The position numbers and the translations under genes are program-made. A stretch of DNA of 64,000 bases, from contig OZ017795.1 of NCBI GenBank assembly GCA_963969395.1, positions 25,525,063 to 25,589,062 on the forward strand. Reading direction: 5' to 3'. This stretch comes from Pseudoscleropodium purum. Its lineage: Eukaryota; Streptophyta; Bryopsida; Hypnales; Brachytheciaceae. Every line of letters begins with the position of its first letter. Within the stretch, counting starts at the first letter, position 1. Below the pieces are notes generated by a model. It ran no database searches and was not told where the DNA came from. It worked only from the letters and a program-made list of their open reading frames with translations. This document shows positions 1 to 64,000 of the stretch, piece after piece.

Positions 1-1519
1 GTTATAATGTTTGATCTATGGCAAGTACTATTTAGAAAATGGGTTCACAGGGGCACGTTTTGAGCCCCTTAGGCTTTGAGGGATTAATATACAAAAGAGT
101 CTATCCCATAACAAGGAAATATAGTTTCTATATTACATTTAGTATTCTATAAAACCTATTGTAAGACCTCAGATGAACAAAATCATAACCCTCAAATTGT
201 CCATGCAACTAGAAAGTGGATGGCCAAATTGGCCTTGACCTAACTTAAAATGAATGATTTTCATCCATTTTTTTCTAGAGTTCTTTGAATGAATAACTAT
301 ACATCACTTAGTAGTGGAAAAACCTTCATTGACAAACTACAAAATTTTCTAGAGAAAAAGATGCTAAATCCATGAATCACAATTTGGGTCTAGTTATTAA
401 ATCTAGTTTCTACTCTAATTTGGGATTTCGTAAAATTTCTTAAAATGCATATTTTATAGCCATTTGAACTTCGGTCCTATTATCACATTCTATAAGTTTC
501 TAACTATAGGACGGTGTAGAAATTTATTTTACACCATGATGTTATAAACTTTAAAATATCTCAAGAGTGAAAATTTCAGATTTATTTAGCTTATTTTGCA
601 TCTAATATGAATTTCTATAATTTTTCCTTCAAAAATTCAAAATAATCCAAAATTTTCTACGGACCATAGATGGCACATGACTTAACCCCTTAATGCCTCA
701 ATCCTTTTTGCACATTTTGGCTTATATCTTTTTATAGAAATATCATTTACTGCAATTTCATGAATTTGGTCATTAAGAAAGGTTGTCTTTTCAAGATTCA
801 AGTTTTACATTGGATGAATGAAAAGTTTGTTGGACTATACAACTCATGGAAGCGCTCTGTTCATCATCCAAGATATGGATGTTGACACGCTTCAGGGTTA
901 ATCTCTAAAAAATAAAAATATTAAAAAAATCTCATCCATTTTCAATGACAAAATGAAACATCCTAGAAGAAAATTTAAATGTTTGACCATACAGTCACAG
1001 GCTTTAGTATTTAAGGGTAATCCTATATAAAGTTGTTCACACTAAGTGTTTGATGGACAATAGAGGATCTTTTTTATATAAGGGAAAAGTGCAGACGTTC
1101 ATCATTGGAATTTCATGAAAAGGGGAGGTCTTGTACAATAGTTTGACCTCCATTGAGTGCACTTGAATTTTTTGAAGCAAATGATTCCCACAATGCTTGA
1201 AAAGATAATTTCCATAGTGACTTGTCTAATGTTCTATGGTTACAAAGTATGGTAGAACCACTCATTGTCGACCACTTTAGGGATTCCACATATGTTCTAG
1301 AGTAGCATAAGGCAATGTAAATTTTCATGACTTGATTAGTCTCAACTATAAAAGGAGAAAAAACTCATTCTAGGCCTTGGATGCCAACTATTTTCAGCCA
1401 TCAAAGTTGGAAATGGGTCCCTGGTTGGGAATGGGTGGTTCTACCCATATGCAGATTCCAAACAAAGAAACTGGAGTTATTTCTCTCTCTCTCTCCTTCA
1501 AGCATGCTTACCGTACTGA
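1..1519. other. AT-rich intergenic DNA, no gene recognised
   Basis: Low-complexity AT-rich sequence without a convincing coding region on either strand. The only recognisable content is a 45-bp repeat at 1116-1160 that recurs at 26543-26587, and a degenerate piece near 685 (TTAACCCCTTAATGCC) that resembles motifs seen elsewhere in the window. Confidence 0.6.
1116..1160 (+). repeat. Dispersed 45-bp repeat, copy 1
   Basis: It begins TGAAAAGGGGAGGT and ends TGAGTGC. It matches 26543-26587 at about 40 of 45 positions with no gap, so both are pieces of one dispersed repeat family. The extent of the family beyond this core is unclear from the window. Confidence 0.7.
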
Positions 1520-2095
1520 ACCAAATGAAGCCGCCACGGCAACGTCCGCCGAAAAATGAAGGCTGACCGGGAGCAGCAGATTGAAGGGGAGGCTGGGATA
1601 CCGGCCACCATGCCGGGACCCGCTTGGCCGCATTGCTGGTGGGCCTCCCCCCCGTCCAGTAGTGGCCAATCCCAGCAGGCAGGAAGACAGGGAAACCAAG
1701 AGACCGACCGAGCGACCCAATCATCACAGCATCGGTCACATGGCACGGACCATGACGTCGACGTGGACGCCTGCCACCCACACTCAGACACACTGCGCTG
1801 CGAGCCCTTCTTTATGCGGTCAATCATAATGGCATCATCAATGCCGCCTTGATGGCCCCCCCGCGGGCCCGCCCGCAATCCCCAAAAGGCCCAAATAAGT
1901 TCAGGGAAGGTCGACTTGTGGACGAGGCTGCTGCCTCACCAGCAATTCAGCACCCGCCAGATCGACTGGACGGGGCCAGCCCAGTGGGCTCTTTCCGGGT
2001 CCCCCGGTCCTCCGTCCGACCCGGCCTGGGGTAGAAATGTCGGCACCAAGTTCACCCCACCCGGGTAAACCGACCCCTCGCGCTCGGGCCACTCA
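1520..2095. other. GC-rich island without a supported gene
   Basis: About 570 bp of strongly GC-rich sequence in AT-rich surroundings. Several overlapping open frames exist on both strands, as expected where AT-rich stop codons are rare. None has a recognisable domain, a clear codon bias or a splice structure. It contains a CACGTGG-like stretch (GACGTCGACGTGG near 1756). It could be a promoter or 5' region, or a transposon fragment; I cannot decide. Confidence 0.45.
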
Positions 2096-2096
2096 C

Positions 2097-2515
2097 GGAG
2101 GATTGACCCTGTATTGCCTCCTAGCTAATTTGGGGCTTCCTACCCAATTTAGGGCTCTCTAACTACAGTAGCGATTTGGTTGAAAATATGAATTTTGAAT
2201 TTGCAAACTTTATCACCTGTGGCAAATAAATAACTCCAGTGCTTTCTATAAGGGTAAAACACAGGGTGATACAAGGGTTAATCCTCAGCCGGGGAGGATT
2301 GAACTCTCTATTGCCATGTTTTACGTTTGTAAAAAAATCCGGATATTTTTTATTTGCCACATATGATAAAATTTTCAAATTCAAAATTCATATTTGAAAT
2401 CAGAGACCCCAAATGAGCTGGAGGACATGATAAAATATAAAATTTAAGCGGCACAAAATAGGGGGCAATTTTTGACATTTACCCTCTGACGAGGCAATAG
2501 AGGCGTCAATCCTCC
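2097..2515. repeat. Foldback (inverted-repeat) element, about 420 bp
   Basis: The left arm starts GGAGGATTGACCC at 2097 and the right arm ends GTCAATCCTCC at 2515. Moving inward, both arms contain CTATTGCC-like and AGCT(A/C)ATTTGGGG blocks. They then share a longer stretch including TATGAATTTTGAATTTG (left about 2186, right about 2375-2395 reversed) and GTGGCAAATAAA. A third GGAGGATTGA copy sits near the middle (2296). No coding region is present. This is MITE-like, but I could not identify target duplications. Confidence 0.6.
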
Positions 2516-5500
2516 TTGGCCGTCTACGGCATCCACCCTGTCGTAAGTTAAACTGGGGTAACTTAGTAAGTTACAACTGGCAGGAAGGTGGGGATGCCAG
2601 GCTCGGCTAACTTAATTTATTATTACCAGGGGGGAGGGAGGGGTATGGTAGGGCTGTCTGACGAAGGTATTATTCAATTCCCACTGAGATGTCATGTGAC
2701 GTCTGACTTGAGCTGGATGGAGCATGGGGGACCTCGAATGGGAGTGACCAGGGAGGATTCAACCCGTACCACCTTAAGCTTCCCTTAGGCCCTTGGCTAT
2801 TAGACCAACCGACTGACTCTGGAAATTATTATCACTCCGTTTAGGCCTAGCCATGAGGGAGATATGGATTGAACTTAGGGAAGCTTCAAAAGTTGACGAG
2901 GCCAATGGAAGGGAAACATGTGTTATAAGGAATGTCGCGCATGTTGGGCCCCAAGAATCTGTAGAATTCATTTCTTTGGTAGAATAGAATTTGGACACAT
3001 GAATATCGAGGAGGAGGAGGAGGAGGAGGAGCATCCCAAAGATTGCCACATAGCAAATTTCTTTTTCTTTTTTATAGAAGAATCAGAACAAAGATTGTAT
3101 TACATATCATATGACAAGCAAACATGCAAATATCTCTCTATTCATAATTCTTCCTTGAGCAACACAACTAGCATTAGTTTGTAATACTTGTTTAAGTTGG
3201 CTCAATGCTATAGGCCTATATATACAACAATGTCAAAATTTTGGATGATCTATTGATATGGTTTAAAGTTCATAGTAGAGATTAGAAAAAAAATTGTTTT
3301 AAATATTACTATCTTTCTCTTGCATATATGCTGAAAGTACACTTTTTTTTTGTAAAATCTCCAAGATTAACAAATTTGTTGTTCTTGAGATTGAATTGAT
3401 TGACTAGAAGCCTTTTTAAGTTTAAAAAGATAGTCAATTTTGATTTGTTTTCCTATTTTTTGATACTTTCAACATTAGAATATCTATTTTATTATAATTT
3501 TTACTATTCTATTTTTGTGCATAGCTTTGGAGGAAAAAAAAAATTTTGAAACTTGAATTTTTGACAATGTTTTTTTTTGTGTTCTACTGATTTTTTCTTT
3601 TTGTATTTTTTAAATTTCTTTTCTTAAAGCTTTAGTATTCCCAACACTACTTGAAAATGCAACAAAATAAGATGAGTTCCTTACAATTACCCTACTAGCT
3701 CCATATAAAATGGGTGAAGTACCCCCAAGTATACTAACAAGAAGACTTTTGTTTATTCTTCAACAATGTAACTAGCTTGTTCTTTATTTGATGCTTTATG
3801 GTTATTGTACAAAGTTTTTCATTTTGTTATATTGAAATGAAAAGGAAACAACAAAATTAAATCTTTTTCTTTGAATTCTTTCAAAGACAATTGCTTTTTA
3901 CACAAAAAGCTTCAAATCTACATCTTCTTTTTCTATTAGTCTATTTTTAATGGAATTAATGATCAATTTTTTCTATGAATTTTTCATCTTTCATCAAATT
4001 TTTTGATTAAATTTTTTGATATTTCTTTGGATAAATGAGAATTTATTTTCACAGAAACAATGGAATTTCTCCAAAATATTTAGTATATTCGAAAATAAGC
4101 TTATAACACAAAAGAAAAGTTTTATAATGATTCCTCTTGCATAAAAGCTTTAATAGAATTATATATGTTTTTTCAAAATTGAATTATTGATGAAAAAAAT
4201 AAAGAGAGTATTCAACTAAAATAACAAGTTGTTTAAAGTTTATACAACTTCCAAGTTTTCTCAATAACAAATGTGATACCTTAATGGTTTAGCGTCTTCT
4301 ATGATTACATACTATTTTCCAAATAGTATATTTTTTTGTAAAAAAGTATACAAAATGTTTTTTTCTTCTAAATTTATCTATACAAATTTGCAACTCACTT
4401 CTATAACACATGTTTCAAACACATTTGTTGTAGCTAATACAATGTACTTATTTTATGGTGATTTTTCTAGATTTTTTACCTTTTATTATTGTTGTTATTA
4501 TTTATTGGTCATTTTTTGACATTGAATTGCTAATTTTAGATTAAAAAATAGAAATGCTTACTTTAATTTGTACTATTCAAATAAAAAAATATTTTAAACC
4601 AAAAATCTTGCAATTTACTTAGTCTAAGTTTTCGATTATTTTCTACACATTCCCATGATAGTCTAACACAAATTTGGATGTTCAAGCATCAAGAGGATTT
4701 TTTCATTTTCCCTCAACGCACTAAAAAGTGATAGTTTTGACAATTTTTGTCAAAAGCATACTTGAATGGCCTTTAATCCTAAAACACGCAAAGGGATGTT
4801 TCACGTTCTTTGAATGATTTCACATAGGCCTATTGGATGAAAAACAATTGTTAAAATTTTAAGTGGGAGTTGCTTGAATGCATTTTTAGTCAATGGAATT
4901 AGATATCTATCACTATGATATGCTTTCTTTTATACATATTTAGAAGATGCTCAATTCACGAATCATGGTATAATGTATTTTTAGCAACTCCAAATTTTTT
5001 ACTTATAATGTGAATTTGAATCAAATAAATGATCTCTTTTGAATTTAGGCCTACTATTGAAATGAAGCAAATAAAGTGTAGTTTGTATTCCAACTTGAAA
5101 ATTTGAAAAATTCCTAAAATTGAATATTTTATTGCAATTTGATTTTTGAACCTAAAACTATTGTTTTCTAATTTTTGAATTATAGAATTGTACAAAAAAT
5201 ATTTTGACTCTATAATATTCTAAACTATTATATACACCCACGAAGAATTTTTCATATTTTTTGAGCTAATTTCTTGATTTGAGAATAATTTCATTATTTT
5301 TTTCCTTTAAAAATCAGAGTAATTTCAAATTTCATTTTTAAGAAATAAATTATTTTTGACTTGTAGAAGACATGTGAATTCATTTCTAAAAAGTCCACAT
5401 AAAAAAATTAATCATAATAATTTGTAGTCACAAAATGGAAACACCTCATAAAAAAGATTTTGAAGTTAATTTTTGTCATTATATATTTCAATTCTTTCAC

Positions 5501-6310
5501 AGTCAATCCTTACAAGTTTGAAAAACCCAATTTAGTAGATCCAATGACATGTAGCATTTCTAATTTATTTAAATTATTAGTACACCGCTTGCGTGCCTCA
5601 TAAGTTGCAAAAGGGTCACGTATTCGACATGTATGGTGCCGTATTTGAACATGATAAGGTATAGGTATTAAAATGACTTCCAAATGAAAAATGTCAATTG
5701 TTGAATGTTCAATCCAATGGGATATTTTCTTACCATATATGTATGTACATATTTCATATTCTACATGCAAAAATATAAACGATCAGATATATACGATTCC
5801 TTGTGCTATACACAAAAAATCTACAAAGATTTGAATGGATGAAAATAAACGAAAAAAATGAAAAATGAAAACTAATCCATAAATTTCTTTTTGGTTGGTA
5901 AATCTAAATTGTTCAAAATTCTTTCATAAAGTGCTCAAAATTCGAACGCGTGATCCACGAGTGGTAAAGAAATTTCAGGTCCTGGCTGTAGACAGCACGC
6001 AGCAGCTGGTCCGTCAGACTTTGCCGTTTCTTTCTCTACCTGGAAAGAAAAAGAATTAACTTATTACGGATATCCGTCGTCACAGTTACTTATTACGGCC
6101 ATTTCAATTTCCAAGCCAGACTGGAATCACGGCAGTTTGAGTGGAGCAGCAGTTGCAGAGTTGCCCTGACAGAACCTATCATCAGTAAGGCACGTGATTC
6201 CGTCTATTGGAGACCATCGATTCGTTGCTTTTATTGGCTCTGTCCAAAAGGACAAAAACTATGACAACGACTCTACATCGACTTTGGCTTCGGAATTGAG
6301 TTTCCTAATC
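2516..6310. other. AT-rich intergenic DNA with a GAG microsatellite
   Basis: The first 300 bp are moderately GC-rich and contain another GGAGGATTCAACCC block (2754). 3008-3031 is an (GAG)8 microsatellite. From about 3050 to 5930 the sequence is very AT-rich with no supported gene. 5940-6310 is less AT-rich and flanks the PIF element insertion, but again no gene is recognisable. Confidence 0.55.
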
Positions 6311-6315
6311 TTTTA

Positions 6316-6352
6316 GGGCCGTTTTAGACTACGGTCAAGAAGTGCACCGGTC
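6316..6352 (+). repeat. Left TIR of the PIF/Harbinger element
   Basis: 37 bp that pair with 11144-11180 almost perfectly. The visible differences are in the block after GGGCCG (TTTTAG versus GTTTAG). It is flanked outside by TTTTA. Confidence 0.92.
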
Positions 6353-6440
6353 GGTTAAGAAGTCTTGGCCAAGACATGACTATTTGAAGCAACCGGTGGA
6401 ATGTTGGACAAGATGAAAAAATGATAAAATAACATGTGAA

Positions 6441-6470
6441 GAAGTCTTGACCGGTTGTAGTCTAAACACC
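6441..6470 (-). repeat. Internal, inverted partial copy of the PIF TIR
   Basis: The sequence GTCTTGACCGGTTGTAG plus TCTAAACACC resembles the right TIR (CTTGACCG...TAGTCTAAACCGG) and lies only about 90 bp inside the left TIR in the opposite sense. The left end therefore can fold on itself. It may be a remnant of a shorter deletion derivative, or a binding-site array. Confidence 0.6.
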
Positions 6471-6879
6471 ATGCGGAGAACTCTTTTGGCCAACTTCATT
6501 AATTGAAGTCCACCGGTGAACTTCACCTCCAAGAAAATTGAAGGCGGTCAAGAAACTCCAATGTTCTCTAAATTCTTCTTGAAACAATTTATACTTTTGG
6601 GTGAGTTTTTTCTTGTTGTGTGCTATTTTGTATGACTTCTTATTTTTTTCAAGTGGTTTTGGTGAATCTCTAAATTTGTATGCATTGATAATAGTCAATT
6701 GAATTTAAAAAAAATAAATGGGCATTGTTGAATTAGGATAAACTTTGATGTTTTTTATGTCCTTACAAGGTTTAATTTCAACAAAATTTATTGGAAAAGG
6801 TGCATATTCATATCTTGCTTTTTTGTTTCAAAATTTATTAATAGGGAGTGAAATTTGAATGATTCGTTTATATTTGGGT

Positions 6880-7260
6880 ACAAGGAGATTTAGTGGAAGG
6901 GGAGGTCAAGATAACCTTAGGGTCTGTCAACTTTGGCGTCTTGTATCTTGGTCATGCAAGGTCCAAATGTTATGAGACTTGTGTTGAAAGTTGCGAAATT
7001 TTTTCTAGTTTTTGTGGTATAAATTTCATAGACAATGAGCAAAAATAGAGTGACTGATTGGTGTTTGAGTACAAAGAGGTTTAGTGAGAGGGGAGGTGAA
7101 AGTAACCTTAGGGTCTGTCAACTTTGGCGTCTTGTATCTTGGTCATGAAAGGTCCAAATGTTATGAGACTTGTGTTGAAAGTTGCGCAATTTTGTCTAGT
7201 GTCTGTGGTATAAATTTCATAGACATTGAGCAAAAATAGAGTGACTGATTGGTGTTTGAG
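6880..7260 (+). repeat. Left subterminal tandem repeat, two units of about 190 bp
   Basis: The unit beginning TACAAGGAGATTTAGTGG near 6880 is repeated from 7070 (TACAAAGAGGTTTAGTGA). A third start, truncated, appears at 7261. Shared blocks include GGTCTGTCAACTTTGGCGTC and AGTGACTGATTGGTGTTTGAG. The same unit occurs in reverse orientation at the other end of the element (10330-10710). Confidence 0.85.
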
Positions 7261-7441
7261 TACAAAGAGGTTCATTGGAAAAAGACTTCATGTTTTAAAA
7301 ACGTAGTCATAGTCTTCCAAAGAGGACAAAGACATATCCCATATTCATTGTGTGGAGAATTAGTGCATATCACTATATAGTTGATGTGTTCTACTCAATC
7401 TTCCTTTCAAATTTTCCTCTCATTTCTTTTGATCTAGCATC

Positions 7442-8866
7442 ATGGAAGGTAGAAGAGAGAAAATCTTAGTTACTCTATTTATTCTTATGGTTTTGAAGCA
7501 CGTGATTGTTTCAATTATGGGAATACAAAAGGTTATTATGCATCAACACAAGGGAGTAATTATGATGATGGCTTTTTTATTATTTGGGAGCAAAGAGAGA
7601 ACAATATGGAAGTATGCACGACCGGGTGGATTTACCTCACAATTTCTTCTTGCATCATATAGTGCAAAAATGTTCAAGGACCGTGTTTGGGTGAGTAGAT
7701 CTACATTTTTGTATTTGTGCAATTTGCTTGCACCAATTTTGAACAAGAAGGATACAAGATTGAGACATTGCATTCCACTTAAAGACAAATTTTTTTTGAC
7801 TTTGCATCGATTGGGTTTTGGTGATTCTTTGCAAACACTTACCGATTTGTACGGAATGTCTAAAGCTAGTGCTTCCATCATTGTTCGAGAAACTTGTGAG
7901 GGAATGAAAAGGCTTTTGAGACCTTTGGTTTTTCAAAAACCTACATTACATTGGATGAAGCAAATTTCTATAGACTTTGAAAGTTTGCATGGAATTCCGT
8001 ATATTCTTGGGGCAATAGATGGTAGTCATATTCCAATTATTGCTCCAACAGTAGATTCTACTTCATATTATTGTAGAAAAGGATTTTATTCAGCATTATT
8101 GCAAGGAGTAGTTGATGCTCAATGCAAATTTTGGGACTATGATTTTGGATGGGTTGGAAGTATACATGATTGGACCCTATTTCAAAAATCAGAGATTGGA
8201 AAGAAAACTATGTCAAGAGCCTTTTTACCATACAAATTCATTGGAGATGTTGCATATCCAATGCGTCCATGGTTCTATTCACCTTTCAAGGGAGCAAAGG
8301 AAGGCTTATCAAGAGAGAAGGCTCATTGGAATTTTATTCAATCTAGCACTCGTATGGCTGTGGAACGTGCATTTGGCATTTTGAAAGGAAGATGGAGGAT
8401 ATTATTGAAGAAAATTGATATGCCACTTGAAAACATTCCAGATATTGTGACAGCTTGCTTATGTCTCCACAATCTATGCATTATACATGGAGAAGAATTT
8501 GATTCTGAGTGGGCAAGAACGGCGGAAGAAGATATGAAGAAAACTCGAGCAGAATGTTTTGGTGATTTAAAAAATGCAGATACATTCTATGCACTCGAAG
8601 CAAGCATATTAGAAATGAGAAATATGCAAAAACAAGTCGTACAAGTTGAATTTCAAGATCCTATGAAAAATGATACAACAATTTCTGAAGACATAGATAT
8701 AGGATGTGAAAGTAGAATAGATCGTGAAGAGAGGATGAAAGCCATGTTACAAGAAGCTATGCGAACTCACATGATGTTGGCAACGAGTTACTATAAGGAC
8801 CATCTTGCCAAAACAGCTAAAGTAACATTTCCTCTAGACTCTAGTTTTGACATAGAAGAGAACTAG
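7442..8866 (+). CDS. PIF/Harbinger DDE transposase (474 aa)
   Basis: This is the transposase of the surrounding element. It is a nuclear RNase-H-fold enzyme that cuts at the TIRs and integrates at TTA sites. Family landmarks are visible. The first catalytic Asp is in LGAIDGSHIPI (D193), the second in GSIHDWTLF (D243), and the Glu in MAVERAFGILKGRWRI (E308); an extra Asp lies in IGDVAYP (D269). The N-terminal part has the helix-turn-helix-like stretch LTDLYGMSKASASIIVRE (about 133-150). Length and motif spacing fit plant PIF-type proteins. The start is the ATG following a long stop-free 5' boundary. The reading frame is uninterrupted. It converges on ORF1, with 119 bp between the two stop codons. 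PIF transposases need the ORF1 product for activity, and that gene is present and open here. Confidence 0.93.
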   Translation: MEGRREKILVTLFILMVLKHVIVSIMGIQKVIMHQHKGVIMMMAFLLFGSKERTIWKYARPGGFTSQFLLASYSAKMFKDRVWVSRSTFLYLCNLLAPILNKKDTRLRHCIPLKDKFFLTLHRLGFGDSLQTLTDLYGMSKASASIIVRETCEGMKRLLRPLVFQKPTLHWMKQISIDFESLHGIPYILGAIDGSHIPIIAPTVDSTSYYCRKGFYSALLQGVVDAQCKFWDYDFGWVGSIHDWTLFQKSEIGKKTMSRAFLPYKFIGDVAYPMRPWFYSPFKGAKEGLSREKAHWNFIQSSTRMAVERAFGILKGRWRILLKKIDMPLENIPDIVTACLCLHNLCIIHGEEFDSEWARTAEEDMKKTRAECFGDLKNADTFYALEASILEMRNMQKQVVQVEFQDPMKNDTTISEDIDIGCESRIDREERMKAMLQEAMRTHMMLATSYYKDHLAKTAKVTFPLDSSFDIEEN

Positions 8867-8985
8867 AGTTTGTCAATCAAATGCTCCATTTGTTGATCTA
8901 TCTTCCCTAGCAACTCATTGGTTTTGCCAAAATATTCTAGCATAGCTGCTCCATTGTCTACCATTTTTCCGAAGTAAACTAGAGC

Positions 8986-10167
8986 TTAATCATGGAATTT
9001 TGTTTTTTTTGGACGCGATGAAGGTTTAGATTGAGAAGCATCTTCATGAGATAAATTTTTAGATGCATCACAGCCTGCTTCTTCGTCATCAATTTGTGCA
9101 TCAACATTTACATTGTCCGCTGTAGTTGCACTAACATGTTTTAAAACAGATCCAGCTTGATGCCACCACTGATCCAAGGAGTCATAAAACTTACATTCAT
9201 GTCTATTGTTTCCAGAGATTGAATTGGCAAGCTTTTCATCTTTGTAAGACTTGAAAATGTTCTCAAACTTCTTCCGGCATGCTTCAGCTATGCGAGAAAA
9301 TCCGGGAATTGCAGCAAGCATTCGTGCTTGAAGTCGAATCCATGTATCCACACCTGCAAAAAAATATAATTATTCTTCAAAGATATGAAGCAAATGAAAA
9401 TGCTCAAAGATAATGAAGCAAATGAAAATGTTCAAAGACATGAAAGAAATAGAAATGCTCTAAGATAATTTTAAAACTAATGAAATAATTTTGAGAAATT
9501 GCAAAGAAGAATTTGTTAAAGTACATAAAGAAATTAGGATAGTGAAAATTTAGAATCACATGCATACAAAACTTGAGATGTATTTATATAGCTTCATTAT
9601 GATGAAGAAACTACATGCCAAAAAAAATGTATAAAGTTATTGAAATTGTAGTTATGCAATTGAAAATTGATAGATTGATATTAAACTTCATATTCCAAAA
9701 TGATTGTTAAATATTCAAATAATGCTTGTGTAGTAAATGAAAAGCATACCTTGTTTTTTAGCATTCTTCTCGAATTCTCCACGCATTTCACCTCGAATTG
9801 CAATGAGGTGCTCAACATCACTGTCTGGCCAATTCTTCTTTTTCTCCTCCATGTCTTCTTCCTGAACTTCTTCTTTTTTGTTTTTTTTCTTCGTTGGAGT
9901 CTTCTTCTTCACAGGTGTAGATCTTCTTTTCTTTGAAGGCTCAACAATTTCGCAATCTTCTTCATCTTGAGCTTCCTTCCCTCCAACATCCAAATCATTG
10001 TTACACGCTTGAATGTCTCCAACCAAAGATCTACTAGTTGAAGAAGGCTCTTCCAAGTAGGGCTTGAAAGCACTCTCACTTTGAGTCGCGGGGCTAAAAA
10101 AATTTTCACTACCCACATAGTCCTCATCTTGTCTGCAAGTGAAAGGGAGCTGCGAGAAACCTGCCAT
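8986..10167 (-). CDS. PIF/Harbinger ORF1, Myb/trihelix-like DNA-binding protein (spliced, 261 aa)
   Basis: I infer two exons, 10167-9750 and 9353-8986. The donor is CAAG|GTATGC and the acceptor TTTGCAG|GTGTGG, and the frame is kept across the 396-bp intron. The N-terminal half is acidic with a basic Lys-rich stretch (KKRRSTPVKKKTPTKKKNKK, a probable nuclear signal). The C-terminal half has the trihelix/SANT pattern, beginning NWPDSDVEHLIAIR, continuing over the splice as VDTWIRLQ, and including the typical EACRKKFENIFKSYKDEK. This matches the Myb-like second protein of PIF/Harbinger elements, which helps carry the transposase to the nucleus and to DNA. The start is the ATG at 10165-10167. The C terminus (SRPKKTKFHD) is basic. 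No stop or frameshift is seen. Confidence 0.85.
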
Positions 10168-10329
10168 CTCAAAAGGAGACGAAATAGCAACTTTGAAATA
10201 CACACAACACCATCACATTAGTAACAATTTCAAAGTTATATGCAAATGCACAACTTCCCAGCAAATTGAATTGAAATTAGACCTTCCAACACAAAAAATC
10301 CAAGACAATAGAAATGCCAAACATTGAGG

Positions 10330-10710
10330 TTACCTTGACCTCCCCTCCCACTAAACCTCCTTGTAATCAAACCCCAATCAGTCACTCGATTTTTGCTCAA
10401 TGTCTATGAAATTTATACCACAAAAACTAGACAAAATTGTGCAACTTCTGACACAAGTCTCATAACATTTGGACCTTGCATCACTAAGATACAAGACGCC
10501 GAAGTTGACAGACCCTAAGGTTACTTTCACCTCCCCTCTCACTAAACCTCTTTGTACTCAAACACCAATCAGTCACTCGGTTTTTGCTCAATGTCTATGA
10601 AATTTATAAAACTAAAACTAGACAACATTGCGCAACTTTCAACACAAGTTTCATAACATTTGGACCTTGCATGACTAAGATACAAGACGCCGAAGTTGGC
10701 AGTTGTTCAA
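10330..10710 (-). repeat. Right subterminal tandem repeat, mirror of 6880-7260
   Basis: Two units of about 190 bp on the minus strand. Blocks such as CACCTCCCCTCTCACTAAACC and AATCAGTCACTCG are the complements of the left-end units. The array sits at a similar distance from the right TIR as its partner from the left one, so the element has long mirrored subterminal regions. Confidence 0.85.
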
Positions 10711-10935
10711 AACACCTAATTTCTTTCAAACACCAAACTAACTAGGAATGTGCACAAGTTTTTGAACTCACCAAGATCACTTTGGAGACTTGAGGATTTG
10801 TGAAGAGCTACTTTGATCGAGTGAGAGGATTTGTTTGAAATACTTGAATTTGTAACAAGAGGAGAGTTGCAACAGCATTGCGATTCGTACGGGGAAAAGA
10901 ATATTTTATTGAAAGTAGCTCTTGACCAGAAGCCC

Positions 10936-10973
10936 AGTTTCTTGTCCGGGGGGTTGAGGCCGGACAAGAAACT
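10936..10973. repeat. Perfect 14-bp hairpin inside the PIF right end
   Basis: AGTTTCTTGTCCGG (10936-10949) and its exact complement CCGGACAAGAAACT (10960-10973) are separated by 10 nt. The arm resembles the CCGG(T/A)CAAGAA motif that recurs near 10980, 11057, 11091 and in the TIR, so the arm pair may be a doubled protein-binding site. Confidence 0.8.
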
Positions 10974-11143
10974 TGGCCTCCGGTCAAGAACTCTTACAAA
11001 AAGTGTTGCCACCTAGGATGCCATGTCATTTTTTCATCCATACTTCAAATTCTCCACCGGACAAGAGTTGGCCGAGTGTAAACCCACTCCGGTCAAGAAC
11101 AAGATTTGCTCCAATCATATTGCTCCATTTTCCTAGAATTCTT

Positions 11144-11180
11144 GACCGGTGCACTTCTTGACCGTAGTCTAAACCGGCCC
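11144..11180 (-). repeat. Right TIR of the PIF/Harbinger element
   Basis: Begins GACCGGTGCACTTCTTGACC and ends AAACCGGCCC. It is the reverse complement of 6316-6352 with few differences and is followed directly by TTTTA. Confidence 0.92.
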
Positions 11181-11185
11181 TTTTA

Positions 11186-14100
11186 GGTACAATCTTATTC
11201 ACACTGTACAACAATGTGGACTAAGGTAGAAACACCAAAATCCGGCCCTTTAAGAAATTTAATATATTTGGAAGCATTTTTTCTCTTAAATAATATTTTT
11301 GTAGTGTTAGCAAGTGAAAATCATGAATATTAAAAAAAAAATTAGATTTTTCAGATGTGATATGTAATTCCTATGATTTTTCAATGTTGTAGGTCTCTAC
11401 AACAATGGATCTATCTTACAAATGTACCCAAATCTAAACCCTGCAAAAATGAACTCTTAACAAATAAGAAATTCATAATGTGTCTTTCAAATGCGTCAGC
11501 CAATAAGAATCGAACATTTGGAGGATACATTCATGTAAATCTAAGGACGCTTTAATGGTACTTTATGGACAAGGCCAAGGTTCAAGTGTGGTTTTGGGTG
11601 TTTCTACTTTAGTGTCGTGTTCTTTATAATGCATCAACTTCGGCTTGCTTGATCGAGGGGGTTCAATTAGTCAAACCCCTTCTATAGATTGGTTGGCTTT
11701 GTTGGGGGTTAGTTCAACAAGTTGGATCCCGTCTCTGGTTGTTTTTTTATTTAATTTTAAGAAAAGATTTAATTCCTCATCAAAGGGAGAGGGTTTTGAG
11801 TTGTCAAATTCCTTCCTTAGATTTCAATTTCAATTTTGTTTAAATTAAAATAATTTATTATTATTATTATTTAAAAAAATTCCTTATTGAAATAAGAGGA
11901 TCTGATTGGTTAAAGGAAGGGGATTTGAATGGTTCGACTTAGATAGTTTAGACTTAGGTAGATTATATATTGTTAGATAGAGCCTCAAAGTCGCACCGTT
12001 CCTGTTAATATCTACTACCGATACTGCGCCTAGGCCATTTCCTTGGCCAAATTAAAAGTAAAAAATTATTTTCCAATTTATAAAAACTTTGAAATTCAAT
12101 ATTTTATAGGTTTTGTTTTTTATACAAGTAGAAAGCTTTATGAAGCAGTACAAGGGCTTTGTTTTGTGATGTTTGGACATGCAACTTAAAAGTCATACTT
12201 TTTTTCGAAATAAAAGATAATTTAATTCAATTTTTTTATTCATAAAAACTTTGAAGTTCAATAACTTTCACAGAGTACGTCCAAACATTATAGATCAAAG
12301 TTTGTGCATCCTTCCTTACAAAAAGCTTTCAAAGAACCAAGAATTTAGCTAAAGGACTTTTGGTTTCTAGATCTCAACGTATCAATTATACAAACAAAAT
12401 AAAACAAACAAATGAATTTAAAGTACAAATAATTTATAAATAGGATAAATTAAAAATTAGGACTCTGTCATTGTTTTTTAATAGGTCATAACTTTTCATT
12501 TGTTCCAATAATATTAAAATTAACATCTTGATATAATAAGAACCAATAATTACAAAAGAATTGAATTTCACTTCAAATAAATTCTGTCCAAGAATTAAAA
12601 TAAAATAAAATAAAATAAAATTGTAGTTGGAAGATTTCACAGCCTTTAGTACAAATGTGGCTTTTGAACCTATTATAATGATTTGGAGGGGGACACAATA
12701 ATGGTTATTTAAGTGTGCTTCAAATGAATTAGAAGAAATGAGAATTAAATCACCTATTTGAATTCATTATATATAATAGAGATGTCCTTTAATTCTAATT
12801 CTAGTTTTAAAGCATCATTTTAAAAAAAAAATGACAAAGCCATTGCATTAAAAGGAACCAAAGAAAAACAACCAAGTCTCACAACTTAGTCCACTAAAGA
12901 GAAAAGAGTAGCTATCATTTTTCCTTTGACCTCCTCCCATAAGCAATCATATTTAATAATCAACGAAGTACATTTCACTATTCAAGATTAATTGAACAAT
13001 TTTGGACCTAAAAATTGTTTACAATTTTCATCAATTTAAACATTAGAAATATAGAATAATAGATATAGAGGTTGAAAGTTGTTTACAAATTAATTTATTT
13101 TAGATATTTAGATTTTTTTATTAAAAAAATTTCTTTTGGTTGGAATTTCTACTTTTATTTTTTTCACATTTCTAGGCATTTAAATTGTTGTTGTATACAT
13201 TGATAGATGCCTAAAAATTAATGTTATACATTGATAATATATATTTTTTAATATAAAGGGGTTTTGGGGTGCACTACCAATGATAAATATTTGAAGATTG
13301 AAGATTTTGGAATTTTAATGTCAACAAGAGATCTAATACAAATCTAATGGTAATGGTGGTTTGAATGAATGGTGAGCCTTTAGAAGAACATCTATCCATT
13401 GATGTTTGAATGATTAGTGTAAATCATTGATAATCCATACATATGTACATTTCCTCATATGTGTCACTATCATCCTAATTTGAAATTTGTTTGGTAACTT
13501 TTGCATACTTCATCTATTGTTTCATACATATATTGCAAATTCTTTTAAGAATTTTTTTCTAAAAGTTTGTAGTTTCTAGATTTGTATATAGGAGACAGAT
13601 ACAATCTCATAATAGGTCAATTTAAGACATACAAATTTGAATATCTCACATTTGAAACAATAAATCAATAGTGAGTTAGTCTATATACAAGAAAAATGAC
13701 AAATTAATATTAAAGTGAGTGACTATAATTATTGAAGGGTATGGAATAGCTTGTCTAACCAAATCCAACTTCATAATTCTAATGACAAACTTTAGGTTGG
13801 AACTAATTTAGGTGATTTTTGGTTGATCTTTGGGATTTCTCTTTGTAACCATGGAGAGCTTTTAAGCACAATGACTAAAATAAAATGAAACCATGAGAAA
13901 TTTGGAATTTAAAAAGAAAAATATGAAAATTAGAAGGTGCATTTTGAAACCATGTGGGCTCTAGGGAATTCAATGTGTTAGATGAAATTTCAACCCTTGA
14001 GAAGGCTATGAGTTCTCTTGCACTTAGCTGGGTTCCCACTGTCCCGCTTCAATTGCGTGACAAGGCACAACGACTACCACGCTGCTTTTTTATTTTTATT

Positions 14101-14797
14101 TTAAAAAAAAATCAAATTTTTTTTGCATTTTATAATTAAAAGAAATAATGACAACAATCGTCTCTAGACTACTTGGGGAACAACGCTAGAAACACTTAGG
14201 CCTAGACGGCCCTCCAGATCCCACAAAAAACATCTAATGTCTTTTCAATTGGGGGATTTGAAAAATAATTTTATGGAACCAATAGAAAACTTTGAGATTC
14301 AATTAATTTTTGAAACAAAGATCATAAATATTTGAATTGGAATGTAGATTCAAATTAATATGAAAGTTGAAAGGGTTCACTTTGCATCCATAGGGCTAGC
14401 ACAAAGATGAATTGAACATTGGTTCTAAGTATTCTACTTGAAAGCCTTAAATACATACTAGTTCATCTAATACACAAGATTTACATTAAAAAAAAATTCT
14501 CATGAGGTATTAAATTGATGTTTAATAAGACTTCAATTTTGAGTCTCATAACTACACAAGAAAAAAGGCCAACTTCTGAGTCTTCCAGAAATTGGTAATT
14601 TTTGTGTAGAGTGGATCATGTTTGCGGACATGAAAATTATCAAATGGATGGATGGATTATCACATGGTGTGGTAGCTAAATTTTTGTATTAATTGCTCTC
14701 AAGAGAAGACAAAAGTAGCCATTACAACATTAGCTTAAGTAGTTTCAACTATAGTTGTCCAAAGAGTTACAAGGGATGGAAGGTTGTTTTCTATATA
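11186..14797. other. AT-rich intergenic DNA, no gene recognised
   Basis: The longest open frames are short and lack domains. It contains an AAAAT microsatellite near 12597-12621. A degenerate direct repeat of about 35 bp is built on ATAAAAACTTTGAA(A/G)TTCAATA (about 12075 and 12240). Nothing else is supported. Confidence 0.55.
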
Positions 14798-15026
14798 AAT
14801 TATTAGAAATCAGTACAAAAGAATAAACATTCTAAATGATGGTTTTGTGTTAAATTGGAGATTTTGGGCTGAAACTAATTCAACCAATGTATTTTAAAAT
14901 AACCCAAATTTAACAAAATTGTGTTTAACATAGTATTGAAACCAATACAATTGCATTAAAAATAATGAAAATTTAAGACAAAATCATCATTTGGAATGAT
15001 ATTTTATGTGTCGATTTCTACTAGTG
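14798..15026. mobile_element. CACTA-like MITE (229 bp)
   Basis: The right end is GATTTCTACTAGTG, whose complement CACTAGTAGAAATC is the classic terminal motif of CACTA (En/Spm) elements. The left end AATTATTAGAAATC is a diverged copy. The arms continue inward for about 55 bp (left CATTCTAAATGATGGTTTTG, right its complement with few changes). There is no coding capacity. I could not see a clear 3-bp target duplication, so the exact left boundary is tentative. Confidence 0.6.
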
Positions 15027-15084
15027 ACATTATAGTGTGAAACCAATTACAAAGCATGCATCTCTTAGCCAATGGAAGCCTATA

Positions 15085-15273
15085 CACGAAGAACCTCTCT
15101 AAAGCAATAGAGTTGGGACTAGTTTGACACATTTCATTAGAGAGGTTATTACATTAGAGAGGGGCACTTGCAATCATGATGTTTGTATGTGGCTTGATAT
15201 GGGTCTGTCAATCAATATTTCCTAATAAAGCTTTATTGGCTTCTAGAGTATTGAATTAGAGAGGTTCTACTTG
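15085..15273. mobile_element. pogo/Emigrant-like MITE (189 bp)
   Basis: The TIRs are CACGAAGAACCTCTCTAAAG on the left and the complement of TTAGAGAGGTTCTACTTG on the right, flanked on both sides by TA (15083-15084 and 15274-15275). The terminal pattern CA..AGAACCTCTCTAA..CAATA resembles the Emigrant/Lemi family of plant pogo-type MITEs, which also insert at TA. There is a third internal copy of the TTAGAGAGGTT block (about 15140). No ORF. Confidence 0.75.
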
Positions 15274-15275
15274 TA

Positions 15276-18200
15276 TTATCTATACTTATACATTATGTAC
15301 ATATATACATACTTTATGCCAACAATTGAATGATAAAGTAAATGAACTATTTGTACTTTGTGGCAATATAGACAATTAAGGACTAGCCACAACAAGCTCT
15401 GGCAATCAAAGAAATGGAAATTGTCCTAGTAGCAACAAGAGCTTATGGAGGTGGCATACATTTTTGTAAGGATGTAGAAACATTAAGTAAGTCTAATTTA
15501 GTTCCAAATAAACCATCACTTAATGACATTCATGTAGCAAAGTTGCTTTGAGAGATTCCTCTATTAAGATAATCTAACCATATATGGGAGAATTTGGTAA
15601 ATTTTGAGAGAAATTTTTCTAATGATAGAAAGTAATGGTGGAAAAACTTGAGATTTGGAAAGTATTAATTAGAAGACTTGCAATTTTATTTCACAAGCCT
15701 CACTTTAGACCTAGAGCAACGCTAGCAAAATGACGGTTTAATTGATAAATGGGCCAAGCTTTATATATTCCACTAAAGAGAACATCACATTATTCATTGC
15801 ATGGTATATATTCTTTTCACTTTATTCTTTCCAATTTACTTTACATAATTATTCAATTGATGCAACAAAGATACAAATTTCTAACTTGATACATCTTGTA
15901 CAACATCTCATGGCAAAGTAATTTTTATAGTTTGTGAAAAAATATAGTAGCTTGAATGTGTGGTCATGTTAAAGTATCAAGCACAATCGTTGTGCAGTCA
16001 CATATTATAGACATACTCAACATTCTTGTGGAAGAATAAAAAAAACTGTGTTGCTCCAAATTTATGAGCATATATATATATATAAATCGAATACCATTTT
16101 TAGAACAAAATGATAAAAAAAATCCAATAAAGCAACATATGTTGATATATGCATTAAAGACGCAATTCAAAAATGTTGAGAACAAGTCCAAGAATCAAGT
16201 TCAAAGGCTCATTCAACTTGTGAGGTCCAATTGTGATAGAATTGATAGCCACTGAATACCTAAATAGTTGGTAATTACAAATGATGTCCACATTGAAGTT
16301 GAATTGACCAATGAAGAGGAAATCACCCTTGAAAAATAATTGTGATCCTTTTTATCATCACATGAAACCATACAAAATATTGCAAGTACATTGATTTTCA
16401 AAACTACCATTTTTTGTTCTTGTTGATCTATATACAATTGTGAGATAATGAAAACATTTCAAACCTCTAGTTACATGGGCATACATTTCATACACACTTG
16501 CATCTAAATTGCAAAAGTTGGTTTTTTGTTAGTAGCAACATTGTCCTTGACTATTTACATCACAAAATTGTTTGTCATTTCAAAATTGAAGGTAAGTTAT
16601 ATCTTGCGTCTCAAACCAATTAGTAACCATATTTCATTAACTTCAAATTCATGTTTCAAATTTTCCATCCACAAAATACTTTTGCATTGACAATTACTTG
16701 AACTTGATCAATTTTCTTCCACCTTGTTGTGAATCTATTCCTATTGTATTCAAATTTTGTATGTAAAATATACCTTCTAATGCAATAATTAAAAACCATG
16801 ATATTAGTATCATTTGTGCATCATAAAATATTCAAATAATTCAACAATTGGGCCTTTGAAAACAAGTCCATAAAAATGTATATTGGCTTGAACCATTGTA
16901 AATGAATTAAATGACTACCAATTGAAGGTTTTATAGCTATATAAAACTTAGCTTCAGGCGAAAAAATGTAAATGAAATTAGACAGATATGATCATATTTT
17001 TTCTTAGTTCTATCTAGAACATAGAGTGCATTATAGAAGAATATTACATTTTTCAACAATTAATTCCTTGTGACTTTGGGAACTTCTTGTAGCCTTGCCA
17101 ATATCAGTGTATTATATACATATAACATTGTGAATGTTGTTAAATTCAACCTAATCTTTAAAATCTCATAAGAATAAATCTTTAGTATAAAACTCCCCAA
17201 ATTTTGTATGTCAATACATCATAGTTGAAAAAATTTGAGCAATGAAATATGATATTAATTAAGACTTGAGAAAAAACCTCACAATTGCAAGCTAATTGAA
17301 TTGGGTCATTTGTTGAGTACTACAAAAGTTGATGGAACATGTATGCATGCTCAAATTTGCACCTACTTCACTCTTGAACCACCGCCAATTTCAAAGTTCA
17401 AAATTTGTGTTCTAGAGGCTTTGTACATACTTTCTTTCTTGTATTTTTTTTGTTTTTCCAAGCATGCCCTCCTCTACCATTTGGTTTTAGGGTGATCCAA
17501 CTACCAATTTTATATTTGGTAAATATAAAATGACTATCACTACTCTAAGATGTAAACAAAGTAATACTTTTGAATACTACTTGAAGGCTTCTTCATCTTA
17601 CTTTGAAAGCAAAAGTAAGAAAAGAGTTCAAGTTATTAAAAGACAATTGTGAAAAAGAAAACCTAGTGTGCAATAAAGATACTGTAGTCAAGAGATAAAA
17701 ACAAATAGAAATAAAGAAGTGCCAACATAAATCTCACTTTAAGAACTTGTCTCACAATCATTGTTTTTTGTTTCATTGCCCATTGGTTCACAATCCTTGC
17801 ACATTTAACATACACTAAAAATTGAACAACTCAAATGTCTTTTATCAAGGTCAAAATCTTGTATGTATGGAATTCTAAATCTTTTAGTCTTGTAATGCCT
17901 CCAAATCTTTTGTTATATGGTCTTCAATAAATCATGGATACATCTAAGCTGCAACCTTTACTTTTGAATTGAAATGCACTAAAATTTGTGGTTATGTTTA
18001 TGGATAGATTTTATGGCATAAACTTTACAACATTAGAAGGGATTTCAGGCTAAGGGAAGGCTATTCAAGGCTTGTTACCTTGGCCATTCCTGCACCAATA
18101 AAAGAACACAACTTTGTTAGATTTTTACAAATTAAAATAATTTTTTTTTAAATACAAAAAGAAGTTGATTTTTTTTCAAAAATGACATGGCACTGTCTTG

Positions 18201-21200
18201 ACTATGTTGAACTATGTAGCTAGTAGTATTCCCACATGGTCAAGATAGTTTTCAAAGTCTAGAAACTCGCAGTCTTTTCAAGGTCCCAAATCTCTTCTAA
18301 TGAGTACATATTTACACCCATTTACTAATAACATCCCCCTCCATAATAAACAACAACACCCTACTCTACATCTACATATGGACATTATTGTGTATATACT
18401 AGTAGAATAGAAGGGAGTTTAGAATGGCTTTATAATTGGACAAACAATCAATTTGGTGTAAGTTGTCATATGTTCGTCTAACGCTTGAAATCTCCAATCA
18501 AATTGGTCACCAATGTTTGAAAATATAGTTTTAGTGGGTCCTAAAGACAACTAACTTCTATGTAGTCACAAAATTACTTTGGAAAGCAATGTAGGTGACA
18601 AACGGTTATTTTTATTAGGAACTCAATCAACAATAGTAGTCATTGTAAACTTAATTGTATCCAAACTTGTCCATTTATTAATTAATTGGTTGTTTGTTGA
18701 GGATGTTGACTTCCATAGATTCATGTATTTTGATATATAAACAACAAGATTTTAAAAATGGTTTACATGTTGTGAAATTAGTGTTAGCTTCAATTGGCAT
18801 TAGCTTCATATAACACCCTTTGTCATTGATATGTACACCACATATTCTTCCCTCTATGCAACTTACACTCTTGTTTGATTGCTCCACAAAGGTTTGTGGT
18901 AGTTGTAGTTGAGCATGCTTATAGAGACAACTCCTACGTGAGCAATGGCAATATGCAAATGTATTAAATGATTACCATCGTGTATGCATGTAGTGATTAT
19001 ACACATAGCATTGAAGTGGAAGAAGGCTTAGAAATTCAATTTGTAGAATATCTCTAACACATTACTTATCTATTGCCTTAGCAAACAACTTGGCTTGCTA
19101 TTGTTACAAAATCTAGAAAATTGTCTAGAAAAAGGTTAGGACTTAGGAGAGCCTTGAGATGCTCTTCTTCCATTTTGTGTAGAAAAATAGAATGTACAGT
19201 TAAAATCAAAATACACACATATGTCTAAATACGGGGCTTTCATATATAAAGAATAATATATGATTTTCAACCTAATTGTATCTACAATGCTTTCATTCTT
19301 CTCAATCACTCAATATACAAATGAAACATGTAGTGGTTTTTAGATATGTACACCACACAAAAAGTAGGTAGTTGAAATCAATTTTTTGAAATGAACAAAC
19401 AATAATTGCCTTGACAATGAGCTCAAAAAGGCAAAGCTGCCTCAATATATTTGGAAGCAAGCACAAGTTACAAAAGAGGATTGCATGCTCTAACATGCCT
19501 AGCAAGAATCCTTCATTCATTACTATTGATTTTTAGATTCAAGTTTATTAACTTTTGAATTCATTTTTATTTTCAAATGCCAAAGGTAATTTGTGAATGT
19601 CAACAAACCTACCATATTTGACAATTGAATTCACGTAGTCTATCGTTGTAGTAGAAGAAAGTAATACCAAAGTGCATTGAATGTTCTTTTATACTTTTGT
19701 CTAATTTCAACTATTGAATAATACATCTTTTTTTTTTATTGTGGTGGGTTTGTTGATCTTTTTTCAAAAGATTAAAAAAAAAATGGTGTGATTCTAAAGA
19801 AGTTGGATTTGAACCACTCAACCTTCTCAAACAACTATTGAGTGTTTTGGTAGTTTTAAGGTCTAGTCATGTGAAACCCACATTCTACTAGAGACAATGG
19901 GGTTGTGCCAAAGTACTACACCATTCTTGCAACAAAACTATTTGATTGTTTGAGAGAAAGAGAGAGAGAGATAGTGTGTGCAACCACAAACCAAAATGTC
20001 ACAAGATATGACAAGTTCAACAGGTTCAACTAGAAAATTGCTAGTTTGCCACCAATGTCCACAATTTTTCTCTTCTTGGCTCCATAGTAGTTGTAAAGGT
20101 CCAACTTGCAAATCATGTAAATATATGCTCCAATGATGCCCACCCCCTCCATCCTACCCCTTAAGTAGGATTATTCTTTTTAGTTCCAAATGTCAACTTC
20201 CTATCCCACTCAACAAGCTACCTCAAGGCGCACCATCAAATTTGAGTAGGACTCTTCTTGTTGGCACATAACTTGACTAGTCATCTCTAAAGGTGATGCA
20301 ATTTCTTCCATAGAATAAAAATACAACTTATGTTGTAGCCATTTGGAAAGCTCAATACCCCCTCTTTCCTAAAATATACAAAATTAAAGCACAACAAATT
20401 CCAATACAAAGTACAAAAAACAACAAATGACACAAATTTGAACAAAAACAACCTTTTGTAGCAATATAATCTTAAAAATGCCCATGATGAACCCTAACTT
20501 TTGTCATGTTCATGGGAATGATATATTTAATGACATTGCATTCTATAACAAAGATGAAAAATTGTGGACTTTCAATAAAAAATAGAAAAGGTGAATTCCA
20601 GGGGTTGTTACATCTAAATTATTTATAAAGGACATCCTATGTTCAATCTACTTAGAAGGTAGGTGAGATTCCCACACTATTTTAATTATAACCCATTAAT
20701 TTCACAACTCACACCTTATATTGAAAGTAATAAAATTTAATTTTTTTGCTCCAAATCTTTTTAGAAGATCCTATCTTTGGATTCTTATAGAATTATTAAG
20801 ACAAATTGGCTAGTACTCCCTTGTAGAGATTTAACTATTCAATTGATTTGTTTGCTATTTGTAGTATGGATTACCAAATAAAGCCCAAAAAAATGTGGCA
20901 AACTTATAATGGATACAAGTACACAAAAAACAATTCTCAAATAGTTGTAGCTTCAAATTTAGTAGTCACTTCAAAATTCCATTACTTTAGTTGAGCAGTG
21001 TAAATTATTGACTCTATATTTGTCAATGCATTATAAGAAGGTAAAATAAGCTCCAATCTAAAAGTCATTACTAGAATTTCTCATTCACATATCTATACTT
21101 GTATTTATATCTATTAGAGAGTGGAGTCTATTGCAATGCAACTATACCAAAGAAGTTCATCAAGTATTAAGGTTTCCTTAAAAAGATGTTTGGATGTTAT

Positions 21201-22859
21201 TAGGGTTTACTAAGAACAAATGAATGACAAACAATTCAAATGGAAGACGAAATTGTGCACAATTTACATTTAATATTTTATATAGATATTTATTTATAAT
21301 TCTAACTTTTGGAATGGTTATAGATGTTAGTACAAGTGAAGATTGTAGGCGATTTTATTTTGTGGTTCATATTGCTTAAAAGCTATAGATATGAAGTTAT
21401 CTATAGTAGTAGTCAAGGTTGGCAAAAAAATATTTCTGAAAAATATTTTAAAAACTTGAAAAATTATTTATTATCATAAAAAAGTGTATTAAAACAACAA
21501 TCTTTTCTATTTTAAAGCTTTTGTCAAATCAAATATTACAACTTTAACTAATTCTTTGGTAAGAATATTGATCTTGACCACTATGTATGAAGTAGGTGGG
21601 ATACCATGAAATTTTTAAAAATTTAAATATCTTAACAAAATTATTACATATTGCAGATATTAGTTCAATATTTTACATATTAATTAATGTTCCTCAATTC
21701 TTTAAAAGTTTTTAATAAAAGAGATGTACCTGAATAATAACTTCTACATTTTTTTTGCTAATTACATACATTTTTTCAAAAATAATATTTGATAGATGCC
21801 AAAAATGATTAAATTAAATAAGATTTTTTATGCCCTTAAATTTTTTTGAAAAATGAAATCTCCAATAATTTGAATAAGTAAAGGCTTGCTTTCTATTTTT
21901 TGAACGTAAGGTTACTTGCACATGTTTAAAAGTTAGCATGCATGATGCATAAGAATATTGCTAGGAGCATAGCAAAACACTAAACAATTACATTTTTGGG
22001 ATGAAAACTTCATAACTTGTTCATGTTTAAAAGTTAGCATGCATAATGCATAAGAACATTGCTAAGTGCATAGCAAAACACTAAACAATTACATTTTTTG
22101 GATGAAAACTTCATAACTTAATTCTAGCCATGCAAAAATATTCTCTTTGATAGAGCAAAATCATATTTTTTTGAAGTTGGCAACTTTTATCACATACCTT
22201 TTTTTTCCTACAAATAATTTCTTAGCATAATATATTATAGAGATTTTCTTTACTTTTGCACTCTAAGAGACTTGTGGCTCATTAAAAGTAAAGATAGAAA
22301 GTTGCACAAGTATAACAAGAAAGTACTTCACTCTCCAAAACTAATTTGGTATTTAGAGGATATGAACTTTTGCCTTAACGTGAAATTCCTAAAAAACAAT
22401 TTGAACCCTAAACTCATCTCAAAACTATCCAGATGCAAGTGGTCCGAAATGATCTAAATGTGTATATAAACAAACAAACAAATGTAGAGTACATCTCAAA
22501 GTTGAGTTCCAAAATTCACAATATATTCATTAATATTTAGAAACTTTCAACTTTAAAAAAAAATTCATGATTTTCAATTACCAAGGTATTAGAAATAGTC
22601 TTGTGTGTTGATTCCTCATTGGAGTATGCAAAATTGCGTAAGTGGATGATAATATGCACTTCACTTTAACCCTTAAACATTGAAGGGGTGACCCTCAAAA
22701 ATTCCTTTTTCTAATATCGTGTGAATCATTAGCCTCCAAAATTACAAAAGTAGTCATTGCAAGCCAAACTATTGTAAAAGATCTTCCCTTTCTGAAACAA
22801 AATTTGAGGATGAATAGTTGCACTTCTATTCTATACAGTTTGATTCCCTGTCATCCATT
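15276..22859. other. AT-rich intergenic DNA, no gene recognised
   Basis: More than 7 kb of AT-rich sequence in which no open frame has a recognisable domain or coding bias. It holds an (AT)n tract near 16071-16085, a GA-rich microsatellite near 19951-19975 and a tandem duplication (21921-22119). Old, decayed repeats are likely but could not be assigned. Confidence 0.5.
21921..22119 (+). repeat. Tandem duplication, about 101-bp unit, two copies
   Basis: CATGTTTAAAAGTTAGCATG at 21921 recurs at 22022. The copies continue in parallel through GCATAGCAAAACACTAAACA to ATGAAAACTTCATAACTT with only a few substitutions, so the duplication is fairly recent. Confidence 0.88.
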
Positions 22860-23580
22860 GGACACAAAACGTCCACCTCCGCGTTCAAGGATTAAATACT
22901 GCCAGTGATGCTCAAAACAAGTGGCAGGCCCTCTAAATCCTACATCCACAGTTTCCTCCACCCTCAGTTCTGGTGTTCACGACGTTTCCAAGCCCTGGTG
23001 GAGATGGCCTACTTACCGGCGAATTGGAGTGCCGTTTGCCGTCGTTGGACACCCCAGACGTTGGAGATGAGCCCAGGGTTCCGAGGCATAGAATATCAAT
23101 ATCCACTTACCCAATCGGCTGCAGTCACTCCCCTTTTGATCTATAGCGTAAAGGTTGATAGACCAAACTGGACTTGTGGGTTCCCTGTTGACCACCCTCA
23201 AAACCCTTCGGCTTGGCATTACGTCAAACACTCAAAACTGTGTCTGTGGTGGAGGCCTGGGCACGCTGCTTTTCCAGCGCGAGAGGGTTGTTGGTTATGA
23301 TTCTCTGGACGATGCTCATGACCATCGCCGCAGCACCAGTGGTGTGGACATGGCTGGCCTTTACCCCCTTTCTCCATCGCCTTAGCAGAACGAAGCTCCT
23401 CACAGATTAATCTTGCAGAGCTAGAGCAAGTGACCGCCTTGTGGTTACGTGACGGTGCAGGTTGGGGTTAAGTTAGTTCGGCAACAGGTCGACTTGCAGA
23501 TGGTGAAATTCCCCGTGCAGGACCGTCGTCAGTCGTGGATTGGGTCACCTGACTAGTTGCACGAGTTTGTGTGGTTGGAG
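22860..23580 (+). promoter_or_regulatory. GC-richer 5' region of the bHLH gene
   Basis: Base composition changes from AT-rich to balanced about 700 bp before the bHLH start codon. A 131-codon open frame (22905-23300, first ATG at 22908) lies here but shows no known domain. Most likely this is promoter plus 5' untranslated leader, and an upstream non-coding exon is possible. Confidence 0.45.
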
Positions 23581-25320
23581 ATGTTGTCAATAGGGGAGAT
23601 GCACAACATGGGCTTGAATGGGAGAGGCGGAGGGTTTCGCCACAGTGGAGACTACAACGTGTATGATAGGGGAAGCTATGGCTTGTCGACGACACTGCTG
23701 GACGGCGTGGCTGTTGGCAATGCGGGCGGGCTGCAGCACCACTTGACCGATTTCCTGCACCAGAATCCGTTTCTGCACACCAGCTTGCCGCCCGTGGCTT
23801 CGTCGCTGAGCGCGTACTCTTCCGTGGGGTTCCCGGGTTGCACGCAGGGGTCCGAGAGCCTCCTGTTCGACGTGGAGGTGATGCCGCATGGCGACGATCA
23901 GTACAATTTCCCCGTGGGCATCGTGACGACCACCGCGGCGGTGCCGACTTTCGACTCGATCGCGTGCCTGGGGTTCGGGGGGCCGTCGGTTCTGCAGCAG
24001 CAGCAACGCGAGAGCTGGGTTGGGGCTGCTGCGGCGGTCACGGCGCCCTTGCGGGTGGGAGTGAAGCGCGAAAGCTCCGTGCTCGATCAGGCTGACATGC
24101 AGCCGCGCAAGGTGGAAACTAGCGCCAGGGTAGTCGTGGGTCTGGATAAGTGTAAGCGCCCGTCGGATCAAGCGGATCACATTCTGCGGGAGCGACAGCG
24201 GCGCGACGACATGACGAGCAAGTTTACGGTGCTGGAATCGCTCCTGCCAACCGGTCCCAAAGTAAATCTCACGCTCCTTCACTTCGTCCTCTCCCTTCCC
24301 GTTTGCAGGCACTAGATAGAGCCTGGAGTCCTGATCGTTGGAATTGGCTCTTGCTGACGGGCACAGATGTTAGTCAATTTACCGGATGGGTATGGCTTGG
24401 GCCTGCGTCCAGAATCTGAGTTGCGTGGAGTGATAGCACCCGGTCCCTTGTGAATAGTCAGGGTGCAGTGCGCTTAGAGTGAAAATGGGTTGTCCAGACT
24501 CTAGCTTTAATCTCTGAGACCGTCGAACTTACGTTTTGTTTCTGATTGATCAGCGCGACAGGTCCACCATAGTCGACGACTCCATTGAGTACGTGAAGAA
24601 TCTGCATCATCGCATCAAGTCACTTCAGAAGCGCAAGGAGGCACTAGCGCAGGCGTCCGCCAACCCCCGCGCCGGGGGCAACACTCCCAACGGGACCACC
24701 CGTTGGAAATGGCCCAAGGCGGAGGTTTTGCAGCAGCAGCAGCCGGCTCTTGCCAGCCCTGAGAAGCCCAAAGCGAAGCCACAGAAGTCGCCCGTCTCTC
24801 CAGAAGAGATGAGCAAGATCCGGGCCGCGCTTCGAACCTCTCTGGAGAGTATTCAGGTCCACACGGACATGCCCAATCAGATTGTGATTAACATGGTCTA
24901 CCGCCCCCAGCCTCGCCTTCAGAGCAACGTTCTGGTGTGCCTGGAGAGCTTGGACTTGGACGTTATGCAATGTAGTATCACCAAAGTCTCGCACCGGCTT
25001 ATTTGTGTCATCACTGCCAGGGTACGCAATACCACACCATGGTCAGCCTTTCCATGAACTAAAGGGACTATTACGATGCTGTATATTCTCTGATGGCTTC
25101 GACGAAGGCTGGATGTTTGTGATAGCATACGCCATCCATGTTCTGAAGCTTCTGGATCGATATTGCACTGTGGATTACATTAACTTAACTTGCTTGTATC
25201 TGATCCTTCGTTGTGTTGTGTGTTGTAATGGTATATCAGCCGCAGGAGGAGAGCACCCTGGCGAGTGGCATTGTAGCAGCATTAAAGTATGCTATGGGCT
25301 CGGATGTGCAGACTAGCTAG
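23581..25320 (+). CDS. bHLH transcription factor with C-terminal ACT-like region (3 exons, 409 aa)
   Basis: I infer exons 23581-24261, 24554-25021 and 25240-25320. The introns are GT-AG, and the frame is kept at both joins. The bHLH domain spans the first splice. The basic region DHILRERQRRDDM has the H-E-R contacts for E-box/G-box binding (about H200, E204, R208), helix 1 ends ESLLPTGPK, and exon 2 opens RDRSTIVDDSIEYVKNLHHR. A basic stretch and a Gln run follow. Residues about 334-409 (NQIVINMVYRPQPRLQ to GIVAALKYAM) fit the ACT-like dimerisation region common in plant bHLHs. The expected role is as a nuclear dimeric regulator; its targets are unknown. The loop-helix 2 sequence recalls the RGE1/bHLH95 and bHLH10/89/91 groups, but I cannot assign a subfamily. 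The start is the first in-frame ATG after a stop; ATGs at 23599 and 23608 are alternatives. Codons are GC-rich compared with the flanks. Confidence 0.88.
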
Positions 25321-26542
25321 CGTACTACCTTCGCGGTGCAGACTGCAGAGGTTTTGAGAGAGACCTTTCACCACCCTCTCGTATGATACGATACTGTGCA
25401 TTAATGAGCTCTCACCGGTACAGTACAGACGATTTCTGGTAGTGTCAAACAGCCGTGTACAGTGACATGATGGGTTGCTCCCATATCACGACTTCAGCTT
25501 AGATTTGCGACCCGAATCACCGCGCCTCTTCTTGTCTTCCTGAAAATGAGCGGCTGCGTCTTTCTTGAAAATGAGCGGCTGAAGACTGTCCGCCGAGGAC
25601 GTCCATTTGTCAGCAGGCCTGGAATGCTTTTATACTTGCATTGGGTTCGGGGTGGGGGGTACACATATGGTATGTGTTGAGGGGGTTCGGTTAGTGTAAA
25701 GAAATCATGTACTGATCCAGAGTCCCACTCAAGGGCGAAGGCTAGTTTTCATAGACTTAGAAGTTACGAAATAATGATCGCTCCGGTATGAGCGTGTTTT
25801 CTTTTGCGATGCCTATTGATAATCAACCCTCACTGGTTCACCGAAAGCTAGAATGCCATGCGATGTAATTCAAGGTGACAAAAAGGATTTAATAGAAGAG
25901 AATCTCAATTGACATGGCTGGTTGTTGTGCATGTCAGTCTTAACAAGACAAGTGAGCCTTCTTTGTGTTTGTTGAAGATGAAAGTCTCTCATTGCCAGCA
26001 AGGCGGAGATCCTTCATATCAAATGCTAAATTTCCAGAGCATTTTCACAGTAGTGGGCTTCGCAGTGGTGTTCGGAGAAAATCTGGGTTTTACATGGAAG
26101 TTGGATGCTCGAACTTCCAGTTCAGGTGAAACCTAGGTATACCCCAAACACACTTCCTGGTATTCGCGAACACCACAACCGAGTGAAATTTCTGTCAATC
26201 CACCTGAAATGAACATCCGCATTCAGTCCGCCGTGATGTGATATGTGAAATGCAGACTTCTGCAGTCGACACGAACCGAATTTGGCGTTGATCATCGGTG
26301 TATGAGTGCACATTTCGTTGGCAATGCATTCGGAAGCTGAAGTCACTGAGTACGGGGGCGCAACTTGTGAGACCGGTGACGTCCGCTAAGAATTCGCATG
26401 CATAAATCTTCTACTGCAGCTGGTCCTCCTAATTAACCCTTGAATTTGCACAGACGTTTTGGCGTCAGCAGGATGATATGGAATTCTTCTAGTAGGACAG
26501 AAGTTCAACTATTCATCCTCATTCATCTTCATAACTTTGTTG

Positions 26543-26587
26543 TGAAAAGGGGAGGTTTCTTACAATAGTTTGACTTCCAATGAGTGC
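26543..26587 (+). repeat. Dispersed 45-bp repeat, copy 2
   Basis: Matches 1116-1160 at about 40 of 45 positions (see that entry). It is followed by a weaker partial copy, AATGAAAAGGGATGA, near 26622. Confidence 0.7.
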
Positions 26588-27159
26588 TTTTGCTATCTTC
26601 TAAGTCAACAATTCACATGGTAATGAAAAGGGATGATTTTCAAGGTCACCTGTTCGTCCTTTAAAGGTTAAACTTCTCATATTTCTACTCTTCGGCACCA
26701 TTGTAGTGGTTAAGACTTAATTCCTAAATGCTTCCTAAATGTCTGAGGCACCAGAATACTTTGAAGTTAAATAAAACTTAATTAATTTTCTATTTTTAAT
26801 AGTTTATATTTTCAATTTTTTAAAAGTCTAGTTTTAGCATCAAAAATCCAATTTTGAAAATGATTGATTATGATTCTTCTATACAAGATTTTGCACAAGG
26901 GGGGCCATTGCAATTTGAGTTCAGTAGTATTGAGATCTCTTGGGAGATGAACATCAAATACACTAGATCTCAAAGAAAAATTCACATTAGAAATTCATCT
27001 TATAATATTGTAGAAGAGAGTTTGAGAAGTTATAAAATGATTGGAGTTATGCATGTTATGCCTTTAAACCTTATATTTTTTTGGTAGCCAACCTTTTAGA
27101 TTTGATATGTAAAAGACCTCAAATTACTTTCACAGTTTTAACACCTTCATGATTAAACA

Positions 27160-27198
27160 TTATAATCTTTCAATTTGTAGGTGATTGAAAGATTATAA
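27160..27198. repeat. Perfect 14-bp hairpin
   Basis: TTATAATCTTTCAA and TTGAAAGATTATAA are separated by 11 nt in a gene-free region. It is too AT-rich and lacks a downstream U-tract gene context, so I do not call it a terminator. Confidence 0.6.
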
Positions 27199-30100
27199 CA
27201 TGTATATAGTTTCCTTATGTGATCTTTGACATATTTAGTTTGAATTTGTATAGATATGATTAAAAAAATTGATACAACTTATGAAAATGTTGGCAATTTG
27301 TTCAAATAAGATCAAATTCCTAGAAGCTCAAAAGAGGCCTTGGGCATTTAGGGGTTAATATAGGCGACATTTAAATAAATATTTTTAGTAAATAAAAATC
27401 ATAAGGAGAAATAAAGAAAAATTCTATTTGTAAGCATTTTTGAATCAAATTTGACAATGATATGTACCAACAATCTTATAAATTATGTATTGTGCCATTC
27501 AATTATTTTTTGGTAGAAAATAGAATACAATTGACATTTTTATCTTGCATATTTATAGACAATTCTTATGCAATTTCAATCAAGTATACCAAATTTAAGT
27601 TTCCAAAAACAAAAATCGACTTTTGGTGAATTATTTCAATTAATATTCATGATAATTGATTGAAAAAATTGGTGATGAATTTTTTTAAGTTGATTGCATA
27701 AACATGTAAAAAACATCCATATGCACATATTTTCTTCATTAAGCATTTCCAAAAAAGTTTAAAAACTGATTGCGTAAGAATTGAATGTTAATTATGCAAG
27801 ATGAGAAATGCCAGTTGTATTTTATATTATGCAAAAAAAAAATGAATGGCATAATAGGCAATTTAGAAGTTTATTGAACTTGACTGTACATTGTCTCTTG
27901 GATTAACCACTTGTATAGCAACATGCTTTTTTTAATGTGGCAAAGAAATAATAACATTGATACTTAATACGTCAAATACTTGAAATAGTAGTGTATACCA
28001 ATTATACTTTTAAGAGTTTTGTATAGTAATAATTGTAGAGAAAAAATAGTGGCTAGTTCAAAGTTAGGTGGTGGAAGTGGGGAAAAAATTGTTTACATTT
28101 TGAAAATGAAAGATGAAAAATGGGAAAGAAATTTTTAGGGCTGGAAATGAACCGGTGTCCAAAAAAAATTGGAGGATATTTTATTGCCTCCATCCATTAC
28201 TTGGCGGATTTGAACTTGGTGTCAGTTGTTATGGATATCAACATCCCACAAATCAGCTTGTAAGCAAGAGTTCTTTGCTTTCAAGCTACAAGGAAGTATG
28301 GAGTGGATAGGCAAAACTTTTAGGGATATATGGGATTCAATTAGCTAAAGCCTATCTACGAAATTTAAGTATCTTAACCTACTAATTCTTGCTAAAATCA
28401 CTAAATGTCAATGTGTGAACATTATGACATGTGAAAGGGCTTATTGTGTGCAAAACAACATGAAACAAAACTTTGAAATCACATGACAACATCAAATTTG
28501 GATAGTATAACGTGATTGGCTTTTGAAGGACTAGACAAAAATTTTGACAACATTTTAGAGGATGCCATTGTCTTGTGGAAGAATTCTTCTAAATTTTTTC
28601 ATTTATACACCAATCTTAAATAGTGCCTTCTAGAAGCAACAAAAGAATCAATTGAAGAAGGTTAAAACTAAACTCTTTCAATTTCATACAAACTATTCAT
28701 CACTCCATGAATTGAGAGGATCCTTAGCCTTCAAATGTGAAGGGCTTTGCTAGGTTCAATTTTTGAAAAGGATGCAATATTAATTAATACTTTTATTTTG
28801 GAATTTTTTTAAATTATAATTTTAGCAATTTAACTAGTGCAAACTTCAATTTGGAGGATAGTAGCTTGGTGATAACTTGATATTGAAGGAAATAAACCAA
28901 TGCATTTTATGATTAAGGGGAAGCGACCAATGACCATTGAAAAAAATGGTCCAATTTAATAGACAATAAAATTAGCTCAAGGATATCCAAAATTTTCGAA
29001 ACAATGTTCTATAGATGAACTCAAAATTATGGTAGCTTTAGTATCACTAAATTAATTTTATGGAAATATACTAAATATACATTTTTCATCATCATACATA
29101 TATTGTATGACATATTGACATTGAAGGAATTGTAGTCAATTTCATTCAATTGGTGCAATTATAGGAATAAAAAATTGTGACATTTATCTATACAAAACTC
29201 CAAAAAATGGGATCTACATACAAATATGTCTTAGATACTACAAAGTTGTGGATTTTTGCCAATTTGATTTATAAATATGTTTCTTCAAGAACTGCTTCAA
29301 AACAAAATTTATACAATTAGCATTCTAAGCTAATCCTTTTACACATATTCACACATGATTTATTGTCATTGTATGATATGATCATCTAGATTTAATAAAC
29401 CGGTATTATAGTCACCATGTAAGGGAAGTCAAGTTTACAATGAATAATTTAGGTAAGTAATCACTATTGAGTAATTTATGCTACAATAGTGAGCTTAGTA
29501 AAACATCTTCTAGGGATATATTGCAAGAACACCCTTTTAAAGAATATTCTATAATTTCATGGCCATGCTACAATGCCAAACTAGGAAAAGTTGAGTCTAA
29601 AAATACTTCTACAGAATTGCTTAATTCATGAGTATGTAAAATGAAAAGTTGAGTGACAAAGGATGGGGGCTTAGTCACTTCACTTGTTCACGCATATAAG
29701 CAAATGAGACTTCCACATTTGTTCTTGCACAACCTTGCAAGAAAATATTTTTGTATCAACTCTAGAGATTTGAATTGGAACTTATAGTTGAACAATTGAT
29801 TTGTACCACTTATTTCATCCATTATGTACATGATTTACCCCTTAAAGGTTCAAATTCTAGACTGTTTTTTTAGAATTTTGGAAAGGTTCTTCAATGTCAA
29901 ATTTATTGTGATATTTTAAAATATTTTTTAGAGCTAAAAGAATATACTAGCTTTATGAAATATAATTTATATTTCCTTTGGTGCATAGGAGAAAAAGTTA
30001 TGACCTTCTAAATTTAAAATGCTTGATTCTAAGTAACCCCCAAAATGAAAAAAAATGAAAATTTGAATTTTTGGATTTTATTGTCAAAGGTAATATTTAT

Positions 30101-31861
30101 GTCTAATTGATTCATTTTTTTTTATTGATGATGTAAATTTTTTGAAAATCCTTGTTCTTCTAGCAATGGAGGCATTGTTGTGGGTCATTAAAAGAAACAC
30201 TAACCATTTTGTCTCAAACGGTTAAGTATTGTGAGTACTATGACTTTTGGGATAAGTTTTTCAAAATTAAATAAAATATAGATAATTTGTAAAGCATTCA
30301 AAACAATATAGGTGTGAAAATTCAAGCTAAAAAAATTCATCTCTAAAAGTTATGTACAAAAATAGAGTGATGGAAAATGCAAGAAAATGAATACTTTGGA
30401 ATTTGATTTCAACTAAAAAAGTTCATTTTCTAACTTGAAGATGCTTATTCTCAACCACTTCCATCTTTAGGAAAAGAAAATTGTGTTCTATATATAGGTG
30501 CAAAGCATTAGAGGAAATCTAGGTCTAATGGAGGGCTATTTGACTTTTGGTTGATGCACAAATACCATAAAATATAAAATATAAAAAATATGAATATAAA
30601 TAATTTTTTTATTGCCAATTAGACATGGCACACAATCTTACACAAATTGGTAAGATTCTCTATGATAAGATTTGAATTGATCTTTTTTCCATTTGCACAT
30701 TTGTTTGTAGTCAAATGACCCTCCAAAGGATTAAAATTTTCTCGAATGGTAGTGCATTTTGAGCACACTTGGAAGGTGAGTACTTCACTATTTTTAATAA
30801 ATCTCTTTGTAGAATTGAGTATCTTAGTAGAAGTCCTTTTATTCCAATTTTGACCTCTAAATTCACATTTTTGGATTAAAAACAATACTAACCCCCCCTA
30901 AAATGGCCAAGGTAGACATCCAATTGGAGGTAGTTTGAAAATTGAAAAAAAATTATTCAATGTCTAAAACTACCATATGTACCTTTCATTCCAATTTTAT
31001 AGAAAATAAACATATGATACAAAAATTATGAGCAAAAAAACATTTATCTAAGGCTAAGGGGACAAAAACAACAAGTACTTATTGCAATAACCCTTGTGTA
31101 CAAATACACTGTGCTAAGATCATCTCATGCCAACAATGACTTTCTAAATACCTAAGCACTATTATTGTTACATCCAAATATGTGAATGAGAAAAAACTCA
31201 CATCTAATCTAAACTAATATAGCAAGAGGTGAATACACCTTGCACAAAACTCTTCTAAGTGGTTTGCAAGACAATGCGCAAACCTTAGTGCAATACAAAG
31301 CCCAACAATAGTTAGACTATTATTTTATGCCACAACCTAATAGCTCTAGACTTACAATAGACACCACAAGTCAATGGAACCACACTAGGTGACTTGTGAC
31401 ACCTATCTTAGCCATCAAGTGACTCTAAAATAATGATACAAGTGTGAAAACACTTTTATCACTACTAGTACTTAACATTGACAATATTCCTAGTAATGAA
31501 AAGAAATAAATGCCCACAAATGATGCATATACATATTTAATAAGTGGTATAGCAATAACCTTTTACACCACCCCTTCACCAATGTTGAAGACCCTTTCGC
31601 GCTAGTGAAAACAATACTCCTTCTATGAGACTCTAAAAACACCAATTGTGAAAATTTGACATAAAATTATGATGATTGACCACCTTTCAAGATACAATGT
31701 GGACATTATTATTGATTAACATGCACTTCTTGTAGTGGTGAATTCAAACAATATAAACGTGACCTCATAAAGCATACATCACACAAAACCATAATGATAG
31801 TGCCCCTTGACACTTGTACACAATATACATTTCAACTTAGCTAAAATATGAGATCAACTAG

Positions 31862-31869
31862 CATCAATC
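31862..31869. repeat. Target-site duplication, left, of the 11.5-kb element
   Basis: CATCAATC, identical to 43361-43368, directly abutting CAGGGTTGAC. Confidence 0.85.
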
Positions 31870-31870
31870 C

Positions 31871-32085
31871 AGGGTTGACACAACGTCCGGACGTTCGGGA
31901 CGTTTGGACGCGGACGCTGTGTCTGCAGCGTCCGCTGACATTCGCGGTCCCGGCGGACGCAGCGTCCGCCGGGACAGCCCCGTCCGCCTGTCACCCCATC
32001 CGCCCCGCCCGTCTGCCCCGTCCGCTTTGACGACCCTATTTCCCCCGACCGCCCTACCCAAACTGCCCCGCGGTCCCTCCCTTAA
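31871..32085. repeat. GC-rich terminal island 1 (left arm)
   Basis: GC-rich sequence dominated by GTCCG, CGGACG and CCGCCC words, with short internal inversions such as GGCGGACGC/GCGTCCGCC (about 31953-31970). The outer 60 bp pair with the right arm (43195-43350). It is probably where the element's transposase binds; no coding content. Confidence 0.65.
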
Positions 32086-32473
32086 TCTTTAAACAATTAA
32101 ATGTTAAATAAAGTGCAATGGCTCACGATTTGTTATTAAAACAATGTCTCTTATAAATTGAAAGATTATAAAGTTTGACCATGAGTCCATGATAGTCTTG
32201 AAACTATGAAAAAATTCCAATTCATTTTCAAAAGGCAAACTAAAAAAGTTTGTGACTTCAAATATATATATATATACTATTTAAAAAATCAAGATCAACA
32301 CAAATACAAACATAATCAATATGGGCAAAATGTATTCAATTTAATATAGAATACCATACATTGTATACATTTGGCTAATTGCACATATAATTTTTTTCAT
32401 TCCAATTCTATATTTCTAAACTAATTTTTAATGCCTATATAACCTATTCAACTACTACTTCTGCACTACCAAT

Positions 32474-33967
32474 CTAATATAAATGGCGGAAATGTTCATC
32501 TGGCATCGACCAACGATATGTATTAGAAAATCGCATAATCACATGGGCCAAACTAGTATTTTCATCGTCAGTCTTCGAAGAAATGCGCTTCAAGTAAGCA
32601 TAAAACACTTTTGCAAAGTCATGAAAGGCAAATTGTGTCGCACTAGGTGTTTTTCGTAGCAAGTTGAAATACGCCTCTGACATGTTGTTTCCGTTCATCC
32701 GCCGAGCAATTTTTCAAATGGCATACTCTTTCGACTTATGTGAATACATCGGAATGACTTCCACATCTGCACCTGCTTTATGCAAATATGCAATACGTGG
32801 ATCCACCCACCATCTCCTCTGCAAAGTTTGTTTCATCTCAATTGCTGATGTGAATGTGTACAAAGACTTCATTGGCTGAGAAGCTAAGGTGGTCATGCCC
32901 CAATCGCAAACTCCAATGTACACACGTGACTCATCTTCTGGAAAATGCAATAAGATGTTGTCCGGAGAAAGATCATTGTGCAAATGTCCAGCAAGATGCA
33001 CTGCATACATTATATGCATAAAAGCCCATATCAACTCTGTGCGCTTCTTCCAATATCGCCCTAAACGGTGAGCTTTTACAACCTCCTCTTCAGTTGGATT
33101 TGTATACATTAAACGGATTTGAATGTTGTTTGGATAGTCCTCATCCATATTCAACATTTGTCGAAGAGTTCCACCATTCCACCAATACGCATAATCTTCA
33201 CACGTTGTTCCGTACACCATAGCAAACCGTATCACTCCCGCGTGTGGAATTCGAACAGCCATTGATTCGTTTTGATGTTCTAACTTTGCAAGATCGGGTT
33301 GAGTTTGGTGGTGAATGGATTTCTTTGCCGCAAACTCCCAATAAGGAAGTATTCCTGGACATCCTTCAATACGAACCTTTCAAATCGTTGCATATCCACC
33401 TCTTATCGTTCTATCATCAACAACAATCACGCGTACTGTATTTAGAAGTGCTATGAGGTGCCGTTTGTTCCTTCTCGCTTCAGCAACTCCATCATTGCTT
33501 TTCCACCAACCAATTGAACTAACTCGATTGTGCTTTTTGGCGAATAGAGCACATCGCCCCCTAAACAAGTCCCCTTTCAGAATCACTTCTTCAAACTGGG
33601 CGTCATTGGGTCGATACTCCTTGCCATATTTAACCAAAATGACTTTGGAATTCCACAAAGCGTCATGAACCTTGTTTTCCAAACATTTGGTGAAGTACGT
33701 TTTATGCATTTCGTTATGCCATTTCGCCACATTCAATGCATTTAACAACATCTGTGTCATGTCTACCTTGAATTTAGACACGCACTCCTCTTGATATCTG
33801 ATGTACTTATTGTCTAAAGACAATGTTGTTTCCGATTCATAAAATTGAACGATGCACTCGATCATGAATTTCTTGCATTCTTCCGAAGGACTTTAACGAG
33901 CTACCTCCAAGTTCGATGGTCCCTCTCCATGTTTTAGCTTCGCAACCTTCTTCTTCCCGTTCGGCAT
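32474..33967 (-). pseudogene. Protein-kinase-like gene, broken by three stops
   Basis: One minus-strand frame of 498 codons runs from ATG 33965-33967 to a stop at 32474. It is interrupted at 33893-33895 (TAA), 33380-33382 (TGA) and 32714-32716 (TGA). Kinase landmarks are a Gly-rich loop RGGYATI (codons about 189-195) followed by KVRI, a probable ATP-binding Lys in FAAKKS (about 215), the catalytic loop HNDLSPDNILL (Asp about 332) and the metal-binding CDWG in place of DFG (Asp about 355). The N-terminal 180 residues are unlike any family I recognise. The second stop falls inside the Gly loop, so this copy cannot make a working kinase. All three stops are one C-to-T change from CAA or CGA. It is cargo of the 11.5-kb element; a GC-rich island lies 190 bp upstream. 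Confidence 0.75.
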
Positions 33968-34156
33968 CGTGACAAATGAAATTGATATAGATCAAATTTT
34001 TTAATTTGAAATTGAATTCACGCGCAAGTACTCAAAAAATTGGCAAAAAGGGGGCCCCAATAAACCACTCTTGCCTTGCCTCGGAAAAGAGTCAATGGAG
34101 GATGAACCACCAAGCTCTCTGCTCCACCTTGCATTCACAAGGGGCAAAGCAAAAGT

Positions 34157-34560
34157 GACAATGCGGACGGCCCGTCCGCCCCATCGGACGGGCCGGGGGA
34201 GGCGGACGCATTGGCCGTCCGCCTCCCCGAAACCCTCGAGCCCCGTCCGCCCGATCCGACGGGCAGTGGCGGACGACCCCAAACCGTCCACTTGATCGGA
34301 TGGGCCGCGGCTGGCGGACGCATCAGCCGTCTGCCTCCCCGAAACCCTACAGCCGCGTCCGTCCGATCGGACGGCCACGGGCGGACAAATCTGGCGTCCG
34401 CCCGATCCGACGGGTAGCGGCAGACGGCCCCAAACCGTCCACCCGATCGGACGGGCCGCGGGTGGCGGACGCATCGGCCGTCTGCCTCCCCGAAACCCTC
34501 GAGCCTCGTCCGCCCGATCGGATGGCCACGGACGGACAAATCAAGCGTCCACCCGATCCG
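34157..34560. promoter_or_regulatory. GC-rich island 2, tandem repeats upstream of the kinase-like gene
   Basis: About 400 bp of degenerate tandem repeats. GGCGGACGCAT followed by CGCCTCCCCGAAACCCT-like sequence occurs near 34199, 34313 and 34463 (spacing about 115 and 150 bp), with CCGATCGGACGG-like palindromic blocks between. It lies directly upstream of the minus-strand kinase-like gene start and is the likely promoter region. Open frames inside it on both strands are repeat artefacts. Confidence 0.6.
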
Positions 34561-35156
34561 ATTTATTTTCCATATTTGAAAATAGAATCTAAAGAAGAAC
34601 CACTAATTGTCTAATTTGGGCATTTCTTCATACGAATAAGAAATCATTTTAGTTTTTAGCAATCGTTGAATGAAAAATAAAAAAATTTCAAATATTCAAA
34701 TAATTCAATCTTTCATAAATTAATTAGAAATACATTTATACCATTTACAAGTTTCTAAATGTAATAAACACACAACAATAATTTCAAAATACAGACCATG
34801 CTAGTACATATTTAACCTCGAATGCTAAATTCAAAAATAGACATAATATGGCTCTTACAAAGTTACATTTCTTCTTCATATTTTTATTATTTATCAAAGT
34901 CGCTTATAGCCTTATACATCAACGTTATTATAAAATAATACAATGATGTCTTCAACAATATGTTTGCCTACATACATACTTGGTGTACACTATTACACAA
35001 CACTTTTTGAAAAAGTGAACAAAATTGTTGTTCAAAATTGTTCTATTCATTTAAAATTTTGTACTATTTCTACCAATCTAGTGCTCTATACTTGTCGTGA
35101 GAGTAAAAATGAGAAAATTGAGCAAATACATGCTCACTATATACTTGTATGTTTTT
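34561..35156. other. AT-rich spacer inside the 11.5-kb element
   Basis: Lies between island 2 and the stop codon of the SYG-repeat gene. It is AT-rich with no supported gene, and is probably the 3' untranslated region plus spacer. Confidence 0.5.
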
Positions 35157-36224
35157 TTATTCAAAATCTGAATCGGACTCAAATTGTTGACCGCTGCCTC
35201 TTCTTTGTACTCCAATGAACGGACCACCTCTGTAGTTTCCGAGATATCTACTCGGTGCACCTCCTTGTCCATAATTTGAACCTCCAAAAGTAGGAGGAGG
35301 AACCAGAGTAGTAGGCTCTGATACTCTTTCATTTGAAGCCCCATAATAAGAGGTCCCATGATGCCCGTATGAATCACTTCTAGTTAATCCCAGATAGTAT
35401 TGGGCGCTTCCGTGAAGAGAGCAACTATACTGCGGGGTTACATGGCTTCCTCCATTACCTTTGGAGCCCACTTGAGTGGGCGTCGTATAATATGAACTAG
35501 ATTCAGTAGACCTACCATAGTGCGTGTTGCCATAGCTACCTGCTCCACCTTGAGAGCCTATTTTAGGGGGAGTGCCATAATGAGAACCAACTGCACTTGA
35601 ACCACCATAATGCGTGGAGCCATAGCTCCCTCTTCCACCTTCATATCTATTTTGAGGATCGTAACCAGAGTATGAACCACCTCTTCTATGTTCAGATTCT
35701 CGTGTTCCATGTTCATGTCCGTAGGACCCACCATGCCTATCTTGTCGTCCACGATCTTGAAGGCTTCTGCGTGTTGCCTCTTGCATTTGTTGTTCGAATT
35801 CAATTTGTTCTCGTTCTTCTACCCGCTCGTGCCTAACTCCAAATGTGACAAACGCTTGCATATCATCGTCATCATCGTCATCTGTCCACACATCTTCAGC
35901 ATCTCGTAGAACAACTGAAGGTTGTTGTAGATAACCTTGATTGGACCACTCTGGCATGCAATCGCTTGCGCCCCTCCACTGTATATCTATAACGGCATCC
36001 GTGCACGTATAGTTCTCCACATTGCGACCTGTAGCGGTACGCCAAAGTTTTTGAATGTGAGTCATTTTTACATACTTCTTGAACATTAAGTAATCCCACA
36101 CTCTTGTTGGTTCCTCTTCCCATCCCGGTTCACCCACACACAATGGATCGGCCCAAGCATCCCAATCGAACAATTGGGGTCTTCCCTTTCGACTACTTTT
36201 TTTGGGTGTTCTATTTTTCGGCAT
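35157..36224 (-). CDS. SYG-repeat, prion-like protein of the 11.5-kb element (355 aa)
   Basis: Uninterrupted frame from ATG 36222-36224. The N terminus is basic (KKSSRKGR, possible nuclear signal). Residues 34-61 (GWEEEPTRVWDYLMFKKYVK then MTHIQKLW) match the start of the RING gene in the same element. An acidic run of seven Asp (115-121) and a Glu/Gln-rich helix (about 133-152) follow. Then comes a low-complexity region rich in Gly, Ser and Tyr with three 30-residue repeats starting GSYGSTHYGG (199), GSYGNTHYGR (229) and GSHVTPQYSC (259). Such SYG-rich tails occur in phase-separating RNA- or DNA-binding proteins, but the function here is unknown. It is the only cargo gene without a stop. A GC-rich island starts about 140 bp upstream. 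Confidence 0.75.
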   Translation of the reverse strand: MPKNRTPKKSSRKGRPQLFDWDAWADPLCVGEPGWEEEPTRVWDYLMFKKYVKMTHIQKLWRTATGRNVENYTCTDAVIDIQWRGASDCMPEWSNQGYLQQPSVVLRDAEDVWTDDDDDDDMQAFVTFGVRHERVEEREQIEFEQQMQEATRRSLQDRGRQDRHGGSYGHEHGTRESEHRRGGSYSGYDPQNRYEGGRGSYGSTHYGGSSAVGSHYGTPPKIGSQGGAGSYGNTHYGRSTESSSYYTTPTQVGSKGNGGSHVTPQYSCSLHGSAQYYLGLTRSDSYGHHGTSYYGASNERVSEPTTLVPPPTFGGSNYGQGGAPSRYLGNYRGGPFIGVQRRGSGQQFESDSDFE

Positions 36225-36364
36225 GATGAAGTCGAAGCAAAGAGAATGAAACTATTAGAAAGCTTAAGAACCAAAATTTTGATTTAATTAATTAATTAAA
36301 ATTTTATAAGCGTGAACTTTTTGAAAATTTGTAACAATCTGACAACAATCGTTCACTCAAAGCG

Positions 36365-36608
36365 AAAGGGGCGCGCAAAGCTTTCAAGGCACTGGTCCGC
36401 CCACTCCAAAAGAAAACGATTGTTCGGAATGAGCCATCCGCCTCCCCATATATATATGCAAACGCCCCGAGGCGGACGTCCAGATCATGCGGACCAGATC
36501 AGTTCGTGTGTCAATCGGACGGCCGTATCGGGGCGGACGGGGCGGACAGGGCGGACGCCCGATCGAACGAACAGGGCGGACGGAGCGGACAAGGCGGACG
36601 GCTCATCT
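36365..36608. promoter_or_regulatory. GC-rich island 3, upstream of the SYG-repeat gene
   Basis: CGGACG and GGGCGGACGG words are dense, especially 36520-36600, where GGCGGAC recurs every 10-20 bp. Its position just upstream of the minus-strand SYG-repeat gene mirrors islands 2 and 4. It is a likely promoter region. Confidence 0.55.
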
Positions 36609-39010
36609 TAAACCCTAAACCTAATGAAGCAAATTGTTCTTTTTTCAAAATCTCACAGTATAGATGTTTAACCCCTAAAGTTCTTTTCACTAAAAACACT
36701 TCAAAACTGCAAATATCAAGTCTTAGAAGAAAAATACTTTGGGGCATATGTAACTGTAGGATCTTGTAGAGTTGTAGTAAATTAGTTGGAAAAGATGTGG
36801 AAAAAATTTTAGACAAATCCACCATTTGGATTGTAAGATATTAGATATTGAATGTTTCATTTAAGAGGGCTACTCAATTATGTCCATTAATGAACAATTG
36901 GTAGACTAACAAACCTAACTTAGCATGTATTTCAATATTTGTTGCAATTGTTTTAGGAATATTATAACATAACACTATTATAATATTCTTATAAATGATA
37001 TAGTACTAAATCATTTCAAAATCAACAACATTCGAATACAATCTGTCAATCTTGTCTTTCATACTCCTTTAATGATATATATATATATATAAATATATAC
37101 ATACATAAAATATATTAAATAAATCAACATGAACAAATCAATGATTATATATTTCATAGATCTATTCTTCATCAATCAAATAAGAGTGCATGTTCAAATA
37201 TAGACAAAGATGGTTTCTCCATTTGTTCCCAAAAAATAGATAAACAAATAGAGAAAGATATGAAGTGAATGTTACTTGGAGAATTGGAACGAAAGAAATT
37301 GAAGTACTCAATTGCATTTTATTAAATTGGAAAATTGCATGTGGATGGCATGAATTAATCTTTATAGATGCTAAACTCATACGAGTTGCATTTCAACATT
37401 TATGATTTATGCAATTGATTGAATTGAAAGCTCTTATAATTACATTTTCAAATTTTCGATTCAATCATTCAAATTTGCAAGAGTGATTTATGATAGATTT
37501 ATAACTTTAAATGTGAAAGCATTGAATGCCTTTATGCGTTTGTTCATCAATATATTAATTTTAAATAAATAATATATATTTTTTATAACATATGCATAAA
37601 CCATTGCATTAAAAAAACAAAAAACTAAGAGCCAAGCCAAATAGGCTGGTCAAATGAAGAGAACAAGAGAATAAGAGCCCTACGAGACAGAAAACAAAGG
37701 AAAATAAAGAAAATATCAAAAGGATTCAAAGGAAGGAGCAAGATGCATTCTTGCAAGACCGTAGAATACATAATGATTTCAAAATCCAAACACAAATATA
37801 TTTTCTATTTCAATGAGAGCCAAAAATGAACTACCCTGCTCTCAAAGATTGTACAATGTACACGTTATACAAAATGAACATATAACAGAAAGAGTAGAAG
37901 ACATTGTTTATCATGATTGAAAACTGAAATGATTTTTTTTTATGTAGAATATTTTATGAAATGTAACAATATATTTAATTATCATAGTAATTGGTAGAAA
38001 TCTTTGTGCAATACATAGAAACATTTCATTCATGTGGAGTTTTTTCATTTATTTAGGATTAAAATTGAAGTATTATACTCTACAAAGTACAAACCAAAAA
38101 CAATACTATATACCTAAGTTCAAAAGTTTGCAATTGTTTCGTGAATTCATTTTGAAAACTCAAACAAAGAAATATTTTATAATCAATATCTTGTTCATTT
38201 AAATCATTTCAAAATTTGAATTCCGAATTCAATTTCTATTTATAATAGAAATTATGTTTGTCAATTTTTTAGATCTTTAAACAATGAACCCTCTTTTTTA
38301 AAATTAATATTTAAAAACATCTGAAATAAGAATATTGGAATTACCCTTCAAAATAAATATAGCACATGTATAAATGTATAATGTATTCTACTCAACCAAC
38401 TCAAGTAATGAATTTTTCTATGTTTTTAAGGAAAAATATAGCCATACATGATTTGAAAGTTAAAACATTGATTCTTTTTCTTTGTTTTCAAATCTAATCA
38501 AAATTTCATTAAAAAATATGAAAGACTCGATGTTCATTTGAAGATCGTGATGCACTTTTAATGAGAAATCACAACCTTTCATTAAATATCATGAGGTTGA
38601 AATCCATTAAACTATTATTCTAATTATGTATTGGGGCTTTTTTTTTAAATTTCATTTGCTTACAATGAAAATGGAATTGATTATTTCTACAAAACATTTG
38701 ATTTCCTAATGAACTTTAAGAAAATCCCCACCATCTTCAGATCTTCTCAAAACCTATTTAGAGGGATAATATCAGTAAATAATCCAAACATATTCAACTT
38801 AACCATATTCCCCTCATTCGTAAAACAATTTAGGGGAGAAAAGAAAAGGTTTAGGGTAATTAGGGTAATTAGGGTATAGGGTTTAGGGTTTACATTTAAA
38901 AAAAAAAAAATGATAAATCAATTACATTGATCCTCATTTAGCAGTGATTATTAGGCTGTTTTATTTTTGAAATGTTACCGCTCTTTTTGAATAATAATGG
39001 CCTCATAGAA
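36609..39010. other. AT-rich 2.4-kb spacer between the divergent cargo genes
   Basis: Lies between island 3 and island 4. No gene is recognisable. It contains an AT microsatellite (about 37074-37105), a TTAACCCCTAAAG-like piece near 36668 and a telomere-like tract (38850-38892). Confidence 0.5.
38850..38892 (+). repeat. Interstitial telomere-like tract
   Basis: Consists of TTTAGGG units (the plant telomere repeat) mixed with TAATTAGGG variants, about five units in all. It lies inside the 11.5-kb element shortly before GC island 4. It is too short and degenerate to mark a chromosome end. Confidence 0.7.
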
Positions 39011-39295
39011 TGCACCAGTGGACAGCTGGGCGGACGCCGTCGACGGTCAGTGTTTAAGTGGGGCGGTCGGCGTGTTCAAAGCGCGGATGGCGTCAGAAGG
39101 CGGACAGTGCTGACAGTCCGGGTGGACGCGGCGGTCAGATGGGGCGGTCGGTCGGGGCGGTCGGACGGGGCGACGGGCGGACGGCGCATCCGCTGCCGAA
39201 GCGGACGTCGTCGGTCCGCGCGGCGGATGCGAGGTTCGGGGCCGCTTCGCGCGGTCCGGGGCAAGTCCGACGGCGGATGGTTATAAGGGTGGAGT
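39011..39295. promoter_or_regulatory. GC-rich island 4, upstream of the RING gene
   Basis: Dense GGGCGGTCGG and GCGGACG words. It ends 205 bp before the likely start codon of the plus-strand RING gene, the same arrangement as islands 2 and 3 on the other strand. Confidence 0.55.
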
Positions 39296-39499
39296 GACTT
39301 TCATTTCTTCTCACTTCAATTCTCCTTCGGTGCCAAGTTGGATGTGCTACTATTGCTTTATGCGCTAGTTGCTCCTACAGGGTGGAGAGTTGGGGTCCTC
39401 TATCTTTTGTTACTGTGTTGCGGTTGATGCCATCACTTTTGACTATCACGTGAGATTTTTTTATTCACTTCAATTGGTTATTGAATCCAATTGACAATC

Positions 39500-42400
39500 A
39501 TGAACGGCGAAGGTGATCGAAATATGGATGGGGTGACTCCGGGAAGCGAGCCAAGAAAAAGAGCAAAGTAAAGGAGGCTACACATGACTTTCGGCTTGAC
39601 ATTTTAAATGGCCCTACAATTAAAGCAGAGAACGGGTGGGAAGATGAAGATGCGGAGTATTGGACATAAAAAATGTGCAAGACCTATGTTAAAATGTACC
39701 ACATTGACAAGTTGTGGCCTCAGGAATCGCACAAGAGTCATACACGGGATTTTTGTTGTAAACCATGGACTTGCAACAACAAACATTTTGTCCATCGATT
39801 TGAGGAGGTGTGGCGTATTCTATTCGGAAACAAGTGCAGAAGCAAAGGCTATATTAATTATAGCATGGCGTGTATGGTTTACGTTGAACTTATATTAGAG
39901 CGCAAGATCGATTGGAGCACGTTTCCGACAACAGCAGCTTGCCCACTTCTACTTGAAGCCAATCAAAAGGACATTCCCGACTTGTACAATTCAGAGGGAG
40001 AAACAAAAAAAGTATTAAAAAATACTATTGAGGTGAAAACGGATGGTGTGGAGAAAGCCTCAAATGTTGAAGAATTACGGTCTGTACAATCTTCAACAAA
40101 AGCACTCAATGAAAGCTCTTCGAAAAATGTGGGGAAAGATGTGGAGAAAGATGTAGAGGCGTAGGAGGGTGAAGTCTTTTCCACAGCTCCAACGCGTTTG
40201 ACCTTTACACCAAATGTTGCGGCACAAACGCAAACGGAGTTTGTAAACGAAGGCAAGGTTTGCACGGAACGTAGGGAAACTTCGAAAAGTAAAGTAGACG
40301 AAGTCTTGGCGGAGAAAGTGGCAAAGGTTAATGCTACAATTGATAGTCTGATAGCCAATAATTGTTTTGATAGTTTGGTCTACAAATCTTCGTCTATGCA
40401 TCAAAGCATTGAATCTAGTCCAGCGTTAAGTTTAGAAGACAAAGTACATACGCCTCGTGGACAAGGCGTGACGATTGATAATATATCCTCATTATGGAGT
40501 TCCGAGCGTAAAAGGTGGGCGGAGGAGTTTCCGTTTACAGAGGCATTGCCAAGTCCTCTACATTGAACCTTACAAGACTTGTCTAATCCAAAACAATTGG
40601 AAAATCTTTTGAAGCTCTTGGTTCAGTTTGCTAACCTTCATGAAGAAATAGGCGGATCGTCTAATCCCGATGATGGTGCTACTGTTGTTCCAATGAGTCC
40701 ACTTGTAGATCCAAAGAATGTTGCACATATACTTGATACAGCTTTCAAGATGACAATGTCAGCTGAATTTTTAACGAGAGTTGCTCCGACTTTTATGAAT
40801 TTGGCCAAGGAGTTTTATTTCATGGCACCAGAGATGTTGAAAGGTGCTATAACATTTCAGAATCTCACGAAGACTTTCGGACCACTTTTCGAAGAAAGAG
40901 ATGTTCACATACTACAATTGGTGGAATATGAGAAAAAAATTGCTGACCTTGGAGGAGTGAAAGCAAGGTGCAAAGTGTTGGAGTTGAAATTAAAGACTTC
41001 GGAGAGTGAGGTTGAACATTTAAATCAACAATCATCGAGGCAAATGGAGGAGTTGATGAAGATGCGTAAACGGATTGCTGAATTGCAAGGGACCTCCAAA
41101 AATCCAAGTAAGGTTGCAATCTCACCAGTGATTGTACTCGGAGACAGTCAAGAGACTCAAGAGAGTGAAAATAAGCTCTCTCTTTCTTTTGATAAGGCCG
41201 AAGCAAGCGACAACCCTGCCATTGTGAATGTACAAGAAAGCCACGACATGAGCATGTTAAAAGCGACACAACATCCATCAATGGAAAAACTTTCATCCGT
41301 TTACGTGAATGCGGAGACGCAAACGGAGAGTTGTGACTTTGAAGAGTTGAAGCATAAATTGGAGGAGGCAATTGTAGCAAAATGAATTGTTGAATCCAAG
41401 TTGAATCGATTGCAATTGTGCTTGAATTTGGAGAAGTTTATGCCATCTAGCGGCTTGGAGTCTCGATGGTTAGCATGGGTACAAAGACTCCAAGATAGAC
41501 CCTTTGTAGTATCTCGAGCAATGGCAGGTCTTCAAACATTTCCAATGAAGTCGAATGAAAATTGCGATGCCATTCAAAGCTCTTTGAGTTGGTTCAAGAC
41601 TATGTTTGACCAACATCCTTCTAAGAGATATACGGAGATCACATGTTGGGGAGATATGGATGCCATGTTTGAGCAGTTAAACCACACAAAGAAGGACCAA
41701 GCTCCACCCATCAATTGAGCCTTGGAAGTAGAGGAAGGATGGGTCCCTTACAACACACTTTCAGCACACATCAATGTGAAAGACAAGCGAGTGGTGCATG
41801 CTTGTGATTCAGCCTCTCCAATCTTGGATGGTTGTTGTAGCCTTTGCCAAGGCCTCTTCGGACCGGAAGGTGCGGTAACCATGGGCCAATGTCGCCACAC
41901 TTTCCATGTCACTTGCATTGTGAAAGCATCACTCATTCATTCGGTGTGTGCCGAGTGTCGTAGTCCATTGAGTGCTAGGTTCTACGAAATGTTTGGTATC
42001 TTGGAAGCTATGCCTCTAGGCCACGAGTACAATCGTTGGAATCTTTCTCTTGATCTAGCGCCGTACAAATTTCAAAATTATCAACATTGGAGGAAGCCAA
42101 TCCGGTGGAATGCAAATGAATAGAGGCATGATTTGTACGAGGAATCTCAGCAACCATTGGATTTGGATGTGTGGATGATTCAAAATAATGAGGTGGAATT
42201 GCGGGTTCAAGGAATCGTAGATGACGCGGCACGTGAAATGTTTTGTCGCAACATGGGGGGACACTGGAGCTTGCAACACGAAAAGTTCTTTCGTTTTCCA
42301 GATAAAAAAGTGGAGAGAGGACTAGAAGACAGTTGGGTGGAGGTGAACCATGGAAAAGAGTTCAATGAGCAATATAAGGCATACGACCACACCCTCGTAG

Positions 42401-42896
42401 GTAGGGCCCTTCTATTGTCGAAGTTGGAAGAGGCTGCAAAAGTTCGTGTTGTCTACGATACAAATGGACAAACAAGCACAGGACATTCATCTGTAGATGT
42501 GGCAGTAGCATTTGATAGGCGCATTAGCAATATCATAGGGCATTGGAAGGCTTTCCTATTGGATGGAGACTGCCTCACAGTATGGCAAGGGAAAGGAGAT
42601 GATGAAGTTGTTCAAGCGATGGTAGATCGTGTGGAGAGCAACTTGAGAACCTTGAAGGCAGACGAAGCCGATTTATCACCGAAAAGAAAACAAAAAGGAA
42701 GCGTGAAGAGGACGATGACTTCTCTCTAGAAACCAAGAAACAATTTCATAAGGTGGACATCGAAGTTCAATCTGGAGGGCGAATAGTCCATCCAAGTCAA
42801 CAACGGTCAACTCGTCAATCATCTGCTAAACTCCTCGATACAACAGATTTTCCTTTTGTTTTGGAAGAAGGTAGTGGTCCATCCGGTGGAAAGTAG
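39500..42896 (+). pseudogene. Long coiled-coil and RING-H2 gene, broken by stops and frameshifts
   Basis: About 1,130 codons, almost all in one frame, interrupted by stops at 39667, 40162, 40564, 41383, 41716 and 42121. Each stop could come from CAA, CAG or CGA by one C-to-T change. An ATG at 39500 lies in another frame (shift near 39535), and a one-base shift in the A-rich tract near 42690 leads into the terminal frame ending at 42896. Domains in order: a module shared with the SYG-repeat gene (39634-39717), a cysteine-containing segment, repeated TQTE-type motifs, a coiled coil (about 40910-41095), and a RING-H2 finger (41834-41958). The finger has CSLC, then C.H..H..C and CAEC, typical of E3 ubiquitin ligases. 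The C-terminal part (RHDLYEESQQ onward) is unfamiliar. I do not recognise the whole protein. It is cargo of the 11.5-kb element. Confidence 0.72.
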
Positions 42897-43194
42897 GATT
42901 TGAGGAGAATTTTGTTTTTTAAAAACAATGGTCCTTTCATTGTTTAAAAACAAAAAAGAATGTGAAAGATTTAGATCTTAAAATGATCGTATAGAATTCA
43001 ATAGTGATATTGGAACTATGTTTTCATGTATTTTGTTTATACATATATATTTATATATAAAGATGCTATATTTTCATTTGCGTATAAAAATATTTTTATA
43101 TGTACATCTTATTTTACGTGGATGCATTCATTTTTGATTGTGTAACATTCAAATTACATAACAATATAAAATTTTCTAATGACTAATGGCAATG

Positions 43195-43350
43195 CAAAGT
43201 CCGCCCTGTCCGCCCTGTCTGGTCTGTACGCCCGACCGCCCCGCCCCGTGCGTTCGCCTTCCGATGGCGAGAGGGACGCTGCGTCCGCTAGCGTCCATGC
43301 GTCCGAACGTCCGGAAAACGGACGCTATTTCGGGGCGGACGTTGAGATTC
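43195..43350. repeat. GC-rich terminal island 5 (right arm)
   Basis: Complementary in part to island 1: the blocks CGTCCGAACGTCCGG and GGACGCTGCGTCC match the left arm reversed. It ends 10 bp before GTCAACCCTG. Confidence 0.65.
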
Positions 43351-43360
43351 GTCAACCCTG

Positions 43361-43368
43361 CATCAATC
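43361..43368. repeat. Target-site duplication, right, of the 11.5-kb element
   Basis: CATCAATC, identical to 31862-31869, directly following GTCAACCCTG. Confidence 0.85.
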
Positions 43369-46063
43369 TAACCATCAATGTGTGGCAAATGACAAGGTAT
43401 GCAATTGCTCATATAGTCCTTCTAGACCTTGCCATCACGACCCTCCAAGAGTAACATTTTTTATCTAAGTATCTAATAATATGCCCCACTTGTAGAATAA
43501 TATGCTCCACTAGCACATCCAATGTCATAGGCACCATCTATTGCAAGTAGACATAAACCTTAGTTATAAAACAACTCACTTGAGGCTATAGCCTCTTCTA
43601 TAAATAGTAGTATAATGCAAGATGTCTCCATACTATACAATAGAAAGTTTCACCAATACCATGCGCATGACCTTTCAATACAACTCTACTCTCTTCTTGT
43701 TGATACATGTCTAAATGTCCATACCATCCATGTTAACCACCATAATGTCTACTTCTTGTCTTTTATAAACTTGGATGTCATCCATATAAGAGATAATGAA
43801 GTACAAAAAGAAGCAAGAGATGCTTGTATATTGACCAAATAATCTATGGCTATCCAAGGCAACTACAAGTCCCAATCTCTATGATACCCTATTTTCAAAC
43901 AATACTTCCAAAATCCCTTCTTGACAGTTTGCACCATGTGCTTTGCCAAATCATTTGCCTCAAAGTGATCTTGTCATGTATTATGGTGATCATTCATTAC
44001 TTGTTTACACAAACCTTCAAACACACTAAAAACTCATGTCCTTGGTCTATCAATCCCCTAGTTGAACTTCTAAAGCAACTCAATATTCAATCCAAAAAAA
44101 AAAGTAGTTCTATAGTACCAAAAAACTAAATTAAGGATATTCAAATCTAAAAACCTATTATAGCAAGTTGCCAAAAATCTTTTCTTTGAATACTAATATC
44201 TTATATTCTACATAGTCAAAGAGTCTAAAAAAATTTCTACACATTCTCATGCAAGTCTAATTCAAGATTATATGGTTGAATATACATATGAATATGGAAA
44301 AAAAAATAGATTTGTTTCATTACAACTCTTTGCACTAGAAATGGTAGTAGCCATGAACCTCTAAATCATTTAACTCTTAAGTGCCTAAGCCTTTTCAAAT
44401 GTGTTTTTTCTATGAAAAAAGAGAATGGACTTATAATTAATCCTAATGAAGCAAATTTTTTTTTTCAAAGTTTTATCATATAATGTTTAAAGGCTTTAAT
44501 TTTTAGTGTACATGAATATTTTGAATTGAAATTGCTTAGGATTTGTAAGATTTTAACAAGAAAAATGTATAAATGCTATTTTGAATATGATGACCCTTCG
44601 CATAATGTTTGAGAAATTCACACATAAGATTTTTTGAGGATTAGAGGTAACATGAACAACTAGAAATTATATCAGTATACTAAATTATACTTCCACTAAC
44701 CTTAAGTTCAAATGAAGAGTTATCAAACTCAAATATTACACAATCCACCTTCCAATATTTTTGAAATGCAATTTTTTTATTAAATAGAAGTCATAAATAA
44801 CTCCAAATCAACAATTGGGTGTTTAAATTTTCAGTGGTGAAAATGATGAACATACTTTACTTTTTCTATTGGGACCATTTTCATTTTTCAAAGCAAATTG
44901 ATAAGTATGATTTAAAAAATCTCAAATCAAGTGAACTTTGTAAGCTTTTCATAGTACAAGGAAATGAAGTAAAATTGGCAAGCTTTACACTTTCACTAAT
45001 GATACATATATGCCTTTGAGGACTTGTCAAAAATCAAATATTTACGTTTTTTATTAAAAAATAAGAGCTTCCAATAGCTAATTTTCATTATTGCCTACAA
45101 TATTTTAAAATGGTCAAAGGAATTTAATTGCCCCTACTAAAATGAGCCTGAAATTTTGGATCGAACATATATGGCTAGTTAGGCAGTTAGGAGTTAATGT
45201 CCAAAGTTGAAGAGCAAGTCTTTTCTAGCCCTTTCCAAACTTAAGGAAAATTTTGGTCCTTCGAAATTATTAGTCAAACATGTTGTAGGTACTCCAAAAA
45301 ACTCTAATCCTTCTTGAAGGCAAATCCATCATTCAGATTTTATTAGAATAATATGTATGTATTAAAAAATTGGTGTATTAGGTATGTTGGAAAATGACAT
45401 GAGATTTCAATAAAAATGAATTCCACCCAAAAAATTGTGTTCATCTAAACAAAACTCATTAATAAATTGAAGGAAGTATTTGTTAAAGAAAATAAAGAAT
45501 CACTAATAAATTTGTCATCAAATTGAGAAATGTCAATTCCAAGAGTAAGTGAGAATTTTGTAAAAATTGAAACATGTTCTACACTTTTGTTTTGTTTGAA
45601 AAGTTTAAAATTTGACCTAAGTGAAAAGCTTTTTATATTTCTTATTTGTTGTCATTGTTATCATCGTTTGAAAAACAAAACTCCACATAATTTTCATGAC
45701 TCCATTCATTGATTGAAATAGAAGGACTTACAATTTTTTTCTCTAGATATCAATATGTGGTATTCAATCAAATGAAATTAATTAGCTTAAAAAACACGCA
45801 AAGGTTATTAGATGTCCTCACTACTCTTTAAGATAGAAATTGAAAATAATTATATAACATTTGGAATATATCTATATATTTATTGGAATGGTATAAAATA
45901 CAATTCCATTTATACAATATAACAACCAAAAGATATTCTACAAACTTTTTGCAAAATTCAAAAGTATCAAGTCATTATAACCTACTTGAAATCTACAAAA
46001 TTGAACCTTAGTCCTTTTAGAGTTATGATTATCCCATTGCAAATCCAATTTAGCACAAATATA
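43369..46063. other. AT-rich intergenic DNA, no gene recognised
   Basis: No open frame has a domain. The flank next to the 11.5-kb element (43369-44150) looks like an older decayed repeat, but I cannot name it. A CTTAAGTGCCTAAGCC-like piece occurs near 44378. Confidence 0.5.
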
Positions 46064-46344
46064 TCCATTAGATATCTATATATCTATATCAATATATCTA
46101 TATCAATATATCTATATATCTATATATCTATATCTATATATCTATATATCTATATATCTATATATCTATATATCTATATCTATATATCTATATATCTATA
46201 TCTATACCTATATATCTATATCTCTATATCTCTATATCTCTATATCTCTATATCTCTATATCTCTATATTTCTATATCTATATCTATATCTCTATATTTC
46301 TATATCTATATATCTATATCTATATATATACGTATATATATAAA
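46064..46344. repeat. TATATC/TATCTA minisatellite
   Basis: About 280 bp of ATATCT and ATATATCT units with drift to CTCTATAT in the middle. A 130-codon open frame across it reads as Tyr-Ile-Ser repeats and is not a gene. Confidence 0.95.
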
Positions 46345-46544
46345 TTTTTTTTTAAATTTTTTAAATTTTTTACAATGAGCATTATTTAAATTTGAGAATA
46401 GAGGATTGATTTTGGATATATCTATAATTGGTATTTGAAAATTTATAGTTTCTTCACTGATGGTGTTTAAAAGTTATACTAAGACTAAGATTTTAGAACT
46501 CTCTTTAGTTTAAAGTAACATTCAAAAAATTTAAGACATTGTAA

Positions 46545-47900
46545 GAGCATCAACGGTGCTATTTTGTGAGCATGTGAGCAATGAACAAGGATTATGTGAG
46601 TATTGAGCTCAAAAATTTGAAAAAGCTCTAAATAATTTAATACTATTTCTGAAATACATTCCATCTTAAAATTTTGGTCAAAATTTACTAATTTTTGTAA
46701 ATTTTTGTACCTATTTTACTATGGACTATTACTGTGAACCTATTACTGTGAACCTATTACTGTGAACTTATTACCGTGAACCTATTACTATGGTTATCTA
46801 GAATTCAAATGAAAATTATAATTTTCAGTGTTGTGTTTAAAATATTAGAAGTATACATTATGAAAATGATGAACTCAATTGATGTGAAAGATAAATGGAG
46901 AAGGAAATAATTTTACATAGAATATTGGTTGATGACTATCACATAGTGCTAGGGGCTAATAGGAGACTACTACTAATTTTCTTTTGATGCACTATTGTTG
47001 AACTTGCTTAATTTGCTTAGATTTTAGATAAATTTTTTTTTTGATAAGAATTATTTTTATATATAATGATCTTTGTCACAATGAGTTTTATTTATTTTAT
47101 TTTGGTTGATCACTGTCTTTTAGCATGATGGATCTTTCTAGGGTCAATAGAAGGGTACCAACATTTCTTTTTTGATTTGTAAGTTGGTGAATTTATTTGG
47201 ATTTTAAAAAAAAAAATATGTTCATAGGAATTCATTACATGTGGAAAGAGCTTAGCTGCAGGTAAATGGAGGATACTTGATGTGTTGGTATTTAAATTTG
47301 TTAAGATTTTGGAAGAAAATACTTGGTTGATATGGATTACTTTTGTAAAAAATGAGCTTGATTACACCAAAGTGTTGATTAGTTGATCATTGTTTTTTTG
47401 TAGGCCCTTTTGAGAGTCCAATTCTTCCATCTTTGATTAGATGGTCACTTGGTTAATTCGTTCCTAATTAAGATTTATTTGAAATCAACTGCTCAGATTG
47501 TTCCATTCAAATTTTGATTTTTATAATCTGAGAAGAGTCCTTTGGCACTGAGAAGTATTTCAAAACAAAACCTTCAATTTTGTATTTATTAAACCAAGAG
47601 GTACCGAACAACAAGAGGGGAGTGATTATAAAAATCTAAATTTAAATTAAACATTCTCAATCGATCTCAAACAAATCCTAATTAATCACCAAATTAAAAA
47701 AAAAATCTAGCATAAAGTCCAATGAGTAGCACATCAAGGTTGACTAAGGGACCACGATAATAGGTTCACGGTAATACATCTATATAAATAGGCACTAAAA
47801 TTTACCAAAAATAATAAATTTTGACCACAATTTTAGATGGAATCTCTAAAAAATTATACGCTCATAGGCTCACAAGTCCACACTTTCAAACTAGCAACCC
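46545..47900. mobile_element. Inverted-repeat DNA element, about 1.36 kb, non-autonomous
   Basis: Long inverted arms. Left, about 46655-46800, runs from ATTCCATCTTAAAATTTTGG through CTATTACTGTGAACC. Right, about 47755-47850, is its complement with moderate divergence, including GTATTACCGTGAACC reversed. The outer ends GAGCATCAACGGTGCTA (left) and CTAGCAACCC (right) are bordered by TAA on both sides (46542-46544 and 47901-47903), compatible with a PIF/Tourist-type insertion. The middle has no supported ORF. The boundaries are less certain than the arms. Confidence 0.6.
46725..46791 (+). repeat. 14-bp tandem repeat, about five units
   Basis: CTATTACTGTGAAC repeated with small changes inside the left arm of the surrounding inverted-repeat element. 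A single reversed unit is found in the right arm (about 47758-47775). Confidence 0.85.
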
Positions 47901-47948
47901 TAATAAAAGCGTGAACCATATTGAAATGTTCATTAGGTCGATTCTAGG

Positions 47949-48522
47949 CATGGTTGTCATAACGGGCGAGTTAGGGTCATCGGACGGGACGGACGGACGG
48001 TCTAGACGGCTTTAATTTTATAGTTCAAATTTAAAATCCGTTTTAAAAAAAAAAATACAAATGAAAAATACACAATACTGAGTTATTTGGATTTTAACAC
48101 ATTGAACTTTCAATTGCAATAACTTTTCCTATTTTTGACATTTTTCAAAATTTCAAAATGGAATAGAAAGAAAACTTGGCAAGCTTCATTTTCTTAGTTT
48201 ACATCAAATTCCAAACATACTTATTTTGACAGTTACAATTGAGGTTGACCAAGGTGCATTCACTTTTTGGATGCTTGGACCTTTAAGGGTTAAGCATCTT
48301 TTTCACACTATGCATATGTCTTTTTTCATTCCAAAAAAGAATCTTGTCCGTGCCCTAATGATCTTGTCTGTGCCCTGACGATCTCGTCCATGCCCAACAT
48401 GTTCCTCAATCAGTCAATCCACATGGCATCCACATGGCCTATTTTTCCGTTATCAGAAAGTCAACTATATGTTGACTGTATCGGACGGGCGAACCAGACG
48501 TCCGTCCACTATGACAACCATG
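47949..48522. mobile_element. hAT-type MITE (574 bp) with CGGACGG arms
   Basis: The TIRs are CATGGTTGTCATA (47949-47961) and TATGACAACCATG (48510-48522). They are flanked by a perfect 8-bp duplication ATTCTAGG (47941-47948 and 48523-48530), as in hAT elements. Directly inside both TIRs are GC-rich blocks with CGGACGG and CGTCCGTCC words, in an otherwise AT-rich element. There is no coding capacity. The combination resembles a small relative of the 11.5-kb element, although the terminal 10 bp differ. Confidence 0.85.
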
Positions 48523-48530
48523 ATTCTAGG

Positions 48531-48890
48531 TGTAGTTATTTCAATCCCAAAGTGAGTATGCTAGGAAGATCAATGTAGATCTACTTGATCTAGTGGATCT
48601 TAGGAAAAATAAATTTGAGTTCAATAAATATTTCAAAACAAAACCTTCAATTTTGTACAAAAATTGTAAAAGCATCAACTCCATTAAGTAATCAATAAGT
48701 GACATTATTGCCAAGAATAGACCAATGTTATTATTTTTATACTTAGACGTACTTTATCGATTCTACAAATTTTCCAAATAAATGGATTTAAAAATAGCCA
48801 TCAGTTAATTTGGAAATAGCTATTATCCATTTTAGTGAATGTAAATCGCTTCATCACTCCACTCCACTAATGATGATAAATAGTGTTACG
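48531..48890. other. AT-rich spacer
   Basis: No gene or repeat recognised between the hAT MITE and the TG...CA element. Confidence 0.5.
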
Positions 48891-48895
48891 TACAC

Positions 48896-50219
48896 TGTAG
48901 TCTGTGAACTATTGTAGTTTTGTGGATTTTTTGTTTTGATTAGTTAATTCCAATTTTTCTCTATAGTCTTTCGGCATTTTGAAGTTAATTTTCTATAATT
49001 ACTGGTTAGTCTGGATTCAACTTGGATTTCATCTATAGTTGCGATTGTTATCAGTTGAATAGGATGAATGAGGTGTGACTATTGAAGCGGTTATTTCGGT
49101 TGTTAGCCGAATGTGTTGAATTGGAATGGCAGTAATCGATTGTCTCTTAGTCTGGAAGAGAGTCCAGAGCTCCCGCAGCGGTGAAGGCTGGCGGTGTTCG
49201 ATTGTGCATGGGAGTTCTGAGAGTGCTATAGTTTTGTCTGTGCGGTGTCGTTGTAGTATTGGGTGGAGTTCAATTGTGATTCGCATGTGAGCATATGTTG
49301 GGCTGAATCGATAGAAAGCGGGTTCTTTTCCGTAATGTAAGATCAATAGATCAGATCGGGTAGAATCAATAGTTTTATGTTACAGAGCGTTATGTCAAAT
49401 CTATAGTCTGAGGTTGGTTGTAGATTTTAATGTGGAGGGAAACAATTGTGGAAGTTTCTATACTGCGGTGAAATGAAAAATCTATTGTGTAGAAGCGGTG
49501 GTGTTAGTGAACTCTATTGTAAAATTTAAATATGAAATAAGAGACGGTATTCTATTGAAATTCAAATGGGTGTTAGCTGTATATCGATTGCTGTATTTGA
49601 ACTATTTTGCATGCATGTCAATGGTGCACCTGAGTATGTAGTATGAATGTATGAATGACTATAGTGTTATAGGAATGCTGTGAGTTAATTTCAATAGTGA
49701 CCGGGAGATTATGTAGAGAAATCAATAGAATTTGCAATCTGAATGATAGAGTGATGGGAAGAAATCTGCAAAGTCAATAGGGACATAGAAAAGTCAATAG
49801 GAAGCAAAATGTGAATCTGTGGAGAAAACAAGTGAAGCAAGACTTAAAGAAATCAATTGAAGTTAAATTGGAGAAAGCCGATATTGAAGAGGAGTCAATT
49901 GGAAATGCTGAGCAATCAGTGAAGCCGGAAGATCAATAGTTGCATCATTGTCGTTGGTCTAATTAAGAAGCCAGAGAATAAAATCGAGTTAACGAATTAA
50001 GAACAATTGATAAGTTTCCATTCCTTGGTTTAAACTGTAATAAAAGTTGTAATCTGATTTATGGTACTTGGTTTGGGTAGGAATCCTCTATTGTGCATGA
50101 TTTCGGGTTAGTAAATCGCCTTTAAATAATTACCTATTGTTAACCAATCCTCCCTGCGAACGAACTTAAAACTATAGGAATTTATCAATAGTTAAATCTA
50201 TAGAAAATTCCCATCTACA
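48896..50219 (-). mobile_element. Solo-LTR-like element, family A, copy 1 (1,324 bp)
   Basis: Bounded by TGTAG and CTACA (TG...CA) with the 5-bp duplication TACAC on both sides (48891-48895 and 50220-50224). On the minus strand it begins TGTAGATGGGAATTT, then CTATAGAT, ATTCCTATAGTTT and AAGTTCGTTC, closely matching the start of 61573-62611. It has no internal coding region and is too long for one ordinary MITE. The 5-bp duplication and TG...CA ends point to a solo LTR of a retrotransposon, or a small TRIM-like element. It is unusually rich in CTATAG and TCAATAG words. Confidence 0.85.
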
Positions 50220-50224
50220 TACAC

Positions 50225-52947
50225 TAATTTATTTTAAAAAGTCATAAGTTTTTACTCTTGATGAATATTTTTACCAACTATGGGTGTAGAGTTTTCCCAC
50301 TTAAAATGATACTAGGATTTATGCACTTCATAAAAATATTTATGAAGAGTAAAAACTTATAGCATTTCTAAAACAGTTAGTATGGGTAACACTATTTATC
50401 ATCATTAGTGTAATGATCCCTTTCTGCACTGCTTAAAATAAATGAAAATAACCCAACCTGAGTCCTCGTCAAATCATGTCTCCTCCAATCCGGAAAAGAG
50501 TCACCGCAGATCCGCTCTTGAGCAGCGAATCCACATACAGACCGGAACTGAAAGCCATGCTCGGCACTCAGTCGGATCACTCCATCACTCCATCACTGGA
50601 TTACAAATTAAAGCAGGTCATGATTGTCAGAAACTCTAGCGCTCAGGTGTGCAACCAAATAGCATTGATCGCCTGCAAATGTTCCACAAGGAGGAGGTAA
50701 AAGTTAACTTCTAAAAGTCTTCAAGGACCTGTACTGGAATCCTTCAAAATCTCCGAACTTCTGGTGTACTGTACTGATTCATTCTGGCCCACCTGCTTTG
50801 AGGTACTTTGAAGGTTTTGACTTCCGAGTTTACGAAATTCATTGCATTACAGTAGTGGTGCAGTCTCCCGAAATAGCAAACACCATCCGGGAACCAATAT
50901 CGCTTCAGCTGCGTGCGGCGCGGATCACATGGATCACTGTACTCGTATCCACTCAGATCCGGACCGCTTTTTCCTAAATAAGTGACAACGCTAACCCACT
51001 GGCGGCCGAAGCAGAAGGACTCGGACTGTCTTACAGTGAGGAACCTGCGTCAAAGATTGGTTGGGGATAAGCTTACTTTCAAGTAGCTATGGCGACCGGA
51101 CAGTACAGTATGTCTTGCTGGGCATAGATGACAATTACGTGGAGATAGAATGACCTCCCTGGAAAAACCTCGGCAGGCATGCGTGTACCTGGAAGCCGGC
51201 ACATTTCATATAATATTCAATCTAGCATACCTGCCAACAACAATGCCAAAAAAAACTGCGTGTTAAAAAATTGTAGTAAGTTGCTGAACTGTACAGTAGA
51301 GTTGAATGCAGACGAAGGTGATTGTGTCAAGCTTATTAGAGCTAAACATGGGACCCTAAATTGAGTTGGGGTTGTTGGAAAGAGAATAGTGTAGGGTCTC
51401 TTATATGCTCTTCAGTCTACCAAATTTTGCCCTTGGTTGCTCGCAATTGGTACAACACTTGTATCAAGTATGGAAACCGGGTCTTCTTTCTTGAATACAT
51501 TGTGGTAATTACTTTGTCTTTGCGTTGTTCTCCCATAACTCACTTTTTGAAGTTTTTTTCCCGTGTCCAACAATACATTAGATTCCTCTTGGGCCAAATG
51601 ATGTTTAAAGGTTAATCTAGCCCTTTCATCCATAACATTTTGGAATTTCTTGCACACTTGCTATAATGTCATTGCTTGTAGCTAAATTTCTTCAATTCAA
51701 ACTATGACCCTTAGAGCATCATCAATCCTATGTTAGATATAGAGATGTAGAAGAAAAGTACAAAGTGGACCCAATCTAACACACTAGCTACAAACTTTAC
51801 AACTTGATCAATTTCATTAAATTGAGAACAAGACAAAATTTGTGACAAATATCTTGAACCCGAAGGTCTAATTTCAGGCCAGAAACCAGGAAGTGTATCC
51901 AGCCTGAACCACGCCAAAGTAATGAAATTTCGCCAATTTAACTAAATTGACTTTCGGTCCATTTGCGTTGTAAAAATGCCCTTCCCCTTGAACATTTCTC
52001 AAATTTGTTGAGCTCTGGACAGCCCGCTACAAGCATTCGCCAACTTCAGGAATGGCAACTGACGACACTAAAAAGAAAATCGCATTGAGACTTGAAAGTG
52101 GCAAAGCGCATTTCGATTATCATCAACTTGGAAAAATTGTCAGACTTTTCCGCGTTTACCCTCCTCTCACGGTTACTGCATTGGAGCAAAGTGGTTGACG
52201 CTTCAAATCTGGGGGCTCTCACTAGTACAGAAGGTTGATGACCGCCAGAAATCTATCATCAACTTTGCAATGGTTTTGTCCTAAGTTGTGCAATGTATTC
52301 GCAACGATTGCATTTGAGATTGCATTCGTTTTTCAGGCAAATGTGCATTGGTTCTTTGCCCAAGACTTTTGCATCAAGTTTATACCACTTTTGCAATGGA
52401 TCGCAGTAGACTATGATTTTCTTTTAGCGAAGTTCGGAAACTCTACAAGCCCATTGCAAAATAAGTGATGATGTGTTGCAGCTGCTCCATTCTGCTATAG
52501 TGTAGTAATGTCTGAATAGGCCAATGAATCCTACAGTTGCTGAGCCAATATCGAGTGCATCGATTGATGATGCTCTGAACATGATTGTCTCCCGAGCAGT
52601 CAGATGAAAGGGTTCATATAGTGTCCTTAAATACATATCAAGTCATACATGCGGAACATGCCGACCTCATGATTGAGATCATATTTCTTCACCTTTACAG
52701 GGGAGTGAAAAACCTAAAGTCAACCGCGCTTGCGTCAACGGCCTCTACAACGTAATCCACGCCCCATTTCACAGTCGTTCTTGCAATACCACTCCTTCAG
52801 AGCATTTCTGGACAGTAAACAGAGGGATCTCCGCATGCGTCTCACGATTAATCCCTGATCTTGCCAACGACCTGCAAGGCTGCAACAACTTACCGTGCAA
52901 CTTACCTGAGAGCTAGCTGGGTCCACGGCCCCATCCATTCAGTTGCA
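50225..52947. other. Intergenic region upstream of the secreted-protein gene
   Basis: 50225-50390 is AT-rich; after that the composition is more balanced. Several short frames exist (for example 50476-50700 and 52235-52468), but none has a domain, a conserved motif or splice support. The last few hundred bases probably include the promoter and leader of the gene at 52948. Confidence 0.45.
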
Positions 52948-53442
52948 ATGGCGCCCTTCCGGTCCCGTCTCGCCGCGCTTCTGGTGGTGGTGACGCTGTG
53001 CACCGGCTGCCAGGCTCTGGAGTTTCTCAACAAGGGCAGTTGCAGCATCGTGGTGTTCGTCCCGCCCATCTGCGCGGTTTGCAAGTGCCCCACGAGGCAG
53101 TGCATCCGAGCGCCGTGTCCGCAGCCGCAGTGTTTCTGTCCGTTGTTCTGCAAGTACGTGCCTGGAGTGGAGATTAAGAAGAAGGCGAAGAAGACGCTGA
53201 CGGTGGAGAAGACTGCGTTTCCTCTGGCGTTTCTGACGGTCGAGATCAGCGAGGTTGCGTACGTGGTGAAGGCCAAGGACCTCAAGGAGATTGTCTTCAT
53301 TGCCAGGGTGGTGGTCACAGGGAAGGTCTGTGGGAAGGGGAAGCAGCAGGGCATTGAGGCTCTCGTGTTCCCCAATCCCCAGTTCTACCCCAAGTTCTAC
53401 AAGTGCATTTGTTTGATGCGTGGGGAGCGGTACGGAACTTAG
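52948..53442 (+). CDS. Secreted cysteine-rich protein of unknown family (164 aa)
   Basis: The frame opens at an ATG that gives a good signal peptide: MAPFRSR, then a Leu/Val-rich core, then TGCQA (cleavage likely after residue 23). The mature part has 12 cysteines. Nine of these lie in the first 50 residues (including CAVCKCPTRQC and CPQPQCFCPLFC) and three near the C terminus (VCGKG, KCICLM). Between them is a Lys-rich beta-like segment (EIKKKAKKTLTVEK). An even number of cysteines plus export suggests a disulfide-bonded extracellular or cell-wall protein. I do not recognise the family and assign no function. It has one exon, is clearly GC-richer than its surroundings with GC-rich third positions, and the open frame extends 29 codons upstream without an ATG. 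Confidence 0.8.
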   Translation: MAPFRSRLAALLVVVTLCTGCQALEFLNKGSCSIVVFVPPICAVCKCPTRQCIRAPCPQPQCFCPLFCKYVPGVEIKKKAKKTLTVEKTAFPLAFLTVEISEVAYVVKAKDLKEIVFIARVVVTGKVCGKGKQQGIEALVFPNPQFYPKFYKCICLMRGERYGT

Positions 53443-56079
53443 ATAAAAAGAGAAGTTGGTTTGGGATCGATTGGCTTCAGAGTAGTTCGTTCGATCAGTG
53501 AGCTTCAACTGCTTTGTGTTTTGAAGGAGTATTTAGTGCCAATCGATGATGGATGTGTACTGAGGAATGTGCATAGTTGGCAGTATAGATTTGCTTTGAT
53601 ATGATTTGGCTGAAAGCTGCAAACAGGCAGGCAAGCAGCAGTTGTATTCTGAACGAACCATCTGAACCAATGGAACGCGTTACTTGCTGGTACGTACTGT
53701 GTCTCACATTAGACAGGAAGTGCGTAGTAGCACTTGTAGTATAGTTTGTGTTAATATATGCTAATGAGATTGTGCTCTAGTTCTGTCTATTGACTATACA
53801 GCTCCTTCAGGTTCAGCTTCTCTGAACCGAATCAGCGATGTGTACGTACACATGGCAGACTGGTCATCTTGCTTTTCGTTCACAACATGGCAACCTTGGG
53901 TGAAAAATGAGCTTGCTAGCTGTAGCCCACAGGAAGTGAAGTTGGAACAGTCCATTCCTCCCACTTACAGTATGTCGTTCAATCCCGTCTATCTGCTGGT
54001 ACCAATATCAAAATTTCAACGACCCGGTCATTCTTGACGGAACTTGATTAATTCTGTCAATCTTGTTCCATTGGCGGAAACTTACCACTTCGACCGGCCT
54101 TAGATGTAAATCTATACCAGTCCAAGTTCTTTAGAACTTTGTGCAGTTGAATCCCGCAATTTTGACTCTACGAAGTGCTCGCCAATATAAAGGCACTGTC
54201 GTTGTAAACACTATCGATGAATTGAAGGAGCTTGGTCGTCGAAGCTACTACACTGCGGTGCATTCGGACTCGGCTAAATGGGAACTTACCTGGTTAATAG
54301 GCGTCCCTCTTAACGGAATTCTTTTTGCAAACATGTAAGTTCGATTCGCCTACCTAAGCACAACCTCTGGCATAGAGTTCATTTTTAAGACACTTTCAAG
54401 CCCCGGGGTTCAAACATTATATTAAAGTGTCACTCTCTCACTTCTTAGAGATTAAGAAAATCCAACGTAATCACTCCTGTATGGCTGAACTGCGAGCGAC
54501 AGAGACGATCGTCAGTTTCTTCAGATAGGAACAATTCCATGGGACATTCATTTCACACTGGGAGGAAAATTGAACTCGGAGACAGTTGGGCTTCACAACC
54601 ACTGCACGGAGAACTATATAAATACTGTAAAGGCAACTCAAAACTCACAACAAGATGTCAGATTGATTGGGAATGCATGTTCTGTGTGGATTAACAGGAT
54701 TTTTTTTTCTTGTTTGTGGCCTTGAAGTATACTTTCAAACTGCTCTTAAGGAGAATTGATATGAAACCAGCCGAAGGAGCTAGCTTTGCTGATAGGCACT
54801 GCTTCGCTGGCAGTGAATGACTTTTCACCTTCAAAGAATGCGAACAAGCTGACTCTTACTTGCCTCTACAACAAGACATGCACTGGCGCTTGCCGAGTAG
54901 TTGCCGTATCACTTGAGATTCTGCTCCCTTGAATCCTTGTGTCTCTTGGAATTATACCTAAGGCCATTCGTTGCCATTTTCGTGGACTGGTGAGGAATGA
55001 GTGTATATTATTTACAAAGTGAACGCAACTGCAAACAAATTCACACAAGTTGACAACCGATCACTCATGCCAAGCTATAATGCATGTCCATGAAGATCAG
55101 GATTCGTGCCGGTGTATGGTTTAGTTTCATATCACTGAATGAACCCTCCTTAATTATCGTGACACCAACTAAACCTACCACTGAACCCAATTCAAAGATA
55201 ACAGAATCCAGAAAATGGATAGGCTTGACCGAGAAATGGAAATTGTCAGCGAACAGGATTCCATACCAAGCCACAGCAGCTCATCTTCAGAAGACGAAGG
55301 CCGAGATGACGTGCAAATTATGAAGCTCAGTCTTGCACCTCTTGAGACTTCGTGTTTACTGAGATCTCTTGACAATTTCAAGTGATCGATAAGAATAGCC
55401 TAGATGCCTGATTTTTTTCTTGAATGCACATCAGGTCGTTGCAGCTTCACTGGCCTCGGATGCAGTTACGGTAAGAAAACTAGGTTCTAGTCTGACTGAA
55501 TTGAAGAGTTTCAATCCTCCAGAGGAGTCGCTGTTAAATACTTAAATGATGAAGTCACCATGCCATTACGTTTCTCGCCAGTGCATATGGTATATGGCTT
55601 TCGAAATGTAATAGTATATTGCGATCCACAGTTTGAGTCATTTACTTTGTGTTTGTTTCCTACACTATTATACCACATTGTCAATGTTCATGCAGAAGAT
55701 CGTGCAAGCCTTTGCAAGGGCACGTACTTAGGGTAGAAAGTCTTGGCAACACCTTCACTTGCACTTGTAGTAGTATTGTGAACTTCTTCGCTCTTGTAAA
55801 TTTGTTGCAGGACACAGTTGTTTTCTTGGAAAGCAGTGAATATCTCACATTAATGGTCATACTCTTTAAGATGCCATGTTTCAAGCATCAAAGTTGTGAC
55901 ATTCAAATGCACAAACTAAGAGTCACAGTCTAGGACTTGTATTAATCCGAGGTTTCAGACGAGCCTCCAGTGGAAAGCTCGAAAGTTCTTCAAATGAATA
56001 TCACCATTTTAATGAATATGACTACATAAAAATTTCTTTTTATAGAGAACAATTGTTTTTTCAAGTTCATAGTCTATTA
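53443..56079. other. Intergenic region, no gene supported
   Basis: 3' flank of the secreted-protein gene and 5' flank of the F-box gene. Composition is balanced (unlike the AT-rich deserts), and small frames at 54141-54338 and 55084-55323 could be exons, but nothing identifies them. An upstream exon of the F-box gene may be here. Confidence 0.4.
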
Positions 56080-57297
56080 ATGTTGAATGTCCATGTGGCC
56101 AGTAATCGACAGCTTTTTCTACAGTTGCCGGAGACAACGGAAGTGACTGAACTGGGGCCTGATTTAATGGAAATGATATTTGCGAAGCTCCCTCTGTGTG
56201 ACTATGTACGCCTTCACTTCGGGTTGTCAAAGAATTGGAAACCCCTCACCAGTTCCAAAGTTTTTGAAGGAGAGCCTTTCTTCCTCCGTGGCGGTGATCC
56301 AGAATCAAAATCCCCCAGTTGCCAGGGCTTATGCATTTTCCATGCAGAAATGGGTACAACTAATACTCCCACCTTCAGTTCAATATTTGAAGCCAGTGAG
56401 CGCCAGCAATGGGCTTGTTCTTTTCAGTGGCATCCCCAGTGAGGGCATGATCCCTATTTTTCGACAATGGTGGCCTTTGGTTGTTGTCAACCCCATCACA
56501 CGCAAGCATCGTTCACTGCTCCTCATGGTAGAGCCTCTACCGGAGATGGAGGAAGGATACCCAGATTGTTACAGTCAAGTGCACATGGGACTCAAAGTGA
56601 ATGCGGATTCCAACACGTACAAGGTTGTGGTGGTGCACTGGAAGGCAAGCCGCCGGGTGGTGCAAATATTCGACTCAGGTTCCAATCAATGGTCCACTGT
56701 GTCATTTCCAAGGGTGCTGATTTCCTACGCAAAACTCAAGCAATGAAATCGTATTCTGCCGCACTTATGAACGCAAAACTGACCTTGATTGGAGTGTGTT
56801 TGACATCAGGCAGGGGAGACTCGTCAACTGCGGCCCCGCTAGATTGTTGCAGGCCGGCAGCCAATAATAACATACCACTACCAGAACGCACAGTATGGGG
56901 GTTCCCTACTGTTGGAGAATCATGCCTCTATATTGTGAGCTACGATTGCGTGTTGCCATTTACTTTTTCTCACATTCTCAAGCGGGAGCGGAGTAGTCAA
57001 ACTTGGCAACTTGTCGCAAAAGTTCCATTGGACGTAGTCAGCAGCTATCCAAGCTTAGATCCCGATGCTCATGAATACCTTCTCGATTCCGCCGGTACCG
57101 CTTGCAGGGTTTTACTGAGCGTCCTTGAATGTGGGAAGCATCTCCTGTCCTCAGGCGGACACCATTTCAACTGGTATGGCATGTTGTATGACTTGGATAA
57201 GCAGCGATGGAATGCCCCTGACGCTGTTAATTTGCATTCTGCAAGTGAATGCGACGGGTTGTTTTTCCAACCGCAGCTCAATGGACCTCCGTGCTGA
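56080..57297 (+). pseudogene. F-box protein gene with two compensating frame shifts
   Basis: The first part has an F-box-like motif, LGPDLMEMIFAKLPLCDYVR followed by LHFGLSKNWKPL, the SKP1-binding element of SCF ubiquitin ligases. The C-terminal part resembles plant F-box/kelch-type proteins (VVNPITRKHR, QLVAKVPLDVV, GMLYDLDKQRWN). The coding signal moves to the +1 neighbouring frame around 56312 (a run of five C) and returns to the original frame near 56735. As read, it needs one insertion-type and one deletion-type change, so this is either a young pseudogene, an assembly error pair or an unusual splice. The start at ATG 56080 is tentative. A CTACAG acceptor-like site at 56114-56124 just before TTGCCGGAG suggests an upstream exon instead. 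Confidence 0.65.
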
Positions 57298-58008
57298 TGA
57301 TCCAAGATCACCACCGGGCGCTGGTGATGCGAGTCCACATGGTTTGATCAATAAAAGTGCTCAATGACCCATTGATATACAGTCGTGAAGAGGATGTAAT
57401 GTTTTCTTTTCGTAATCACGGAGGACTTGGCTATTACAGACACTGCTGTTTTGTGATTCTGAAGGGCTTCAAAGGTCTGGCAATAACTAGAGCCGTGTAA
57501 GACATATATCTGCGATGAATCAATTTCTTGTTCAGGTAATCCAACTATCAAAGAATCCAACTTACATAACAAAGCTAATGAGTAGAAATTGTGTCATAGC
57601 TGAAATCCGGGGTGGCAACTCCTGTATAATACGCAGGAGGCAGCGATTAAGAATAAGCTACATACTTCAAATTTGATAACTTATGATAAATTTCAATACC
57701 TTGTCTAGTTGCTCCTTGGGTTTGAATGCTCCCCTTCGTTTGAGAAAAATCTCTTAATATAAGTTCTCAAATTCGCTTTTGAGTGCCCCAAACTGTTATG
57801 ATTGATGTAAGAATTATACCATTTGATTCTTCACAATGTCTTATTGCCTACTACTATGATCAAGATTACGACCTACATAATGAGAAGCAGATATCCTCAT
57901 GGATTACAAAAGTTAAGCACTTGCCTCACCTGCACCTGTATTGTGAGTGACCACCCCGCGGGCTGCACTGAAATCATGTGAGGAAATCTCGGTTGCAAGA
58001 GTCGGAAA
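57298..58008. other. Spacer between F-box gene and Copia element
   Basis: Contains the probable 3' end of the F-box transcript (AATAAAAG at 57350) and no further gene. Confidence 0.5.
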
Positions 58009-58398
58009 CAAGGGATGATAATAAAGCTCTGTGTGACCAGCTCACCAGCTCAATACCATGATAGAATTAACTGAAACTGGTTCAAGAAACACTCATGATA
58101 GAATTAGCTAGAGCCGTTTCAAGAAACACTCATGACCAGGACCTCTCTCGCCCAGTACTCAGATATAAAGAGAGTACGTACTGTTGATTAGCTCTCTCTC
58201 AGTTTAGCTGCAGCGTTGCACTGCCTAGTGCTTGTCTAGTCCGTAAGTATGCACTTTGCAACTTAGTGTATGCCAGAGAGAGTGACATTCTGTATGTCAT
58301 GTATATTCCGCGTATAATATATGCTGTCGATTGACTAAGTTCCATTGTGCACGGTTATCGTATCTTGTTGGTTCTAGCTTTTGTATCGTTTTCCAATA
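58009..58398 (+). repeat. 5' LTR of the Copia element
   Basis: About 390 bp. The match to the 3' LTR starts at GGATGATAATAAAG (58013). The canonical TGTT seen at 63755 is replaced by CAAG here, so the first four bases are lost or changed. A TATAAAG box at 58164-58170 is probably the promoter. Internal duplicated words (CAAGAAACACTCATGA, twice) are present. It ends CCAATA, close to the usual CCAACA, directly before the primer site. Confidence 0.85.
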
Positions 58399-58410
58399 GG
58401 TTATGGGCCC
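58399..58410 (+). other. Primer-binding site matching the anticodon region of initiator tRNA-Met
   Basis: GGTTATGGGCCC complements the anticodon stem-loop region of initiator tRNA-Met (CAU anticodon read as ATG here). It does not match the 3' acceptor end used by most plant Copia elements (TGGTATCAGAG). Use of the 5' half of this tRNA is known from Drosophila copia, Ty5 and the Osser-type lineage. Confidence 0.8.
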
Positions 58411-58449
58411 ACAAACTTGATTACCAATTGTATTTACTTTGATAATCGT

Positions 58450-59290
58450 TAAACTTAAGCAACATTGCTGACAGCAGCCGTGATGTTAGTAGCATTACCC
58501 GATTTAAGGGGGTAAATTTCCACTTGTGCAAATTTCAGATGAGAGCAATCCTTCTAGGGAAAGAGCTCATGGAAGTTGTTGACGGTACTAGAGTTGAAGC
58601 CTCTAGACACTGCTGCAAATGATGTTAAAGCTTCCTGGAGAAAGAGAGACAATCCTGCAAATGATGTTAAAGCTTACTGGAGAAAGAGAGACAATCAGGC
58701 AGTTAGTCTTCTTTGCTCAGCGATAGATGAGAGTTTAATCAAAAACATTACTAGCTGTATCACGTTCAAGCAGATTTGGAACAAGCTTAATACCAAACTT
58801 AAGTTGTTCCATGAGCAAAATATCTCTGATAATATCCATACTCTCCAGCAGGATTTTTATAAGTGTACTATGCTACAGGGAGAATCGTTGATTACATCAG
58901 CAAGCTAGATATGATAGTCCAACAGTTGGCCTCCCGTGGAGACAATATTTTTAATGACCAGGCAGTGATCTCTAAAATTTTATGCAACTTACCTACTGGT
59001 TTCGATAGTATGATACCTGCATGGCGCATGCAGCCAGTAGCTGAAAAAACATTAACTAATCTCACTCTACAGCTTCTTCATAGTGAAAGTATGCTTAAAA
59101 ATAGGATCGACGAAGCTGTAGCTACCTCTGCTGCATATGTAGCTTCCTTGAAAGGAAAGACTACCGAGTATACCTTTGAGCAACGCTCTGCTAGATATAA
59201 GGAAATTAGCGATCGTAAGAAAACCAGCCCGTGTTGGAAGTGTGGCGTTTTGGGTCATTGGGGCTGAGAATGCAACGCCTTAGCAGAGCA
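58450..59290 (+). pseudogene. Copia gag, broken
   Basis: The N-terminal motif is near 58490-58575 (FKGVNFHLCKFQMR, LMEVVDGT). The signal then shifts frame at about 58580-58600 and continues as AVSLLCSAIDESLIKNI and IWNKLNTKL, and shifts again near 58880 to ISKLDMIVQQLASRG. A 42-bp tandem duplication (58614-58655 and 58656-58697) repeats NDVKA(S/Y)WRKRDN. The nucleic-acid-binding zinc knuckle CWKCGVLGHWG is cut by a TGA at 59265-59267 before its last Cys. This copy cannot make a normal capsid protein. Confidence 0.8.
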
Positions 59291-59360
59291 ACGGACTACG
59301 TATCAGCAAACTCAAATACGAGGTGATCAATCTAAACGAGGAGATAATTACACGGCATTT

Positions 59361-61572
59361 ATGGCAACCATCAATGAACCATCAGAGTCCTCCTTTTGGT
59401 ACATCGATAGCGGCTGCATCGAGCACATGACAGAAAATCGGTCGTATTTCTCAACTTATCAAGATATCTCTGCACAACAACGCTTAGTCACAGGCATCGG
59501 AGGGACTAAGCTGTTGGTTGCTGGTTTCGGTGACATCAAAATCAAGATTCTGCAGTAAGAGGGCTTCAGCTACGAATCCTCAAGGGGGTAATCCATGTCC
59601 CTACTCCTGGTCGAAATTTATTTTCATCGTATGTAGCAGTTTAAAAGAAAATTTATACGTTACACACCGATGTAGGTTGTCAAATGCTAGAAAATGGTAA
59701 CGTAATCATGACTGGCAATGTGCACAATCGCATGTATAAGCTTAATATTGAGGTCGTTTTGTCTACTGCCACCTCTTTAGCTGCTACTTCGGCATTATCT
59801 TTTGGTGTTCCTTCTACCATTGAGAGTATTCAAACGTTAGATCTCTGGCATAAGCGTTTAGCACACCTTAGTTATACTACTATACAGCAAATAGCCTCAC
59901 AAGGCATTGTGCATGGCCTCATTCTACGTGGAGGACACAAGTCTTTCTGTCCTGGTTGTGTTTACGGCAAGCAAACCTGAGCACGCTTTCTTGTCGACGA
60001 GCATCATCAACGAGCAAAATCATCGGGTGATTTAATACACACCGACCTGTGTGGTCCAATGAACATCCCTTCAGTAGGTGGCGCTCTTTACTTTGCATTT
60101 TTCAAGGATGATTATTCAGGGTTTAGAGTCAATAATTGCCTTTAGACCAAATCAGAAACACTAGACGTTTTTAAGAGGTTTGTTGGCCAGCTCAAATGTG
60201 AGACTGGTAGCATTGTCAAAATACTTAGGAGTGATCGTGGCACTAAGTACACAAGTCGATCATTCATAGAGTATCTTAGATAGAGAGATGATTAAACAAG
60301 AGCTTACTACCCCCTACAAACCCGAGAAAAATGGAGCATCTGAACGGGACAATCGGACTATTGTTGAGGCAGCTCGGAGTATGCTGCACTCAGCTCCCAT
60401 CCCCCTCCATTTTTGGGCGGAAGCCATCCACACAGTAGTCTATACCTTAAATCGCACTGCAACTGGGACTATTGAAGGGAAAACTCCGTTTGAACTCTGG
60501 TTCAAATCTAAGCCTTTAGTCTCACACCTTCGCGTTTTTGGAGCTGAAGCTTACGTCCATATTTCCAAAGCTCAACGTAAGAAATTATCACTGAAAAGTA
60601 GGAAAGGAGTTTTTCTAGGCTATCCAGCTACTAGTAAGGCTTACCGAATCTGGAACCCAGAGCTGCGACGTGTTGAAGAAAGCTGGGATGTCTTGTTCAA
60701 CGAAGATTTTGCTGTTATAGAGAATGTTGCAGACCGACCAACACCAATGCTTGATGTTCATAGCGGTACACTTCACATTGGCACAACACTAGTTGAGCTA
60801 CATGCTCAAGCTCCAGCGTATATCCCAGTCGCTCCTCGTGCTCCAAACTGCTTTCTCGACGAAGGAGTAGCAGTAGCAGGCGGTGCCTTTCCAACAGAGG
60901 AAGCAAACGAACCAATAGTGGGAGAAGATGAATTGGGAGTGAAAGATGTATTGGCAGTGGGAGTACATGGACCAACAGTGGGAGCTGATCAACTGGCAGA
61001 AGGAGCAGGTGATGATTTCGATGAAGAAGCTGTAGAGCCAATCGAAGAAGATGAACCAGTGGGAGTAGCAGGACCCAACAACCCGCCTCGAGCTCAACCA
61101 CCCCCCCGCTCGCCTTGGTGAATGGATTTATCCGATCAACCGCAACTCATACGCTTGTGTTGTAACGACATGCCTAAGAGTATGATTCGCTTGTTGCGAA
61201 TGACACCTGGTCGTTGGCAGAGCTACCCAAAAAATGCAACCTCGTCAAATGTCGATGGGTGTTCAAGTTAAAACTAGCTGCCGATGGATCAGTGGATCGA
61301 CATAAAGCATGATTGGTGGCTAAGGGTTGTACACGAAGGCATGGCATCGACTACCAAGAACCCTTTAGCCCAATGGTTAAATTTGACTCCGTACGTTGCC
61401 TTCTATCTGTTGCTGCTGCTGAAGATCTCAATATCACCTAATTCGACGTTCGCACAGCTTACCTCAATGGCATCCTTCGTGAGTTGATCTACATGCAGCA
61501 ACCAATTGGATTTGAGAACCGTTCTGCAACTCGGCAACTTGTTTGTCGGCTCAACAAAGCATTGTATGGACT
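59361..61572 (+). pseudogene. Copia pol, 5' part: protease, integrase, start of reverse transcriptase (broken)
   Basis: The protease motif WYIDSGCIEHMT is near 59398. The GAG-pre-integrase zinc finger LWHKRLAHLSY...CPGC lies in 59848-59962. The integrase core has Asp in HTDLCGPM, Asp in LRSDRGTKY and Glu in EKNGASERDNRT. It is followed by the Copia-typical LRVFGAEAYVH stretch and an acidic linker (about 60870-61080). Reverse transcriptase begins near 61200 and stops at the nested insertion. Stops occur at 59978, 60143, 61310 and 61439, plus frame changes near 59560, 60285 and 61120. At 61310 and 61439 the family has a conserved Arg and Gln. Confidence 0.85.
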
Positions 61573-62611
61573 TGTAGATGGGAATTTACTATAGATGAAC
61601 TATTGTGAAATTCCTATAGTTTAAGTTCGTTCTCAGGGAGGCAGGGTGCTATGGATAATCTTCAAAGTAATGAATCTGGTTCATGCACAATTGAAGGGAA
61701 TGGGAAATATTCACTCTTCACTCACAATAGATATTATTTTTGGTACAGGTCTTATTGATCTTTTCGTTCATCGATCAGTAGCTCCAATTGATTCTTTTTG
61801 ACACATGTTAATTTTGGCTTCTCTTCCTTCAAGTCCTTGCTTTACATTTCTACTATAGTAAATTAGTAATTCCTTCCTTAGATTCACATGCACGTTTAAC
61901 ATAATTTAATTGATTACAAAACTTACATTTCTTTCGATTTGTTTCGGACAATTCTTCACTTCCACAGAGACTTAATCTCTCAAATGCTATAGATTAACGT
62001 TCAGTCCAAAATAAAACACACCATAGCATTATACTCATCCCCATTGACACATACCACACAATTCCTCACAGGATTAAATCTATAGACCTAACACTCAGCA
62101 TCAAAGCATATTCTCACAATTGATTCACCATTCAGCACACTCACAACACATTCAAAATAATTTTGCATTATATTTCCGCATACAAATATTACAATTGATG
62201 GTCTCCCATTCCTGTCCAACTCCACTCTGTATAATCTATCGATTCAGTACAACTCAACAACCTCCGACCAACACTATAGAAAATTAATTCTCACACACTC
62301 ACAACTATCGCTCACACACTCTGCCGGCTACACCACCACGCTGGAGACCTGGATACCTTCTCCAGATTGAGCTTCAACAATTGATTGCGAATCCCTTTCA
62401 CCTTGATTCACCAGACAGTTCATAACCGTCACAATAGTTTGCATCCATTCATCCACCACAACTAACATCCATTGATAAAAGCACTGAAATTCAACTTAAC
62501 TGGTAAAAATCCAATTTTAACACCGCAAATACACTTAAAACTATAGAAAATTGAAAAATTAACAAAAATAACACTACTATGTACATTTCTACTATAGTCT
62601 ATACGACTACA
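61573..62611 (+). mobile_element. Solo-LTR-like element, family A, copy 2 (1,039 bp), nested in Copia
   Basis: Begins TGTAGATGGGAATTTACTAT and ends ATACGACTACA, flanked by the 5-bp duplication GGACT (61568-61572 and 62612-62616). Removing it joins the two halves of the Copia reverse transcriptase at KALYGL / RQSARVWNRKF. It is homologous to 48896-50219 in the opposite orientation, which shows a repeated family. It is rich in CTATAG words and has no ORF. The difference in length (1,039 versus 1,324 bp) means one copy has indels. Confidence 0.9.
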
Positions 62612-62616
62612 GGACT

Positions 62617-63709
62617 TCGTCAAAGTGCCAGAGTATGGAATCGCAAGTTCGACCTCTTCCTCCAAGCTTACGACCTAATTGTTTCAGATGCCGACTATTG
62701 CGTTTATGTAAACAAGGTCAATCCAAAACTCATACTCTGTATTTGGGTTGATGATGGCATGATTTGTAGTACTCTGAATGACCTGATTAAAGAGATTTTG
62801 AACTATATGGGTGGTGCTTTTCAAATCACCAAGGGTCTAGCTGAGGCATATGTTGGTTTACATATGTCTTGAGATCGAGACCATGGGCTCATCCATGTTG
62901 ATTAGCGTAGGTATTTAGAGCGCATCCTTCGACGTTTTGGTCACGAAGAATGTCACCCTGTCATTGTTCCATCTGATCCAAGTAGTACTGCTCAATTAAT
63001 GCTAGCAAAATCAGATGAGCCTAAGTCTATTTTTCCACATCGAGAATGCATCGGATGTTTACAATTTGCCCAGATTGGTACCAGATTTGACATTAGCTAT
63101 GTTGTTAGTTATATGGCAAGGTTTAGCAATCACCCAACAACGGCCCATGTTTCTGGCCTAAAATGCATCTTGAAGTATATCAGAGGTACTTTAGGTCACA
63201 AAATCACATATGGACGTGGCAACAACACCAATGTCCTCACTGCATACTGTGATGCTGATTACGCTGCCGATTTGAACGATCGGAAGTCCCGATCAGGCTT
63301 CATATTACTCTTAAATGGTGGACCGATTGCATGGGGGAGCAGAAAACAAAGCTGCACGGCACTCAGCACAACGGAGTCTGAATATGTTGCAGCGTGTCTA
63401 GCAACTCAAGAATTGATATGGATGCGTCGCCTCTTAAGCAGCATCCGTTCACCTCAGATGTCAGCTACTTCGTTATTTTGCGATAACCAGTCGGCCATCC
63501 AACTTGTGCAAAACCCTGTCTTCCATCAACGATCGAAGCATATCGATACAAAGTATCACAAAATTTGGGATGCTGAAACGGCTGGCCACATCAAAATCAC
63601 TTATGTGAGTAGTGAGGATCAAGTAGCTGACCTTATGACGAAAGCTTTACCAAGGGACCGTTTCGAGCGTCTTATTGGTTTAGCAGGACTTAAGCCGCAT
63701 CTGTGCTGA
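62617..63709 (+). pseudogene. Copia pol, 3' part: reverse transcriptase and RNase H (broken)
   Basis: The catalytic box reads IWVDDGMI (the family usually has Tyr before VDD; here it is Trp). Two stops (62870 and 62903) separate it from a long intact tail of 236 codons (62999-63709). The tail includes YCDADYAADLNDRKSRSGFI, KQSCTALSTTESEYVA and HIDTKYHKI, the RNase H region of Copia elements. It ends GLKPHLC, 45 bp before the 3' LTR. Confidence 0.88.
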
Positions 63710-63754
63710 AGTGGGAGAGTACGGTATGCTTATCACAATGCTTTCTGATGGGAG

Positions 63755-64000
63755 TGTTGGATGATAATAAAGCTCTGTGTGACCAGCTCACCAACTCAAT
63801 ACCATGATAGAATTAACTGAAGCTGGTTCAAGAAACACTCATGATAGAATTAGTTAGAGCCGTTTCAAGAAACACTCATGACCAGGACCTCTCTCGCCCA
63901 GTACTCAGATATAAAGAGAGTACGTACTGTTGATTAGCTCTCTCTCAGTTTAGCTGCAGCGTTGCACTGCCTAGTGCTTGTCTAGTCCGTAAGTATGCAC
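63755..64000 (+). repeat. 3' LTR of the Copia element (cut by window end)
   Basis: Starts TGTTGGATGATAATAAAG after a short purine tract (GATGGGAG, 63747-63754) that probably primes plus-strand synthesis. It matches the 5' LTR from 58013 on with three differences (all A/G or C/T) in the 239 bp visible. About 140 bp of the LTR should lie beyond the window. Confidence 0.9.

What the first reader, a model, noticed from the sequence alone, without database searches (positions are those of the whole stretch)
31870..43360. 11.5-kb element with hAT ends that carries a kinase-, an SYG- and a RING-type gene but no hAT transposase
Seen: CAGGGTTGAC/GTCAACCCTG ends and an 8-bp duplication CATCAATC. Known: these are hAT hallmarks, and hAT elements are usually 2-5 kb with one transposase gene. 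Here the interior has three other genes laid out in order. Inference: either a gene-carrying non-autonomous hAT, or a new element type whose own proteins are these three. This is the best candidate for an undescribed system in the window.
Basis: partly seen in the sequence, partly recalled or inferred. Interest (0 to 1): 0.88.

Follow-up and report, generated by a model that had tools for sequence, protein, structure and literature searches.

The report
Transposase-less copy of four-gene hAT transposon
A jumping-gene family in this plant genome carries, beside its cut-and-paste enzyme, three more genes of its own (a protein kinase, a repeat-rich protein and a RING-finger protein), which is surprising because elements of this kind normally carry one gene; the copy found here has lost the enzyme gene.

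Summary
Observation confirmed. 31870-43360 is an 11,491-bp insertion with perfect 10-bp terminal repeats and an 8-bp duplication; it carries kinase, SYG-rich and RING genes and no transposase. It is not a chance capture: in the 313-Mb host genome the genes recur at fixed spacing (40 SYG-RING pairs 6.56-7.40 kb apart, all co-oriented), and 8 of 10 copies read at both ends have perfect 8-bp duplications. The same ends, kinase and spacer also occur with a hAT transposase (DUF659 + Dimer_Tnp_hAT) in place of SYG and RING. One locus has SYG, RING, transposase and the start of the kinase in one element; 29 of 40 scored loci keep its RING-transposase junction. So the window copy looks like a transposase-less derivative of an ~18-kb four-gene hAT. 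The genes share a promoter-like module (CGTCCG cluster plus telo-box, not always complete), and the cassette losses read here join cluster to cluster. SYG and RING share a ~105-aa N-terminal domain (E 1e-20). Divergent relatives of all three proteins exist in public data. Best mechanism: transposase acts in trans, SYG/RING bind the clusters; that binding and the roles of kinase and RING are inferred. New variant of a known kind.

The parts
31862..31869 (.). left target-site duplication CATCAATC
31870..31879 (+). left terminal inverted repeat CAGGGTTGAC
   Evidence: same or slightly changed ends in other copies
31884..32024 (.). left terminal cluster of CGGACG/CGTCCG motifs (8 sites)
32474..33967 (-). 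protein kinase gene (about 497 codons; frame broken in this copy, open in other copies)
   Evidence: fold
34164..34534 (.). motif cluster upstream of the kinase (16 sites) with telo-box AAACCCTA at 34342
35157..36224 (-). SYG-rich gene; N-terminal Cys/His-containing domain partly deleted here
36473..36600 (.). motif cluster upstream of SYG (6 sites); telo-box AAACCCTA at 36610
36620..39030 (.). central non-coding spacer found in all three forms of the family, with two telo-boxes at 38877 and 38884 upstream of RING
39031..39207 (.). motif cluster upstream of RING (4 sites)
39500..42896 (+). RING gene (1132 codons in an open copy, L093): N-terminal domain shared with SYG, RING finger, C-terminal part; frame broken in this copy
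43237..43241 (.). scar: the four-gene locus has about 4.1 kb more here, the hAT transposase cassette
43282..43341 (.). right terminal motif cluster (5 sites)
43351..43360 (-). right terminal inverted repeat
43361..43368 (.). right target-site duplication CATCAATC

Best explanation
The window element is a transposase-less internal-deletion copy of a hAT family whose complete form is about 18 kb and encodes four proteins: kinase and SYG on one strand, RING and hAT transposase on the other. It moves (or moved) by transposase made in trans by type-2 or four-gene copies that have the same ends (shown: same ends, 8-bp duplications, transposase in family members; inferred: actual trans mobilisation). 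The genes have a common promoter-like module, a CGTCCG cluster plus a telo-box, and both termini carry further clusters. I propose that SYG and RING, which share a Cys/His-containing N-terminal domain, bind these clusters and thereby co-regulate the four genes and assemble or license the ends. The RING part would ubiquitinate, and the kinase phosphorylate, the transposase or a host silencing factor (inferred; no biochemical evidence). Gene cassettes are lost by joining one cluster to another, probably in repair after excision (junctions read in two copies, process inferred). This gave rise to two common complementary forms: kinase-SYG-RING and kinase-transposase.
For: Fixed spacings and orientation: SYG-RING 40 of 48 pairs within 25 kb at 6.56-7.40 kb; kinase-SYG 21 of 28 at 2.18-2.63 kb, kinase-RING 17 of 31 at 8.95-9.65 kb, kinase-hAT 23 of 31 at 6.67-7.20 kb; left end-hAT 6 of 7 at 7.59-7.72 kb. 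Locus C49 (L046+L047) read directly: start of kinase, SYG, RING, hAT and right end; its RING-hAT junction is spanned in 29 of 40 scored loci, 11 stop at query 314-359, in or just past a cluster. Breakpoints of one type-2 copy and of the window against C49 fall in or within 35 bp of motif clusters, one of them (8170) only by its window counterpart 39119. TSDs in 8 of 10 type-1 copies; in 10 of 10 the right end lies about 1.6-1.7 kb after the RING hit, too close for a transposase; TSD in type-2 copy C41. Transposase domains DUF659 8.6e-31 and Dimer_Tnp_hAT 1.8e-9. Shared SYG/RING domain 39% over 106 aa, E 1e-20. Clusters and telo-boxes upstream of the genes. Kinase fold: pLDDT 77, kinase hits with probability 1.00. 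Constraint on SYG in variants shared by three or more copies: N/S 0.61 of neutral against 0.97 for singletons, Fisher p 0.010. Relatives in public data: kinase 88 of 118 candidates, SYG 11 of 2013, RING 17 of 2762.
Against: No CpG-decay footprint at the clusters, so no sign of lasting VANC-like hypomethylation. The SYG/RING domain has no Pfam or PDB match and a poor model (pLDDT 40), so DNA binding is a guess. The kinase has DWG instead of DFG (DFG recalled), scores below Pfam's cut-off, and 4 of 18 aligned family sequences lack the Asp of HxD. The module is not always complete: the four-gene locus has one exact hexamer before RING and the type-2 copy C41 no exact telo-box before its kinase. 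The C49 kinase was read only at its start, and the other 28 loci with the junction were not read for kinase and SYG. The order of events rests on a weakly supported tree. Selection was tested on SYG only, with copies picked by similarity to the window protein. No transcript or transposition data.
Confidence: 0.8

Rival explanations
1. Chance capture (transduplication): a one-gene hAT picked up unrelated host genes and copied them as passengers.
For: hAT elements that captured a host histone H3 gene and amplified it to hundreds of copies are known in fungi (PMC6710886, abstract and passages seen). Singleton changes in SYG look neutral.
Against: Three genes at fixed places in many copies; SYG and RING share a domain with each other; similar promoter-like modules stand before the genes; shared variants in SYG show constraint; all three proteins have divergent relatives in public data.
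Confidence: 0.06
2. The four-gene form is not ancestral: two separate elements (kinase-hAT and kinase-SYG-RING) recombined, or a hAT cassette was gained by an accessory element.
For: 29 RING-hAT junctions among 40 scored loci (of 914 loose candidates), while the two shorter forms give many pairs in the hit lists. Many backbone supports of the tree are low and two junction copies (L053, L059) sit inside the type-1 clade.
Against: Junction copies are spread over the tree and have the largest mean divergence (3.85% against 2.50% and 2.88%). The losses can be read as cluster-to-cluster deletions.
Confidence: 0.2
3. A new element type moved by its own three proteins, with only hAT-like ends.
For: Many copies have open frames for one or other of the three genes, and ten copies read at the right end have no room for a transposase after RING.
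Against: Copies with the same ends and spacer encode a hAT transposase, and one of them shows its own 8-bp duplication. None of the three proteins matches a recombinase family in Pfam.
Confidence: 0.04

Closest known systems
hAT superfamily (Ac/Ds, hobo, Tam3; plant members with DUF659 transposases)
   Same: Short terminal repeats beginning CAGGG, 8-bp target duplications, transposase with DUF659 and Dimer_Tnp_hAT, non-autonomous internal-deletion derivatives (Ac/Ds logic; recalled).
   Different: Typical hATs are about 5 kb; the discussion passage seen in PMC6710886 gives 110-7144 bp as the range it cites. Here the complete form is about 18 kb with three further genes.
hAT elements carrying histone H3 in Dothideomycete fungi (PMC6710886; abstract and passages seen)
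   Same: A hAT of about 9.5 kb with an extra gene, amplified to hundreds of copies, 8-bp TSD.
   Different: There one captured host gene, decayed; here three proteins with divergent relatives in public data, a domain shared by two of them, and a common promoter-like module.
VANDAL/VANC anti-silencing system of Arabidopsis MULEs (PMC5735166; abstract and section 8 read)
   Same: A transposon with accessory proteins and dense short motifs in its non-coding regions; VANC21 binds such motifs.
   Different: Different superfamily (hAT, not MULE; MULE recalled), different proteins, and no hypomethylation footprint seen here.
Two-protein DNA transposons (PIF/Harbinger ORF1 + TPase, PMC2836001, abstract start in the listing only; CACTA TnpA/TnpD and MuDR A/B, recalled)
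   Same: Transposase plus a second element-encoded protein.
   Different: Not described for hAT in the listings seen here; kinase and RING partners are not part of those systems (recalled).

Membership tests
hAT superfamily | 8-bp target-site duplication | tested here: met
   window CATCAATC; 8 of 10 type-1 copies; type-2 copy C41 CCTAGTAC. Misses: one copy with unlike flanks, one whose left end was not in the fetched stretch. The C49 four-gene locus could not be tested (left flank not read).
hAT superfamily | short terminal inverted repeats of the CAGGG type | tested here: met
   up to two changed bases in some copies
hAT superfamily | transposase with hAT dimerisation region (and DUF659) | tested here: met
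   in family members: L096; 43 loci scored; not in the window copy itself, which is therefore non-autonomous
hAT superfamily | transposition by the hAT transposase | not testable with these tools
   needs an excision assay
VANC-type anti-silencing system | accessory protein binding dense motifs in the element's non-coding DNA | tested here: inconclusive
   motif density 20-fold over the rest of the window, in clusters at both ends and before each gene; binding not tested
VANC-type anti-silencing system | loss of DNA methylation at the targets | tested here: inconclusive
   C-to-T decay at CpG in clusters is no lower than elsewhere in 30 copies, an indirect measure that speaks against it
protein kinase superfamily | kinase fold with catalytic K, HxD, N and D-x-G | tested here: met
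   columns K216, H331, N338, D356-W357-G358 conserved over 25 sequences; Asp of HxD in 14 of 18 aligned sequences; DWG instead of DFG; fold (probability 1.00, rmsd 10-12 A); activity not testable
RING finger proteins | RING zinc-binding Cys/His pattern | tested here: met
   zf-RING_11 28.0 bits, cut-off 27, in the window piece; 24.1 bits, below the cut-off, in open copy L093
transduplication (captured host gene) | a parent gene in the host outside the element | not tested
   no annotated host gene set; the searches list best-scoring places first, which are family copies

The most novel reading that the evidence does not exclude
A split ('bipartite') transposon: the two common forms are interdependent. 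Type 2 (kinase-transposase) supplies the transposase, type 1 (kinase-SYG-RING) supplies regulators that recognise the CGTCCG clusters in both, and cassettes are shuffled between them through the repeated promoter modules, much as in a multipartite virus. The kinase and RING ligase act on the host's silencing or repair machinery.
Probability: 0.2. Interest if true: 0.88.

Novelty: new variant of a known kind. Interest (0 to 1): 0.73.

Why it matters
hAT elements are textbook one-gene transposons (recalled). A hAT family with its own kinase, a RING protein, a second protein sharing a domain with the RING protein, and a common regulatory module before its genes would be the first of its superfamily known to me to carry a regulatory programme. 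The listings of eight literature searches (open-licence PMC papers only) showed no description of one. It makes questions testable: whether transposons use phosphorylation or ubiquitination against host silencing, and whether cassette loss through repeated promoters drives the formation of complementary non-autonomous forms.

Tried and rejected
VANC-like local hypomethylation: C-to-T decay at CpG sites is about as high in the cluster windows (0.06-0.11) as elsewhere (0.03-0.15, few sites per window), so not supported. Fold of the SYG domain: model too poor, no useful match; profile search of solved structures empty; a sequence search of solved structures with the kinase was empty too. Relatives in contig collections: SYG in viral contigs none, kinase in viral and GTDB contigs none; RING was not searched there. 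A second hAT family in the same genome (L095, 1172-aa transposase) first looked like the missing transposase by ORF length but has no DNA match at E 1e-20 to the two family loci compared. Literature: listings showed no paper on a hAT with kinase or RING genes. Empty sites were not looked for. Rows dropped before counts: the tree used 43 of 49 copies (five without a match, one too short); the SYG selection test left out L033, an outlier, so 29 of 30 copies, and the Fisher test left out variants seen in two copies (71 N, 24 S, 0.93 of neutral). All copy lists are the best-scored part of larger candidate lists, so frequencies of the forms are not estimates for the genome.
Full report
CHECK OF THE OBSERVATION. 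The ends and duplication are as described: CAGGGTTGAC at 31870 and its exact inverse ending at 43360, flanked by CATCAATC on both sides. The interior, 11,491 bp, holds a kinase gene (33967-32474, minus), an SYG-rich gene (36224-35157, minus) and a RING gene (39500-42896, plus). No hAT transposase is present. The kinase and RING frames are broken in this copy; SYG is open but lacks about 65 residues of its N-terminal domain (355 aa against 420 aa in L013).

A LARGE FAMILY. Search of the own genome with the left end, SYG, RING and kinase scored 40, 114, 150 and 150 candidates out of 3253, 1148, 644 and 1319 loose ones. Open frames of 420 (SYG), 1132 (RING) and 498 aa (kinase) exist. Pairing the hit lists shows fixed order, orientation and spacing. 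SYG-RING lie 6.56-7.40 kb apart in 40 of 48 pairs within 25 kb, all 40 co-oriented. Kinase-SYG lie 2.18-2.63 kb apart in 21 of 28 pairs and kinase-RING 8.95-9.65 kb in 17 of 31. These lists are the top of much longer lists, so they show that the arrangement recurs, not how often each form occurs. Ends and flanks were read for ten copies with SYG and RING: eight have a perfect 8-bp duplication, one has unlike flanks, and in one the left end was not in the fetched stretch. In all ten the right end lies about 1.6-1.7 kb after the RING hit, which leaves no room for a transposase.

THE MISSING TRANSPOSASE. hAT dimerisation domains lie 7.59-7.72 kb from family left ends in 6 of 7 pairs and 6.67-7.20 kb from the kinase in 23 of 31 pairs. 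The copy at C41:18457700-18470000 (L044+L045) has the family's left end, kinase, the spacer 36620-39119 at 94% identity, then a hAT transposase and the family's right end (two bases changed in the last ten), with its own duplication CCTAGTAC. The transposase of another copy (L096) carries DUF659 (8.6e-31) and Dimer_Tnp_hAT (1.8e-9); of 43 loci scored with it, some have no stop. The locus C49:1612000-1630000 (L046+L047) holds SYG, RING, hAT transposase and the right end in one element, with the start of the kinase gene at its left edge. The family's left terminal sequence appears about 1.75 kb further left (L117), a distance that fits the rest of the kinase gene, which was not read; this gives about 18.2 kb. 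The left flank was not read, so its TSD is untested. A 601-bp probe over its RING-hAT junction was spanned in full, or but for two bases, by 29 of 40 scored loci (of 914 candidates); the other 11 stop at probe positions 314-359, in or just past the cluster. Whether the other 28 of these loci also have kinase and SYG was not read; the hit lists pair two of the 29 with SYG, one with the kinase, five with RING at 1.2 kb and six with the hAT domain at 2.4-5.8 kb.

ARCHITECTURE. The hexamer CGGACG/CGTCCG occurs 39 times inside the element and 9 times in the other 52.5 kb, a 20-fold difference in density. The 39 sites form five clusters: both termini and 0.2-0.3 kb upstream of each of the three start codons; the transposase gene has one as well (C41 5797-5943, start codon 6262). 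In the C49 locus only one exact hexamer is left before RING (8074). Telo-boxes (AAACCCTA; name and role recalled) lie near these clusters: window 34342, 36610, 38877/38884; C49 785/895, 3993/4000, 7919/7926, 12347; C41 5644/5651 and 5972, but none before its kinase; outside the element the window has one. 26 of 30 SYG loci have at least one. So the four genes carry a similar promoter-like module, not complete in every copy. Compared with C49, type-2 copy C41 lacks the SYG cassette (854 to 4010) and the RING cassette (8170 to 12250), and the window lacks the transposase cassette (12224 to 16328). Five of these six points lie in or within 35 bp of a C49 cluster; the sixth, 8170, is 96 bp from the one remaining hexamer, but its window counterpart 39119 lies inside the window's cluster. 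BLAST cannot place breakpoints to the base in such repeats.

ORDER OF EVENTS. A tree of the shared spacer (1267 columns; 43 of 49 copies, labelled by the hit lists: 15 type-1 copies, 16 kinase-hAT copies, 12 copies with the RING-hAT junction) puts 12 of 15 type-1 copies in one clade (support 99), which also contains junction copies L053 and L059. The window, L089 and L091 fall outside it. Junction copies are scattered and most diverse (mean pairwise 3.85%, against 2.88% in type 1 and 2.50% in type 2). Many backbone supports are below 60. This fits an older four-gene form and repeated cassette loss, but does not prove it.

THE PROTEINS. Kinase: Pfam Pkinase below the curated cut-off, most catalytic columns conserved (Asp of HxD in 14 of 18), a model with pLDDT 77 that matches solved kinases with probability 1.00 and target TM up to 0.64, though with rmsd 10-12 A. 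RING: zf-RING_11 above cut-off in the window piece, below it in L093. SYG: no family or fold match. SYG and RING share an N-terminal domain of about 105 aa with conserved Cys and His (39% identity, E 1e-20). Relatives in public data (organisms not named): kinase 88, SYG 11, RING (C-terminal 432 aa as query) 17 proteins at E up to 0.001, mostly far below the identity seen between copies here, one RING piece at 95%. SYG relative P0092 finds this genome's copies of the same family at about 50-55% identity, so the gene is probably old. Their genomic context could not be read.

SELECTION. In 29 SYG copies (L033 left out) changes seen once have an N/S of 0.97 of the neutral expectation from non-coding columns, those seen twice 0.93, those shared by three or more copies 0.61 (51 N, 32 S; stops 0.43). 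N against S, shared against single: Fisher p 0.010. I read this as neutral decay after insertion, with SYG kept under some constraint in the copies that gave rise to others. The copies were chosen by similarity to the window protein, which may lower N changes somewhat. RING, kinase and transposase were not tested.

MECHANISM. Shown: same ends, same TSD length, transposase in family members, similar modules, cluster-to-cluster losses in the copies compared. Inferred: transposase acts in trans on transposase-less copies; SYG and RING bind the clusters; kinase and RING alter the transposase or host factors. A VANC-like anti-silencing role is an attractive model because VANC21 binds dense motifs in its element's non-coding DNA (PMC5735166, abstract and section 8 read), but clusters show no lower CpG decay than the rest.

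KNOWN OR NEW. It is a hAT by ends, TSD and transposase. The closest precedent found, fungal hATs that captured histone H3 (PMC6710886, abstract and passages seen), concerns one decayed host gene. The listings of the eight searches named in Why it matters showed no hAT with a kinase or RING gene; only open-licence PMC papers are covered. I rate it a new variant of a known kind.

Noticed in passing
C49 (12.7 Mb contig of the host genome): 10 of 29 RING-hAT junction loci lie on this contig, which is 4% of the assembly (binomial p 1.2e-7). Two pairs among the ten look like inverted duplicates and the probe came from this contig, so the excess is somewhat smaller. It may be a non-recombining or sex chromosome that keeps old copies.
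   Followed up: no
host genome, for example C41:16714286(-)/16724511(+), C49:3043693(+)/3049991(-): Hits less than 60 kb apart are mostly in inverted orientation (SYG 2 against 0 direct, RING 10 against 0, kinase 11 against 1, hAT domain 10 against 5), several with identical scores: palindromic duplications or assembly fold-backs.
   Followed up: partly
L095 (C48:7715900-7720400): A second hAT family with a 1172-aa transposase (DUF659 + dimerisation); 24 places match its whole length, the query itself and 23 others at 96-98% identity, several without stops.
   Followed up: partly
window 7433-8863 (+) and 9718-10212 (-): Long frames resembling a PIF/Harbinger transposase and its Myb-like partner (by recall; no search made).
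   Followed up: no
window 58863-63706 (+): Frames resembling a Copia-type retroelement (integrase and RNase H regions, by recall; no search made).
   Followed up: no
L042+L043 (C44:22558600-22576600): A type-2 copy that lacks SYG and is interrupted by another repeated element, present twice in opposite orientation (about 3.6-5.4 kb and 12.0-13.7 kb).
   Followed up: no
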